Origin: a virus
IMG/VR virus record: IMGVR_UViG_3300023180_000116
Span: 1 to 44,503 of that record
Length of the DNA: 44,503 nucleotides
Strand: one strand, 5' to 3'
Shown one piece after another: positions 1 through 44,503 of the stretch. The notes under the pieces are model-generated. The model did no database searches and was not told where the DNA came from. It worked only from the letters and a program-made list of their open reading frames with translations. Position 1 is the first letter of the stretch; each line of letters begins with the position of its first letter. A program made the position numbers and the translations under genes.

Positions 1-68
1 GAAGCAAATCGTTCAGACCAACCAAAACGCTTTACCAACATGTCAAGATTCTTTTTGCGATTAATCAT
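1..68 (-). CDS. Partial small protein, cut by the left window edge
   Basis: An ATG at 68-66 opens a frame that stays open to base 1 (22 complete codons, beginning MINRKKNLDMLVKRF). It overlaps the stop codon of the preceding gene by a few bases, the junction style used across this genome. A GGAGG lies about a dozen bases upstream, longer than ideal. The visible part is basic and hydrophilic, with no family recognised. It could be the first residues of another small early-type protein; the rest lies outside the window, so function and length cannot be judged. Confidence 0.5.
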   Translation of the reverse strand, partial: MINRKKNLDMLVKRFGWSERFA

Positions 69-363
69 ACTCACAATCATATCCTCCAAACAATTCATTC
101 CAACATTCTGGATGAATACCATTCATCAACTGCTCACGCCTTTCACTAGGCATTTCAGGAAATGCTTCATGAACAAGTTTCCCATTCACCCAATTATTGT
201 AACCATTTTTGTCTACAATAACGCATCCATGACTTTCACAATGAAAGCAAATACCAGTGTAACAAACAGTAATATGATTTCCTGTTGCATCAACAATTTT
301 CCAAGCTTCATCAAGCATATCTTTTTCAGTAAGTTTGCTTTGATTTTCAACGTACATTTTCAC
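61..363 (-). CDS. Hypothetical protein with Cys/His-rich centre (100 aa)
   Basis: The start is GTG at 363, overlapping the upstream stop as GTGA, with GAGG 8 bases before it. The protein has a cysteine-rich centre (CFHCESHGC, about residues 37-45) followed by a C-terminal motif around RREQLMNGIHPECWNELFG. That C-terminal type recurs, as far as I recall, in small uncharacterised proteins of actinobacterial phages. The spaced Cys and His residues could bind a metal, but this is not shown. It sits in a run of three small genes downstream of the large non-coding region at 1019-1477 and is probably co-transcribed with them. Function unknown. Confidence 0.8.
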   Translation of the reverse strand: MKMYVENQSKLTEKDMLDEAWKIVDATGNHITVCYTGICFHCESHGCVIVDKNGYNNWVNGKLVHEAFPEMPSERREQLMNGIHPECWNELFGGYDCEYD

Positions 364-674
364 AACTTAATCCTCACTTCTTTCTGATTACGAACTGCTA
401 ATACATTCTTAGAACGAATACCTAACAATTCAATTTCTTTGTCAACTACACGATGCTGATTAGCAATATCATCAGCCTTATGCTTTCTCACAAACTCAAC
501 ATCATCTTTAGTCAAATCTGTGTAACCACGGCATTCTAATATCCCAGAAATATCGTATGTACTATCCCAACTCAATAACGGAGTCCATTTCGGCAAAGCT
601 TTCTTACGAGATGTAGTAATAACCTCATCTTCAGGAACAAGTTCAAACGTAAAAGATATCTTACTCTCTGACAT
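360..674 (-). CDS. Hypothetical protein (104 aa)
   Basis: ATG start at 674 with a strong GGAGG seven bases upstream. The product is soluble, rich in charged residues, with no membrane segment, signal peptide or recognised motif. It follows the 113-residue gene after only two bases and overlaps the next gene by four, so the three form one unit. A basic C-terminus (KNVLAVRNQKEVRIKL) ends the protein. I do not recognise a family. Size, position and lack of similarity to structural proteins are typical of accessory early phage proteins, but that is inference. Confidence 0.8.
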   Translation of the reverse strand: MSESKISFTFELVPEDEVITTSRKKALPKWTPLLSWDSTYDISGILECRGYTDLTKDDVEFVRKHKADDIANQHRVVDKEIELLGIRSKNVLAVRNQKEVRIKL

Positions 675-676
675 AA

Positions 677-1018
677 TCAGTCCTCCCGACTTGTAATCGA
701 AATAGTATGTTGACCAATACGAGCATTGCTAGGAATAGAAGCAGCACAAACAACATTGTAACGATAAGGCTTTTTCTGACGATTACGCTCAACGTAATCT
801 GTACCGTCAGGGTAATGCCTAGTCTTACCTTGAGTCGAAAGAAAACGCAATACAGAAGCAAAGTCTACATTACGACCTGAGTCGCAAATCAAAACAACAT
901 TCTGAACTGAGCTACCATCGCAAACTGTATGGATATCTACAACAATGCCATAGTTGTTGTTACCAACAATAAGCTCAGAACCTAAGTAATCCTGAGCACG
1001 TTCTAATAGTGTACGCAT
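677..1018 (-). CDS. Hypothetical protein (113 aa)
   Basis: ATG start at 1018 with GGGAG eight bases upstream. The sequence alternates beta-type segments (SELIVGNNNYGIVVDIHTV, NVVLICDSG) with polar loops, suggesting a small beta-rich domain. No catalytic motif is visible. It is the first gene after the 459-base repeat-rich region, so that region probably holds its promoter and control sites; an AT-rich TTATTATTAT lies about 25 bases upstream of the start as a possible -10. Function unknown. Confidence 0.8.
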   Translation of the reverse strand: MRTLLERAQDYLGSELIVGNNNYGIVVDIHTVCDGSSVQNVVLICDSGRNVDFASVLRFLSTQGKTRHYPDGTDYVERNRQKKPYRYNVVCAASIPSNARIGQHTISITSRED

Positions 1019-1082
1019 ACTACGAACTCCCTGGTAAAGATAATAATAAACTTACAAGAATAGACACAGCTAAAGCACGAAG

Positions 1083-1122
1083 AATAGTTGCACCTAACTC
1101 TAGTTGCGTTAGGTGAACTATT
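1083..1122. other. Long inverted repeat, CACCTAAC/GTTAGGTG core
   Basis: AATAGTT (1083-1089) and CACCTAAC (1091-1098) pair perfectly with GTTAGGTG (1108-1115) and AACTATT (1116-1122). This leaves one bulged G and a 9-base loop. On the plus strand the stem runs into TTTTT (1121-1125), so it could act as a terminator for antisense transcription. On the minus strand it is preceded by A residues and followed by no T-run, so it is not an ordinary terminator for the phage genes. The core is the same CTAAC/GTTAG motif repeated elsewhere in this region, which argues for a protein-binding site as an alternative. Confidence 0.7.
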
Positions 1123-1197
1123 TTTGAGAATAGCCGGGTCATGGTGTTTACACTATCAGTTTGGATTTAGCTTCGTGCACCTTTGGATAAGTTTAAT

Positions 1198-1380
1198 GTT
1201 AGCGACGTAAGAAAGGGTGGTCGAAAGCCTGGTCTGTTAGTTCGGCCATTGCCAGGTTTGTTAGTTGCGGAAATGAGCTAGCGTTAGTTCGGCTAAAAGC
1301 GCAGGGCGGCAAGTTAGGTTAGTCGCGGCACCGATGTTAGGTTAGATGCGGCGAGCGGCCCAGCGGGTGCGTTAGGTTAG
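1198..1380. repeat. Array of seven GTTAG direct repeats
   Basis: GTTAG begins at 1198, 1236, 1260, 1283, 1313, 1336 and 1371. The last three are doubled as GTTAGGTTAG (1313-1322, 1336-1345, 1371-1380). Most copies are followed within a few bases by a CGG or GCGG, giving an approximate unit GTTAG(GTTAG)NNGCGG. Start-to-start distances are 38, 24, 23, 30, 23 and 35 bases, mostly near two or three helical turns. Opposite-orientation CTAAC copies flank the array at 1094 and 1394. This resembles iterons or a multi-site operator more than chance repetition. Confidence 0.65.
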
Positions 1381-1452
1381 AACAGGTACGAAACTAACTC
1401 TAAATTTCATAAAAATTTTAATATATATTTTTGAACGGTAAAGCGTTCTCAG

Positions 1453-1470
1453 AAAAATACGAAATTCGTA
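1453..1470 (-). terminator. Weak AT-rich terminator candidate after the glycosyltransferase
   Basis: On the minus strand, just past the glycosyltransferase stop, TACGA-ATT-TCGTA (1458-1470) is followed by TTTTT (1453-1457). The stem is only five base pairs and AT-rich, so termination would be inefficient. A second small hairpin (GAACG/CGTTC, 1433-1449) follows but lacks a T-run. Placement at the end of a gene and before a long non-coding region supports a role. Confidence 0.35.
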
Positions 1471-1477
1471 ATCAATT

Positions 1478-2281
1478 TTAAGGAACAATAATTGTCTCTA
1501 AAAAGTCAATCATCTTGCCTTCAAATTCCATTCTACCTAAGTGAAGCATATCAACAGAAGCATCAACCCAAATATCTCCACCGAGTTTCTGCCAGTATCT
1601 ACAAAAACCGTAGTCCTCAGACAAAAGTCTACCATCATCGTCAATATAATCTGCAAAGAAGTGATAGGTCCACTTCTTTTCCTCTTCATTCAAAGAACCG
1701 GTATCATCTCTAAACTTCATCTGGGGGTAAGCCTCAATCATCTTTTCAATGACTTCACGCTTAATCAACATAAAGCCAGTACCCGCATCATGAATTTTTA
1801 GAGCACCATTATCTACTTCTACTTCACCCTTAGTACCTTGAATTGGATTCACAACGTATCTTAAACTCTTAGTCATAAGTTGTTCTACAGGCACACCGTC
1901 TTTTACCATCTTTTCAACTTTATTCCAGTTGATCTTCTTAATCGGATAAGATCCAGTAATAACATCTTTATCATGCCATAGCATTCTAATAATATCTTCG
2001 TAATCAAATCCGATGTCTGCGTCAATAAACATTATGTGAGTAAAGTCTGGGTTCGACATAAACTTAGCGACCAGGTTGTCTCTAGCTCTTGTAACCAAAG
2101 AATCAGAAACCGTGCTGATTGCAAAGTTCATATTCAACATATTAAATCCGTTAACCAGTTTAATCATTGAAGAAAAGTAAGGCTCGCTTACTTGCTTGTC
2201 ATAGCAAGGTGTTGCAATCATCGGATACCAATTAGCAATTTGCTCATGAGTAATTTCAACTTTTTGTTCAGTACGTTCCAT
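1478..2281 (-). CDS. Glycosyltransferase, GT-A fold
   Basis: Probable sugar transferase of 267 residues. The N-terminal half has the pattern of GT-A enzymes: a segment with TRARDNLVAKFM followed by HIMFIDADIGF, whose DAD is the metal- and nucleotide-sugar-binding DxD motif, then a segment beginning DVITGSYPIKK. There is no membrane anchor. I chose the ATG at 2281 over the overlapping GTG at 2284. A TGCTATAAT promoter lies so close that the message would start at or next to this ATG, giving a leaderless mRNA with no need for a ribosome site. The gene is bounded by a strong upstream terminator and a weak downstream one, so it is a single-gene unit. The acceptor could be host surface glycan, virion protein or DNA base; nothing here distinguishes them. 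Confidence 0.85.
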   Translation of the reverse strand: MERTEQKVEITHEQIANWYPMIATPCYDKQVSEPYFSSMIKLVNGFNMLNMNFAISTVSDSLVTRARDNLVAKFMSNPDFTHIMFIDADIGFDYEDIIRMLWHDKDVITGSYPIKKINWNKVEKMVKDGVPVEQLMTKSLRYVVNPIQGTKGEVEVDNGALKIHDAGTGFMLIKREVIEKMIEAYPQMKFRDDTGSLNEEEKKWTYHFFADYIDDDGRLLSEDYGFCRYWQKLGGDIWVDASVDMLHLGRMEFEGKMIDFLETIIVP

Positions 2282-2289
2282 CACAAGAA

Positions 2290-2298
2290 ATTATAGCA
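2290..2298 (-). promoter_or_regulatory. Extended -10 promoter, leaderless start of the glycosyltransferase
   Basis: Reading the minus strand, TGC precedes TATAAT (hexamer 2290-2295, TGC 2296-2298). Transcription would start near 2283, and the chosen ATG is at 2281, so there is room for at most one or two untranslated bases. No good -35 TTGACA is seen; its place is taken by the terminator T-run and stem. Terminator and promoter abut, isolating the gene. Confidence 0.65.
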
Positions 2299-2328
2299 AA
2301 AAAAAACCCCGACCCTTGCAGGTCGGGG
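2298..2328 (-). terminator. Strong intrinsic terminator
   Basis: On the minus strand a perfect 8-bp GC-rich stem (CCCCGACC/GGTCGGGG, 2307-2314 and 2321-2328) with a 6-base loop is followed directly by nine T residues (2298-2306). This is the best rho-independent terminator in the window. It ends the message of the 118-residue gene at 2369-2725, and probably of the terminase unit upstream if that reads through. Confidence 0.93.
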
Positions 2329-2368
2329 GAAAAACTTTATTTAGTTTTTATTGATTACTAAATGAATA

Positions 2369-2725
2369 TCACTTAGTAGCACGCTTTGAAGCAGGCTTTG
2401 CACCAGCCTCATTTGCAGTCACACCAAGTTCCTCAACTGATTCTGTAGAAACCTTCTCTGCTCCCATACGAGAAGCCTTGAAGTAAAGATTAGCCTGATC
2501 TTTGTCGTAGCGGATAGTGACTTTGAGATTCAATTTCTTAGCCTGTGCTCTAATGCGCTGTTGCATCGAATTGTAGGCATTGCCTGAATCAATACCACCA
2601 ATACAGAAACGCTCGCCCTTGCTAGCGGAATCTTCAAGCGCATTAATAATTGCTTGAAGTTCTTCAGAAGTTCTACCCTGACGAGTAATCTCTGGGAAAT
2701 GGTCTACCTTTGAAATGCTGAACAT
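2369..2725 (-). CDS. Hypothetical protein with basic C-terminal tail (118 aa)
   Basis: ATG start at 2725 with AGGAG six bases upstream. The first 80 residues look like a compact alpha/beta domain (GRTSEELQAIINALEDS, then IRAQAKKLNLKVTIRYD). The last 25 or so are a low-complexity basic tail (EAGAKPASKRATK), a feature often found in small nucleic-acid-binding proteins. It is alone between the GTTAG/CTAAC dyad region and a strong terminator, so it could be controlled through those sites or bind them. No family was recognised and the DNA-binding idea is inference. Confidence 0.8.
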   Translation of the reverse strand: MFSISKVDHFPEITRQGRTSEELQAIINALEDSASKGERFCIGGIDSGNAYNSMQQRIRAQAKKLNLKVTIRYDKDQANLYFKASRMGAEKVSTESVEELGVTANEAGAKPASKRATK

Positions 2726-2745
2726 TTAATGCTCCTAGTTTTGTG

Positions 2746-2760
2746 TCACCTTATTGGTGA
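2746..2760. other. Small inverted repeat in the leader of the 118-aa gene
   Basis: TCACC (2746-2750) and GGTGA (2756-2760) form a 5-bp stem with a 5-base loop just upstream of the ribosome site of the 2369-2725 gene. A second small stem (2776-2791, GGCCGG/CCGACC with one G-U pair in the minus-strand RNA) lies further upstream. Both may only be weak structure in a long leader. Confidence 0.35.
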
Positions 2761-2885
2761 ACTCTTTATGTATCTGGCCGGTGTCCCGACCACGAAATAA
2801 ACACTATCTCCGTTTTGACCACGATGTGTCACGAACGAGACTTTTTTACAAAATGTAAAATCAGGCTCATCGGGAGGTTTAGGCC

Positions 2886-2954
2886 ACCTAACGGAGCAAA
2901 CTAACACAAGTTTGTTAGATCGCTCTGTTAGGAAGCCGACTCCCGCTTTGTTAG
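2886..2954. other. Phased CTAAC/GTTAG dyad element
   Basis: CTAAC begins at 2888 and 2901, then GTTAG at 2914 and 2927, so four copies are spaced exactly 13 bases apart and arranged symmetrically; a fifth GTTAG is at 2950. The outer arms match over 10 positions with one mismatch (CTAACGGAGC 2888-2897 against GCTCTGTTAG 2922-2931), and CTAAC/GTTAG pair inside. As minus-strand RNA this folds into a long hairpin without a T-run. It lies directly after the 57-residue gene that follows terminase. A multi-subunit protein-binding site (operator, packaging or origin site) is the simplest reading. Confidence 0.7.
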
Positions 2955-2955
2955 A

Positions 2956-3129
2956 TCACTCTTCGATTTCTTGATCTGATTCTTCAAGAGCAGCGATGAG
3001 TTTATTAATAACACCTTTCTGTGCCATCATCTCAAGACGCAACTGAGAATTTTCCTGAGTCAATTCCTGAATCAATTGATTCGCATCAACCCTAGTCAAT
3101 TCCTCAATGTTTACAGATTCTCTAGCCAT
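2956..3129 (-). CDS. Small coiled-coil protein (57 aa) downstream of terminase
   Basis: ATG at 3129 with an AGAGGA ribosome site about five bases upstream; stop TGA at 2956-2958. The frame overlaps the 3' end of the terminase gene by 19 bases. The product is acidic and almost entirely helical in appearance (for example ELTQENSQLRLEMMAQK), with heptad-like spacing of Leu, Ile and Val, so it is probably a short dimeric coiled coil. No family recognised. Translational coupling to terminase suggests a role in packaging or simply late co-expression. Confidence 0.75.
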   Translation of the reverse strand: MARESVNIEELTRVDANQLIQELTQENSQLRLEMMAQKGVINKLIAALEESDQEIEE

Positions 3130-4841
3130 AATGATTCCTCTTTCTTTGTATTCATATTTTCAAACTGACCAGTTTCCCTGGACAGAACTTGTGTATTGCC
3201 AAAATCTGGCATATCTTCATCTTCGATATCGAAGTCTGCTTTAGGATACATCAATTCAATATCAATTTCTTGATCCATCCCAATATTTTTTATACAACCA
3301 GCAACTGCGCCAGCAAGCGCATCCGCTAAGTCTTTTGAACCCGTAGATGGGTGATCGATCTTGTTGTTTCCAAACAACTTCAATTTCAAAAGTTCTTCTT
3401 CAACCAAAAGCTCGTTCCAGTATCCACGAATTCTTGTATCGTATATCGCAGTCAATAGTGTATCATAATCAGACTTCTTCACGCTGTGAAAGTCAGCATT
3501 AATACCCTGTGCTCTCAAAGACTGAATCATTTCTACAGACTGCCAGCGGTCAAATGTGACAAGACCAACCTGAAACTTCCTACACAAATCAACGATCATC
3601 TGACGCACAGCGGCAAAGTTGATTTCATTACCAACACTTGCCTCCCAAGAATAAATCAAATCCATATTCACTACAGGAAGATTCTCAACACCCATTGAGG
3701 TTTGGATTTCTTTGAACCCACCACTAGAGACCATACACAGAGCCGCTCTGTCTCGTTTCAATGCAAGGTCAACATGAATGAACCTGGTTTTCCCATCCTT
3801 ATTGTTAAACCAAGGTTTAAACGTACCGTCATCCTCATTGACAGGATCATCTGAATAATGAAAAGCTTTCCTTACTAAATCAGGATCTCTAAAGTAAGCA
3901 TCAATCATGTTTGGTGGTTCACACTCAAAACGCATCTTTGCCTCAATAGGATTTCTAATATATTCAGATTCCAACTGCTCTCTTTCAATTGTTGGATTGA
4001 CTTCCCAAGTAGCAGCTTTGATAGTCCAAGTCTTAGGCTCGGTTTTTTCATTAGCATCAGTAAATCTTGTTTCAATAAAGTCACCCTTATATCTAGGGAA
4101 TGAAAGCAGAATCACCTTACCTACTTCTGGGAAACGAGACATCACAGACAACTTGCTCATATTGTAAATAGCAGAAGCAGAGCCTTTTGACCTAGTTTCT
4201 CCCTTAAGTTCGGCATCGGTTTTAAACGCAGCAATTTCGTCAAGAATAACTGTCATCACTTCGTACCCCTCCCAACCTTCACTTTCAGAGTGACCAGAGA
4301 AGCATCGAACTGGACGAGAAAAGAAAAAGATTTCCGAAACTCTAGGTTCAAAACCAACTTCATTAAAGAACGGCGAAGACAAAAGCAAATTCTTTAAAGG
4401 CTCAAAAAACACACGCTGAGCCTGTTGAGCATTCACAGCTAGATTCAGCAAGTCGATGTAAACACCATTAGCCTTACCAAAATAAGTTAAAGGATCTCTG
4501 AGGCAATGCATTAAGTATGCAGTATAAGCAATTGAAATCCTAGCGCAGTGATCCTTTCCTGAACCCTTTCCAAGCATACAGATCACTTCATTGTCTGTAT
4601 ACTTATTGTAATACGCTTCACCCTCTTCCATTCCTATCATTTTCTGAAGAGTATGTTTCTTAAAAATTTGTGTACTGTGACGGACAATTTCCAACTGAAT
4701 ATCTGACAGAGGAGGCAAACCCAAATACTTCTTGTCTTGCACGAACGTCTGTATAGATACCGGTTCCATCTCAAGTTCTTCTTGAGACAGCAGTTTATCA
4801 AAATCTTCAAAGTTTAGGTTTACACCAAAGAAATCACTCAT
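3111..4841 (-). CDS. terL: Terminase large subunit
   Basis: DNA-packaging motor and headful or cos nuclease, 576 residues, a usual length. The ATPase domain shows Walker A GKGSGKD at 91-97 and Walker B VILDE at 198-202 with the catalytic Glu202. The RNase H-like nuclease domain has its expected acidic residues: Asp358 in IHVDLA, Asp431 in VTFDRWQS and Asp504/Asp508 in DLADAL. Start ATG at 4841 follows GGAGA with good spacing. The putative small subunit is immediately upstream. Unusually, the pair sits downstream of the replication genes, tens of kilobases from the head genes at the other end of the window. It should act at the capsid portal, cutting concatemers and translocating DNA. Confidence 0.96.
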   Translation of the reverse strand: MSDFFGVNLNFEDFDKLLSQEELEMEPVSIQTFVQDKKYLGLPPLSDIQLEIVRHSTQIFKKHTLQKMIGMEEGEAYYNKYTDNEVICMLGKGSGKDHCARISIAYTAYLMHCLRDPLTYFGKANGVYIDLLNLAVNAQQAQRVFFEPLKNLLLSSPFFNEVGFEPRVSEIFFFSRPVRCFSGHSESEGWEGYEVMTVILDEIAAFKTDAELKGETRSKGSASAIYNMSKLSVMSRFPEVGKVILLSFPRYKGDFIETRFTDANEKTEPKTWTIKAATWEVNPTIEREQLESEYIRNPIEAKMRFECEPPNMIDAYFRDPDLVRKAFHYSDDPVNEDDGTFKPWFNNKDGKTRFIHVDLALKRDRAALCMVSSGGFKEIQTSMGVENLPVVNMDLIYSWEASVGNEINFAAVRQMIVDLCRKFQVGLVTFDRWQSVEMIQSLRAQGINADFHSVKKSDYDTLLTAIYDTRIRGYWNELLVEEELLKLKLFGNNKIDHPSTGSKDLADALAGAVAGCIKNIGMDQEIDIELMYPKADFDIEDEDMPDFGNTQVLSRETGQFENMNTKKEESLWLENL

Positions 4842-4869
4842 ACTTTCTCCGTTTTGCCTTTATTCACCT

Positions 4870-5478
4870 TTATGGGCGCGTTTCCTCATCAATCGGCTGA
4901 GCATCCATGACTGTCCTGTCAGGGAACTCATCTTCTTGACCCATAAGTTCAAAAGCCAGAGACAACTCGTTTCTAACCTCATCGGCAATTTCAGGATGCT
5001 TAGAGATAACATCTCTCAAGATTCTTGAAAGAATCTGATTAACATTTTCAGCTTTCTGCATTCTCTGAATATATTCACCGTCAGCAGAAGATCCCGTAGT
5101 CATCAACTTATGAAGCTGCGCCTTCTTTGTCGCTAAATCAGAAGCAAGTTTCAAAGCAGCAATTCTGTGCTGAACCATACCATGATCAGTTGCAATAGAC
5201 ACAGTTTCCCAAGCCTCTTTTGTCAACTCATCGAACTCATTCAAAGCCTTGATGGTATTGAACTGAATTCTTTCCAAGAAGTACGGATCATTGTCCGCCT
5301 GCTTAGCAATGACGTTCTTGTATTCGTCAATGTAAGACTTGACTTCACCAACACCCAAAGACATTAGGGAAGCAATCTCATGATTGGAATAACCTTTGAT
5401 ATGAAGGATTCCAACTTTTTCAATATCTTTTATTTTTTCGACTATACCGCCTGAGACTGATCTCTCAATATTTTCCAT
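4870..5478 (-). CDS. Probable terminase small subunit (HTH protein)
   Basis: A 202-residue protein directly upstream of the large terminase gene. Residues about 20-55 (IKGYSNHEIASLMSLGVGEV) look like a helix-turn-helix. The central part is long and helical, as expected for the oligomerisation region of small terminase subunits. The C-terminus is acidic (EDEFPDRTVMDAQPIDEE). ATG at 5478 has AAGGA five or six bases before it and overlaps the glycosyltransferase end by 37 bases. The assignment rests on position, size and HTH-plus-helix layout, not on a recognised family signature; a transcription regulator is the main alternative. Confidence 0.6.
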   Translation of the reverse strand: MENIERSVSGGIVEKIKDIEKVGILHIKGYSNHEIASLMSLGVGEVKSYIDEYKNVIAKQADNDPYFLERIQFNTIKALNEFDELTKEAWETVSIATDHGMVQHRIAALKLASDLATKKAQLHKLMTTGSSADGEYIQRMQKAENVNQILSRILRDVISKHPEIADEVRNELSLAFELMGQEDEFPDRTVMDAQPIDEETRP

Positions 5479-6536
5479 ATACGATCCTTATATTCTTGGA
5501 CAACATTATGCCAAGAATAATCCTTATGAATAATTATAGCACCTTCCAATGTATGTTGCTTAACTTCTTCATAATTATCAACAACGTAATGCATCTTGTC
5601 AACAAGATCATCCATACTAGGTTTAGCCCATTTACCACCAGTCTCGTAGATACCGCTCATTCCTTCATTAGACCACTCAAAATCCAAAGGCACAGACAAC
5701 TCTGCATACTCGGTACAAGCAGTAGCATTAGTGCAAATAGTAGGGGTTCCACAAGCAATAGCATCAAAAGGAATCATCCCCCAACCCTCCCCCATAGTAG
5801 GGTACAAAAGACAATGAGCAGACCTATACAAGTCAGCAAGATCAGGCTCAGACAATTCCCAATCAATAACCTGAATCCTGTCATGATTAGTGATCGCACC
5901 GTGATTCATTCCAGAATCCCGTATGCGGGCATCAGGAGGCCCCATAGACTTAACAATCAACCGAAAGTCCTTCCGATGCCCATACGTCCTCATAAAAGCA
6001 TCTACAGCCATCTGGGTGTTCTTCCTAGTTGACGGACTACCAACATGAAGAAACGTAAAAGGCTCATCAGGAATCCAAGAGTTTGACCAAAACAAATCAG
6101 ATTCAATTCCTAACTTAAAAGAATGAACATTCTCATGTCCGGTATTTTCTTTAAAGACATCACCAGCCCACTTCGAAGTAGTCCAAATCTCATCACACTC
6201 ATTCAACCTAGGAATCCAAGACCCCGGCATCTTTGTGGTTTCCCAATAAGAAAAACCAACATTGTAACAATCAGCAAGCTTAAAATCTACGGGCAAGCAG
6301 TTATTAACAAGGACATCACCCTGTTGGACTGGCATTCTTGGTTCAAGCACTAAACCATCCTGCATAGAAACAAAAATGTCAAACTCTTTGCTTCTGTCTG
6401 AAATAAGAAAATCCTCTGGCTCAGACACAGGTAGACCGGCGTGTCTAAGACCAGAGGAAATCCTATATGATGCGTAACCGTATCCGTCAGCCTTACTCTT
6501 TGACAGTGCTCTCCAAAACAATCGGTTCGTCATCAT
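5442..6536 (-). CDS. Glycosyltransferase family 4 (GT-B fold)
   Basis: About 364 residues with a GT-B layout. The C-terminal domain has the family hallmark EGWGMIPFDAIACGTPTI, whose acidic residues contact the nucleotide sugar, preceded by FTFLHVGSPSTRKNTQMAVD, a typical start of the second Rossmann domain. The ATG at 6536 (MMTNRLFW) is preferred to the upstream ATG at 6563 because AAGG lies six bases before it and family members start near this point. No membrane segment. It overlaps the small terminase gene, so glycosyl transfer is co-expressed with packaging. Target unknown: virion glycosylation or host surface change are both possible. Confidence 0.9.
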   Translation of the reverse strand: MMTNRLFWRALSKSKADGYGYASYRISSGLRHAGLPVSEPEDFLISDRSKEFDIFVSMQDGLVLEPRMPVQQGDVLVNNCLPVDFKLADCYNVGFSYWETTKMPGSWIPRLNECDEIWTTSKWAGDVFKENTGHENVHSFKLGIESDLFWSNSWIPDEPFTFLHVGSPSTRKNTQMAVDAFMRTYGHRKDFRLIVKSMGPPDARIRDSGMNHGAITNHDRIQVIDWELSEPDLADLYRSAHCLLYPTMGEGWGMIPFDAIACGTPTICTNATACTEYAELSVPLDFEWSNEGMSGIYETGGKWAKPSMDDLVDKMHYVVDNYEEVKQHTLEGAIIIHKDYSWHNVVQEYKDRIWKILRDQSQAV

Positions 6537-6612
6537 TGTTAACCTTATACAAGGTGTATTCACCTAGTTCAGAAATCTTTTCCAAAGACTCCTCAACACG
6601 TTTGATTTTCAT
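6493..6612 (-). CDS. Possible 39-residue protein overlapping the glycosyltransferase start
   Basis: ATG at 6612 is preceded by a purine run (GGGAGGGGG) that is an unusually strong ribosome site, though placed very close to the start. The frame ends with TAA at 6493-6495, inside the beginning of the glycosyltransferase gene. The product is highly charged (MKIKRVEESLEKISELGEY...), hydrophilic and of no recognised family. Its translation would carry ribosomes onto the glycosyltransferase start at 6536, so it could act mainly as a coupling leader. Codon content looks coding, but the short length keeps confidence moderate. Confidence 0.45.
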   Translation of the reverse strand: MKIKRVEESLEKISELGEYTLYKVNNDDEPIVLESTVKE

Positions 6613-6703
6613 CCCCCTCCCTTCTGTCCTTGAAGGTGTAAAAGTTCAGCATGGAAATCCTATCTGATATTTTCTCCGTTTTCAGGAGTTTGTAAATTTT
6701 TCT

Positions 6704-7462
6704 TTAGATTATTTCTCTATCAAAAACTAATTTTTTACCAATAGAAACAGCTTGGGTATGAAGTTCATCATAATTATATCCATGCTCTTTCGTGTACTGA
6801 ACTCTGTAATTAACCCAACCATCTACAGCCGCCCAGAACTTCTTATCCGTCACCCGCTCCAGTTCTTGCAATTCCTCAACAGTCAAAAGGAAAGAAAGAA
6901 CACCGAGAGGCATGTACACAACCATGTCATACCCCTCATTTTTGCCAGCCGCATATTCTTTAAGAAGATCCTGAAAGGACTGAACAATCTTCTTAACCGC
7001 TGGACCAGTATAGTAATCAATGCTACCATTAGCATTTCTCAATCTAGGGCAGAAATCATCAACCGTTGTAATCGTTCCAACAGTTCGACAAATCATTGGT
7101 CTATAACCGTAAATAGTGCAACCGCCTTTCCAGAAAGCGCACTTCTTTTCGGTTTCACCACCAATCTGCCATGTCTCATCAAACATTGCTTCCTTGAGGG
7201 ACTCAATAACCCCATCCATCCACTCATCAGCAAACTCACGACCCTTATCTTCCAAGTAAAGGTAATACTCCTGACGAAGACGGAAAGCAATATTTGCACA
7301 CTCACCCATATGAATAGTCAACCCAATAGTACAACACTTGCCAGAACCAAGACACTTGTACTCTGTCTCGTTTTGTTGAGCCTCTAGCATACGGACCTGA
7401 TTGTAAATCATATCCAGTTTTGCAAAAGTTGTAATGTCCTTACCAGTTACAGATCTTCTCAA
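6704..7462 (-). CDS. YkgJ-type cysteine-cluster protein
   Basis: A 252-residue protein with two cysteine groups. The first is CLGSGKCC at residues 37-44 plus Cys55; the second is Cys108, Cys115, RPMIC at 121-125 and Cys138. This spacing with the YGYRPMICR segment matches the YkgJ/UPF0153 family of proposed zinc or iron chelators, whose biochemical role is unsettled. The TTG start at 7462 overlaps the previous stop as TTGA and has AAGGA eight bases upstream. Related genes recur in phages, often near replication or terminase genes. A redox-sensitive or metal-binding role is inferred. Confidence 0.8.
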   Translation of the reverse strand: MRRSVTGKDITTFAKLDMIYNQVRMLEAQQNETEYKCLGSGKCCTIGLTIHMGECANIAFRLRQEYYLYLEDKGREFADEWMDGVIESLKEAMFDETWQIGGETEKKCAFWKGGCTIYGYRPMICRTVGTITTVDDFCPRLRNANGSIDYYTGPAVKKIVQSFQDLLKEYAAGKNEGYDMVVYMPLGVLSFLLTVEELQELERVTDKKFWAAVDGWVNYRVQYTKEHGYNYDELHTQAVSIGKKLVFDREII

Positions 7463-7755
7463 CGCCCCATTCCTTTCTTTTTCATATTATTAGCTTTACG
7501 CATTTCTCTACGCTTTCTTTCGACAGCCTGCTGCATAGGCGACTTAGGTCTGCGCATACTAGTACTTGATAGGTTTCTACCCTTGCCTCGGTACTTCAAA
7601 AGATCGTACTTCTTAACCCAGTTGTACACAGCCTGAGGAGTGACTTCAATGTTGTAGCCGTCCTTCAGCCTTTTACAAATGTCACTAAGATTCATCCTCT
7701 TTTTGACATAATGCTCGTACAACCACTGTTTATCTTTGTAGGGTTCCGAAGCCAT
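7459..7755 (-). CDS. Small HTH DNA-binding protein
   Basis: About 98 residues beginning MASEPYKDKQWLYEHY. The segment MNLSDICKRL followed by VTPQAVYNWVKKYDLLKYR is a homeodomain-like helix-turn-helix of the type found in phage terminase small subunits and transposase N-termini. The C-terminal third is strongly basic (ERKRREMRKANNMKKKG). I prefer ATG 7755 to an upstream ATG at 7779: neither has a ribosome site, but a TGGTATTAT sequence ends seven bases before 7755 and would give a leaderless message. It could be a regulator or an alternative small terminase candidate. Confidence 0.75.
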   Translation of the reverse strand: MASEPYKDKQWLYEHYVKKRMNLSDICKRLKDGYNIEVTPQAVYNWVKKYDLLKYRGKGRNLSSTSMRRPKSPMQQAVERKRREMRKANNMKKKGMGR

Positions 7756-8317
7756 GATCAATATAATACCATAGAGCAATACCGATTGCGTCGTTTATGT
7801 CTTCGTCTTCCGTACTAAAACCGACTTGTTTATCAATAATTTTCTTAACACGATCTTTGCGCTCCTGAGTCAGTCTTTTCTGAATACCCTTCGAACCGTA
7901 CTTATCCTCAATGGCTTTCTTATCAGCCTTTGATACATTTTTGTATCCAATCCGATTCTTCCAGATAAGAGGATTGCAATCGCACATGCTATAACAATAT
8001 TCATCTAGCGTTCCCCATGAATATCCAATAATATAAGAGATAATCCGACTTGACTGAAAGTTCTGAATATAAACCGACTGCTCAATTACGCCATCCTTAA
8101 ACTGGTAATCTTCCCATACATCTTGAATACCTTTCCTAATTGCACGAAACTTGTTATCAATCTCTTTGCTGTCTTTAAAATCAATTTTTCCAGTACCAGC
8201 AACACTAAACTTATTCCTATCAAGATCAACAACACACCAGGCTAGAGAGTGAGAAGAGGGATCTATAGCAATTAGCCTAGTTGCCTTAGCAGCAGACACT
8301 AATTTACTTATACTCAT
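7730..8317 (-). CDS. ruvC: RuvC-like Holliday junction resolvase
   Basis: A 195-residue RNase H-fold nuclease. The four expected acidic residues are visible: Asp19 in LIAIDPSSHSLAW, Glu79 in DGVIEQS, and Asp173/Asp176 in DINDAIGIALW near the C-terminus. I chose ATG 8317 because AAGGAG sits seven bases upstream; the longer reading from 8353 has no such site and adds an unlikely N-terminus. It probably cleaves four-way or branched junctions in replicating phage DNA, which would otherwise block packaging. It lies in a run of nuclease and recombination genes. Confidence 0.88.
   Translation of the reverse strand: MSISKLVSAAKATRLIAIDPSSHSLAWCVVDLDRNKFSVAGTGKIDFKDSKEIDNKFRAIRKGIQDVWEDYQFKDGVIEQSVYIQNFQSSRIISYIIGYSWGTLDEYCYSMCDCNPLIWKNRIGYKNVSKADKKAIEDKYGSKGIQKRLTQERKDRVKKIIDKQVGFSTEDEDINDAIGIALWYYIDHGFGTLQR
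7763..7771 (-). promoter_or_regulatory. Extended -10 candidate, leaderless start of the HTH gene
   Basis: On the minus strand TGG precedes TATTAT (hexamer 7763-7768). The predicted first transcribed base is about 7756 and the ATG is at 7755. The site lies inside the end of the RuvC-like gene, so it could be chance, but the same TGGTATTAT recurs at 40242-40250 and 42681-42689. Confidence 0.4.
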
Positions 8318-8627
8318 CTCGAAGCTCCTTTTCATCCCAGCCCCAAGACACAAGCCTTTTTATGTATCTCTCTCTTTTACAAGCTTCACATATATCTTCT
8401 TTATTGTAAGAAGAAAGGATGGTGCTACAAGAAGAAGTAGCGCATACACGCTTTTTGTTTTTATTCTCCTTTTTCTTGTAATAGTTTTCAAGCAGCCTCT
8501 TGTTGGTAACAATTCGTCTGCAATCAGGGGAGCAAAACACCGCATTGTACGTTTTTGGAAGAAATTCCTCTCTACATTCCGGATTTTTGCACCTGATAGG
8601 ATCAAAACGGCTCGTACTCCTCTTCAA
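8304..8627 (-). CDS. Small zinc-binding protein
   Basis: About 107 residues with two cysteine groups: CKNPECREEFLPKTYNAVFC with CSPDC following, then CATSSC and CEACKRE. Each could bind one zinc ion, as in treble-clef or HNH-derived zinc fingers common in phage genomes, and no HNH catalytic His-Asn-His is seen. The start is uncertain: TTG at 8627 is the only in-frame candidate upstream of the first cysteine, and it has only a weak purine-rich site. It overlaps genes on both sides. A nucleic-acid-binding accessory role within the recombination cluster is inferred. Confidence 0.75.
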   Translation of the reverse strand: MKRSTSRFDPIRCKNPECREEFLPKTYNAVFCSPDCRRIVTNKRLLENYYKKKENKNKKRVCATSSCSTILSSYNKEDICEACKRERYIKRLVSWGWDEKELRDEYK

Positions 8628-9366
8628 TATTTTCTTTCTCCGACCAGCACAATTCCGCTAGATCGCATCTAGCACAGTGCTTCGAAGTACGCTTATATGG
8701 CCGCTTTGGTTTTTCGTTGTCTTCAACAGCCTTATAGATCTTACGATACTTCTTAAATAGTTTATCAAGAAATACGTCGTCACGCTCGATATAGATAGGT
8801 AAAATTTGTTGATTGTTTTTATTCTCATAAATAACAAAACCGCTATCTAAATTCAAACAATGCATGTACAAATTAGCCTGACGAACATGATCATCAGAAG
8901 GCTTATGAGACAACTGCCTATACTGAAACCCCTCCGTAGAAATAGACTTCAGTTCAATAAGTTTATGACCATCAAGATCAATAATTCCATCAGCAGTACC
9001 CTGAATAGGTGGATCATCGTTGCTCACCGGCAACTCTTCTGCAACAAGAATGCCCATCTCGCGCAGATAAGAATACAACCTATCATGCACAGCATGTCCA
9101 TTATCAAAGATACGATATGTCTGAGGTGAGAAAGAAGGTGTATACGTCACACCTTCAAACATGTAATACCAATACCTAGCACACTGATTCGTAGAACTTG
9201 GTCTAAAGTAATCAACCTTCTTATAGATAGGCTCATTACGCTTAGCGATATGAACATCTACTGCCTCGCAGAACATATCCTCAAGTTGAGAACCAGTCAA
9301 AGGCTCACTCTCAACAATAGCCTCTTTCTCCTGAGGTTCCGATTTCAATGCCTTTAACGATTTCAT
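8602..9366 (-). CDS. Cas4/RecB-like PD-(D/E)XK nuclease with Fe-S cysteines
   Basis: 254 residues. The nuclease core shows GTADGIID (Asp126), IELKS with Glu138 and Lys140, and QANLY (Gln163, Tyr167), the order found in Cas4 and AddB-type nucleases. One cysteine before the core (Cys62) and three near the end (CARCDLAELC, Cys231, 234, 240) match the four cysteines that hold a 4Fe-4S cluster in this family. ATG 9366 has GGAG four bases upstream. Without cas genes it is probably a DNA-end-processing exonuclease acting with RecA (10368-11285) in recombination or replication restart. Confidence 0.9.
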   Translation of the reverse strand: MKSLKALKSEPQEKEAIVESEPLTGSQLEDMFCEAVDVHIAKRNEPIYKKVDYFRPSSTNQCARYWYYMFEGVTYTPSFSPQTYRIFDNGHAVHDRLYSYLREMGILVAEELPVSNDDPPIQGTADGIIDLDGHKLIELKSISTEGFQYRQLSHKPSDDHVRQANLYMHCLNLDSGFVIYENKNNQQILPIYIERDDVFLDKLFKKYRKIYKAVEDNEKPKRPYKRTSKHCARCDLAELCWSEKENIEEEYEPF

Positions 9367-9683
9367 TGTGCTCCATTCCTAGCCGACAGTTTAAGAACAT
9401 TGATGTTCTCACCCAAAGCTTCATACATTGTTTTCCAAATATCATTAACAAACTTATCTTCATTGTCCATAAGTTGGGACTTGCGCTTAAACATTTGCGA
9501 CTTAACAATCATCATTGTTCTAAAAGCAGCAAGTTGATTAGCGTATCGGATAGCCTGACCACCAACATAATGATCAGGTCTCTGGATAATGTCTTCGACA
9601 ATCTTCATGCATTCAATAAACTCTTCAGCATGGTCACCCATCATATTGGTGACTGTATCTATGTCTATATAAAAATTACTCAA
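9363..9683 (-). CDS. Hypothetical helical protein (106 aa)
   Basis: TTG start at 9683 overlaps the previous stop as TTGA, with AGGAA about five bases upstream. The product is predicted helical by eye, with a central basic segment (MFKRKSQLMDNEDKF) and no cysteines or catalytic motif. It overlaps the Cas4-like gene by four bases, so the two are translated together, and may assist that nuclease. I do not recognise the family. Confidence 0.75.
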   Translation of the reverse strand: MSNFYIDIDTVTNMMGDHAEEFIECMKIVEDIIQRPDHYVGGQAIRYANQLAAFRTMMIVKSQMFKRKSQLMDNEDKFVNDIWKTMYEALGENINVLKLSARNGAQ

Positions 9684-9931
9684 TTATGTTTCCTGTCTAG
9701 GATAATAGAAAACAAATCTGTCTTCCGTAGTGACGGGGGGTGGAACAAATGCCATGTTAGCACAGCCCACCCGATGAATGTGGGAAAAGAGGTGCTCTTC
9801 CTAAAAAGACCATTCTTAAAAGCAGTAGACATCGTTTGATGCTTGCTAGATAGCGCCCAGTAGTCATATATAATAACCACAAGAGCCGTCATAAGCCATC
9901 CTAAAATACCGTGCTTCTCAATCTTCCTCAT
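9680..9931 (-). CDS. Small membrane protein (83 aa)
   Basis: From ATG 9931 the product begins MRKIEKHGILGWLMTALVV and contains one clear N-terminal membrane segment (about residues 9-25). A second weaker hydrophobic stretch (FPTFIGWAVLTWHLF) comes later, and the C-terminus is polar. No ribosome site is strong; translation may be coupled to the overlapping 57-residue gene. It sits among soluble recombination genes, which is odd for a membrane protein. No family recognised; lysis timing or superinfection exclusion would be guesses. Confidence 0.65.
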   Translation of the reverse strand: MRKIEKHGILGWLMTALVVIIYDYWALSSKHQTMSTAFKNGLFRKSTSFPTFIGWAVLTWHLFHPPSLRKTDLFSIILDRKHN

Positions 9932-10091
9932 AATTACTTCGACGTTCAAGGATGATATCCTCAGCACGTTGAAGGAAACCGTATACAAGTTCTTCTTCAG
10001 GGATGTCCTCGTAGTATGGCATCATACTGAGCACACCAACAACATAATAAAAACCCGTTTCATACAGTTCCTCATTCGTAATCTGAGTCAC
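9918..10091 (-). CDS. Small acidic protein (57 aa), GTG start
   Basis: The frame runs from GTG at 10091 to TGA at 9918-9920, with AAGGAG seven bases upstream of the GTG, one of the better ribosome sites in this block. The product (MTQITNEELYETGFYYVVGV...) is acidic and helical, ending RAEDIILERRSNYEED. It overlaps the resolvase-like gene upstream and the membrane protein gene downstream and fills what would otherwise be a gap of about 140 bases. No family recognised. Confidence 0.72.
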   Translation of the reverse strand: MTQITNEELYETGFYYVVGVLSMMPYYEDIPEEELVYGFLQRAEDIILERRSNYEED

Positions 10092-10371
10092 GGATCAACT
10101 CCTTAAATACTTCCCAATCAATTATAGCAACTTTAGTATCAGAATCTTCGCCTAATACAACAGAAATGCAAGGATATCTGTATTGACTTCTCCAAGCATC
10201 TTTGCGATGCTTTATCCACGCAGAACGACTAAGAGTGAAAGAACTACCATTGTGCTTATAGTCAAGAAGGAAACGATGAAAAGTAGCATCTCCTTTTCTA
10301 AAACCTCTACCAGAGTTCTTAACTGGCTTTGCCTTGTCTCTTTTCGCTTCTTGACCTTCATCTCTTTTCAA
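10072..10371 (-). CDS. PD-(D/E)XK nuclease, RecU/Hjc-like resolvase candidate
   Basis: 99 residues. The active-site layout of PD-(D/E)XK resolvases is visible: Glu8 in an N-terminal helix, Asp28 in RKGDAT, and Asp37-x-Lys39 in FLLDYKHNG, followed by SFTLSRSAWIKHRKDAWRS. That last segment resembles the conserved part after the catalytic strand in small archaeal and phage Hjc-type proteins. TTG at 10371 overlaps the recA stop (TTGA) and has AAGGAG eight bases upstream. It could cut Holliday junctions or flaps. Together with the RuvC-like gene this gives the phage two unrelated junction nucleases. Confidence 0.75.
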   Translation of the reverse strand: MKRDEGQEAKRDKAKPVKNSGRGFRKGDATFHRFLLDYKHNGSSFTLSRSAWIKHRKDAWRSQYRYPCISVVLGEDSDTKVAIIDWEVFKELIRDSDYE

Positions 10372-11285
10372 CTCACCAACTCCTTGTAAATCTCATTGAC
10401 CTGATCTTCAGTCAACTCGATATTAGAAGTACCGTTCCACTTCTCATCGCCATAAGAATACCAAGCACCACGACGTTGAATGATGTCATTCTCAACAGCC
10501 ATCTCAATCAACTCACGCTTGACATCAATGCGACCCTCTTGCGGAAGAACGTAGTAGTAGCCTTGCGTACCAATCGTAGGCAACTGCTTTGTTTTCTCAA
10601 TAGTCCACGTTGCACGCTGACTCATAATCTTATTGGTACGATCCTCACGCTCCATCTCCTTTTGAGACATTGACAAGAACAACTTAATAATATTGTGCAT
10701 GTTGTGATGAACCGTATTACCCATCTTTGCTTTCATCACAGCGTACATACCACTAAGATCGACCGTTTGATGTGCTACAAAGAGCATGATGTTCCGCTCC
10801 TTATGCAAATGGTTGACAAGCTTCTGCAAGAAGTAGCCTTGTGAACGAGCCTGCAAACCCATAGCCTTACCGCCATCAGGCTTGTCATAAAACTCTTCCT
10901 TGACAATATTGGACAAACTGTCAAACAAAAAGATGTGCTTCTCATCAGGATGATTCAGATAACCAATCAGGTGTCTAAGGATATCCTCAACAACAGTAGA
11001 CTGAATCAGCACAACGTCATCAACATTGATACCGCACTTAGCCGCATACTCTTCTGAGTACGAATACTCGGAGTCAACAATGATTGGTCGATAACCCATC
11101 TTTTGCGCCTCAGCAAGAATCCTAAAGCACATGGTTGTCTTACCAACAGAAGGTGTACCCCAAAACAAATGTGTAGCACCTGTGTACAAGCCTCCACCCA
11201 AAGCACGATTCAAACCGATGCTGGGTGTAGGAATAATCTCATGAGTAGGGACAAGATCGCCCTTCCTCTTATCAATAAATAACAT
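10368..11285 (-). CDS. recA: RecA/UvsX-type recombinase
   Basis: 305 residues. The RecA core has Walker A GTPSVGKT at 43-50, a Walker B-like HIFLFDS around Asp122, and the HLFWG and VAHQTVDLSG segments typical of phage RecA-like proteins. It lacks the C-terminal domain of bacterial RecA, as UvsX-like proteins do. ATG 11285 has a strong AGGAGG four bases upstream. It should form filaments on single-stranded DNA and drive strand exchange. Its neighbours are a resolvase and a Cas4-like nuclease, making a compact recombination module. Confidence 0.92.
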   Translation of the reverse strand: MLFIDKRKGDLVPTHEIIPTPSIGLNRALGGGLYTGATHLFWGTPSVGKTTMCFRILAEAQKMGYRPIIVDSEYSYSEEYAAKCGINVDDVVLIQSTVVEDILRHLIGYLNHPDEKHIFLFDSLSNIVKEEFYDKPDGGKAMGLQARSQGYFLQKLVNHLHKERNIMLFVAHQTVDLSGMYAVMKAKMGNTVHHNMHNIIKLFLSMSQKEMEREDRTNKIMSQRATWTIEKTKQLPTIGTQGYYYVLPQEGRIDVKRELIEMAVENDIIQRRGAWYSYGDEKWNGTSNIELTEDQVNEIYKELVS

Positions 11286-11286
11286 A

Positions 11287-12225
11287 TTACCTCCTAGAAT
11301 CTAGAATTTCGTTAACCATTTTTTCGAACCAGTCATCGTCAATCTCAACATGCCTTCTCACATCAAGACTGTCAATAAACTTAACCTGATCACCCTGCAA
11401 AATTACATTGTGTACGGCGAGGTCTCCATGAATCATATCACCTTTCATGAAGTCAGGTTTCTGCTTCTCACACATTTCAACAATTTTCTCAGGAGAAGGA
11501 AGAACCCCACCCATCTCCATCCATGTCTTCAGATTGATACCACGATACCATTGCCTAACACTACCGGACTTCACATACTCTTTATGATAATAATCTGAAT
11601 GAATATTCAAAGCAGTGTCACGCAAAGGTGTACCAATATAAGACTTAGCAATTTTTCTCTTGCTATGCTCCGAGACAAACAAGATGCGCTCAGAGCCATC
11701 TAAATGAGATTTAGGTTTGCCGAGCACCTTTGCATTCTTCGGGACATAAGTATCCTTAACAATATTTTGACCACAGGCTGGACCTTCTAAAGCAATTTCA
11801 GAGATCATCACATCACCTAAAGATTTAAAAGCCTCCAAAATCTCTTCATATGAGCCACCCTCAACATGATGCATCACTGACAGAGCAAGCACCAAGTCAA
11901 AATGCTCAACCTCAGACAACTCTTGAATATCCTGAAGAGTAAACTTCTTATCTAGCAAGATAATCCTGTCCTGCTTGTTCTCATCCAGAACCTGCTTCAA
12001 CCATTCCGTATAAATGCTTTCGACAGCAACCACAGTGCAATCGTATTCCTCAACAAGACGCAAAGAATAATAACCAAGATTTGCACCAAAGTCTAAAACA
12101 GTAAACGGACGTTTCCATCTATCCAGTTGAGGTTTCATCATTTCCCACCTCAATCCACAATCACGGATACCAGGCTGTTTGACTTGACCATTCACCCAAA
12201 TATCTTGATACTGTTCCAATGTCAC
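11287..12225 (-). CDS. SAM methyltransferase fused to a kinase-like domain
   Basis: 312 residues. Residues 1-150 form a Rossmann methyltransferase: FTVLDFGANLGYYSLRLVE (SAM-binding motif I, about 41-59), an acidic end of strand 2 at VAVES (Glu69), and FDLVLALSVMHHVEGG (about 109-124). The C-terminal part carries a kinase catalytic loop, HGDLAVHN (His266, Asp268, Asn273), and a DFG-equivalent Asp285 in VKFIDSLD. The region between is short for a full N-lobe. The order methyltransferase-kinase is that of WbdD-type O-antigen chain terminators, which methylate and phosphorylate a glycan end. GTG 12225 overlaps the dnaE stop. Here it could modify a glycan made by the phage glycosyltransferases or a small molecule. 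Confidence 0.8.
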   Translation of the reverse strand: MTLEQYQDIWVNGQVKQPGIRDCGLRWEMMKPQLDRWKRPFTVLDFGANLGYYSLRLVEEYDCTVVAVESIYTEWLKQVLDENKQDRIILLDKKFTLQDIQELSEVEHFDLVLALSVMHHVEGGSYEEILEAFKSLGDVMISEIALEGPACGQNIVKDTYVPKNAKVLGKPKSHLDGSERILFVSEHSKRKIAKSYIGTPLRDTALNIHSDYYHKEYVKSGSVRQWYRGINLKTWMEMGGVLPSPEKIVEMCEKQKPDFMKGDMIHGDLAVHNVILQGDQVKFIDSLDVRRHVEIDDDWFEKMVNEILDSRR

Positions 12226-15200
12226 GGTTTGACCAACCTCTTTCTTTCAATATAGTTTTCTATTGTAATTAGGGAGTTCTCGTTGTCCAGAGTGTAAGAG
12301 TCCAGACGAGCAGCTGCCTCTAAGTCTTTTACATCTTTAAGTTTAGCAGCGTGCCATCCTGTCTTGCCCAACATATGACGCATTTTTGCGTACAAGAATG
12401 GGAAAACAACAACCTTGATAATCTTCTGACCATCCCACGCATAAAAGTTGCACATATCCTTACCCTTAGCAGTAGTAAATGTCCTAGTGCTAAAAATGTA
12501 CAGCAAACTTCTTTCATCCGAAGCGTCACCCAAGCCGGTGTCATACAACCAATTATATTCGTGTTCCTTACCCTTCTTCCTGATCGTAGTCAGATCATAA
12601 AGGTCAGTACCTGCGTACTCATAAGCGTCACAGAACATATGTAATGTGCGGTCACCAATCAAGAAATACATAAAATCACGATTAGCAATCTCAGCATTGC
12701 GATCACAGAACACGCTGACAGACGATGTTTGATCCTCAATCTCAACACGCAGATACTTCGGTGTCTTCTTAGTAGAACGAACCACACCCTTAATCATCCG
12801 CAACTCTGAGTAAATCTCATGGAAGCCATCAATCGGCTCCACAAGTTCATCCATCTCGTTATCGCTATCAGCAAGACCAGCCGCAAAGCCTAGAATCGGA
12901 AGATAGTAGCGTTCGTGATCATAGCCAGAATTATGACCTAAAGAAACGAACGCACCAACCTTCTCCAAACTTTCCCTAAGCGGAGCCTTCACATGACGCT
13001 TAGAACACTTGTTCATAAACTCGTCGTATGAATTGTAAGGACGATGCTTAGTAATCTCATCAATCGCACTATTACCACAGCCAGCAACGTTCCTCAAACC
13101 AAAACGAATACCCTCAGAGTCAATAGTGAAATACTCATCTGACGTATTTACATCAGGAGGAAGAGTCTTAATACCAAGTCGAGTAGCCTCCATCAGATAA
13201 GCGGTGATCTTACCCTTTTCAGACTCGTTGTACAGCATTGACCACACAAACTCTTTAGGGTAATTAATCTTCAACCACATCGTCTGATACGACAACATAG
13301 AATAAGCAACAGCGTGCGACTTATTAAACATGTACAAAGCCGCAAGTTCAAAGTCAGCCCAAATCTTCTCAGACTGCTTACGAGTCAAATACTCGTTACT
13401 ACAGAACTTCTCCTTATACTCATCAAAACCAGCCGCATCACGCTTCTTACCAATAATCTTACGAAGCTTGTCAGCCTCAGACCAAGTAAAACCAGCAAGC
13501 AACACAGCCATCTGCATCAACTGCTCCTGAAAGATGACAGTACCGTAAGTCTCTTCCAAAATAGGTTTCACAACCTCATGAGGATACTTAGGTTGAGCCT
13601 CACCCTTCTTGCAGTCAATATAAGCCTGACCCTGAGAAAGCAACGCACCTGGACGAACTAGCGCATTAGAAACAACCAGATCATTAAAATCATCAATACC
13701 CATGCGATCAATAAGGTTTCTGTAAGCAGCTGCATCAGCCTGAAACACACCCACAGTATTACCCTCATTAAAGTTTTGGAACACAGCAGGATCATCCAAA
13801 GTAAGCGACGTATCAGTAACGTCAACACCATGAATCTCCTTAATCTTAGAAATACAATCCTTAATAACAGAAACAGTCTTCAAACCAAGAATATCAACCT
13901 TGATCAAACCGACCGCCTCAGCGTCCTCCATATCAAAAGAAGTGACAGCCGCTCTGCCCTCGCCAGAAGTGCCTTTACGAGTCTCTACGGGGCAAATATC
14001 GGTCAATGGGACAGAAGAAACAACCATACCAGCCGCATGAATACCAGTATTACGAATCCTGCCTTCCAACTTCTTCGCAACTGGCAACACATCAGGATAC
14101 TTCTTAATAAACGTCTTGCCCTTGTCCGTCGCCTGCAACTCTTCCAAAGTCTCAAAGAACGGAGTCACACTATTGGTCTCATCAAACGGAACCTGAAAAA
14201 CCCTAGCGACATCTTTAATCACAGACTTAGGTTTAAACACACCATACGTCGCAATAGCCGCAACATTCTCAGAACCCCAACGCTCAGCAAGATACTGCTT
14301 AACCTCTTCACGCTTCTTATCCTCAAAGTCCAAATCAATATCAGGATAATCATTACGATCAGGATTCAAGAAACGAGCAAACAACAAACCATACTCAATA
14401 GGATCAACCTTAGAAATATCAAGCAAATACGCAATCAAAGACCCACCGACAGAACCACGACCAGTTCCACGACCAACATCATTACGATCACACCACTTCA
14501 CCAAGTCCCAAGTCATCAAAAAATAGTCTGAGAAACCAAGTTTAGAAATGACAGCAAGTTCCTCATCAAGACGATTGCGATACACATCAGTATCAATCGA
14601 TTTGTCAGACAAAGCAGTCAAACACAACTCACGCAAATAATCATCTGAATCCAAAGCCTTCATATACTTCGGCAAAAGATTCTTACGTTTCTCAATACGA
14701 GCAGAACACTTCTCAGCAACCTCAACCGTGTTTTCAAGATACAACGGCTCATCATAACCTTTATCTGCGAACCAAGACAACACTTCTTCAGCAGGAGCAA
14801 CATAAGGATTAATATGATCAAACCTGAGAAAACGATCAGGATACATACGATTCATCTTATCCGTCACATTACCCCCACCAGCAAGATTCTCCTTAGCATG
14901 ACGAACCTGACCAGCATTCAACGACGGATACTGCGACACCATAAGAAGAACCTCTTCATCATGAGCATCATGAGCAGAAGGAAAGTGGCAATCAGCAGTA
15001 GCAACAACCTTCTTATTAAACGACGACGCTAAATCAATCAACCCATCATTCAACGACTGAGGATTCCAAGCCTGCACCTCATAATAGAAATCATCACCAA
15101 AAATCTTGACAAACCTCTCCGACAACATCTCAGCTTCAGCCTGATCACCACGCTCCAAAGCCTTAGAAATCGCCCCACCCATACAACCAGACAAAGCAAT

Positions 15201-15593
15201 CACATCATCATCAACAAGATCCTCGAGAAGATCAAAATCCATACGAGGCTTATAATAAAAATTGTCCTTCCAACCAACACGATTAGCCTCAAAAAGCTTT
15301 TGCAAACCCTCATTATTCTTCGCTAAAAGAATCAAATGAAAACGCTCATGCTTTGAATCAGAATCAGACTCAACAGAAGGAACAAAATAAGCCTCAATAC
15401 CGAACAAAGGTCGAACACCAGACTTATCGCAAGCATCCTGAAACTTCAACACACCACCCATCGTCCCATGATCAGTAATAGCAGCCGCAAACTGACCATT
15501 AGACGACGCAATACGAGCAATATCCTCAGGACGAGACATCCCATCAAGAAGTGAATACTCACTATGACAATGCAAATGCACAAAATCCGTCAC
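12222..15593 (-). CDS. dnaE: DNA polymerase III alpha subunit (DnaE-type)
   Basis: 1123 residues, full length for a bacterial-type replicase. The N-terminal PHP domain keeps all nine likely metal ligands: His8, His10, Asp17, His42, Glu67, His86, Cys137, Asp201 and His203. The palm has PDIDLDF with two catalytic Asp and VDILGLKT with the third, and finger and thumb regions follow. A C-terminal OB-fold-like region (YLRVEIEDQTSSVSVFC) is present. No separate DnaQ-type exonuclease gene is visible, so the PHP domain may proofread, as shown for mycobacterial DnaE1. GTG 15593 overlaps the methyltransferase stop as GTGA. It would be the main fork polymerase with the DnaB and DnaG encoded upstream. 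Confidence 0.97.
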   Translation of the reverse strand: MTDFVHLHCHSEYSLLDGMSRPEDIARIASSNGQFAAAITDHGTMGGVLKFQDACDKSGVRPLFGIEAYFVPSVESDSDSKHERFHLILLAKNNEGLQKLFEANRVGWKDNFYYKPRMDFDLLEDLVDDDVIALSGCMGGAISKALERGDQAEAEMLSERFVKIFGDDFYYEVQAWNPQSLNDGLIDLASSFNKKVVATADCHFPSAHDAHDEEVLLMVSQYPSLNAGQVRHAKENLAGGGNVTDKMNRMYPDRFLRFDHINPYVAPAEEVLSWFADKGYDEPLYLENTVEVAEKCSARIEKRKNLLPKYMKALDSDDYLRELCLTALSDKSIDTDVYRNRLDEELAVISKLGFSDYFLMTWDLVKWCDRNDVGRGTGRGSVGGSLIAYLLDISKVDPIEYGLLFARFLNPDRNDYPDIDLDFEDKKREEVKQYLAERWGSENVAAIATYGVFKPKSVIKDVARVFQVPFDETNSVTPFFETLEELQATDKGKTFIKKYPDVLPVAKKLEGRIRNTGIHAAGMVVSSVPLTDICPVETRKGTSGEGRAAVTSFDMEDAEAVGLIKVDILGLKTVSVIKDCISKIKEIHGVDVTDTSLTLDDPAVFQNFNEGNTVGVFQADAAAYRNLIDRMGIDDFNDLVVSNALVRPGALLSQGQAYIDCKKGEAQPKYPHEVVKPILEETYGTVIFQEQLMQMAVLLAGFTWSEADKLRKIIGKKRDAAGFDEYKEKFCSNEYLTRKQSEKIWADFELAALYMFNKSHAVAYSMLSYQTMWLKINYPKEFVWSMLYNESEKGKITAYLMEATRLGIKTLPPDVNTSDEYFTIDSEGIRFGLRNVAGCGNSAIDEITKHRPYNSYDEFMNKCSKRHVKAPLRESLEKVGAFVSLGHNSGYDHERYYLPILGFAAGLADSDNEMDELVEPIDGFHEIYSELRMIKGVVRSTKKTPKYLRVEIEDQTSSVSVFCDRNAEIANRDFMYFLIGDRTLHMFCDAYEYAGTDLYDLTTIRKKGKEHEYNWLYDTGLGDASDERSLLYIFSTRTFTTAKGKDMCNFYAWDGQKIIKVVVFPFLYAKMRHMLGKTGWHAAKLKDVKDLEAAARLDSYTLDNENSLITIENYIERKRLVKP

Positions 15594-16780
15594 AACAACG
15601 CCCCAATCTGTTTAGCAACCCACTGAGCAACAGGAGCCACAACACCATTACCACACATCTTAAAACGCTGAGAATCAGAAGTCACCTTACCATCAGAACG
15701 ATACAACGTATGTTCATCAGGCCACCCCATCAAACGCTCACACTCCAACGGAGTAAGCCTCCTCACACCCAACGAACCAGCATCACCAGACAACACCGTC
15801 ACAGTAGAACGAATATCACCCATATCAAACTGATTCAACGTAGGCGCAGGACCACCCTCAACCCAAGTCTCAAAATCATCCTTATTCTGTGCCCTCCTAG
15901 ACTTCACAAAAGGAACAACAGCAACAGCATGATGATCAACCGTAGTCAAAGTAAACATCGGATCACCATCAAAACCATAACCCCGACCATTACCCGTATT
16001 AGAATCCTTACGACCAATCACCTTACCAGAAATAGGCATCACAACAAGATCAGTAGCATCCTTATAATCCCTAGCCTTCAACGTAGACGCAGAATCATCA
16101 TCAGCATAATGACCAAAACCTAGCATTCTGAACGAACGACCGACTCCAACGCCATCCTCAACTCCACCGGCAACTCTTTGCCCCTCCTTGACGCTCTGTT
16201 CAAAATCCCCTGAGCCGCCTTCGCAGAGAGGGAAAATTTCGTCGGGACATCTTCCGGCAACTGAAGAATCGAAGACAGAGGCAAGGAACACGCGCCTTCT
16301 TCTCTGGGGAACTCCGAACCACTGTGAGTCCAACATACACCACTCGCTGACCAACGCCCCTGCTTCGGCCAGCGTGTCAAGGCATCTCCCCATTGCATCG
16401 CCTCCGTCGGCACTGAGCAGTCCGGCGACGTTTTCGGCCACAACGACTCTTGGAAATTGTCCATCTGTTGCATCTCTCATCTCCTTAATAATACGAATGG
16501 CTTCAAAAAACAAACCAGACCGGTCGCCATCTAAACCAGCCTGCTTGCCAGCAACACTCAGATCCTGACAAGGAAACCCATACGTAATAACATCAACCGG
16601 CTCCAAATCATAGCCAGACACATCACGCACATCCTCAAACTTTGGCACAGTCGGCCAGCGAAAACCCAACACCTGCTGACAATGCTTATCCCACTCAACC
16701 TGCCAGCAACACACACCACCAGCAGCCTCAAAACCAAGATCAAAACCACCGACCCCAGCAAACAAAGAACCAAACTTCAC
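15590..16780 (-). CDS. DNA (cytosine-5) methyltransferase
   Basis: 396 residues from GTG 16780, which has GGAGG seven bases upstream and overlaps the previous stop as GTGA. Motifs in order: I (FAGVGGFDLG, 7-16), IV (GFPCQDLS, catalytic Cys71), VI (AENVAG, Glu116), VIII (PQRRRRVFL, near 158-166), a variable target-recognition region, IX (RRLTPLECERLMGWPD) and X (GNGVV). All key residues are intact. No restriction enzyme gene is nearby, so it probably protects phage DNA from host restriction. About 350 bases (near 16125-16480) use clearly different codons from the rest of the gene, a sign of mosaic recombination. Confidence 0.95.
   Translation of the reverse strand: MKFGSLFAGVGGFDLGFEAAGGVCCWQVEWDKHCQQVLGFRWPTVPKFEDVRDVSGYDLEPVDVITYGFPCQDLSVAGKQAGLDGDRSGLFFEAIRIIKEMRDATDGQFPRVVVAENVAGLLSADGGDAMGRCLDTLAEAGALVSEWCMLDSQWFGVPQRRRRVFLASVFDSSVAGRCPDEIFPLCEGGSGDFEQSVKEGQRVAGGVEDGVGVGRSFRMLGFGHYADDDSASTLKARDYKDATDLVVMPISGKVIGRKDSNTGNGRGYGFDGDPMFTLTTVDHHAVAVVPFVKSRRAQNKDDFETWVEGGPAPTLNQFDMGDIRSTVTVLSGDAGSLGVRRLTPLECERLMGWPDEHTLYRSDGKVTSDSQRFKMCGNGVVAPVAQWVAKQIGALL
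16125..16480 (-). other. Foreign-codon patch inside the cytosine methyltransferase
   Basis: On the coding strand this stretch favours C-ending codons (GCC, GTC, GAC, GGC, TTC) and AGA/AGG arginine. Before and after it, the same gene uses almost only T- and G-ending codons (GTT, GCT, GAT, GGT, TTT, TTG). It spans roughly residues 100-218, including catalytic motifs VI and VIII, and the reading frame is unbroken. Edges are estimated by eye to within about 20 bases. Confidence 0.7.
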
Positions 16781-17298
16781 ACTAACACCTCCAACAAAGA
16801 ACCCACAGAAGGGAACTCCTCCCAAAACTCCGAATTATACCAAGCCCGCATCAAATACGCATCAACACCAGCCTCCCTCAACAACCCAACCTCATGAGGA
16901 TTATCCTCAACCATCACATCAGCCTTCAACATCTGCACCAAGCCAGACTTATCGCCCATCTCAGCAAAAAACAAATCAGAATACTGAAAATTCCACATAT
17001 CCAACCACGGCCTCGCCCAACGAATAGCCGCATCAGAATACCTAGCAGTCACAAAAAATACATCATGACCCAACGCCCACCAATCATTAACCGCATACCA
17101 CGAATCAACAAAAGGCTTCAAATTTCTCCAAAACACCCGAGAACCAAAAATCTCCCGAGTCAAATCATCCTCATACGGAGAAATAACCCAATCAGAATAA
17201 TCAAACCCAGACATCCCACGAACATCTAGTTCTTTATTGATCGAGCCAACGAGATCTGCAACGACCCCATCAAGATCCAAACAAATAGTCTTACCCAC
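16777..17298 (-). CDS. HAD-family 5'-nucleotidase-like phosphatase
   Basis: 173 residues. HAD motifs are clear: DLDGVVAD with nucleophile Asp8 and acid Asp10, FFVTARYS (motif II Thr) and ADVMVEDNPHE (motif IV acidic residues). The small size and the DLDGVVAD form fit the 5'(3')-deoxyribonucleotidase (NT5C) group found in phages. GTG 17298 has GGAAAGG seven bases upstream. It may adjust nucleotide pools or remove a host nucleotide unwanted for phage DNA, but the substrate is not evident. It is coupled to the methyltransferase by a four-base overlap. Confidence 0.85.
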   Translation of the reverse strand: MGKTICLDLDGVVADLVGSINKELDVRGMSGFDYSDWVISPYEDDLTREIFGSRVFWRNLKPFVDSWYAVNDWWALGHDVFFVTARYSDAAIRWARPWLDMWNFQYSDLFFAEMGDKSGLVQMLKADVMVEDNPHEVGLLREAGVDAYLMRAWYNSEFWEEFPSVGSLLEVLV

Positions 17299-17312
17299 AA
17301 GACAACCTTTCC

Positions 17313-17351
17313 GTTGGGTGTGGGGGGATTGCTCCCCCCACGTAGCCCAAC
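17313..17351 (-). other. GC-rich hairpin between SSB and nucleotidase genes
   Basis: TGGGGGG (17321-17327) pairs with CCCCCCA (17334-17340) around a 6-base loop. Outer arms GTTGGG (17313-17318) and CCCAAC (17346-17351) also pair. No T-run follows on either strand. It lies in the 69-base gap between the putative SSB stop and the nucleotidase ribosome site, which begins right after the stem. It may pause transcription, protect the upstream mRNA end or separate expression levels. Confidence 0.6.
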
Positions 17352-17367
17352 AATCGCACCGTCGAAA

Positions 17368-18012
17368 TCACCAACCGTCGTTAGTCAATTCACCAGTAGT
17401 CAGATACTGCTTCTGCTTATCGTATCCGAGTACCATGTACACGTTGTCCAACTGGTGCATAGTAAGACCAGCAATGGAAGCATCAGCCTCACTAGTTCCA
17501 AGAGGAATCAGGCTATAATTAGTGTCCTGAGCACCTGAACCAGTACGGCTGTACTTAAATGTCTGATCCATAATCGAACCAAACTCTTTAGCGTACTCCA
17601 TCAGCATAAGACCGATGTGACGCTGGTTGAAAGTGGTATCAAGGATACGAGGTTCCCATGTACCATCAATCTCAACCGCAATATTAATGAGAAGGTGAGG
17701 CTTCGGCTTCCAACGCCCATCCTGAGCAATCTGCTCAGTCGCCCAACAGCGGTAGCCATGCTCCGCCATTGACGCTGTAGATGCACAGCGCCACTTCCAG
17801 TTAATGGGTGAAGTCACAACCGGAACAATAATGCCGGTTCCCACTTCTTCTTCGTAATGCTTAGAATCCTCAGTAAGTTCTTGACGGAAACGAACCTTGT
17901 AAGTATCGCCTGACTGAAGGTTGAAAAACTTCTTCGCACCTCCAGAACCGCCTGACTTCTGCGGAATACTGTTCTCAATATCTTTTAGTGTTTTAATGCT
18001 TGAAAATGACAT
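17368..18012 (-). CDS. Putative single-stranded DNA-binding protein
   Basis: 214 residues, start ATG 18012. After a flexible Gly/Ser stretch (SGGSGGAKKFF) comes FNLQSGDTYKVRFRQEL, then an aromatic- and Cys/His-containing section (INWKWRCAST...HGYRCW) that recalls the zinc-containing core of gp32-like proteins. Its place directly after primase and helicase, and before the polymerase block, supports an SSB. The usual acidic C-terminal tail is not obvious, as the protein ends GELTNDGW. Assignment is by layout and position; an unrelated early structural protein cannot be excluded. Confidence 0.5.
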   Translation of the reverse strand: MSFSSIKTLKDIENSIPQKSGGSGGAKKFFNLQSGDTYKVRFRQELTEDSKHYEEEVGTGIIVPVVTSPINWKWRCASTASMAEHGYRCWATEQIAQDGRWKPKPHLLINIAVEIDGTWEPRILDTTFNQRHIGLMLMEYAKEFGSIMDQTFKYSRTGSGAQDTNYSLIPLGTSEADASIAGLTMHQLDNVYMVLGYDKQKQYLTTGELTNDGW

Positions 18013-18017
18013 GTAAT

Positions 18018-18944
18018 TTAATCTCCTATGTTTAATTGCTTGCTTGTAATGGCTTGCTTAATTTGTATGTCTGTCATGTCGCCGGGATCTTTAAGACCGT
18101 CAGGTATAGCAACGGTATAAATCTCCTTACCACGACACTCGTCAATTATAGCACGCCTCATCTCCGCACCAGCGTCATCATTGTCAGAAAATACCGTGAT
18201 CGCATCAAAATATTTTTTGATCATTCTGACCTGATTCGGAGACACCTTAGCACCCAGAGTAGCCACAACATTCCTGAAGCCAGCCTGAGCAACCTTGATA
18301 GCATCCAAACTGCCTTCACATATAATTACGCTATCATATTGCTTAGCGTTTTGGATGTTGAATAGAACGTCTGCCCGCTTGAAACCTTTATTATATAGAT
18401 ATCTAGGTTCTTGCCAGTCATGTATAGCACGACCAATCAAACCAACCAGTTTATACTGGGGGTCACGGACAGGAATTACAACACGGTCTTTAACTTTTGA
18501 ATACCCAATCTCAAAATACTCAAGGATATCTAAATCGTACCCCCTATCGACAAGAGTCTGAACGTTATCAACCTCACCAGATTCGTAATCAACCTGGACC
18601 GAATCAGTAGACAACTCTTCAGTACCATCTTTTATGACAAGAGCTAGATCAAGTTCTCTCTGCAAATTAACAGGATCAAGTATCCACTCACGACCATATG
18701 TTTTACCAGTCATGTGTTTGTACAACTGTCTGAAGTTGCCCTTCTTACCACATGAAGGATTAAAACACTGCCACAAGCCTGTCTTAGTATTTATGTAACA
18801 GGCAGGGCTGTGAACATTGTCGTGAAACGGACAGTAGATTGCAACCTCAGTACCAGACTGAGTATGTACCTCTACACCTTGACTATCTAAAAGTTCAAGA
18901 ACCGCTTTTTGTATGTTACCTGTGGAAGTGAAGTTTGAATTCAA
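18018..18944 (-). CDS. dnaG: DnaG-type DNA primase
   Basis: 308 residues. The zinc-binding CHC2 motif is CPFH (Cys38, His41) with CFNPSC (Cys60, Cys65). The TOPRIM catalytic region has VIICEGSLDA (Glu210) and FSDNDDAG (Asp254, Asp256). Length covers zinc and catalytic domains only, without a helicase-binding C-terminal domain. The start is uncertain: TTG 18944 lies inside the preceding small gene, with no strong ribosome site, so translational coupling is likely. It should make RNA primers at the fork beside DnaB (19098-20318). Confidence 0.95.
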   Translation of the reverse strand: MNSNFTSTGNIQKAVLELLDSQGVEVHTQSGTEVAIYCPFHDNVHSPACYINTKTGLWQCFNPSCGKKGNFRQLYKHMTGKTYGREWILDPVNLQRELDLALVIKDGTEELSTDSVQVDYESGEVDNVQTLVDRGYDLDILEYFEIGYSKVKDRVVIPVRDPQYKLVGLIGRAIHDWQEPRYLYNKGFKRADVLFNIQNAKQYDSVIICEGSLDAIKVAQAGFRNVVATLGAKVSPNQVRMIKKYFDAITVFSDNDDAGAEMRRAIIDECRGKEIYTVAIPDGLKDPGDMTDIQIKQAITSKQLNIGD

Positions 18945-19098
18945 AAGTTTCAGTCTCTTCGTCGTAATCAGTAATCAAAGAGGTGGACTTAAACCCACCT
19001 TGCTTCTTCTTCACCTCATCTTCCATCCATGAACGAAGTCTGATGATAGTTTCAATATCAGCAGCAGCACCGTCCAATGTGTAGAAGGGCTTATCCAT
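18916..19098 (-). CDS. Hypothetical protein between helicase and primase (60 aa)
   Basis: ATG at 19098 overlaps the helicase stop as TAATG, which favours it over an upstream start at 19146 inside the helicase gene. The product (MDKPFYTLDGAAADIETIIR...) is mixed helix and strand, ending FEFKLHFHR, with no recognised motif. It is translationally linked with helicase and primase and may help the primosome, which is inference from position only. Confidence 0.75.
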   Translation of the reverse strand: MDKPFYTLDGAAADIETIIRLRSWMEDEVKKKQGGFKSTSLITDYDEETETFEFKLHFHR

Positions 19099-20318
19099 TA
19101 CCCTACGTCCCATTCCTCTGCCCACTTTCCTGTTTCCAAATTCCACCTTAAATAGAACCCAAAATGAGTTGCTCTACGAACCTTCCTAGAAACCACTTGG
19201 AAGAGATCAGAGTTGAACTCACGATGAATAGCAAGAACCAAGTCAGCGTCATATGCTAACTGCTTCGACCATGCAACTTCTTCAAGTTCAGGTGGTCTAT
19301 CCCCATGACCTTCCGCCATAGTCACTGCTGCTACGTCAATAATAGGCACATTGTTCTTCACAGCAATTCTTTTAAAAGCCTTTGACAAGTTCTTAGCCTT
19401 CTCGGTTTCATTACGAGCGCCAGTAGCGTCATCGAACAAACCATGATAGTCAAGAATAACCATGTCAGGCTGGTACTGATCAATCTTAGCCTGAACCATG
19501 TTCTGGTCAGCAGTCTCCAAACCTTCTGATGTGATCAAATAGATTGGTTGCTTACCTTCGAACGTACCCTCAGCCCAAGATTCATATCCATCAACAATGT
19601 CAGGATTAGCTTTGATCAAGTCTGTGTTGGTAAAATGGCCTTCACCGTTATTAAGAAGAGTATCAAGCCTTTGCCCCTCCTGCTTCTTATTCATCTCAAG
19701 AGAGATAATCATAGGTCGATAGCCAGCCTTCCAAGCATTGACTGCAAACAGTCGTGCAATGAATGACTTACCAACACCAGTCCAGCCCAGCAAGACAATA
19801 AAGTCTCCGGCCTGCCATCCACCAAACGTCTTATCAATGACATCAACACCGCTAGGGATACCAACAGTGTGCTTGTCAGGGTTCAGTGAACGCTCTTTAA
19901 GATCCTCATAACGATCACGCCATTCTGATACCAAATCGGTATCTTTGAGTGAACTAGAGTACTTATAGAGTTTGCTTGTCTGCTCCATCAAATATGACAA
20001 AGCATCTTTCGGCCCTACCTCTCCGATAAGAGAGTGAGCCTTTGCCACTATCTGACGAGTCTGAAAAGAAAGAGATTCTTTCTTCGCTTCATCAACATAG
20101 TAAGCAAGAGGTTCGGGGGTGTTGAAGAACTCAAAGTCAGAGAAGTGAGACTTTACAGTATCCTTAGATGGAACCTTGCCATGATCGTCATAGTGAGCGA
20201 CAACAAAATTCCATACATCTCTGTACTCAATAAATACATTCTCAACACCGCTATTTACAGCGTCAACATAATCGTTTGTCTCAATAATTGAATTGAGCAA
20301 CTTTATTTCGTAGTTCAA
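19098..20318 (-). CDS. dnaB: Replicative DNA helicase (DnaB-type)
   Basis: 406 residues. An N-terminal helical domain (1-125) is followed by a linker and a RecA-like motor with Walker A GWTGVGKS (178-185), the helicase motif ISLEMNKKQEGQRLD, and Walker B MVILDYHG (Asp290). A C-terminal basic motif (RKVRRATHFG) would contribute to DNA or neighbour contacts. The TTG start at 20318 overlaps the previous stop as TTGA. It should form a hexamer that unwinds the phage fork and recruits primase. Confidence 0.96.
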   Translation of the reverse strand: MNYEIKLLNSIIETNDYVDAVNSGVENVFIEYRDVWNFVVAHYDDHGKVPSKDTVKSHFSDFEFFNTPEPLAYYVDEAKKESLSFQTRQIVAKAHSLIGEVGPKDALSYLMEQTSKLYKYSSSLKDTDLVSEWRDRYEDLKERSLNPDKHTVGIPSGVDVIDKTFGGWQAGDFIVLLGWTGVGKSFIARLFAVNAWKAGYRPMIISLEMNKKQEGQRLDTLLNNGEGHFTNTDLIKANPDIVDGYESWAEGTFEGKQPIYLITSEGLETADQNMVQAKIDQYQPDMVILDYHGLFDDATGARNETEKAKNLSKAFKRIAVKNNVPIIDVAAVTMAEGHGDRPPELEEVAWSKQLAYDADLVLAIHREFNSDLFQVVSRKVRRATHFGFYLRWNLETGKWAEEWDVG

Positions 20319-20623
20319 GAATTTTCCATTCTCTTGCGTGTTTCTTCTACGATATCCTGAAAGCGAGACTTAGCCTCGTTCTCATACTTAACCTTTTCGA
20401 CCATCTCTCTAGATTCAACTGCAAACTCGAATACAAGAAATGGACCTGTCCTATTCTCAATGTACCACTTAACCGCCTTTTCTAAGAGTTCCCCGTCGTA
20501 ATGCTTAGCAAGACTATCAGCAACTTGCTCTTGTCGTGGGGAATCTGGAATAAAAAGTTTATGCGATTTCTCTGAATAGGTCTTGAATAAGTTTATCAGA
20601 CTTTCTCCAGTTAGTTTCTTCAT
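20315..20623 (-). CDS. Small protein upstream of dnaB, possible helicase loader
   Basis: 102 residues; ATG 20623 with AGGAG about four bases upstream. Helical by eye: an N-terminal SPRQEQVADSLAKHYDGELLEKAVKWYI-type region and a charged C-terminal helix (KYENEAKSRFQDIVEETRKRM). Many phages place a replication initiator or helicase loader directly before dnaB, and the first half resembles the short helical domains of such proteins. No AAA+ motif is present, so if it loads helicase it does so without ATP. Function is inferred from position. Confidence 0.6.
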   Translation of the reverse strand: MKKLTGESLINLFKTYSEKSHKLFIPDSPRQEQVADSLAKHYDGELLEKAVKWYIENRTGPFLVFEFAVESREMVEKVKYENEAKSRFQDIVEETRKRMENS

Positions 20624-20855
20624 TATCTCCTACCGGCTCCCAAGTTCTAAGCAGATACTCAATCTCTGACATTCCACCATTTACACCTACAAATTCTTCC
20701 TTGTCGTAAATCGCTGAGTACAGACATTCAATTCTGACCTGACACGACCTACAAACATCTTTTGCATAATTAATATGGTCTATATTAGAGGACAACCATC
20801 TAGATGGATGATCGTCCCTTTTGCATTTTGCTAGGGATTGCCATTCAGCCTTCAT
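20559..20855 (-). CDS. WhiB-family iron-sulfur transcription factor
   Basis: 98 residues. The four cluster cysteines are Cys11 and CRSCQVRIEC (Cys35, Cys38, Cys44), the C-x2-C-x5-C pattern of WhiB proteins. It is followed by GVNGG at 57-61 in place of the usual GVWGG turn, so the tryptophan is replaced. The C-terminus is less basic than in host WhiB proteins. WhiB proteins are found only in Actinobacteria and their phages, making this the best host marker in the window. Phage versions can act on host sigma-factor complexes; here it may switch transcription between modules. Confidence 0.9.
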   Translation of the reverse strand: MKAEWQSLAKCKRDDHPSRWLSSNIDHINYAKDVCRSCQVRIECLYSAIYDKEEFVGVNGGMSEIEYLLRTWEPVGDNEETNWRKSDKLIQDLFREIA

Positions 20856-21048
20856 TCTCGCTATCTAGCTCCCGAAGCTTAGACTCAATCTGTTCATCAA
20901 CAGCCTTCCACAGTTCAGCCCAAGCCTGCTCGTCATTTTCAGACGAAGCCTTTACTCTTGCACCAGCATCAAGTCTCAAAGACTCATAATTACCAAGATT
21001 CTTTGTGATACCAATTGATGCCCAAATTTCAACTTCTTGCACTTGCAT
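20845..21048 (-). CDS. Hypothetical protein (67 aa), common actinophage type
   Basis: ATG 21048 inside the end of the MerR-like gene. The N-terminal half is beta-type (EVEIWASIGITKNLGNYESL), the C-terminal half an acidic helix (DEQAWAELWKAVDEQIESK). I recall proteins of this size and layout in many actinobacterial phages near early or replication genes, without known function. It overlaps the whiB-like gene by 11 bases and is probably co-translated. Confidence 0.75.
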   Translation of the reverse strand: MQVQEVEIWASIGITKNLGNYESLRLDAGARVKASSENDEQAWAELWKAVDEQIESKLRELDSENEG

Positions 21049-21493
21049 TACCTCTACTTACTAATTTTACCTTTTGGTTTAATTGCTTTACCTTGTTTTC
21101 CACAAGTTTATTTCCTGCGGCTTGCTTAACTGGACGACCTGGCGTCCTGTTTGAGAAAAACTCAACGATCTCATATATGTCAGAACTTTTGTAGATTCTC
21201 CAATTTGAATAAGATGGGTACTCTGCGCCTATCGGATGAGGCTTAGGAATCAAACCATCCCTCTCGTACTTTCTAATTGTATCAGGTCTGCGCTCAACGA
21301 TCTTAGCAACTTCACCAATCGTATATGCTCTAGACAGCAAAATTTCTGAGCCGACAAGAGGCATCTCAATCTCCTCGCCATCTTTCATGCTCTGAATTAC
21401 GACATACTGCTTCTGACGAAGAATCTTTTTCACCTTATAGTATTCGTTTTTGTACAAATAAATTTTGTTTTGAATAATCTTATCTGAAAGCAC
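21029..21493 (-). CDS. MerR-type HTH regulator
   Basis: 154 residues. A central MerR-like winged HTH is clear: AYTIGEVAKIVERRPDTIRKYERDG followed by YSNWRIYKSSDIYEIVEFF. An N-terminal beta-rich segment of about 50 residues precedes it, not usual for MerR, and the C-terminus is basic with no effector domain. GTG 21493 overlaps the previous stop as TAGTG. Along with the WhiB-like gene and the zinc ribbon protein it makes a small regulatory cluster ahead of the replication genes. Confidence 0.82.
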   Translation of the reverse strand: MLSDKIIQNKIYLYKNEYYKVKKILRQKQYVVIQSMKDGEEIEMPLVGSEILLSRAYTIGEVAKIVERRPDTIRKYERDGLIPKPHPIGAEYPSYSNWRIYKSSDIYEIVEFFSNRTPGRPVKQAAGNKLVENKVKQLNQKVKLVSRGNASARS

Positions 21494-21687
21494 TACTTGC
21501 GACCCAAACCTTTATTTAACTGAACTACCATCTTATTAAAGCGATCAAGTTCAATGCTTTTCAAGTCACCACACATAAGACATATCACATCTGTGTGCAT
21601 AACACCGTTGAGGAGGTACGGATCATCAGAATACTTAGCCCCTCCACACTTGACGCAGTTCAAACGGACTTTGCTTTTAATATCCAT
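21493..21687 (-). CDS. Zinc-ribbon protein (64 aa)
   Basis: CVKC near residue 11 and CLMC near 36-39 form a two-knuckle zinc ribbon separated by about 22 residues, followed by a helix (LDRFNKMVVQLNKGLG). ATG 21687 has no ribosome site; TGATAAAAT just upstream suggests a leaderless message. It is the first gene of the run that leads through MerR, WhiB and the replication genes. It could bind nucleic acid or RNA polymerase; not recognised further. Confidence 0.75.
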   Translation of the reverse strand: MDIKSKVRLNCVKCGGAKYSDDPYLLNGVMHTDVICLMCGDLKSIELDRFNKMVVQLNKGLGRK

Positions 21688-21693
21688 ATGAAT

Positions 21694-21702
21694 ATTTTAT
21701 CA
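21694..21702 (-). promoter_or_regulatory. Extended -10 candidate, leaderless start of the regulatory/replication run
   Basis: TGA precedes TAAAAT (hexamer 21694-21699) on the minus strand, with six bases to the ATG at 21687, so the first transcribed base would be the A of ATG. No -35 is evident. Position before the regulator and replication genes makes it a good early or middle promoter candidate. Confidence 0.5.
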
Positions 21703-21743
21703 TTCTTTCTGTGTGAAGGGGCGTAGTATTGAATTTTTACCTA

Positions 21744-21941
21744 TCAGGCATCAGCATTCTTACCGAAGGCATTGTCTCCGGGATTAAGAAAGCGCATAGC
21801 AACAGGAATAAGAGCCGCCCAAAGCGAGTTGAGAGCCATCTTCCAGTCATTAGTAGCCGTGTAAGTAGCGAGAGCAGCGCCGATAACGCTACGCCCATAA
21901 GATGCGATCATCTTCTTGTTTGCATCTGATAATGTAATCAT
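21744..21941 (-). CDS. Holin-like small membrane protein (65 aa)
   Basis: ATG 21941 has a very strong AAGGAGG. Two hydrophobic stretches are separated by a charged turn: VIGAALATYTATNDWK and MALNSLWAALIPVAMRFL, ending NPGDNAFGK. This layout and the RFLNPGDNAFG ending resemble small actinophage proteins often labelled holins. A holin would form holes in the host membrane to release endolysin. No lysin gene is visible nearby, so the lysis role stays inferred. Confidence 0.65.
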   Translation of the reverse strand: MITLSDANKKMIASYGRSVIGAALATYTATNDWKMALNSLWAALIPVAMRFLNPGDNAFGKNADA

Positions 21942-21951
21942 TATTTCCTCC

Positions 21952-23121
21952 TTAGTCTAACCAGCAGTTATATTCCGCTGTGACTATACCCTTGTCAGGG
22001 TGAACAAACATCAAAGGCTGAGAAGGTCGCCCAATAGCAGCAAGACTTTCCATAGCATAAGTGTTTGTAGATTCAGGACTGCCTGACACTCTAACCTGAA
22101 TTGTATTAAACGTCATCTTTGTTGGAGTGTGCCAGTGACCAAGATAGACATCATCAAAGTCTTCTCCAAGAGCACCAACCTTCCATCCATACACCTTTTT
22201 CTGGAACGAATAGAATGAAGATAAACCATTGAATTGATCACCGTGGCAAAGCAAACTCTTGTAATTACCGATTTGAGGCACAGCAAACCAGTGCTTTTCA
22301 CCCCTGCCATCAGGAATATCAAAAGTTATACGTTTTTCCTTCTCAAACATCCATTGTACTACACGATACAGCATTCTGTCAGCATTGGTCTCAGGATCAT
22401 GATCTCTACGACCCCTGCCACCAATAGCCCCATGATTACCAATAACACCGGTAAAATGAACCTCATCAAAATTCTCAAGCATCTTAGTTAAAAAATTCTT
22501 AAGAATACGAGGGCCATCAACAGTAACCTGACGATACAAACCTCCATCAATCAAAAACGACTGACCTGGAAAGATTAACTCACCTTCAACAATATCACCC
22601 AAAGCCCACACATGCAGCTTCTTTACAGGATGATCTGCACGCTGAATCTCAGTCAAATCAATAATCTTCTGAGCATACTGCTCAATACGCTGCTCACAGA
22701 CCTCTGAGTTGTAATCAGGAGTAACCTTAGCAAGTTGCCAGTCAGCAATAACAGCAACTGCAACCTCTTCAGTCTTACCTTTACGCTTATCCTTAGGGGG
22801 AACCTTTACCTTTGGTGCCTTGACAGTTGTGTCAAGTTCCAAAGTAGCACGATACACAGCATCAACAAGATCATCTTTTTTGTTCTTAACTTTATCGTAC
22901 TCCTTCTGGAGTCTAGCGTAAGCGATGCGTAATTCTGCATCTGAATCTGGAGTTTCACCAGATGTAATATCTACAGGCATTTCTACCAATCCATTCTCTT
23001 TACGATATCTACAAACCCCAAGACTATCTAAAGTCTTGCGACAAGTCGAATCTGCATATTTCTGGTTAGACGAGTTAGGAGTGAACTCAAGGTTACACCC
23101 TTCTGCTCCACATACTTTCAT
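21952..23121 (-). CDS. Metallophosphoesterase with N-terminal zinc finger
   Basis: 389 residues. An N-terminal cysteine group (Cys4, Cys9, Cys27, Cys37) probably binds zinc, then a coiled linker leads into a calcineurin-like domain: IADWQ (Asp127), ALGDIVEG (Asp176), IGNHG (228-230), LCHGDQ (His293) and LGHWHTP (328-331). The first motif has Gln where His is usual (DWQ rather than DxH), a variant I have seen in other phage members. The likely role is a DNA nuclease of the SbcD type or another phosphodiesterase. It is expressed from its own extended -10 promoter at 23143-23151. Confidence 0.88.
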   Translation of the reverse strand: MKVCGAEGCNLEFTPNSSNQKYADSTCRKTLDSLGVCRYRKENGLVEMPVDITSGETPDSDAELRIAYARLQKEYDKVKNKKDDLVDAVYRATLELDTTVKAPKVKVPPKDKRKGKTEEVAVAVIADWQLAKVTPDYNSEVCEQRIEQYAQKIIDLTEIQRADHPVKKLHVWALGDIVEGELIFPGQSFLIDGGLYRQVTVDGPRILKNFLTKMLENFDEVHFTGVIGNHGAIGGRGRRDHDPETNADRMLYRVVQWMFEKEKRITFDIPDGRGEKHWFAVPQIGNYKSLLCHGDQFNGLSSFYSFQKKVYGWKVGALGEDFDDVYLGHWHTPTKMTFNTIQVRVSGSPESTNTYAMESLAAIGRPSQPLMFVHPDKGIVTAEYNCWLD

Positions 23122-23142
23122 AAAACCTCACTGGTTAATGGG

Positions 23143-23151
23143 ATTATAGCA
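23143..23151 (-). promoter_or_regulatory. Extended -10 promoter for the metallophosphoesterase
   Basis: TGC precedes TATAAT (hexamer 23143-23148). The start would be near 23136, giving a leader of about 15 bases with GAGG for ribosome binding. The leader begins AACC-AGTGA-GGTT, a 4-bp hairpin right at the 5' end. It divides the structural genes from the regulatory and replication genes. Confidence 0.6.
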
Positions 23152-23184
23152 ATGCTACCAGAACAGCAGAGGCGATGTGTCTGA

Positions 23185-23607
23185 TTAGGAAAATTTTTCC
23201 CGAGGTGCTCTCAAGGACTTCTGACGCTTATGCAAGTGGGGCTTTGTCTTCCTGACAACCTCCCTTGCCTTATTCTTCTGATCAATAGAAATACGCTTAC
23301 CCTCTCTGTGAATAGCGCTGTGTTCTTTAACTGTACACAAGAAAAGATTCTCGACTCGATTATCCGTCTTGATTTCATTAATGTGATGAACAGTCTCCCA
23401 ATTCTCTAGGAAGCGACCAAGATAGTTTTCAAGAACAACCCTATGCTCATACACATAACCCTTAATGTTTTTTGGATGAGAAGGGTTTAACACTTTAACG
23501 TAACCTTTATTATCTATGTACTTACCACCAGAGTAATTATGGTTATCCTTACCAGAGTTGTTTGCAGCAACCCAATCAATGTCTTTACGCTGAGAAGCGA
23601 GGCTCAC
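23185..23607 (-). CDS. HNH homing-type endonuclease
   Basis: 140 residues. The HNH core is WETVHHINEIKTDNRVENLFLCTVKEHSAIH broken as: HHIN (His74, His75, Asn77), VENL (Asn87) and KEHSAIH (His96, His100). The first 50 residues hold a strand-rich segment (KGYVKVLNPSHPKN) common to phage free-standing HNH enzymes. The basic C-terminus (KRQKSLRAPREKF) would bind DNA. The GTG start at 23607 is only 2 bases after the upstream stop, and GGAGG is rather far away. It is probably a mobile element that cuts related genomes and not a core phage function. Confidence 0.88.
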   Translation of the reverse strand: MSLASQRKDIDWVAANNSGKDNHNYSGGKYIDNKGYVKVLNPSHPKNIKGYVYEHRVVLENYLGRFLENWETVHHINEIKTDNRVENLFLCTVKEHSAIHREGKRISIDQKNKAREVVRKTKPHLHKRQKSLRAPREKFS

Positions 23608-23609
23608 TA

Positions 23610-24278
23610 TTAAGAGGTGCCTCCAATATCCTCAGCATAAAACTCCAAAGGCGAACCAGAAGAAGACATTACAGTATAACCTGGCGAGTTAGTCATGTCA
23701 GAATTAGCGATACGCTTAATGCTTGCAAAAAAGTTTTTATTAGTCCAACCAGTTGTGCTTGTATCCATAACAGTAGAATAGCTGCCTGCACCAAAATAAA
23801 CATCATTACCACCGCTTCTAACATCAATAGTGGTTGTTGATGCACCATTCGTGGCAACATCATAAAAAGCATACAAATGAGGGTTAAGGTAATACTTAGC
23901 AACTTCTGTAGGAGAGGGGTCAGTATCAAGCCCTTCATAAATGCTCAATTCATACCTTGTGTCCTCAGCACCCCTAGCACTAATCTTGATACCAGGGAAA
24001 GTGACCATCAAGCGAACATACCGATTAGCATCTGCACTTACACGATTGTCCTGACCAGAAGGTGTGTCATCACGAAGATTGACAAGAGTATTTCTAGCAA
24101 CGTCGCCAGCAGAATAAGACCCAGCAGAAGCCAGTTTTGAATACTTAATAATACCCTGAGGGCGATCATCCGTAGCAAGTTTAACTTGCTCAATATTAGT
24201 GGACATTTGAGCTAGGCGAGCACCAGTGATGGGTGTTCCGCTTGCCCAAGAAATAAACCTATAGTTTTCGTAAGCCAT
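23610..24278 (-). CDS. Probable minor tail/virion protein (222 aa)
   Basis: Begins MAYENYRFISWASGTPITG and continues RLAQMSTNIEQVK, an N-terminal form I recall in minor structural proteins of actinophages lying after tail fibres. The rest is beta-rich with Ser, Thr and Gly, and no enzyme motif. It ends GSPLEFYAEDIGGTS. A TATAAT at 24289-24294 would start transcription about three or four bases before the ATG. The HNH gene follows immediately, so its 3' end may mark the insertion site; whether it is full length cannot be judged here. Confidence 0.7.
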   Translation of the reverse strand: MAYENYRFISWASGTPITGARLAQMSTNIEQVKLATDDRPQGIIKYSKLASAGSYSAGDVARNTLVNLRDDTPSGQDNRVSADANRYVRLMVTFPGIKISARGAEDTRYELSIYEGLDTDPSPTEVAKYYLNPHLYAFYDVATNGASTTTIDVRSGGNDVYFGAGSYSTVMDTSTTGWTNKNFFASIKRIANSDMTNSPGYTVMSSSGSPLEFYAEDIGGTS

Positions 24279-24288
24279 ACTATCTACT

Positions 24289-24294
24289 ATTATA
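24289..24294 (-). promoter_or_regulatory. -10 candidate with near-leaderless start
   Basis: TATAAT on the minus strand with ten bases to the ATG at 24278, so the leader would be about three or four bases. No TGn extension and no clear -35. Supported mainly by perfect hexamer and by the same geometry at other genes. Confidence 0.4.
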
Positions 24295-24303
24295 CACTAG
24301 GAA

Positions 24304-24549
24304 TTATTCAGAAGCCGCTTTTTTATCAACCTTATGGAAAGCAGCATTTATTTCATCTTCATCCAAAACACCATCATCCATATAGGCTCTGGCCAGTGCC
24401 TCAACCACAGTAGCCATACCACCAATACCAGCCATCATAGCCGCCTTCCACAACTCAATCCCAGCAATAGCGCCAGCACCAATAACGCTCAAAGCAGACG
24501 CAGCAAAAACAGCAATTATGCGGGTGATTATAGACTTAAGCTTATTCAT
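24304..24549 (-). CDS. Holin-like membrane protein with acidic C-terminal motif (81 aa)
   Basis: The N-terminus is KLKSIITRIIAVFAASALSV, then IGAGAIAGIELW and AAMMAGIGGMATVVEA, giving two or three membrane segments. The C-terminal motif MDDGVLDEDEINAAFHK resembles an EF-hand-like loop seen in some phage membrane proteins of the lysis region. No ribosome site precedes ATG 24549, but TATAAAAT does, so a leaderless message is likely. It sits between fibre and minor structural genes. A second holin-like gene is at 21744-21941; holin and antiholin is one possibility. Confidence 0.65.
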   Translation of the reverse strand: MNKLKSIITRIIAVFAASALSVIGAGAIAGIELWKAAMMAGIGGMATVVEALARAYMDDGVLDEDEINAAFHKVDKKAASE

Positions 24550-24555
24550 ATAACT

Positions 24556-24563
24556 ATTTTATA
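24556..24563 (-). promoter_or_regulatory. -10 candidate, leaderless start of the holin-like gene
   Basis: TATAAAAT on the minus strand (TAAAAT 24556-24561, or TATAAA 24558-24563) ends six to eight bases before ATG 24549, in the 23-base gap after the fibre gene. No ribosome site is present. First transcribed base would fall on or just before the start codon. Confidence 0.45.
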
Positions 24564-24572
24564 TGATAAAAG

Positions 24573-26627
24573 TTAATTAGAAAAGTTAGAAATTTCACTT
24601 CTTAACTCATCAACTTCATTCTTAAGATCTTGAATTGCTTTAATTAACACAGAAGTCAAGTGAGAATAATTAATTGATGAAATAAAATCTGGGTCATCCT
24701 CGTCGTAGACGCAAGCCTCAGGGACAATTTCTCTCAATTCTTCCTCAATCATACCAATATGACGCTCCCCTTCATTCTTAATATATTCAAATGAAACTGG
24801 ATTAATTGCCATAACATCAGACAATCCATAATGAATTGGTTCAATATTCTTTTTTGTTTTTATTGAAGATGAATAGTATCCAAAAACCCCACTTGAGAGC
24901 ACAAAAACATTTCGACCACTTGTTCCGTTGGGAGTATTATAAGTAGTTGTGCTAGTAATTTGTTCTACATTAATATTACCAGCCTGAATAGGTGCATTAG
25001 CCGAATCATCATGATTTCTTACATATAAAACTGGGTAATTATAGCCCACTCTAAGCTGAACAGTACCTGTATTAGTCCCAGCACGAATTGCAATACCAGC
25101 ATTGCCACTACCAATAGATTGTATTTGTTGAGTACTCCAACTCGTACTGTAACCAGTAGACTCTTGAGCCTTAAGTCTACCTCCAAGAACAACATCACCG
25201 CCATCAACGTTTAAATTCAGGGTCGCAGCAGTTGTCCCATTAGCTTTAGCCATAATTTCATTATTATCAATAGCAATATGATTACCACTACCGTCACCAC
25301 CAATAATAATAGAACCACTAACACCAGAAAGACTAACATCGTTGACATATCTAAAAATTGATCTACCATACGAAGTGACACCACTACTAGTCGTTACACT
25401 AGTTGCAGAAATAGATCCACTAGCCTCAATGGTACCCCCACTTCCGCTGATGTTTATTGTCCTTGTCGCGGAGGAATTCCACAACTCTAAAGTTCCATGA
25501 GTTGACTGTGCTGAAGCCAAAACTTTTGTAGAGTTATTATACCTAAGCTCCATTGATGGACCGGCATTACCGCCATACCATTGACCAAGTAGTGCGGTGT
25601 GCCTATAGGTAGTTCCATCTGTCCTCTCAACATGAACCCACTCACCAACTAATGAAGTTTTCCAACTCTGATTAGCATGGCCGCCCGAAGTCGGTGTTGA
25701 ATAAATAAAAACATCACCATAACTTCTGATATCAATGTTTCCCCTCGATGCAGCAGACCCAGTATTATCTAGAGAATAAAGCCTAGAATAGCTGCCGCTT
25801 ACGTTCTGAAATCTGAAACCATAGGTATTGTTACCAATGTAACCACCTGTGGCATTTATAGTCCCGGTAATAGTTGCACTTGAAGCAGTAAGCACACCAG
25901 CACTTGAAACTCTAAACTTGCTAGCCGCTCCCGCATAAGTAGAAGCACCCAACCACATATTACCGCTAGAATCAACATGAAAAGATGTTGAATCGGAACC
26001 ACCAATATCAATAGTTCCACCAGAAATATTAGAACCACTCAGATCGCCAGTAAAAGTACCAGAAGCACCAGAAATATCACCAGCAAAAGAAGCGTTCCCG
26101 CTAGAATCAATAGCAAACTGAGCGGAAGTGATAGAACCATCGCTTAAATTAAAAAAAGTACCAGCGTCAGAATAATCACCACTAGTATACGAATAATTTA
26201 AAGAAGTTATAGCGTCAGTAGCAAGCAGATCTGTTGTAATAGTATTAGCAGCAATGTTACCAGCAACAATCGTATTAGCAGCAATAAGATTTGAATTTAT
26301 AGAACCAGCAATAATATTATTAGCACTAATAATATTGTCACGCAAAGTAACACCGGCAGGACCAAGCACATTGTCAGCAACATGACTAGTAATAAAATTT
26401 CTAAACTGATCAATATGAGCGTTCTGCCTAGACGCTCTAGGAGTCGTTGAATACACCGTGTTTACAGGAAAATCCCACACGCTATATTTTGTTGTATCAA
26501 TCAGGCTAGAATTCAGCCCGTCATGACTATGGCCACCAGAACTAGAAAAAACAATAGAAGTCTCTGAAACCGCTCCAGTTCTAGAACTAACAGTAGATCT
26601 GCTGTACCCTGGCCTATACCTTGGCAT
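24573..26627 (-). CDS. Tail fibre with C-terminal S74 chaperone domain
   Basis: 684 residues. The N-terminal part holds HSHDGLNSSLID, common at fibre attachment ends, then a long region of short repeats rich in Asn, Ala, Ile and Thr (ANNIIAGSINSNLIAANTI) typical of trimeric beta-helical shafts. The last 100 or so residues form an intramolecular chaperone (peptidase S74): SSIKTKKNI with Ser and Lys of the self-cleavage site, then GLSDVMAINPVSFEY and a closing coiled coil. After trimer folding the domain is expected to cut itself off. This is the likely host-recognition fibre. Confidence 0.93.
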   Translation of the reverse strand: MPRYRPGYSRSTVSSRTGAVSETSIVFSSSGGHSHDGLNSSLIDTTKYSVWDFPVNTVYSTTPRASRQNAHIDQFRNFITSHVADNVLGPAGVTLRDNIISANNIIAGSINSNLIAANTIVAGNIAANTITTDLLATDAITSLNYSYTSGDYSDAGTFFNLSDGSITSAQFAIDSSGNASFAGDISGASGTFTGDLSGSNISGGTIDIGGSDSTSFHVDSSGNMWLGASTYAGAASKFRVSSAGVLTASSATITGTINATGGYIGNNTYGFRFQNVSGSYSRLYSLDNTGSAASRGNIDIRSYGDVFIYSTPTSGGHANQSWKTSLVGEWVHVERTDGTTYRHTALLGQWYGGNAGPSMELRYNNSTKVLASAQSTHGTLELWNSSATRTINISGSGGTIEASGSISATSVTTSSGVTSYGRSIFRYVNDVSLSGVSGSIIIGGDGSGNHIAIDNNEIMAKANGTTAATLNLNVDGGDVVLGGRLKAQESTGYSTSWSTQQIQSIGSGNAGIAIRAGTNTGTVQLRVGYNYPVLYVRNHDDSANAPIQAGNINVEQITSTTTYNTPNGTSGRNVFVLSSGVFGYYSSSIKTKKNIEPIHYGLSDVMAINPVSFEYIKNEGERHIGMIEEELREIVPEACVYDEDDPDFISSINYSHLTSVLIKAIQDLKNEVDELRSEISNFSN

Positions 26628-29600
26628 TACACCACCTTCCTTAACATCAACGTCTGACTAGGTGAATCGCCGTAAGAAATATTCTTAGAAACAATCCAGT
26701 AGTCACCATTAATTATATCAAAAGCATCCAGTTCTGTAATCCTTACCCGATCACCAACCGTTGCTTTAGGTGTCAATAAAGTATTTAAATTGATAACAGG
26801 AACAGGGTCGCTCATTTTTGAAATAATAAAGTCTGCGATTTTTTGACCGTGATCAAAATCAGTAATAAATGGATTTTCAATCACAACCTCTTTCAGACCG
26901 TAAAGCCTGATGTTTTCACTTAAATTAGCACTTTGCTCTTTAATTTGCGACTTCTGCTCCGTAAGCAACACAGGTGTCCCAGCAACAGCAGTAAAAGCCA
27001 CCTTCTCTGTCAGAGGATCGGTGCCTTCAGCAAACACAAATGTCCCCTTGTCAATATTTGCATTAGCAGCGATAGCCAGTTCTGCACCATAATTTTCTGC
27101 ATTCCAAACAAGAACATCAATCTCATCCGGCTCCTCAAAACGAATACCGGTAATAAAAGGATCTCTAACCTCATAAGCAGGAGCTTTGTCATACTTAAGA
27201 TCCCAATACCGAACCTCTCTGACAGCAGAGTCTTGAGTGTGAGCAGCAGCAGTTGTTCCCAAAACGCCTCTTTCTAGACCGGCAAACTCATTCTCAGACT
27301 TGGATGAATACTTAATAATTTCATCATCAATAGCCAGATAGCCAGCCTTATCAAAAGGCGGCTCTTCAGTACTCGAAACAGTCATAGTCGTTGCGCTGTT
27401 TGTCAAAGCAGACTCTAGATTAACTACCGCAAGAGTTGTTGGGTCATCTGCTCTCCATAAAGGCTGAACACCAACAAGATTAGAAGACAGACCAGCAATT
27501 TTTACAACAATCTTATTTGCCTGCAAATTTACATTGTAATTAGCAGAAATAATATTTGTGTCATCATTTATACTAATTTGCGTATTAGCATGTTTATCAA
27601 TAGTCGGTTCAAAGAATGCGTAAAAATGCTCATACTTTGCTTTACCTGTTTCGTCAATGTAAAAACGCCCTAAATCTGCAAGAGTAATTTCTTCAATAAT
27701 GTCTTTTGCCGATGCCTCGTTGCCGTACAGGAACGGATACACTGTCAGCGGCTGCATCACAGCCTCTGTGTAGCGATCAGCGACTTCTGAAGTGGAGAGC
27801 GACTTGTTGTAAATCAAGAACTGGTCACAGAAAAAGTCTTTCAGATTAGAAGGAGAAACTTCGCCTGTACCAACAAGATAGTAAGCATTGCGACCACCAA
27901 AACCAATATCCAAATTGTTCCAAGAAGAAATTGTTCCTGCAACCTCTAGCGTATCCTGTAGATCTCCGTTTAAATAATACTTAATATAAGTTCCATCATA
28001 AGTTACAACAACATGAGACCATTCCCAAGAAGTCAACGGATCTGTTGCAGAAACCTGCTCTATACCAGAAGATGTTTCAATACTAAATCCATTAGAAGCA
28101 CTACTATTAAAGAACTCAAAACCACCAGTCGGAGAAGCACCATCAAAACTACTAATGTAAGCATAGTCACCACCAAATCCAGAACTAGTAGGTTTTACAT
28201 ACAACTCAATAGACCAAGCGCCAGTGTGGTTTTCGCTACCAGAACTATTCAAATCCCAAGACAAATCATAAGGCAGCCTCATGTACGTATCTGAAGTAAA
28301 TCTTACAGAATAATTCTCGGGATCAGAAACTAGACCGCCATCGGAACCCACATTTGCTTCGCCCAAATAGACACCGTTGTTTCTAGTCTTGTTTCGATCA
28401 GTCGAACCAGAAGTGTAAGGAGCATCAACAGAACCAATACGGTCAATTGCAGCCATAGTATAAACATTTTCAATAGGTACAATTGAAAGGGGATCAGACC
28501 CAATTGCATACTGCAAGTAGATACTAAATTGATCTGAGTCTTGAACATTTAAACTACCATCAATATCATTTGTTGAAATGATATGAAAACATTCAATTCT
28601 GATTTTGTATGGCTTACCCGCCACTAGGTTGACAACCTCAGACTCAATATCTGTATACGTAGCAGTTTCTACTGGGTGAATACGGTAGTCATCTAGAATT
28701 AAAGTATCTTCCAAATAAATACGAACCCCGCCGTGAGCAATCCCTACGGCGAGAACTTGATCTCCAGAATCAGGAGGAGTGTAATACCCATCAAAAACCA
28801 TATTGTAGTACTCATCTATGGTCTCACCACCAGCATCAGTAAATGAAAAATCAACCAAGTCTAAAGCATTATTAATATCGTAATTAATATCAACAGTATT
28901 TACAGTGTAGTCAGGAACGGTAAAAGCCTTGTCACCCAAAGCTTTTTCGAGTTGAGACAGCTGCTTATCTAGAGCATCAGCAATAATGTCTTTAACCTTA
29001 TTAAAGCGACCCTCAGGCATAGCAAAGAATCTTGCTCTAAGACCATTTTTAACAGGAATGCTCGTACCGCTTCTGTCAATTGCACGCTCAGAAAAGTTCA
29101 TGTGCAAAATAGCATTCTTACTCAAAGCCGACCTGCTAAATGTATTTAGACTGGAGTAATCTGCTTGAGGATAATTTGTTCTCATCAACAAATTTTTAAC
29201 AGCATCTGCAACAGTGACCTTTTCTAAGAAGAAGCCATTGGTAATAATTTTTTCAGAAGCAAACCTTGACCAATCAGAACTTGACGCTCCGGACGACATA
29301 TTATCGCTCTGTGCTGACCAGTCATTCACATAAGTCGGCATGTACTCTGGGTACTCATACGTTTCAAAAACAACCTTCGTCCCTACAGCGTGGTTGCGAG
29401 CAATAGAGTTGTTAAAGCCCCGTTGAGAAATTGACAATGTATAAGTATCTGTCTTTGCAGATACAAGAACATATTCCCTTGTATAGTTATCTGGATCAAT
29501 GATCATGACGTACTCTTCGCCCGAGCCGCCTTCAGGAAGATCGTTTGTATTATCAAGAGTTATAGTTGTTGCGCTAGCACTAATATTTGCCCGAATCTCT

Positions 29601-30547
29601 TTTTCAACAAAAAGGGAGTCATGCTTTTGAACTTGCCATCCAATAGTTGATTGCAGTTTTATGTTCTTTTTCATATAAGAACCATAAGCAGATGAACTGT
29701 TAAAAACATTATAATCTTTGCTAGTATTATCTAAACCGATTGAAACAGAGCCAGAGCCGGAACCAGCAATTGGAATCTCAGTAACATGCAAGTCTCTTGT
29801 GTTTTCAATACTAAGACTTGTGATGTCATCAGCGACATCGACCTGGTACACAGGATTAACTTCTTGAATTCTTCCATAATCCTGAGGATTTCTTGTTGAG
29901 ATTATTTCAACTTCAACTGTATCAATAGTAGAATGACCTAAAGAAACTGGTAAATAGTGCTCATAATAATATGAATCTTCAGGAATAGTAATTACTTCAC
30001 TATACATTGGATCAGGAAGTCCAGCATCAGAACTTCTCACCGTCAACCTGTAAGTGTGAACTTGACCATAATATTCTGAAGTTACAACCTTAATCAGATT
30101 ACACTTCCTGCTATCAAAAGTGAAAATAGCAGTGGGGTTATCAACAAACTCATATCCGCCGTAGGTTGCTTCAGTGTTTGCTGTTGATGTCGATCCAGAC
30201 CACCATCCAAATTCATAATCGTCGCTCAAATCTGCTGGCATAGCAAACCAGTTGCCATCTGCTTTAATAACATTCCCATCAACATCTTTTGCATCAGCGA
30301 CAGCCCAAGTGAAAGACTGTCTATCGTAACCATTCATAGCCTGCTCGGGAGCAAAGAAATACCCTAAATCCCCCTGAGCATTTGAACTATGTTGATTGTT
30401 TGAATCAACAGAAACCGACAAAGTTGTACAGTTTCTGCTAGTCAACCAATCAACAAGAACTTTAGGCTTCAACCTCTGGGAAGCCGAAGTCGTCTTAGAA
30501 TTAAACGTGCTTGTTAAAGTATTACCGTAAATGTCGGAAGTAATCAT
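26627..30547 (-). CDS. Large tail tip protein with PA14-like and LamG-like domains
   Basis: 1306 residues, downstream of the distal-tail proteins. Residues 1-450 resemble minor tail proteins. A PA14-like beta domain lies near 500-695 (starting NGLRARFFAMPEG, then VFDGYYTPPDSGD and GVRIYLEDTLILDD). A LamG/concanavalin-like domain lies near 747-930 (GAWSIELYVKPTSSG, WSHVVVTYDGTYIKYYLNG). The last 350 residues contain phage baseplate-type segments (RRVL-like turns and TVGDRVRITELDAF). PA14 and LamG domains bind carbohydrate, so this protein could contact host glycans at the tail tip. It overlaps the fibre gene by one base. Confidence 0.85.
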   Translation of the reverse strand: MITSDIYGNTLTSTFNSKTTSASQRLKPKVLVDWLTSRNCTTLSVSVDSNNQHSSNAQGDLGYFFAPEQAMNGYDRQSFTWAVADAKDVDGNVIKADGNWFAMPADLSDDYEFGWWSGSTSTANTEATYGGYEFVDNPTAIFTFDSRKCNLIKVVTSEYYGQVHTYRLTVRSSDAGLPDPMYSEVITIPEDSYYYEHYLPVSLGHSTIDTVEVEIISTRNPQDYGRIQEVNPVYQVDVADDITSLSIENTRDLHVTEIPIAGSGSGSVSIGLDNTSKDYNVFNSSSAYGSYMKKNIKLQSTIGWQVQKHDSLFVEKEIRANISASATTITLDNTNDLPEGGSGEEYVMIIDPDNYTREYVLVSAKTDTYTLSISQRGFNNSIARNHAVGTKVVFETYEYPEYMPTYVNDWSAQSDNMSSGASSSDWSRFASEKIITNGFFLEKVTVADAVKNLLMRTNYPQADYSSLNTFSRSALSKNAILHMNFSERAIDRSGTSIPVKNGLRARFFAMPEGRFNKVKDIIADALDKQLSQLEKALGDKAFTVPDYTVNTVDINYDINNALDLVDFSFTDAGGETIDEYYNMVFDGYYTPPDSGDQVLAVGIAHGGVRIYLEDTLILDDYRIHPVETATYTDIESEVVNLVAGKPYKIRIECFHIISTNDIDGSLNVQDSDQFSIYLQYAIGSDPLSIVPIENVYTMAAIDRIGSVDAPYTSGSTDRNKTRNNGVYLGEANVGSDGGLVSDPENYSVRFTSDTYMRLPYDLSWDLNSSGSENHTGAWSIELYVKPTSSGFGGDYAYISSFDGASPTGGFEFFNSSASNGFSIETSSGIEQVSATDPLTSWEWSHVVVTYDGTYIKYYLNGDLQDTLEVAGTISSWNNLDIGFGGRNAYYLVGTGEVSPSNLKDFFCDQFLIYNKSLSTSEVADRYTEAVMQPLTVYPFLYGNEASAKDIIEEITLADLGRFYIDETGKAKYEHFYAFFEPTIDKHANTQISINDDTNIISANYNVNLQANKIVVKIAGLSSNLVGVQPLWRADDPTTLAVVNLESALTNSATTMTVSSTEEPPFDKAGYLAIDDEIIKYSSKSENEFAGLERGVLGTTAAAHTQDSAVREVRYWDLKYDKAPAYEVRDPFITGIRFEEPDEIDVLVWNAENYGAELAIAANANIDKGTFVFAEGTDPLTEKVAFTAVAGTPVLLTEQKSQIKEQSANLSENIRLYGLKEVVIENPFITDFDHGQKIADFIISKMSDPVPVINLNTLLTPKATVGDRVRITELDAFDIINGDYWIVSKNISYGDSPSQTLMLRKVV

Positions 30548-31903
30548 TTACACTTCCTCCAGTTCAATAGAGCAATCCCACAAATACATATCATTATTGA
30601 TATCCCGACGAACTAAATTTTCACTGTAAGACTTCACTAATACATTATACTCTGTTTCAGTATAAGGAGTAGTTCCGTTTGAATCAAGATTCAACATCTT
30701 TAAAGTATGCACATCTGGGTCTGAAGCAATAGAATGAATCCTATCTCTACCGAATCGATTATCTACTGTTTGATGTCGCTCACTAGGAAGCATAGTCCAA
30801 CTAATAGAAAAAGTCTTTCTTCCACTAGAGGCTTTATAATACCTGCTTCTACTGGCCGCCCAGTTTCTGTTTTCCACAAAAGACTGAATAATAGATGATT
30901 GGAACTTGCGATTATGCTCGCTTAAAGGCTTGCCATCAATAGAAACTAGAGTCCTAATCGTCTGGACATCTTCGGCAATACTTGGGCTAAATTTAGTCGC
31001 ACCGGCAACCATTCTTGTCTCAGCAGAAAGAATAACAACACCAGGAATGACATTAGATAGTGGAGAACTGACTGTTCCTGACAATGCAGCTCGCCCAAAA
31101 ACTATCTCTTTAGCAGTTATAAAAGAAACAGCCGCACCAGAAGTTACAGAACCAGTAAAAAGAATTTCAAGAGCAGTTGCGCTTGCGGAACCAGAACCTG
31201 ATGTCGATGTAGAACTATAGGCTTGCTTCAATGATGTTGCAGTTAAATCATTACTAATTGACAAACCAGAAGAAGAATAAGCAAACTTAAATGCCTCAGC
31301 ATTAAGTTGACCATCACCATCAGATATTTGAACAGCAGAGTAAGCCTCTTTTAAAGAAACAGCAGTCAAACTTGCTGAACCAGACATGGCGATATTGATA
31401 CCCGGAATTCTAATAGCATCAGATGTTAAATCTGATGTAATAGACACAGACGCTGAGGCGGTGGCAATTTTCGTACCAGCAACCACAACATCAACATCGC
31501 CGCTAGCAGAATCAACACCTGGTATAAGAATCTCAAGAGCAGTAGAAGTTAAAGTTCCACTAACTGACAGAGCCGAAGACGCATAAGCCTCTTTCGTTCC
31601 AGAAACAGCAAGGGTTGTATCGCCATCTAAAAATATCTGACCTTTTAATATTTCAAGAGCAATAGTTACTGTTGCAACGTCGCCATCAAAATTAGGGCTA
31701 GCCAGTTGAATCTCAAAGGCCGTCACAGACGACGTAGCAGACGCAGACAAAGAAGCAGACGCATAAGAAATCTTTGTGCCTTCAACCGTTAAAGACGACT
31801 CGGAAGTCGTTAAAATCTTTGGATATAAAGGATCATTGCCATAAAAATCTACATTGCCAGCAGAAGAAGAAAAAGAATATTTGCTATAATTACCGCTACC
31901 CAT
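30548..31903 (-). CDS. Distal tail protein with about 14 twenty-residue repeats
   Basis: 451 residues in two parts. Residues about 35-320 are a repeat array with a period near 20, core form LTATSLKQAYSS or LTSTALEILIPG, alternating Ser/Ala/Thr strands, likely a stacked beta structure. The C-terminal 120 residues match the neighbouring 139-residue protein: TVDNRFGRDRI against TVDGRKGRDFI, and SYSENLVRRD against SYSESIIRRD, both ending in ELEEV/ELVEA. So this is a tail-ring domain extended by a repeat insert. It lies between that paralogue and the PA14/LamG protein. Confidence 0.82.
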   Translation of the reverse strand: MGSGNYSKYSFSSSAGNVDFYGNDPLYPKILTTSESSLTVEGTKISYASASLSASATSSVTAFEIQLASPNFDGDVATVTIALEILKGQIFLDGDTTLAVSGTKEAYASSALSVSGTLTSTALEILIPGVDSASGDVDVVVAGTKIATASASVSITSDLTSDAIRIPGINIAMSGSASLTAVSLKEAYSAVQISDGDGQLNAEAFKFAYSSSGLSISNDLTATSLKQAYSSTSTSGSGSASATALEILFTGSVTSGAAVSFITAKEIVFGRAALSGTVSSPLSNVIPGVVILSAETRMVAGATKFSPSIAEDVQTIRTLVSIDGKPLSEHNRKFQSSIIQSFVENRNWAASRSRYYKASSGRKTFSISWTMLPSERHQTVDNRFGRDRIHSIASDPDVHTLKMLNLDSNGTTPYTETEYNVLVKSYSENLVRRDINNDMYLWDCSIELEEV

Positions 31904-32322
31904 TATGCCTCCACAAGTTCAAAATTGATCTGATAGTAGACACACTGCCCTACAGGATCTCTTCTAATTATACTCTCTGAGTAACTATCAATAAAACCTG
32001 TATAGGAAACCACGGAACCGTTTGGTTCATCTTTATAAGAAATTGTTACTTGAGGAGCACTGACAGCAAGATTGTAGATAAAGTCCCGTCCCTTACGGCC
32101 ATCAACAGTTTTATCTGAATTTGAAGGGATATATTCATAAGAAACACTCAAAGATCTTTTATTTTTCTTGTGATACCTCTTAATACGACCCCCAGCAGTT
32201 TCAACATCAGAAACATTCAACTGCTCTGAACCGGAGTGCTTAGCAGACCCAACAGTCAACTCGCTGCCGTTCAAAGACAAATACTTAACCAGATCAGTTT
32301 GCTGATTACTAATCACCGCCAT
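31903..32322 (-). CDS. Tail protein paralogous to the C-terminal domain of its neighbour
   Basis: 139 residues directly after the tape measure gene, the usual position of a distal tail (Dit-like) protein. Conserved pieces shared with the downstream 451-residue protein include TVDGRKGRD, a central strand region, and YSESIIRRD with an acidic end (FELVEA). It overlaps the next gene by one base. It probably forms part of the ring joining the tail tube to the tip. Confidence 0.8.
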   Translation of the reverse strand: MAVISNQQTDLVKYLSLNGSELTVGSAKHSGSEQLNVSDVETAGGRIKRYHKKNKRSLSVSYEYIPSNSDKTVDGRKGRDFIYNLAVSAPQVTISYKDEPNGSVVSYTGFIDSYSESIIRRDPVGQCVYYQINFELVEA

Positions 32323-32324
32323 AG

Positions 32325-35300
32325 TTAATAACTCGCTCCCTTATAAGTCGTATAGAAACGATCTTCCATATTAAACTTCTTATCATTAATAGGGCGAATC
32401 TTCATATCATACTGAGAAACCATATTGTTAAACCACTCATCTTCACCAATAAAGTTCTCAACATAAATATTCACAGTCTCAGACTTATTAATAGTGGTGA
32501 CATTCTGACCACCACCAAATCGACCCGGCGTAGCAAACCTCATATTATTCAAAGCCTGAAGAGCAGCCATACCAATATTGCTTACAGCCTTAGAATTAAT
32601 TACAAACTCACCACCGTGCAGCATTGATGGAACACCAGCAGACCTGAATCCAGGAACATACCCACCATACTGTCTCGTAATCGTATTCGGGAACTTCAAA
32701 CCAGCATAAGCCTTAACACCTCTGTCAATGGCTGGACCTTCCTTCGCAAGAGCTTCATTGTAAATCTGCTGATGCTTGCTTGTATTATTGAGAACAAGTT
32801 CAGTAGACATCACTTCAAGGACTTTACTAAGTTTGTCTTTATACAGTTTCAAAGTGTCATATCTAAGACCTGACCAATTATTTTTTGCATAATCATCAAC
32901 AAATGCTTTCACATTCAAACCAGCAGTTTTTCTGGCGAGAGCATCAGCACCCATACCGCTCTGGTTGTATCTAATAATTTCACCACCAGAGCCACCAGAG
33001 CCAGAGCCGCCTCCACCGCCGCCTCCACCGCCGCCTCCACCGCCTCCGCCAGAGCCAGCACCAGCAGCAGCAGAGCCAGCACTCTTGGCAGCCTCTTCCA
33101 TAGCCTCAAAAGCCATCTGAGCCTCAAGAACGTTTGCAATCATCGGGTCCATCAAGTCAGCAAGATCATCAACCTCAGAAATAATATGATCAATAGTTCC
33201 TCTCCACTTATTAAGAATGCTTTCATTAGCATGTTCAATTGCGGCCTCCAAAACCGCCTGAGGTCCATGATTTTCAATAGTCTTCGCAATACCAGTATCA
33301 CCGGTGTCTTTAATCTGATCCTTCAATCCAACAAGAATGGAATCAAAGTTTGTCGTAATCTTCTGACCCTCTTCACTCTCAGGGTCAAAAGCGTTGCCCA
33401 TAGCAGCAAGCATTCCAACAGTCGCACCAACAATGCTGTCCTCTTCATCATTCAAACCGAACTTAGCTTTAGCGGTGGTAATCAGATCATCAAGATTGCT
33501 ACTGAACACACCCACAGTTTTATTAGGCATCTCATTAACAATTTTTGTTTGCATCTCATCAAACGTCTTAGCAAATTCAATAGCATTATCTTCACTAAAC
33601 TGAGTAGCCAGAGCGGTCAACTCATTCAACTGAGACTCATAATCCTCAATTGTCTGAGGGGCAAACTTCGTTATATCCTTAGAAGCCTCCTTGAAAGCGG
33701 CAATCTGCTCTTTAAAGAAATCGTCAGCCTGCTTCTTAGCATCCTTAATAGAGTCCTTAAGGAAAGCAAGATTCTCCTTACGCAAATCATCATTACGCTT
33801 CTGCTCAAGATTTGAAATACTTGCAGCAGAATCCAGTTTGCTCTTCTGCTCTTCACGATCCAACATGCGAGCATCATCAATACGACCCTCGTAAATAGCC
33901 AGCGCACGATTACGTACATAATTCTGGCGGTTCAGTTCACGCTCATCCTGAGCAGCACGCAAATCAGCCTGATACTGCTTCTCTTTAGTCAAAGACTCTT
34001 CAGCTTTCCCCAGCTTATCAATCACCTCAAGTTGATCTTCAAACACAGCAAGAGCCGCATCCCTCTGATCTTCCAAGGCACTAGTCAAATCATCAGTCAC
34101 ACTCTTAATCTCATCAGTCAAATACTCACCAACAAGATCAACAAAAGTCTGACGGATCTCCTGCAAAGCCTCCTTGAACTTATCAGCAAATGCCTCACCA
34201 GCAGCACCACCAGCATCTTCGCTCAAGTCCAAAGTAGGCTCAAGCAACTCATCCATCATCTCATAAGGATTCTCTTCCTCAGCACCCTCAAAGAACTCGT
34301 TAATAAACTCCTTACCAGAACCCTCAGCAATACCACTATCACCCTTAGCCATCTCTTTAAAGAAATCACCAACAACGTCTTTAGCACTTTCAATACTGCC
34401 CGAAATGCCATCAATAAACCCGACAGCGGCATCCTTACCAACAGTAATACCGTATTCAATCAAATCGAAAACAGCATTAACACTATCTTGCATAGTGTCA
34501 CTGAAACCGATGACAGAATCACCAACACCATCAAAGAACCCTCTGACCCCATCAGCAACACCTGCAAAATCAGTTTCAGGAATAAGACCACCGCTAAGGA
34601 AGCTCATTATGCCGCTAACATTGTCAGCAACAAGAGCAAACGCATCAACCAATGTAGCTAAAACATCGCCAACAAGTTTAATACCATGACCAAATGCCTG
34701 AACAATAAAGCTCACAAGTTTTGCAATAATATTCATGATCTTTCGCCCAACAAGCAAATTAAACATCACAAGTTTGTACCAAATTTCAATCACACTTGTT
34801 AACATCCAAGCGAAAACATCAACAATAAACTTAACAGCAGTAAAGAAACCATTGCTAATTTTTTCAAGAATAGGAGCAGCAATTCTCAACAAAGCCTTAC
34901 CAAGATTAAGGAAAGCACTACCAATAGCCTTCAAACCTTCCTTCCAATCACCCTTAAATATTTTAATAAATCCCTTAACAATACCAGTTATAAAACTAAA
35001 CACCTGATAAAACAGATCAGCCCAGATCTTTACAACAGGAACAACAACAGTCTCAATCAACCACTTAAATCCATCAGCAATAGCCTCAATAGCAGTACCA
35101 ATATTAGCCAAAGCAGCACCCATCTTAGAACCAGCATCCTCACCACTATTACCCACACCAGCAATAGTCACAATAAGATCAAGAATAGGACTAATCAAAG
35201 CCATCAAAGCATCTTTAATAGTTGCAAAAGCCTTCTTAAGAGAAGACATCAAACTAGCGCCCTTCGACCTCAAATTATCCATATTCTTCATCACAAGAGC

Positions 35301-38300
35301 AACAACAACACCAATACCAACAAAAATTGCTCCGATACCGCTAGAAATCAATGCAATCTTAAGAAGCTTCATGGCCTTAACACCTCTAAGGATTGAGCCG
35401 ACAAAGCCCTTCATACCAAGACCAGCCTTACTAAACATGCCAGGGGCAGTAGTGCCAAAAGCAACAGAAGCAGCAGTTGCATCAGTAATTGCTTTCTTAG
35501 CAGCAATAAATGGCGCAGCAGCAGCACCCTTTACAGCGCCAGCAGCAGCACCAGCCTTACCAACAACAGCAGACTTAGCACGACCAGCAGCAAGACCGGC
35601 TCGAGTACGCATACCACCCAGACCACCAGCACCAATAGATTGAGCCTGAGCCTCAGTAATCTCTCTGCCCTTAAAGGCAAACTGCTTAACAAGTTTATTG
35701 TTTTCAACAACAGCTTTAGCAGTCAAATTCTTTCTTGCTTCAAAAATTTGAGCCTGATTCTTATTAAAATCAAGCGCCTGCCTTCTTGCCTGCCTAAACG
35801 CAGCCTGCTCCGCTTTTAACTCCCTTTGCTTAGCACCAGCAGCACGCCTTGCAACATCGGCCTGTTTCGTTGCAGCCTTCTTAGCACGCGCATCAGCGGC
35901 AGCAGCCGCTTTAGCAGTTGCTGCATTTTGCTGTCTAATTGCAGCATTCTGTTGATCAACCTTTTGCTTAATGGTTTGATTGTAAAAATCTTCTGCTTGC
36001 TTTTTTCTATTCACAAAAGCCATTCGTTCTCTAGCAGATCTTTTTGCCTCTTCCTGCTTTAGAACATTTGCTTCAAATGCGCTTACAAATCGTCCATTCT
36101 TTCTAACTTGACCTGTTGCCTGATCTACTCTATATTTAGCAGCCTCTGCTTCAGTTATCGCTAAACGCTTAGAAACCGCTTTAATTCGATCTCTTTCAGC
36201 TTTAAAAGTATCTCTTGCGTCGGGAGTCACAACAGGAGGCGCTGGCATACCCTTGTATGGTTTAAATACAGGAGATGCAGCAGTTGCCGCTGTTGCTACT
36301 GGAGCGGTTCCGGAAACACCAGTTATGTTTATCGGTGGAGTCTTCTTTCCTGCACCACCCATCCCCATAGGGGTTCCACCAAAAGTTGTAGATGCCACAC
36401 GATCAGCAGAAGCCTTCATCTCATCAACAAGACTTACAACATCACCAGCCGCAGTTCTTGTCTTATTGAGCATCCCAGTCATGCGACCGAACGAACCAGC
36501 AAGTTTTGCCATAGGGCCATTGCCACTAGCAATCGTCGCAATTAAAGTAGCAAAACGGCTATTCGTGTTAACAATCGTGTCACCCGTTCTAGTCAAACCG
36601 TTCTTCAAGAACATAAGCTTGCTAGCAGAAGCAACAGACTCGACAGAAAGAGTCTTCAAACCCGGCACAACTCTAAGCAGCGAATTAAGCATCACACCAG
36701 AAGCCAGTTTCAACTGACCAAAGATAAACACCAACGGACCAATAGAAGCAACAACCGCACCAAATCCAAGAATTGCTTGCTTAAAGGCAGGAGACAAGTT
36801 TCTAAACGCTGTAGCAAAATCGCTGACTGCCTTAGAAACTTTCTCAATCAACGGAGCAACCGTACTGATTAAATCAGCAGCAATATTCTTGAACGAGTTC
36901 TTCATACGATCAATAGCCGTAGAGGTTGAATTCAAAGCAATGTTAAGCTCGTTCTGAGCCAGTTCCTGTGCATTAGAAGCACCAAGCAACTCAACAAACA
37001 TTGCTTTACCGCCCTGGCTTGAAATCTGATCAATAAGGTCAATGCCCTCAGCATCCTTAAGTTCACGAACCAAGTCACCAAGTTCTTGACGAACCGCCAT
37101 AGCAGCCTCTTTATCTGCCGCCGTAACAATTCGACCATCAATCTCCAAAGCGCCAGACTTGATGTCTTGAATAGATGTATTAGCAATCTTTGCAATATTA
37201 GCAATAGAAGCATAATCATCAACAAGAGTTATACTTGCACCGTGAGCAGCATTCCCAGCCTCCAAAGCCGAGTTAACAATATCAGCAAGAGATTGATTGC
37301 CTACAATAGCAACATTGTTAAGTTCTCTCTGGAATGCAACCAAGTCATCAATAGCAGTAAGAATTCTGGTAGCCTGACGCTTCTGGAATAGGTCGGTGAA
37401 GAACTTTGACACAGTTTCGTCAGAAGCAACATCACGCAACTCCATAGTCGCATCAATAAGACCCTGAATCGAATCAACACCCAGCCCCTGAATCTGATCA
37501 AATGCTTCTTCAAGAACACCAGTAGCATCACCATACGTATCAACAAGATCAGCCATCGTCTGTTCAGCCTTCTTAGTAGGCGAAATAAGTCTCTGGAACG
37601 AAACCTTCAAGCCGTTAGCAGCAGTAGAAACATCGATACCAGCCGCCTTCATCGGAGCAAGCAGACCAGCAGTCTGCGTCATCGTCAAACCAAAAGCAGT
37701 AGCCGCCGCCTGCGCTTCAGGCATAGCAACAGCAAGATCACGGAACGACATAGCCGTGTTGTTTTCAATAGCGTTAAACAACATCAACTGTGCATTCGTT
37801 GCAGCAATAGCAGCAGCCTGCTTCTCTTGAGCAGACATGTTCTGTCTAGTAAGGTTCAACGTTCTCTGCATACCCAAGAACATTGTTTGAGTCAACTCTC
37901 TAGCAGACCCGACATCCATCGAACCCAAAATGGACATCTCAGAAGTAATCTGACTCAGTTTCAAAAGGTTCTCTTCAGAAGAAATACCGAGTTCAGCAAA
38001 GTCAGCAGCGACACCGACAATCAATTCACGACTCAAACCAAACGTCTGGCTAAGATCATAAACAGCATCCTCAAAGGACTTAAGTTGATCAATATTCCTA
38101 TCCGCAATCTTAGCGAATCTAATCAACTCGGAATTGTAAGCCTTAAAAGCATCCAAACCTCTATTAGCAAAAACAAGCAACGGAGTTGTCAAACCAATAA
38201 TAAGACTTCGACCAACGAACTGAGCGTCTTTACCCAGACGCTTAAGTTCCATACCGATGCCTTTAAGGTCACTAATAAAGGCTCTGGCCTTGACTTTCTT

Positions 38301-38657
38301 CATTGCAACAGAAGTCTGCTTAAGACCAGTGGTTAAAACATCAAACTGCCTCTTTGTAATCTGCTTAGAAGACAATCTCTTCTGAAGCATCTGAAGATCT
38401 TTATTGACCCTCTTCAACTCTTGACTCAGCGCAGTTTGATTCTGAGTCAGTTGACGTACATTCTTAGCCTGCTCTACAGCACCACGGCCAGCATTACCAA
38501 GAGCCTTGTTCAAGCCTCTCTGTTGAGCATCAAGATTCTTGGTCAGGCGACCAAGGCCGGACATGTTGAATGCAACATTCTTAAGACTTGATGACAGCTG
38601 TTTTAACTGCTCTTCGCCGTCTACAACTACATTCAGCCTAATATTTTCGTCAGCCAT
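32325..38657 (-). CDS. Tail tape measure protein
   Basis: 2110 residues, the longest gene here. The N-terminal third has the tape-measure core (GLTTPLLVFANRGLDAF, then the AAIAATNAQLMLFNAIE and AAGIDVSTAANGLKVSF region). Coiled-coil and Ala/Lys-rich segments follow, then hydrophobic helices (IGAIFVGIGVVVALVM near residue 1100), further coiled coil (near 1580-1640), a 15-residue glycine run near the C-terminal quarter, and a final globular part ending in FYTTYKGASY. It sets tail length and passes DNA or helps membrane passage at infection. A GATAAT extended -10 at 38672-38680 may give it its own promoter. Confidence 0.95.
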   Translation of the reverse strand: MADENIRLNVVVDGEEQLKQLSSSLKNVAFNMSGLGRLTKNLDAQQRGLNKALGNAGRGAVEQAKNVRQLTQNQTALSQELKRVNKDLQMLQKRLSSKQITKRQFDVLTTGLKQTSVAMKKVKARAFISDLKGIGMELKRLGKDAQFVGRSLIIGLTTPLLVFANRGLDAFKAYNSELIRFAKIADRNIDQLKSFEDAVYDLSQTFGLSRELIVGVAADFAELGISSEENLLKLSQITSEMSILGSMDVGSARELTQTMFLGMQRTLNLTRQNMSAQEKQAAAIAATNAQLMLFNAIENNTAMSFRDLAVAMPEAQAAATAFGLTMTQTAGLLAPMKAAGIDVSTAANGLKVSFQRLISPTKKAEQTMADLVDTYGDATGVLEEAFDQIQGLGVDSIQGLIDATMELRDVASDETVSKFFTDLFQKRQATRILTAIDDLVAFQRELNNVAIVGNQSLADIVNSALEAGNAAHGASITLVDDYASIANIAKIANTSIQDIKSGALEIDGRIVTAADKEAAMAVRQELGDLVRELKDAEGIDLIDQISSQGGKAMFVELLGASNAQELAQNELNIALNSTSTAIDRMKNSFKNIAADLISTVAPLIEKVSKAVSDFATAFRNLSPAFKQAILGFGAVVASIGPLVFIFGQLKLASGVMLNSLLRVVPGLKTLSVESVASASKLMFLKNGLTRTGDTIVNTNSRFATLIATIASGNGPMAKLAGSFGRMTGMLNKTRTAAGDVVSLVDEMKASADRVASTTFGGTPMGMGGAGKKTPPINITGVSGTAPVATAATAASPVFKPYKGMPAPPVVTPDARDTFKAERDRIKAVSKRLAITEAEAAKYRVDQATGQVRKNGRFVSAFEANVLKQEEAKRSARERMAFVNRKKQAEDFYNQTIKQKVDQQNAAIRQQNAATAKAAAAADARAKKAATKQADVARRAAGAKQRELKAEQAAFRQARRQALDFNKNQAQIFEARKNLTAKAVVENNKLVKQFAFKGREITEAQAQSIGAGGLGGMRTRAGLAAGRAKSAVVGKAGAAAGAVKGAAAAPFIAAKKAITDATAASVAFGTTAPGMFSKAGLGMKGFVGSILRGVKAMKLLKIALISSGIGAIFVGIGVVVALVMKNMDNLRSKGASLMSSLKKAFATIKDALMALISPILDLIVTIAGVGNSGEDAGSKMGAALANIGTAIEAIADGFKWLIETVVVPVVKIWADLFYQVFSFITGIVKGFIKIFKGDWKEGLKAIGSAFLNLGKALLRIAAPILEKISNGFFTAVKFIVDVFAWMLTSVIEIWYKLVMFNLLVGRKIMNIIAKLVSFIVQAFGHGIKLVGDVLATLVDAFALVADNVSGIMSFLSGGLIPETDFAGVADGVRGFFDGVGDSVIGFSDTMQDSVNAVFDLIEYGITVGKDAAVGFIDGISGSIESAKDVVGDFFKEMAKGDSGIAEGSGKEFINEFFEGAEEENPYEMMDELLEPTLDLSEDAGGAAGEAFADKFKEALQEIRQTFVDLVGEYLTDEIKSVTDDLTSALEDQRDAALAVFEDQLEVIDKLGKAEESLTKEKQYQADLRAAQDERELNRQNYVRNRALAIYEGRIDDARMLDREEQKSKLDSAASISNLEQKRNDDLRKENLAFLKDSIKDAKKQADDFFKEQIAAFKEASKDITKFAPQTIEDYESQLNELTALATQFSEDNAIEFAKTFDEMQTKIVNEMPNKTVGVFSSNLDDLITTAKAKFGLNDEEDSIVGATVGMLAAMGNAFDPESEEGQKITTNFDSILVGLKDQIKDTGDTGIAKTIENHGPQAVLEAAIEHANESILNKWRGTIDHIISEVDDLADLMDPMIANVLEAQMAFEAMEEAAKSAGSAAAGAGSGGGGGGGGGGGGGGGSGSGGSGGEIIRYNQSGMGADALARKTAGLNVKAFVDDYAKNNWSGLRYDTLKLYKDKLSKVLEVMSTELVLNNTSKHQQIYNEALAKEGPAIDRGVKAYAGLKFPNTITRQYGGYVPGFRSAGVPSMLHGGEFVINSKAVSNIGMAALQALNNMRFATPGRFGGGQNVTTINKSETVNIYVENFIGEDEWFNNMVSQYDMKIRPINDKKFNMEDRFYTTYKGASY

Positions 38658-38671
38658 AGTTCACCATATCA

Positions 38672-38680
38672 ATTATCGCA
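38672..38680 (-). promoter_or_regulatory. Extended -10 candidate for the tape measure gene
   Basis: TGC precedes GATAAT on the minus strand (hexamer 38672-38677). The start would be near 38665, giving a leader of about eight bases before ATG 38657. The hexamer is off consensus at its first base. Confidence 0.4.
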
Positions 38681-38705
38681 TTTTATTACAAATAAAGCAA
38701 TAATC

Positions 38706-39032
38706 CTAGGACTCATACCCCAGTCCAATCGGTATAAATCTTAGATCTCCACCTTCCAAAACCTCAGGAGGTTTAGGCGGCTCAGGATCATACCAATCAT
38801 CATCCCAATCAACTTCTGCACCCTGCGCAGCAGCAGCCACCTTCAGTTGCATAGAGACATCATTATTTGCCGCACGATACAGCAAGAAGAGCTCATCTAA
38901 AGTTAGACTTTCTTCTAACTCCAAAAGGCTCTTCCAGGCTCCGGATCTAACCAGCAACTCGCATTCATATTTTAGGAGAGGGATATCTTCCCAACTTAAA
39001 GGCTCACCCTGAGAGGGGGAGTCCCCCTCCAT
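38706..39032 (-). CDS. Tail assembly chaperone, second frame (T-part of G-T fusion)
   Basis: 108 residues from an ATG overlapping the stop of the upstream chaperone as TGATG. The frame is -1 relative to that gene and open upstream only to a TAG at 39048-39050, just past the CCCAAAC slip site. So the normal product is probably a fusion: the first 100 residues of the upstream frame, then His-Leu, then these 108, about 210 in all. The sequence is acidic with WDDDWYDPEPPKPPE near the end. In lambda-like tails the G-T fusion binds tape measure protein during tail assembly. Independent start at the ATG is possible but has its ribosome site inside the hairpin. Confidence 0.85.
   Translation of the reverse strand: MEGDSPSQGEPLSWEDIPLLKYECELLVRSGAWKSLLELEESLTLDELFLLYRAANNDVSMQLKVAAAAQGAEVDWDDDWYDPEPPKPPEVLEGGDLRFIPIGLGYES
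39013..39029 (-). promoter_or_regulatory. Frameshift-stimulating hairpin
   Basis: On the minus-strand RNA, GAGGGGG pairs with CCCCCTC around a three-base loop: seven base pairs, six of them G-C. It starts eight bases after the slippery site at 39038-39044, within the usual 5-9 base spacer. It also covers the start region of the downstream frame, so it would limit independent translation. Confidence 0.88.
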
Positions 39033-39337
39033 CAGATGTTTGGGTCGCTACCCATAGCAGCAGCCATAAGTTCGCTAAAGCAGCGAAGGTCAAGAATGTC
39101 CTCCAGCGCATCTGCGTCCTCTGCAAGTTCTGGATCAATCTTTGCAAGAGCAATTCCAGCTGCCTCAACCATCTTGTCAATATCCTCATCAGTCATGTCT
39201 GTATCGTCGGTCTTAAGTTCATTCGCAACCTTCATAAACTTACGAAGTTGACGAATAGTAAGCGGCTTAATATTCCTAGTCTTGCCATCCGCAAATACAA
39301 TATCCACACCTGCATTGAGGTCTTTATTCTGTGCCAT
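39032..39337 (-). CDS. Tail assembly chaperone, first frame (G-part)
   Basis: 101 residues; ATG 39337 with AAGGAG five bases upstream. The product is acidic and helical after a short beta start (VDIVFADGKTRNIKPLT), with LRKFMKVANELKTDDTDMTDED and a helical C-terminus (DIDKMVEAAGIALAKIDPEL). Position between major tail and tape measure genes, and the frameshift at its end, identify it as the gpG-type chaperone. It would bind tape measure and tail tube subunits before assembly; most ribosomes stop at TGA to make the short form. Confidence 0.9.
   Translation of the reverse strand: MAQNKDLNAGVDIVFADGKTRNIKPLTIRQLRKFMKVANELKTDDTDMTDEDIDKMVEAAGIALAKIDPELAEDADALEDILDLRCFSELMAAAMGSDPNI
39038..39044 (-). 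other. -1 ribosomal frameshift slippery heptamer CCCAAAC
   Basis: The minus strand reads C CCA AAC in the frame of the upstream chaperone, a canonical X-XXY-YYZ site. A -1 slip re-pairs the tRNAs on CCC and AAA and moves ribosomes into the 38706-39032 frame. The zero-frame stop TGA is two codons later (39032-39034). Confidence 0.92.
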
Positions 39338-39360
39338 TTTTCTCCTTAAATGTCATATAA

Positions 39361-39391
39361 CGAGGAAAACCCTCGGATATGAATTATACCA
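39361..39391 (-). promoter_or_regulatory. Extended -10 promoter and 5' hairpin before tail chaperones
   Basis: TGG precedes a perfect TATAAT (hexamer 39383-39388, TGG 39389-39391). Transcription would begin near 39376. The transcript then starts almost immediately with CGAGG-GTTTT-CCTCG (39361-39375), a 5-bp hairpin at its 5' end, and reaches an AAGGAG ribosome site before 39337. No good -35 is seen. Confidence 0.65.
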
Positions 39392-39430
39392 TACCCAAGG
39401 GTTTCCCAGTGAACTATATTAAGTTTTTTA

Positions 39431-40024
39431 TCAGGCAGTTTCGTCAATAATCTTGCCATACTCGTAGCTGGTGTCAGCTGAGACAGGCAGGATGCGGAAT
39501 GAAACAGCAAAGGTCGTTGCCTCTGCACGCTTCATCGAAATGCTTGATGATTCAAACGAAATTGCACGCTTAGTGTTGAACTTACGGGTACGAGTGCTTG
39601 AGGCATTTGAACCCGGTGCGTTACCGACAATCTGGACAGCCTTCTCGTATGGGTAAACATTCTGCACACCGAACATGAAAGTCTTTGTGTCAGCGCCGTC
39701 GTTGTTCACAAGAACATCGGCACCATCATCGTCCTGATCGTATGACCAAGCGATTGCGAGGTTGTTAAGAGTGGCTTCTGCGAGCGTCGTCTTAAGCATA
39801 ACCTTAACCTTTGACTGGATAACCTTAGCGGCATCTCCATATTGGTCAACTTCAATGTCAACCATGTCTGGCTCCCAAGAAATTTCAACACCTTCTTGAG
39901 TAGCGCCGACAGATGAGAGGCTGTCGAAGTCCGAGTTAGTCATCGAAGTGTTCGATGCGCCTACCTTGACTTCTGCCTCACCCACAACAATATTTGCGGT
40001 AGTAACTGAGCCTGAACCTGGCAT
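39431..40024 (-). CDS. Major tail protein
   Basis: 197 residues; ATG 40024 with AGGAGG six bases upstream. Beta-rich throughout, with GVEISWEPDMVDIEVDQYGD and LNNLAIAWSYD in the first half and TKRAISFESSSISMKRAEATTFAVSFRILP towards the end (broken here into its strands), the pattern of siphovirus tube proteins. Position between tail terminator and tail chaperones confirms it. It stacks in rings to form the tail tube along the tape measure protein. Confidence 0.9.
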   Translation of the reverse strand: MPGSGSVTTANIVVGEAEVKVGASNTSMTNSDFDSLSSVGATQEGVEISWEPDMVDIEVDQYGDAAKVIQSKVKVMLKTTLAEATLNNLAIAWSYDQDDDGADVLVNNDGADTKTFMFGVQNVYPYEKAVQIVGNAPGSNASSTRTRKFNTKRAISFESSSISMKRAEATTFAVSFRILPVSADTSYEYGKIIDETA

Positions 40025-40035
40025 TTTTAATCCTC

Positions 40036-40233
40036 CTATTCAAGAACAAAAATTCTTTTGCCCTTTTTGTCACGCCATTTAGCGATCTTTTTTACGTGTT
40101 CTGGTCTAATCTCACCGGGCTTCTTCCCGATTGCGACACCCTTTTGCCATTCAAATTCGTAAACCGTTTTTCCGACTCTAGCAAAGAAGCCTCCACCAGA
40201 CCTTCCTACGTATGTAATAGTAGTATACTTCAT
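40036..40233 (-). CDS. Hypothetical basic protein (65 aa)
   Basis: Starts MKYTTITYVGRSGGGF, continues as a small beta sheet (YEFEWQKGVAIGK) and ends in a basic helix (EHVKKIAKWRDKKGKR). It may be a small beta-barrel-type protein of the tail region. No ribosome site is present before ATG 40233, but TGGTATTAT ends eight bases upstream, so the message is probably leaderless. Related small proteins between tail terminator and tube genes are common in phages, with unknown role. Confidence 0.75.
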   Translation of the reverse strand: MKYTTITYVGRSGGGFFARVGKTVYEFEWQKGVAIGKKPGEIRPEHVKKIAKWRDKKGKRIFVLE

Positions 40234-40241
40234 ATCTTTTT

Positions 40242-40250
40242 ATAATACCA
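40242..40250 (-). promoter_or_regulatory. Extended -10 promoter, leaderless start before tail tube unit
   Basis: TGG precedes TATTAT (hexamer 40242-40247) and eight bases separate it from ATG 40233, so the first transcribed base would be one or two bases before the start codon. The same nine bases are found at 7763-7771 and 42681-42689. It would drive the small protein and major tail protein at high level. Confidence 0.6.
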
Positions 40251-40252
40251 CA

Positions 40253-40678
40253 TCACTGGGGTACATAGTAGATTGTAAAATCTAAATTCATCGTAAACCA
40301 GCCATCTCTTTCAATAGCCTCTGCGACCTCGGCACCATTAAAGATAGTCGAAAAGATTCTAGTGTCCGTTCCATTAGCGCCACCGCTTTCCGAAATCGCA
40401 TCTCCTTTAGAAAGCATCTCGATTAAACGCTCACCAATCTGATAGAGTCTGTTGATGTCTGTGTCATACAAAACATAAGAAACAACATCATATCTATTCC
40501 ACCAAGATTCAACACTAGGAACAGAGGGGCTTACATAGTAAACCAGAAACGGAGCAGTCTCACTACCTGGTCCAATGATAGGAAAGATATTCATTTGCTT
40601 TCCAGCAATAGTCTGAAGGCTAGAGTCTGCTTTTATAAAAGTGTTAATATCATAAACTGCTAATGTTGAAATAGCCAT
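40253..40678 (-). CDS. Tail terminator protein
   Basis: 141 residues. Alpha/beta layout with MAISTLAVYDINTFIKAD at the start, a strand FLVYYVSPS, the helix INRLYQIGERLIEMLSKGD, and a final strand (MNLDFTIYYVPQ), as in gpU or gp17-like terminators. Its place after head-closure and gp10-like genes and before the tube gene is the standard order. It caps the growing tail tube and joins tail to head. Confidence 0.8.
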   Translation of the reverse strand: MAISTLAVYDINTFIKADSSLQTIAGKQMNIFPIIGPGSETAPFLVYYVSPSVPSVESWWNRYDVVSYVLYDTDINRLYQIGERLIEMLSKGDAISESGGANGTDTRIFSTIFNGAEVAEAIERDGWFTMNLDFTIYYVPQ

Positions 40679-40680
40679 AA

Positions 40681-41340
40681 TTACCTCGATCCGTCCTTAA
40701 TGTATTTAGAAGTGCTTGAAGTTGCTTGATCAGCAGTGATATCCCCTCTAATACCAGTCACACCACCCCTGACACCAAAGCCTTCTTTAGCAAGTTGCTC
40801 TCTTAAATTCTTACGCATTAGTTTTATTGGTTCATACTTAATAAAATTATAGAAAGTATTATCTCTTGATTTAGCAGGAACTTTAAACGATCTCAGCAAC
40901 TGAGGATAATTCCTTGCAGAAGAATGAGGGTTCTGACTCAGATCATATACACTACCGTTACGTGCTTTTGCAGAATACCGTTTCCTACCGTACATTCTAA
41001 TATTGACATCCATTCTAGCTTTATTTACCTTATCCTTCTCATCAATTTTATTCCCAGAAGTAACTTTAGCTTTGAGAATTTTAATATTAATAGTGCTTCT
41101 ACTTCTACCGTGCGTAACATCAACAGGAATAACTCTGTCATCAGCATACATGTACGCTTTAGGTCTACCTTTACTATAGTTTCTTATAAGTTTAGCCTTA
41201 AAGTCCGCTTTAGTCTTTTCAGCAGCAATCGCTCTCGCTCTATGAATCCTGTTGGGATACTTAGCAACGTTTTCAGCAAGACGGTACATGTCATTAACCC
41301 TTCTTTCAGAGAACTCTATAGAAAAAGAACGAGCAGCCAT
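40681..41340 (-). CDS. HK97 gp10-like neck/tail completion protein
   Basis: 219 residues, strongly basic. Helical start (RRVNDMYRLAENVAKYPNRI), a middle beta part (STINIKILKAKVTSG) and a basic helix near the end (KLMRKNLREQLAKEGFG). Its order, after the head-closure gene and before tail terminator, is that of gp10-type proteins in HK97-like phages. It is longer than the usual 120-150 residues, with extra loops rich in Arg and Lys. Starts one base from the previous stop. Confidence 0.7.
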   Translation of the reverse strand: MAARSFSIEFSERRVNDMYRLAENVAKYPNRIHRARAIAAEKTKADFKAKLIRNYSKGRPKAYMYADDRVIPVDVTHGRSRSTINIKILKAKVTSGNKIDEKDKVNKARMDVNIRMYGRKRYSAKARNGSVYDLSQNPHSSARNYPQLLRSFKVPAKSRDNTFYNFIKYEPIKLMRKNLREQLAKEGFGVRGGVTGIRGDITADQATSSTSKYIKDGSR

Positions 41341-41720
41341 TATGAACCCACCTCCACAACAAGCCTGAGTCTTACAAGAATGTGACTCAGTTTACTATTA
41401 AAACCTGGTCTGCGTACAATGTCAGTGACTTCAAATGGACCGGCTGTCAGCGTTGTGCCATATCTATCTTTAATATCTTGAACACGGTATCCATATTCAA
41501 AATATGAAGCGTAAGTGTGAGGAATAATGACTTCGTACTCTTCAACATTGTCTGTATACGGAGCAAGCCTCCTCTCTGACGAGATAGGCTGAAAAGAACA
41601 AGGAACCGATGTTTGACTTACCGACCACGATGCAATCTTCTGACCGGCAGCATTGTCAGTTACAGTTCTGCTGTAAACATCCAACTTCTGTGGAAATCTT
41701 AGAAAAGTTCTGTAAGCCAT
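41340..41720 (-). CDS. Head closure (stopper) protein
   Basis: 126 residues, beta-rich: FPQKLDVYSRTVTDNAAGQ, VPCSFQPIS, EEYEVIIPHTY, GPFEVTDIVRRPGF and ILVRLRLVVEV. This strand order fits SPP1 gp16-type stoppers, which seal the connector after packaging. It overlaps the gene on each side by one base and follows the connector gene. Confidence 0.75.
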   Translation of the reverse strand: MAYRTFLRFPQKLDVYSRTVTDNAAGQKIASWSVSQTSVPCSFQPISSERRLAPYTDNVEEYEVIIPHTYASYFEYGYRVQDIKDRYGTTLTAGPFEVTDIVRRPGFNSKLSHILVRLRLVVEVGS

Positions 41721-42643
41721 TATGTAACATAGTCCATCACAAATAATGTGTAGTCAGTTAGCAACACATCAGCCTCGATGTTCCCTGTGCTGTCGTAGAA
41801 GTTAGGAGTCATGGTGAACCTAATCGTATCCATATCCACCGAAGTGATTCCGTGTCTACGATACTCAGAATCATCATTCATCAAATCAGTAATAATCAAA
41901 TCAGCAGCCTGTTTGATATTCAGAGGCACATATCTCCAACCAAAATCGCCTTCAATTTTGTAATCAGAATGCTGCTTAAAAGTCTTACCAAGAATCCTAG
42001 AAGTATTAGTCTGGACAACATTTGCTTTAAATCGAAGGTAATAAGAAGCTTCAAAATTAAAAGGCTGTCTGACTTTTTCAATATTTGTAAGACTTGAGTC
42101 TGAGTAATCGTGAATAACTTCTGCATCAGAGTCACCAGGATTAAATGTCACTTTTCTCAAAGTAGCAATAGGAATAGGCAAATGTAGATTCTTGTGATTA
42201 CCGCCATCTAAAGTAAAACTCTTGTTTGGATAATACTCAAACGACTGACCGCAATAAGTATCAATAATATTTCTGGCTCTCTTCTCAAAATAATCAAACT
42301 GAGCAGCGAACCCGCTCAAATCACTATGATTAGCTAGAAACTCAGCCCAGCTGATATACGGGGTATAAGCATTAATATACTGAGACTGGGTGTACTCAGT
42401 ACCGCTAATCGAATACGTGAAGTCTGCTCTGTGCTTACCGGCAGAGTTTAAAGTATAAATACCGGAATTTTGCTGCCCAAAAGTAATCGTATAAACCCCT
42501 TCAGACGACCTTGTTGCAGCAGTTGAAGACTGCACAACATCACCAAACTCATGCGTCAACACAACCGTCACATTATTAGAATCAGCATCAGACGGAAGAG
42601 TCAGCGTAAGAGTTTTTGATGTATCAATTTTTACGTCATCCAT
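41720..42643 (-). CDS. Head-tail connector with N-terminal Ig-like domain
   Basis: 307 residues; ATG 42643 with GGAG about six bases upstream. Residues 1-90 look like an Ig-type beta domain (SDADSNNVTVVLTHEF, GVYTITFGQQNSGIYTL). The rest has the connector pattern: FDYFEKRARNIIDTYCGQS, GDFGWRYVPLNIKQAADLI and a helical end. Gp6/gp15-type connectors add a ring under the portal and normally lack the N-terminal domain, so this is an extended form. A promoter candidate with a 5' hairpin lies just upstream. Confidence 0.8.
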   Translation of the reverse strand: MDDVKIDTSKTLTLTLPSDADSNNVTVVLTHEFGDVVQSSTAATRSSEGVYTITFGQQNSGIYTLNSAGKHRADFTYSISGTEYTQSQYINAYTPYISWAEFLANHSDLSGFAAQFDYFEKRARNIIDTYCGQSFEYYPNKSFTLDGGNHKNLHLPIPIATLRKVTFNPGDSDAEVIHDYSDSSLTNIEKVRQPFNFEASYYLRFKANVVQTNTSRILGKTFKQHSDYKIEGDFGWRYVPLNIKQAADLIITDLMNDDSEYRRHGITSVDMDTIRFTMTPNFYDSTGNIEADVLLTDYTLFVMDYVT

Positions 42644-42657
42644 TTAAATCTCCATTC

Positions 42658-42694
42658 AGCACCAAAAAGTGCTTACTTTTATAATACCATTATA
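42658..42694 (-). promoter_or_regulatory. Extended -10 promoter pair and 5' hairpin before the connector gene
   Basis: TGGTATTAT (hexamer 42681-42686) partly overlaps a second possible TATAAT (42689-42694). From the first, transcription would start near 42674 and the RNA then begins with AGCAC-TTTTTG-GTGCT (42658-42673), a 5-bp hairpin at its 5' end, followed by the GGAG site. This matches the layout at 39361-39391. Confidence 0.55.
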
Positions 42695-42720
42695 CCTAAA
42701 AAACGATTAGAGGTATATGG

Positions 42721-42906
42721 CTACAACTCGTCTTCTGATATTAGAATAACCGCAAGCAAATGTATTGCAAGCGCACCAAGGCTTATCCATATACCCCATT
42801 CCCTAGTCTGTCCTGACAAAGTAATTAAAACCAAGCCAGTACCAGCAAGAGTCCAAGCTAATGAATAACTCTCTTTCAAAACTCTTTTCAAAGCTCTCTT
42901 AATCAT
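42721..42906 (-). CDS. Small two-span membrane protein (61 aa)
   Basis: A basic N-terminus (MIKRALKRVLKES) is followed by two membrane segments (YSLAWTLAGTGLVLITL and IWISLGALAIHLLAVILI) and an acidic end. ATG 42906 overlaps the previous stop. It is encoded among head genes, where a membrane protein is unexpected. It could be a lysis component, an injection or exclusion protein; no family recognised. Confidence 0.72.
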   Translation of the reverse strand: MIKRALKRVLKESYSLAWTLAGTGLVLITLSGQTREWGIWISLGALAIHLLAVILISEDEL

Positions 42907-44503
42907 CTAGACCTCCTTGATGAACCTCCACGCTTACGTGGGCCATCAGAGCCTCCTCCGCCACCTCCCCCTGAGCCTCCAGATGTTTTAGGACCAGAAG
43001 GACCGGCAGCAGCGCCAGCCGTGGCTGCTACAGCAGCCGTTGCTGCAACAACTGTACGACGATCTTCCGTCGTGATAGCGGAACCAGCAGCAACATAATC
43101 GTTATAGTTCTCATCTTCAAAGATATTTACAGCGTCTTCAAATTCGCTTTTAACTTCATCATCTACTTCATTCAAAGCAACAACAAGCGTTTGCTTTGCA
43201 TCATCTGGGATATCGTTAAAATTATCGTCTTCAACCAGATTTTTAATATCGTCAACAGTTACATCACCGTCAATAACGTCAATATATTCTTCCGCCAGCT
43301 CTTTGCTTATCGTATCAAGTTCTTCAACAACTTTAATTTCAGCTTCATCAATCTCTTTAACCTGCTCAGGTGATACATCTAAACCTAAATCTTCCAGTTC
43401 TTCCGCTACAGCCGCATCATCAGGATCTTCGAACACCGGCACAGTTGTCGTGGGCGGCGTAGGGGTAGTGGTAGGGGGCGAACTAGTTGTAGTTGTTGCA
43501 GGCGGGACAGTCGTGGTGGTTGTAGACGTTGACGTTGTTGTCGGTGGCAACGATGTAGTGGTAGTTGTAGTTGGAGGGGAAGTGGTGGACGTTGTGGTAG
43601 GCGGGACTGTTGTCGTTGTACTCGTCGTTGTAGTGGTTGTCGTGGTCTCCGGCACGGTCGTTGTGGATGTACTCGTCGAGGTCGTTGTTGACGTAGTTGT
43701 GGTGACGGGTATCGTCGTCGTTGTAGACGATGTGGTGGTTGTCGTGGTAGTGGGGGCGGTTGTAGTTGGGGGAACCGTTGTTGTCGTGGATGTTGTAGTT
43801 GTGGACGTTGTTGTGGTTGATGGCGTTACCTCTTCTACCAAAAGAGTGACCTGTGTAGACCACCCAGAGTATATACCCATTGTATCATTATCCGCACGGA
43901 CATCAAAGACGTATGACTCTCCTAAGCCACCAGTGCTTTCAAATAAACTAAACGGCAAGGTGTAGTCAGTATTTAAGGCATTTTCATCACCTACATTACC
44001 TGTAGCAACACCCCAGCCAGCATCTGGCGGTATTCTAAAAGAAATCGCATACCGCTCCGGTTCAACATTACCAACATTAGGAGCATCCCAATCAAGATAA
44101 ACACCGTCAGAAGTGACTTCTCCAGTCAAATTCATAGGTGGACCAATTGTTTGAGGAATCGTTGTAGTAGTTGTGCTAGTAGTCGTTGTGGTGGTAGTTG
44201 TGGTGGTAGCAGGAGTTGCCCAACTCCAAGTGTTTTGCACAAATCCACACAAGGTAGAAGAAGTCAAACCCTGACAGGTGTCCCAAGAAGCATTAGAAGA
44301 CCAACCGTTCGGTGGGGAGTTGCTGTTGATCGAATTGAAGTACGGGTTAGTGAGCAGGTTAGTTAGGTCTGTCCATTCGGTGCTTCCGTCTAGTTTTGCT
44401 TTGAAAGCGACTTCTTTGATTTCCGTTCCGTAGTTTCCTCCCCAACCTTCGCCATCTTTTGCCCAAATGCGAATCTTCACCGTGTCCCACAATGTTGAAT
44501 CTT
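42903..44503 (-). CDS. Virion-associated Fn3/Thr-rich protein, 5' end outside window
   Basis: The frame is open to the right edge, so the start lies beyond the window; the TTG at 44492 is unlikely to be the real one. Visible parts: an N-terminal beta region (VKIRIWAKDGEGWGG), a short Thr tract, an Fn3-type domain (PPMNLTGEVTSDGVYLDWD... SYVFDVRAD), then about 135 residues almost wholly Thr, Ser and Pro. An acidic helical domain follows (EDPDDAAVAEELEDLGLD), then an Ala-rich segment, a Gly run and a basic tail (RKRGGSSRRSR). A surface-exposed, possibly O-glycosylated virion appendage is a fair guess. Confidence 0.8.
   Translation of the reverse strand, partial: DSTLWDTVKIRIWAKDGEGWGGNYGTEIKEVAFKAKLDGSTEWTDLTNLLTNPYFNSINSNSPPNGWSSNASWDTCQGLTSSTLCGFVQNTWSWATPATTTTTTTTTTSTTTTTIPQTIGPPMNLTGEVTSDGVYLDWDAPNVGNVEPERYAISFRIPPDAGWGVATGNVGDENALNTDYTLPFSLFESTGGLGESYVFDVRADNDTMGIYSGWSTQVTLLVEEVTPSTTTTSTTTTSTTTTVPPTTTAPTTTTTTTSSTTTTIPVTTTTSTTTSTSTSTTTVPETTTTTTTTSTTTTVPPTTTSTTSPPTTTTTTSLPPTTTSTSTTTTTVPPATTTTSSPPTTTPTPPTTTVPVFEDPDDAAVAEELEDLGLDVSPEQVKEIDEAEIKVVEELDTISKELAEEYIDVIDGDVTVDDIKNLVEDDNFNDIPDDAKQTLVVALNEVDDEVKSEFEDAVNIFEDENYNDYVAAGSAITTEDRRTVVAATAAVAATAGAAAGPSGPKTSGGSGGGGGGGSDGPRKRGGSSRRSR
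43437..43830 (-). repeat. Low-complexity Thr/Pro codon tract
   Basis: The minus strand is an irregular run of ACA, ACT, ACG and ACC codons broken by Ser, Pro, Val and Ile (typical units TTTTVPPTTT and TTTTTSTTTT). Codons are varied instead of identical, so it is kept by protein-level selection more than by recent slippage. Other frames are also open here only because of the repeat. A shorter tract lies at 44160-44212. Confidence 0.85.

Follow-up and report, generated by a model that had tools for sequence, protein, structure and literature searches.

Repeated control sites in described phages

In cluster K mycobacteriophages, SAS/ESAS are repeated control elements found before many genes, and in SPbeta, a temperate Bacillus phage, the repeat elements constitute the site set for one master repressor, MrpR. 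A close functional parallel to the locus described here is provided by the stoperators of cluster A mycobacteriophages such as L5 and Bxb1. These 13-mer sites are described as numbering more than 20, and up to 30, per genome, as being oriented along transcription and as varying in motif among relatives, and they are proposed to block both initiation and elongation (PMC9283540, PMC6550527). Intergenic repeats of halovirus HF2 reportedly showed promoter activity (PMC8707807), and a host-regulator model has been published for CtrA-dependent phages (PMC9437464).

Cultured cousins of the phage studied here are found in the Stanwilliamsviridae, whose terminal repeat contains small genes, nearly all on the minus strand, after plus-strand genes that include WhiB. 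The terminal repeat measures 12,199 bp in StarPlatinum and 12,244 bp in Coruscant, and in each phage both copies are identical. In StarPlatinum, CCGCCCCGG was counted 16 times in 1-11,400 and twice in 11,401-16,000; the other copy holds it 18 times, whereas the 102 kb counted elsewhere (without 80,001-83,886) hold none; in Yaboi it occurs 17 times in the first 11.6 kb, the stretch examined. Coruscant lacks CCGCCCCGG and carries instead GCCCGGCGCC, located between a terminator and a promoter-like stretch, 15 times per repeat and 0 times in the 108 kb between.

Herein, a viral DNA of 44,503 nucleotides (IMG/VR record IMGVR_UViG_3300023180_000116, positions 1-44,503; hereafter the window) was analysed with respect to a non-coding array of the pentamer GTTAG. 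The array is interpreted, with fair rather than high confidence, as a dense operator cluster that would belong to a network for one putative phage-encoded, co-evolving, sequence-specific DNA-binding regulator. It resembles cluster A stoperators in that one short site recurs many times (13 copies in the array, 5 in a second cluster and 138 in the early region of a longer contig, G001) and in a motif that differs between related phages, here in step with lineage. Orientation is less clear-cut, a predominant direction along transcription being seen here in class 1 (GTTAG) only. The array differs from stoperators in that half-sites are arranged in doublets or palindromes and also lie inside genes, in that one phage holds more than 130 sites, where the figures given for stoperators range from "more than twenty" up to "as many as 30", in that the sites occupy one early region plus one or two outposts rather than being spread along intergenic gaps, and in that the proteins scanned include no recognised repressor or lysogeny gene. 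In view of the different layout and form of the sites, and with no repressor found, membership is not claimed; the network would work in a similar way. SAS/ESAS and the HF2 repeats are likewise repeated control elements before many genes, but they are fixed elements and are not known to form half-site arrays that change between relatives. One site set per phage regulator, as proposed here, is also the arrangement of SPbeta, a temperate Bacillus phage, and MrpR. No earlier description of this array type is known to us from a limited literature search, in which the GTTAGGTTAG matches listed concern eukaryotes. The statement in an earlier note, made from the sequence alone, that no phage element of this form had been described was nevertheless too strong in view of the stoperators (PMC9283540, PMC6550527).

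Structure and statistical support of the array

Positions 1083-1398 of the window contain 11 copies of GTTAG on the plus strand (1108, 1198, 1236, 1260, 1283, 1313, 1318, 1336, 1341, 1371 and 1376) and two of CTAAC, that is, GTTAG on the minus strand (1094 and 1394). The core array (1198-1380, plus strand) is composed of four single copies (1198, 1236, 1260 and 1283) and three GTTAGGTTAG doublets (1313, 1336 and 1371). The earlier note had counted seven GTTAG places in one orientation, three of them doubled, which agrees with the site listing, although the copy at 1108, in the other arm of a hairpin, was missing from that count. The array lies between a 268-aa phrog_1574/glycosyltransferase-like gene (1478-2284, minus strand), which ends just before it, and a 113-aa gene (677-1018, minus strand), the first gene downstream along transcription. 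Since the long ORFs around it are on the minus strand, the sense strand of the flanking genes reads CTAAC. No ORF of at least 70 aa overlaps the array, as expected from its description as non-coding.

The inverted copies previously placed at both ends, one of them within a 15-bp hairpin, were also recovered. The hairpin (1083-1122), directly before the 113-aa gene, forms the downstream edge of the array; on the minus strand it folds with 15 pairs and one bulge (z -4.9), with a CTAAC/GTTAG pair in the stem. At the opposite end, the inverted copy that opens the array (1394-1398, minus strand) stands beside the AT-rich element TATATTAAAAT (1415-1425, minus strand), which marks the upstream edge and may act as a promoter. 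The corresponding ATAYTAAA word precedes the cluster in 43 of 48 relatives (from the best 80 of 95 loci), compared with 14 of 1194 background stretches. Other ATAYTAAA copies in the window lie mostly inside genes, and the one inspected, at 21.7 kb, has no site cluster beside it. Sigma-70-like sites near the array were no more frequent than expected by chance, and a search of the window with Rfam at gathering score gave 0 matches.

The GTTAG cluster is real. When the window was shuffled 300 times with dinucleotides preserved, no 305-bp stretch contained more than 6 sites, compared with 13 in the array, and 5000 shuffles of the array region itself gave a maximum of 7. With a CDS set of our own choice, site density in the window was 0.79/kb in coding and 6.67/kb in non-coding DNA, so that the motif is much rarer in coding regions. 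All 18 non-coding sites are located within the array or in a second cluster (2888-2954; three GTTAG and two CTAAC), which has the terminase gene on one side and the 118-aa gene on the other.

Other properties assigned to the array fared less well. Its GC content is raised locally (0.47 at 1141-1425, compared with 0.32-0.43 in most 190-base windows of 1-3000) but does not exceed that of all the rest of the window, values of 0.46 being reached at 2376-2565 and 2756-2945 and of 0.47-0.50 in parts of the structural region (15.5-17.5 kb). A CGG said to follow many copies lies at varying distance from the sites, and it is not characteristic of 81 single sites in the related early region. The spacings in the array (38, 24, 23, 30, 23 and 35) do not follow the whole-turn pattern that had been suggested; same-strand spacings in the early region display a weak 10.5-bp phasing (R 0.10 over 241 distances, with about 0.06 expected).

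Conservation of place and change of motif

Relatives were defined as loci with a homologue of the 118-aa protein, drawn from many metagenomes, and the best 80 of 95 were kept. Forty-eight of these 80 loci extend 1750 bp past the start of the 118-aa gene. The expectation that the array recurs at the same place in related contigs was borne out, in that 47 of the 48 syntenic loci (best 80 of 95) carry class sites in the 551-bp stretch at the array spot, whereas only 1 of 593 background stretches of the same loci holds a class site. The motif itself is GTTAG in 5 loci, TAACGTTA in 12 and TGTAANNTTACA in 30 (again from the best 80 of 95); the 47 include several near-identical loci and are not 47 independent cases. 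The sole exception, L054, has near matches only.

Within the GTTAG class, the array is unchanged in L001-L003 and present in diverged form in L005, L015 and L016. The latter three are 77-82% identical to the window in long flanking DNA matches (with one 97% stretch in L005) and contain 12, 18 and 15 same-strand GTTAG copies, respectively, at the array place, those of L015 and L016 including copies 12 bp apart. All three retain the layout GTTAG-TTTCG-N-CTAACCTAAC around the 1394 copy and have 4-7 sites at the spot of the second cluster. At that spot, 17 examined loci of other classes have 0 copies of TAACGTTA and 0-3 TGTAA-type half-sites. At the array place, other relatives carry TAACGTTA, or TGTAATATTACA and TGTAATCTTACA.

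Searches by pattern were also carried out in viral contigs. The pattern CTAACCTAAC-N3-33-CTAACCTAAC was found in at least 119 stretches; among the 79 inspected (L084-L162), related arrays were seen only in L089 (= L005) and L131 (= L016), with L015 also listed, and from L163-L201 the loci inspected were L173, L177, L179 and L181. The pattern GTTAGTTTCG-N4-10-CTAACC occurred in 32 stretches, 7 of which hold arrays of at least five copies (L089, L015, L131, L173, L177, L179 and L181). Many unrelated phage contigs, including many of L085-L162, have in common a stretch like ctatccttacctaaccttacctaacctg, perhaps a repeat of replication genes, and a ctatccttacctaacc stretch common to many of the CTAACCTAAC-pattern matches is presumably a coding repeat of Firmicutes-type replication genes.

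Among cultured phages, three records match window 1-8000, solely over a 66-bp terminase stretch, and none matches the 118-aa protein or the one early protein searched. In a scan of 84,980 bacterial and archaeal species (one genome each) with the 118-aa protein, 162 stretches matched a pattern and 0 encode a relative.

The presumably early site-rich region and its agreement with the array

Over the part compared (window 1-7725), the 70,302-bp contig G001 shows 99.97% identity to the window; it extends about 25.8 kb past the left end of the window, so that the array lies at its 43.1 kb. About 19 kb past the array, a site-rich region begins in which 4.73 kb (62.12-66.85 kb) contain 138 sites (99 GTTAG and 39 CTAAC), compared with a shuffle mean of 11.8 and a maximum of 23. 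The 18.5 kb between array and early region (43.5-62.0 kb) contain 7 sites, 0 of them intergenic. The region consists of small genes, mainly on the opposite strand, with long control regions, and its GC is 0.47-0.50, compared with 0.36-0.39 at 44-62 kb. In class 1, CTAAC runs along transcription by 99:39 in the early region and by 11:2 in the array. Just past the site-rich region (G001 67.6-69.6 kb), a dCMP/cytidine deaminase-type protein (PF00383; L228:5601-6209) and an N6/N4 DNA methyltransferase (PF01555; L228:6554-7600) were observed.

Judging from gene order, the site-rich region probably corresponds to the Stanwilliamsviridae terminal repeat. The middle module of G001 contains a WhiB gene, and the terminase large subunit of the window (3111-4841, minus strand) shares about 40% identity with its Stanwilliamsviridae counterpart; no small subunit was recognised. 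The small genes are presumably expressed early in infection, a label taken from this synteny. Similar to the region described here, the Stanwilliamsviridae repeat has small genes, most there with their own terminator, repeat and promoter-like stretch, a genus-specific repeat and a comparable gene order. Unlike here, the repeat in Stanwilliamsviridae is GC-rich, each intergenic gap having roughly one copy, placed immediately upstream of the promoter-like stretch, and StarPlatinum and Coruscant have no repeat copy near the terminase gene. If right, the operator reading would point to the Streptomyces phages StarPlatinum, Yaboi and Coruscant as cultured relatives in which to test for a similar layout.

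The place of the array (the late place) and the early place share one motif class on seven contigs, which represent about five independent lineages. G001 has GTTAG at both, and G013 and G015 (99.8% identical where compared) have CTAACGTTAG at both; in these two contigs, whose early regions are those read for the TAACGTTA class, 2 copies of TAACGTTA at the late place are followed, 21.5 kb on, by 34 and 41 in the early region. TGTAATATTACA is found in G017 at 79.4 kb and at 99.5-102.8 kb, and in G025 at 97.4 kb and 7.8-13.7 kb, which are 19.0 kb apart if the contig ends join. Variants of TGTAANNTTACA mark both places in G029 and G030, which are identical over the part compared: their early regions contain class-4 sites, and the late place, at a distance of about 19.7 kb, has TGTAATCTTACA, a variant of the class-4 early consensus TGTAARYTTACA. 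In L246, TAATCTTACA was found six times.

Across 23 records, the class motifs are restricted to their own group except for one or two copies elsewhere. CTAACGTTAG is found in G013 and G015 only, TGTAATATTACA in 7 records of its own class, and TGTAARYTTACA in 5 records of its own class and once in G026. Of GTTAGGTTAG, G001 has 20 copies, G007 (= L016) has 4 and eight further records have 1-2 each. A single GTTAGGTTAG is present in each of several class 3 and 4 phages (G018, G020, G023, G025, G029, G030 and G031), roughly 6-7 kb past the late array (G031 left out), and in G017 (85625-85652) GTTAGGTTAG forms an inverted pair 8 bp apart.

Site enrichment and avoidance within genes

In the window, CDS hold 35 sites, compared with 59.9 +/- 6.4 in synonymous shuffles, and the site is thus avoided there. 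In eight hand-picked early CDS of G001, 36 sites were counted against 11.9 expected (maximum 20 in 1000 synonymous shuffles). With automatic ORF sets, which may contain false genes, the matched half-site reached z values of 9.9 in G001, 4.9 in G015, 7.0 in G026, 7.4 in G031 and 2.6 in G017, where the 27 matched half-sites lie inside the shuffle range of 10-28. The mismatched half-site in the same five early regions gave z -1.8 to +0.1, and the matched half-site in six late or middle sets z -4.2 to +0.1. The matched values therefore indicate that sites are favoured throughout the early region, within genes too. Outside it, avoidance was clear in the window (z -4.2) and G001 (-3.4), moderate in G030 (-2.4) and weak or absent in G015 (-1.3), G013 (-1.0) and G017 (+0.1).

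Sense-to-antisense ratios in early CDS of other classes, whose motifs are palindromic, were 4:9, 20:30, 11:16 and 22:22. Orientation bias is therefore confined to class 1, and a direction-dependent block would not be general. In G015, early genes are preceded by a tight layout of palindromic sites with an inverted repeat, TTTAGT, a half-site, CTTTATG, a half-site and the start codon, of which G001 control regions display a looser version. The word TTTATG, in many cases preceded by TTTAGT, is repeated among the sites ahead of small genes in G001, G015, L237, L240 and L248, although its spacing to the sites differs between classes (L237, L240 and L248 being unlike G015). These words are putative promoter elements.

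A proposed operator network and its alternatives

The sites cluster at control regions, match at two distant places, switch together between clades and are avoided elsewhere in this phage, which is the basis for reading them as an operator network. We infer that a protein binds the sites, that it is encoded by the phage and that its effect is repression or a block of elongation. In such a mechanism, the regulator of this phage would recognise CTAAC/GTTAG as its half-site, occupying many clusters around the small, presumably early genes as well as the single cluster that divides the structural module from the middle module. Occupancy of promoter-proximal and transcribed DNA would shut down or gate transcription there, and regulator and sites would change jointly as phages diverge, giving each clade its own motif. 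If this is true, an environmental phage group runs its early genes via a dense, clade-private operator code that can be read from sequence at two places, and a natural series becomes available for joint change of specificity in a regulator and more than 100 sites.

A bolder scenario, rather doubtful as a whole, concerns uncultured, apparently lytic actinobacteriophages in which the RGR family (see below), amplified in the region that it controls, would coat the early terminal region via more than 100 half-sites lying both in and between genes, silence it in the course of infection and gate the boundary of structural and middle modules 20 kb away. The co-evolving, clade-private code would then be immunity-like without lysogeny and may exclude superinfecting relatives. 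No integrase or resolvase (PF00589, PF00239) was found in 12 of 12 records, which are possibly fragments, the Lsr2 family was absent from the same number of records, and classical lysogenic immunity is therefore not supported; nor was an immunity repressor recognised among the proteins scanned. One G001 early protein gave a very weak Lsr2-like PHROG match (E 0.16).

The binder could instead come from the host, as an activator, a repressor or a nucleoid protein, the motif classes then reflecting different hosts. CtrA-dependent phages offer a published precedent (PMC9437464), and the relatives come from many metagenomes. This explanation is nevertheless unlikely, as motif class follows phage lineage at two places at once and a host silencer with more than 100 sites in the early region would presumably harm the phage. 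An equally unlikely proposal is that the sites mark or organise the terminal region, where they would anchor packaging, the formation of ends, partition or DNA condensation, and that binding runs through genes too. The enrichment of matched half-sites within early CDS, the gene order resembling that around the Stanwilliamsviridae terminal repeat and the limitation of genus-specific repeats to the terminal repeat in StarPlatinum and Coruscant all favour it; the recurrence of sites across most control regions between genes, instead of at a single boundary, and a separate cluster kept 19-21 kb away do not.

It is quite improbable that the sites are iterons of a replication origin next to an AT-rich unwinding element. 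Direct repeats do adjoin TATATTAAAAT, and the 12-bp-spaced copies of L015 and L016 would suit iterons. However, class 3/4 loci hold 1-2 full sites there, mostly 75-125 bp from the AT-rich element, identical sites in many early intergenic regions do not fit a single locus, and no replication initiator was recognised among those neighbouring proteins scanned. A lasting turn in GC skew at the array was not found either; the skew has the same sign on either side and only the array itself is G-rich. Accordingly, of the origin, multi-site operator and packaging functions raised in the earlier note, the operator is the one best supported by comparison, as identical sites are found around the presumably early genes at a distance of 19-21 kb, the two places agree in motif class and the skew shows no lasting sign change, while origin and packaging fit less well.

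Phage T4 RegB acts on GGAG in early mRNA. A comparable RNA-level signal, in which CUAAC in early mRNA is recognised or cut, would account for the sense bias in class 1, the presence in coding RNA and the avoidance in window late genes, but is very hard to reconcile with the palindromic DNA words of the other classes, which lack sense bias in CDS, and with the further location of doublets and inverted pairs ahead of the putative promoter words of early genes.

The RGR-motif family as candidate regulator

For the operator network, the RGR-motif family, including the 118-aa protein (2369-2725, minus strand), a candidate binder, is the lead candidate only, and its assignment as the regulator is a weaker inference than the network itself. 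By hhalign (probability 93.5, E 2.4e-7), the 118-aa protein is homologous to small early proteins with an RGR motif, of which two were found in G001 (94 and 88 aa), three in G015 and more in L237-L240; the genes of these early proteins are located inside or beside site-rich regions. Their identity within motif classes averages 58, 67 and 46% (1, 3 and 66 pairs, the last ranging over 28-95), compared with 29, 33 and 38% between classes, a likeness that could simply reflect phage kinship. The core of the 118-aa protein is invariant across motif classes, unlike what is expected of a motif-specific binder. No RGR homologue was found in the stretches of StarPlatinum, Yaboi and Coruscant searched.

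Structure models of the RGR proteins reached pLDDT 73 (118-aa protein, 72.8) and 77, and Foldseek gave no match below E 0.001 for either (best E 0.07 and 0.12). For the 118-aa model, a VIA comparison scored IF3-C, R3H, SpoVS, Alba-like and designed proteins at Z 5.0-6.7, within the range of common arrangements, so that no fold is claimed; a winged-helix reading at first glance was also dropped, the models being without a firm match to a known DNA-binding fold. The 118-aa gene may be transcribed on its own, given a terminator-like hairpin with a T run (2307-2328, minus strand) between it and the 268-aa gene.

Past the late array, weak matches to the RGR HMM were observed at L008:7020-7346 (E 0.049), L032:6781-7104 (E 0.017) and L035:6470-6892 (E 0.008). 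The gene at this spot may be a further distant RGR member, and the 104-aa gene of the window (360-674) is, by position only, perhaps its counterpart.
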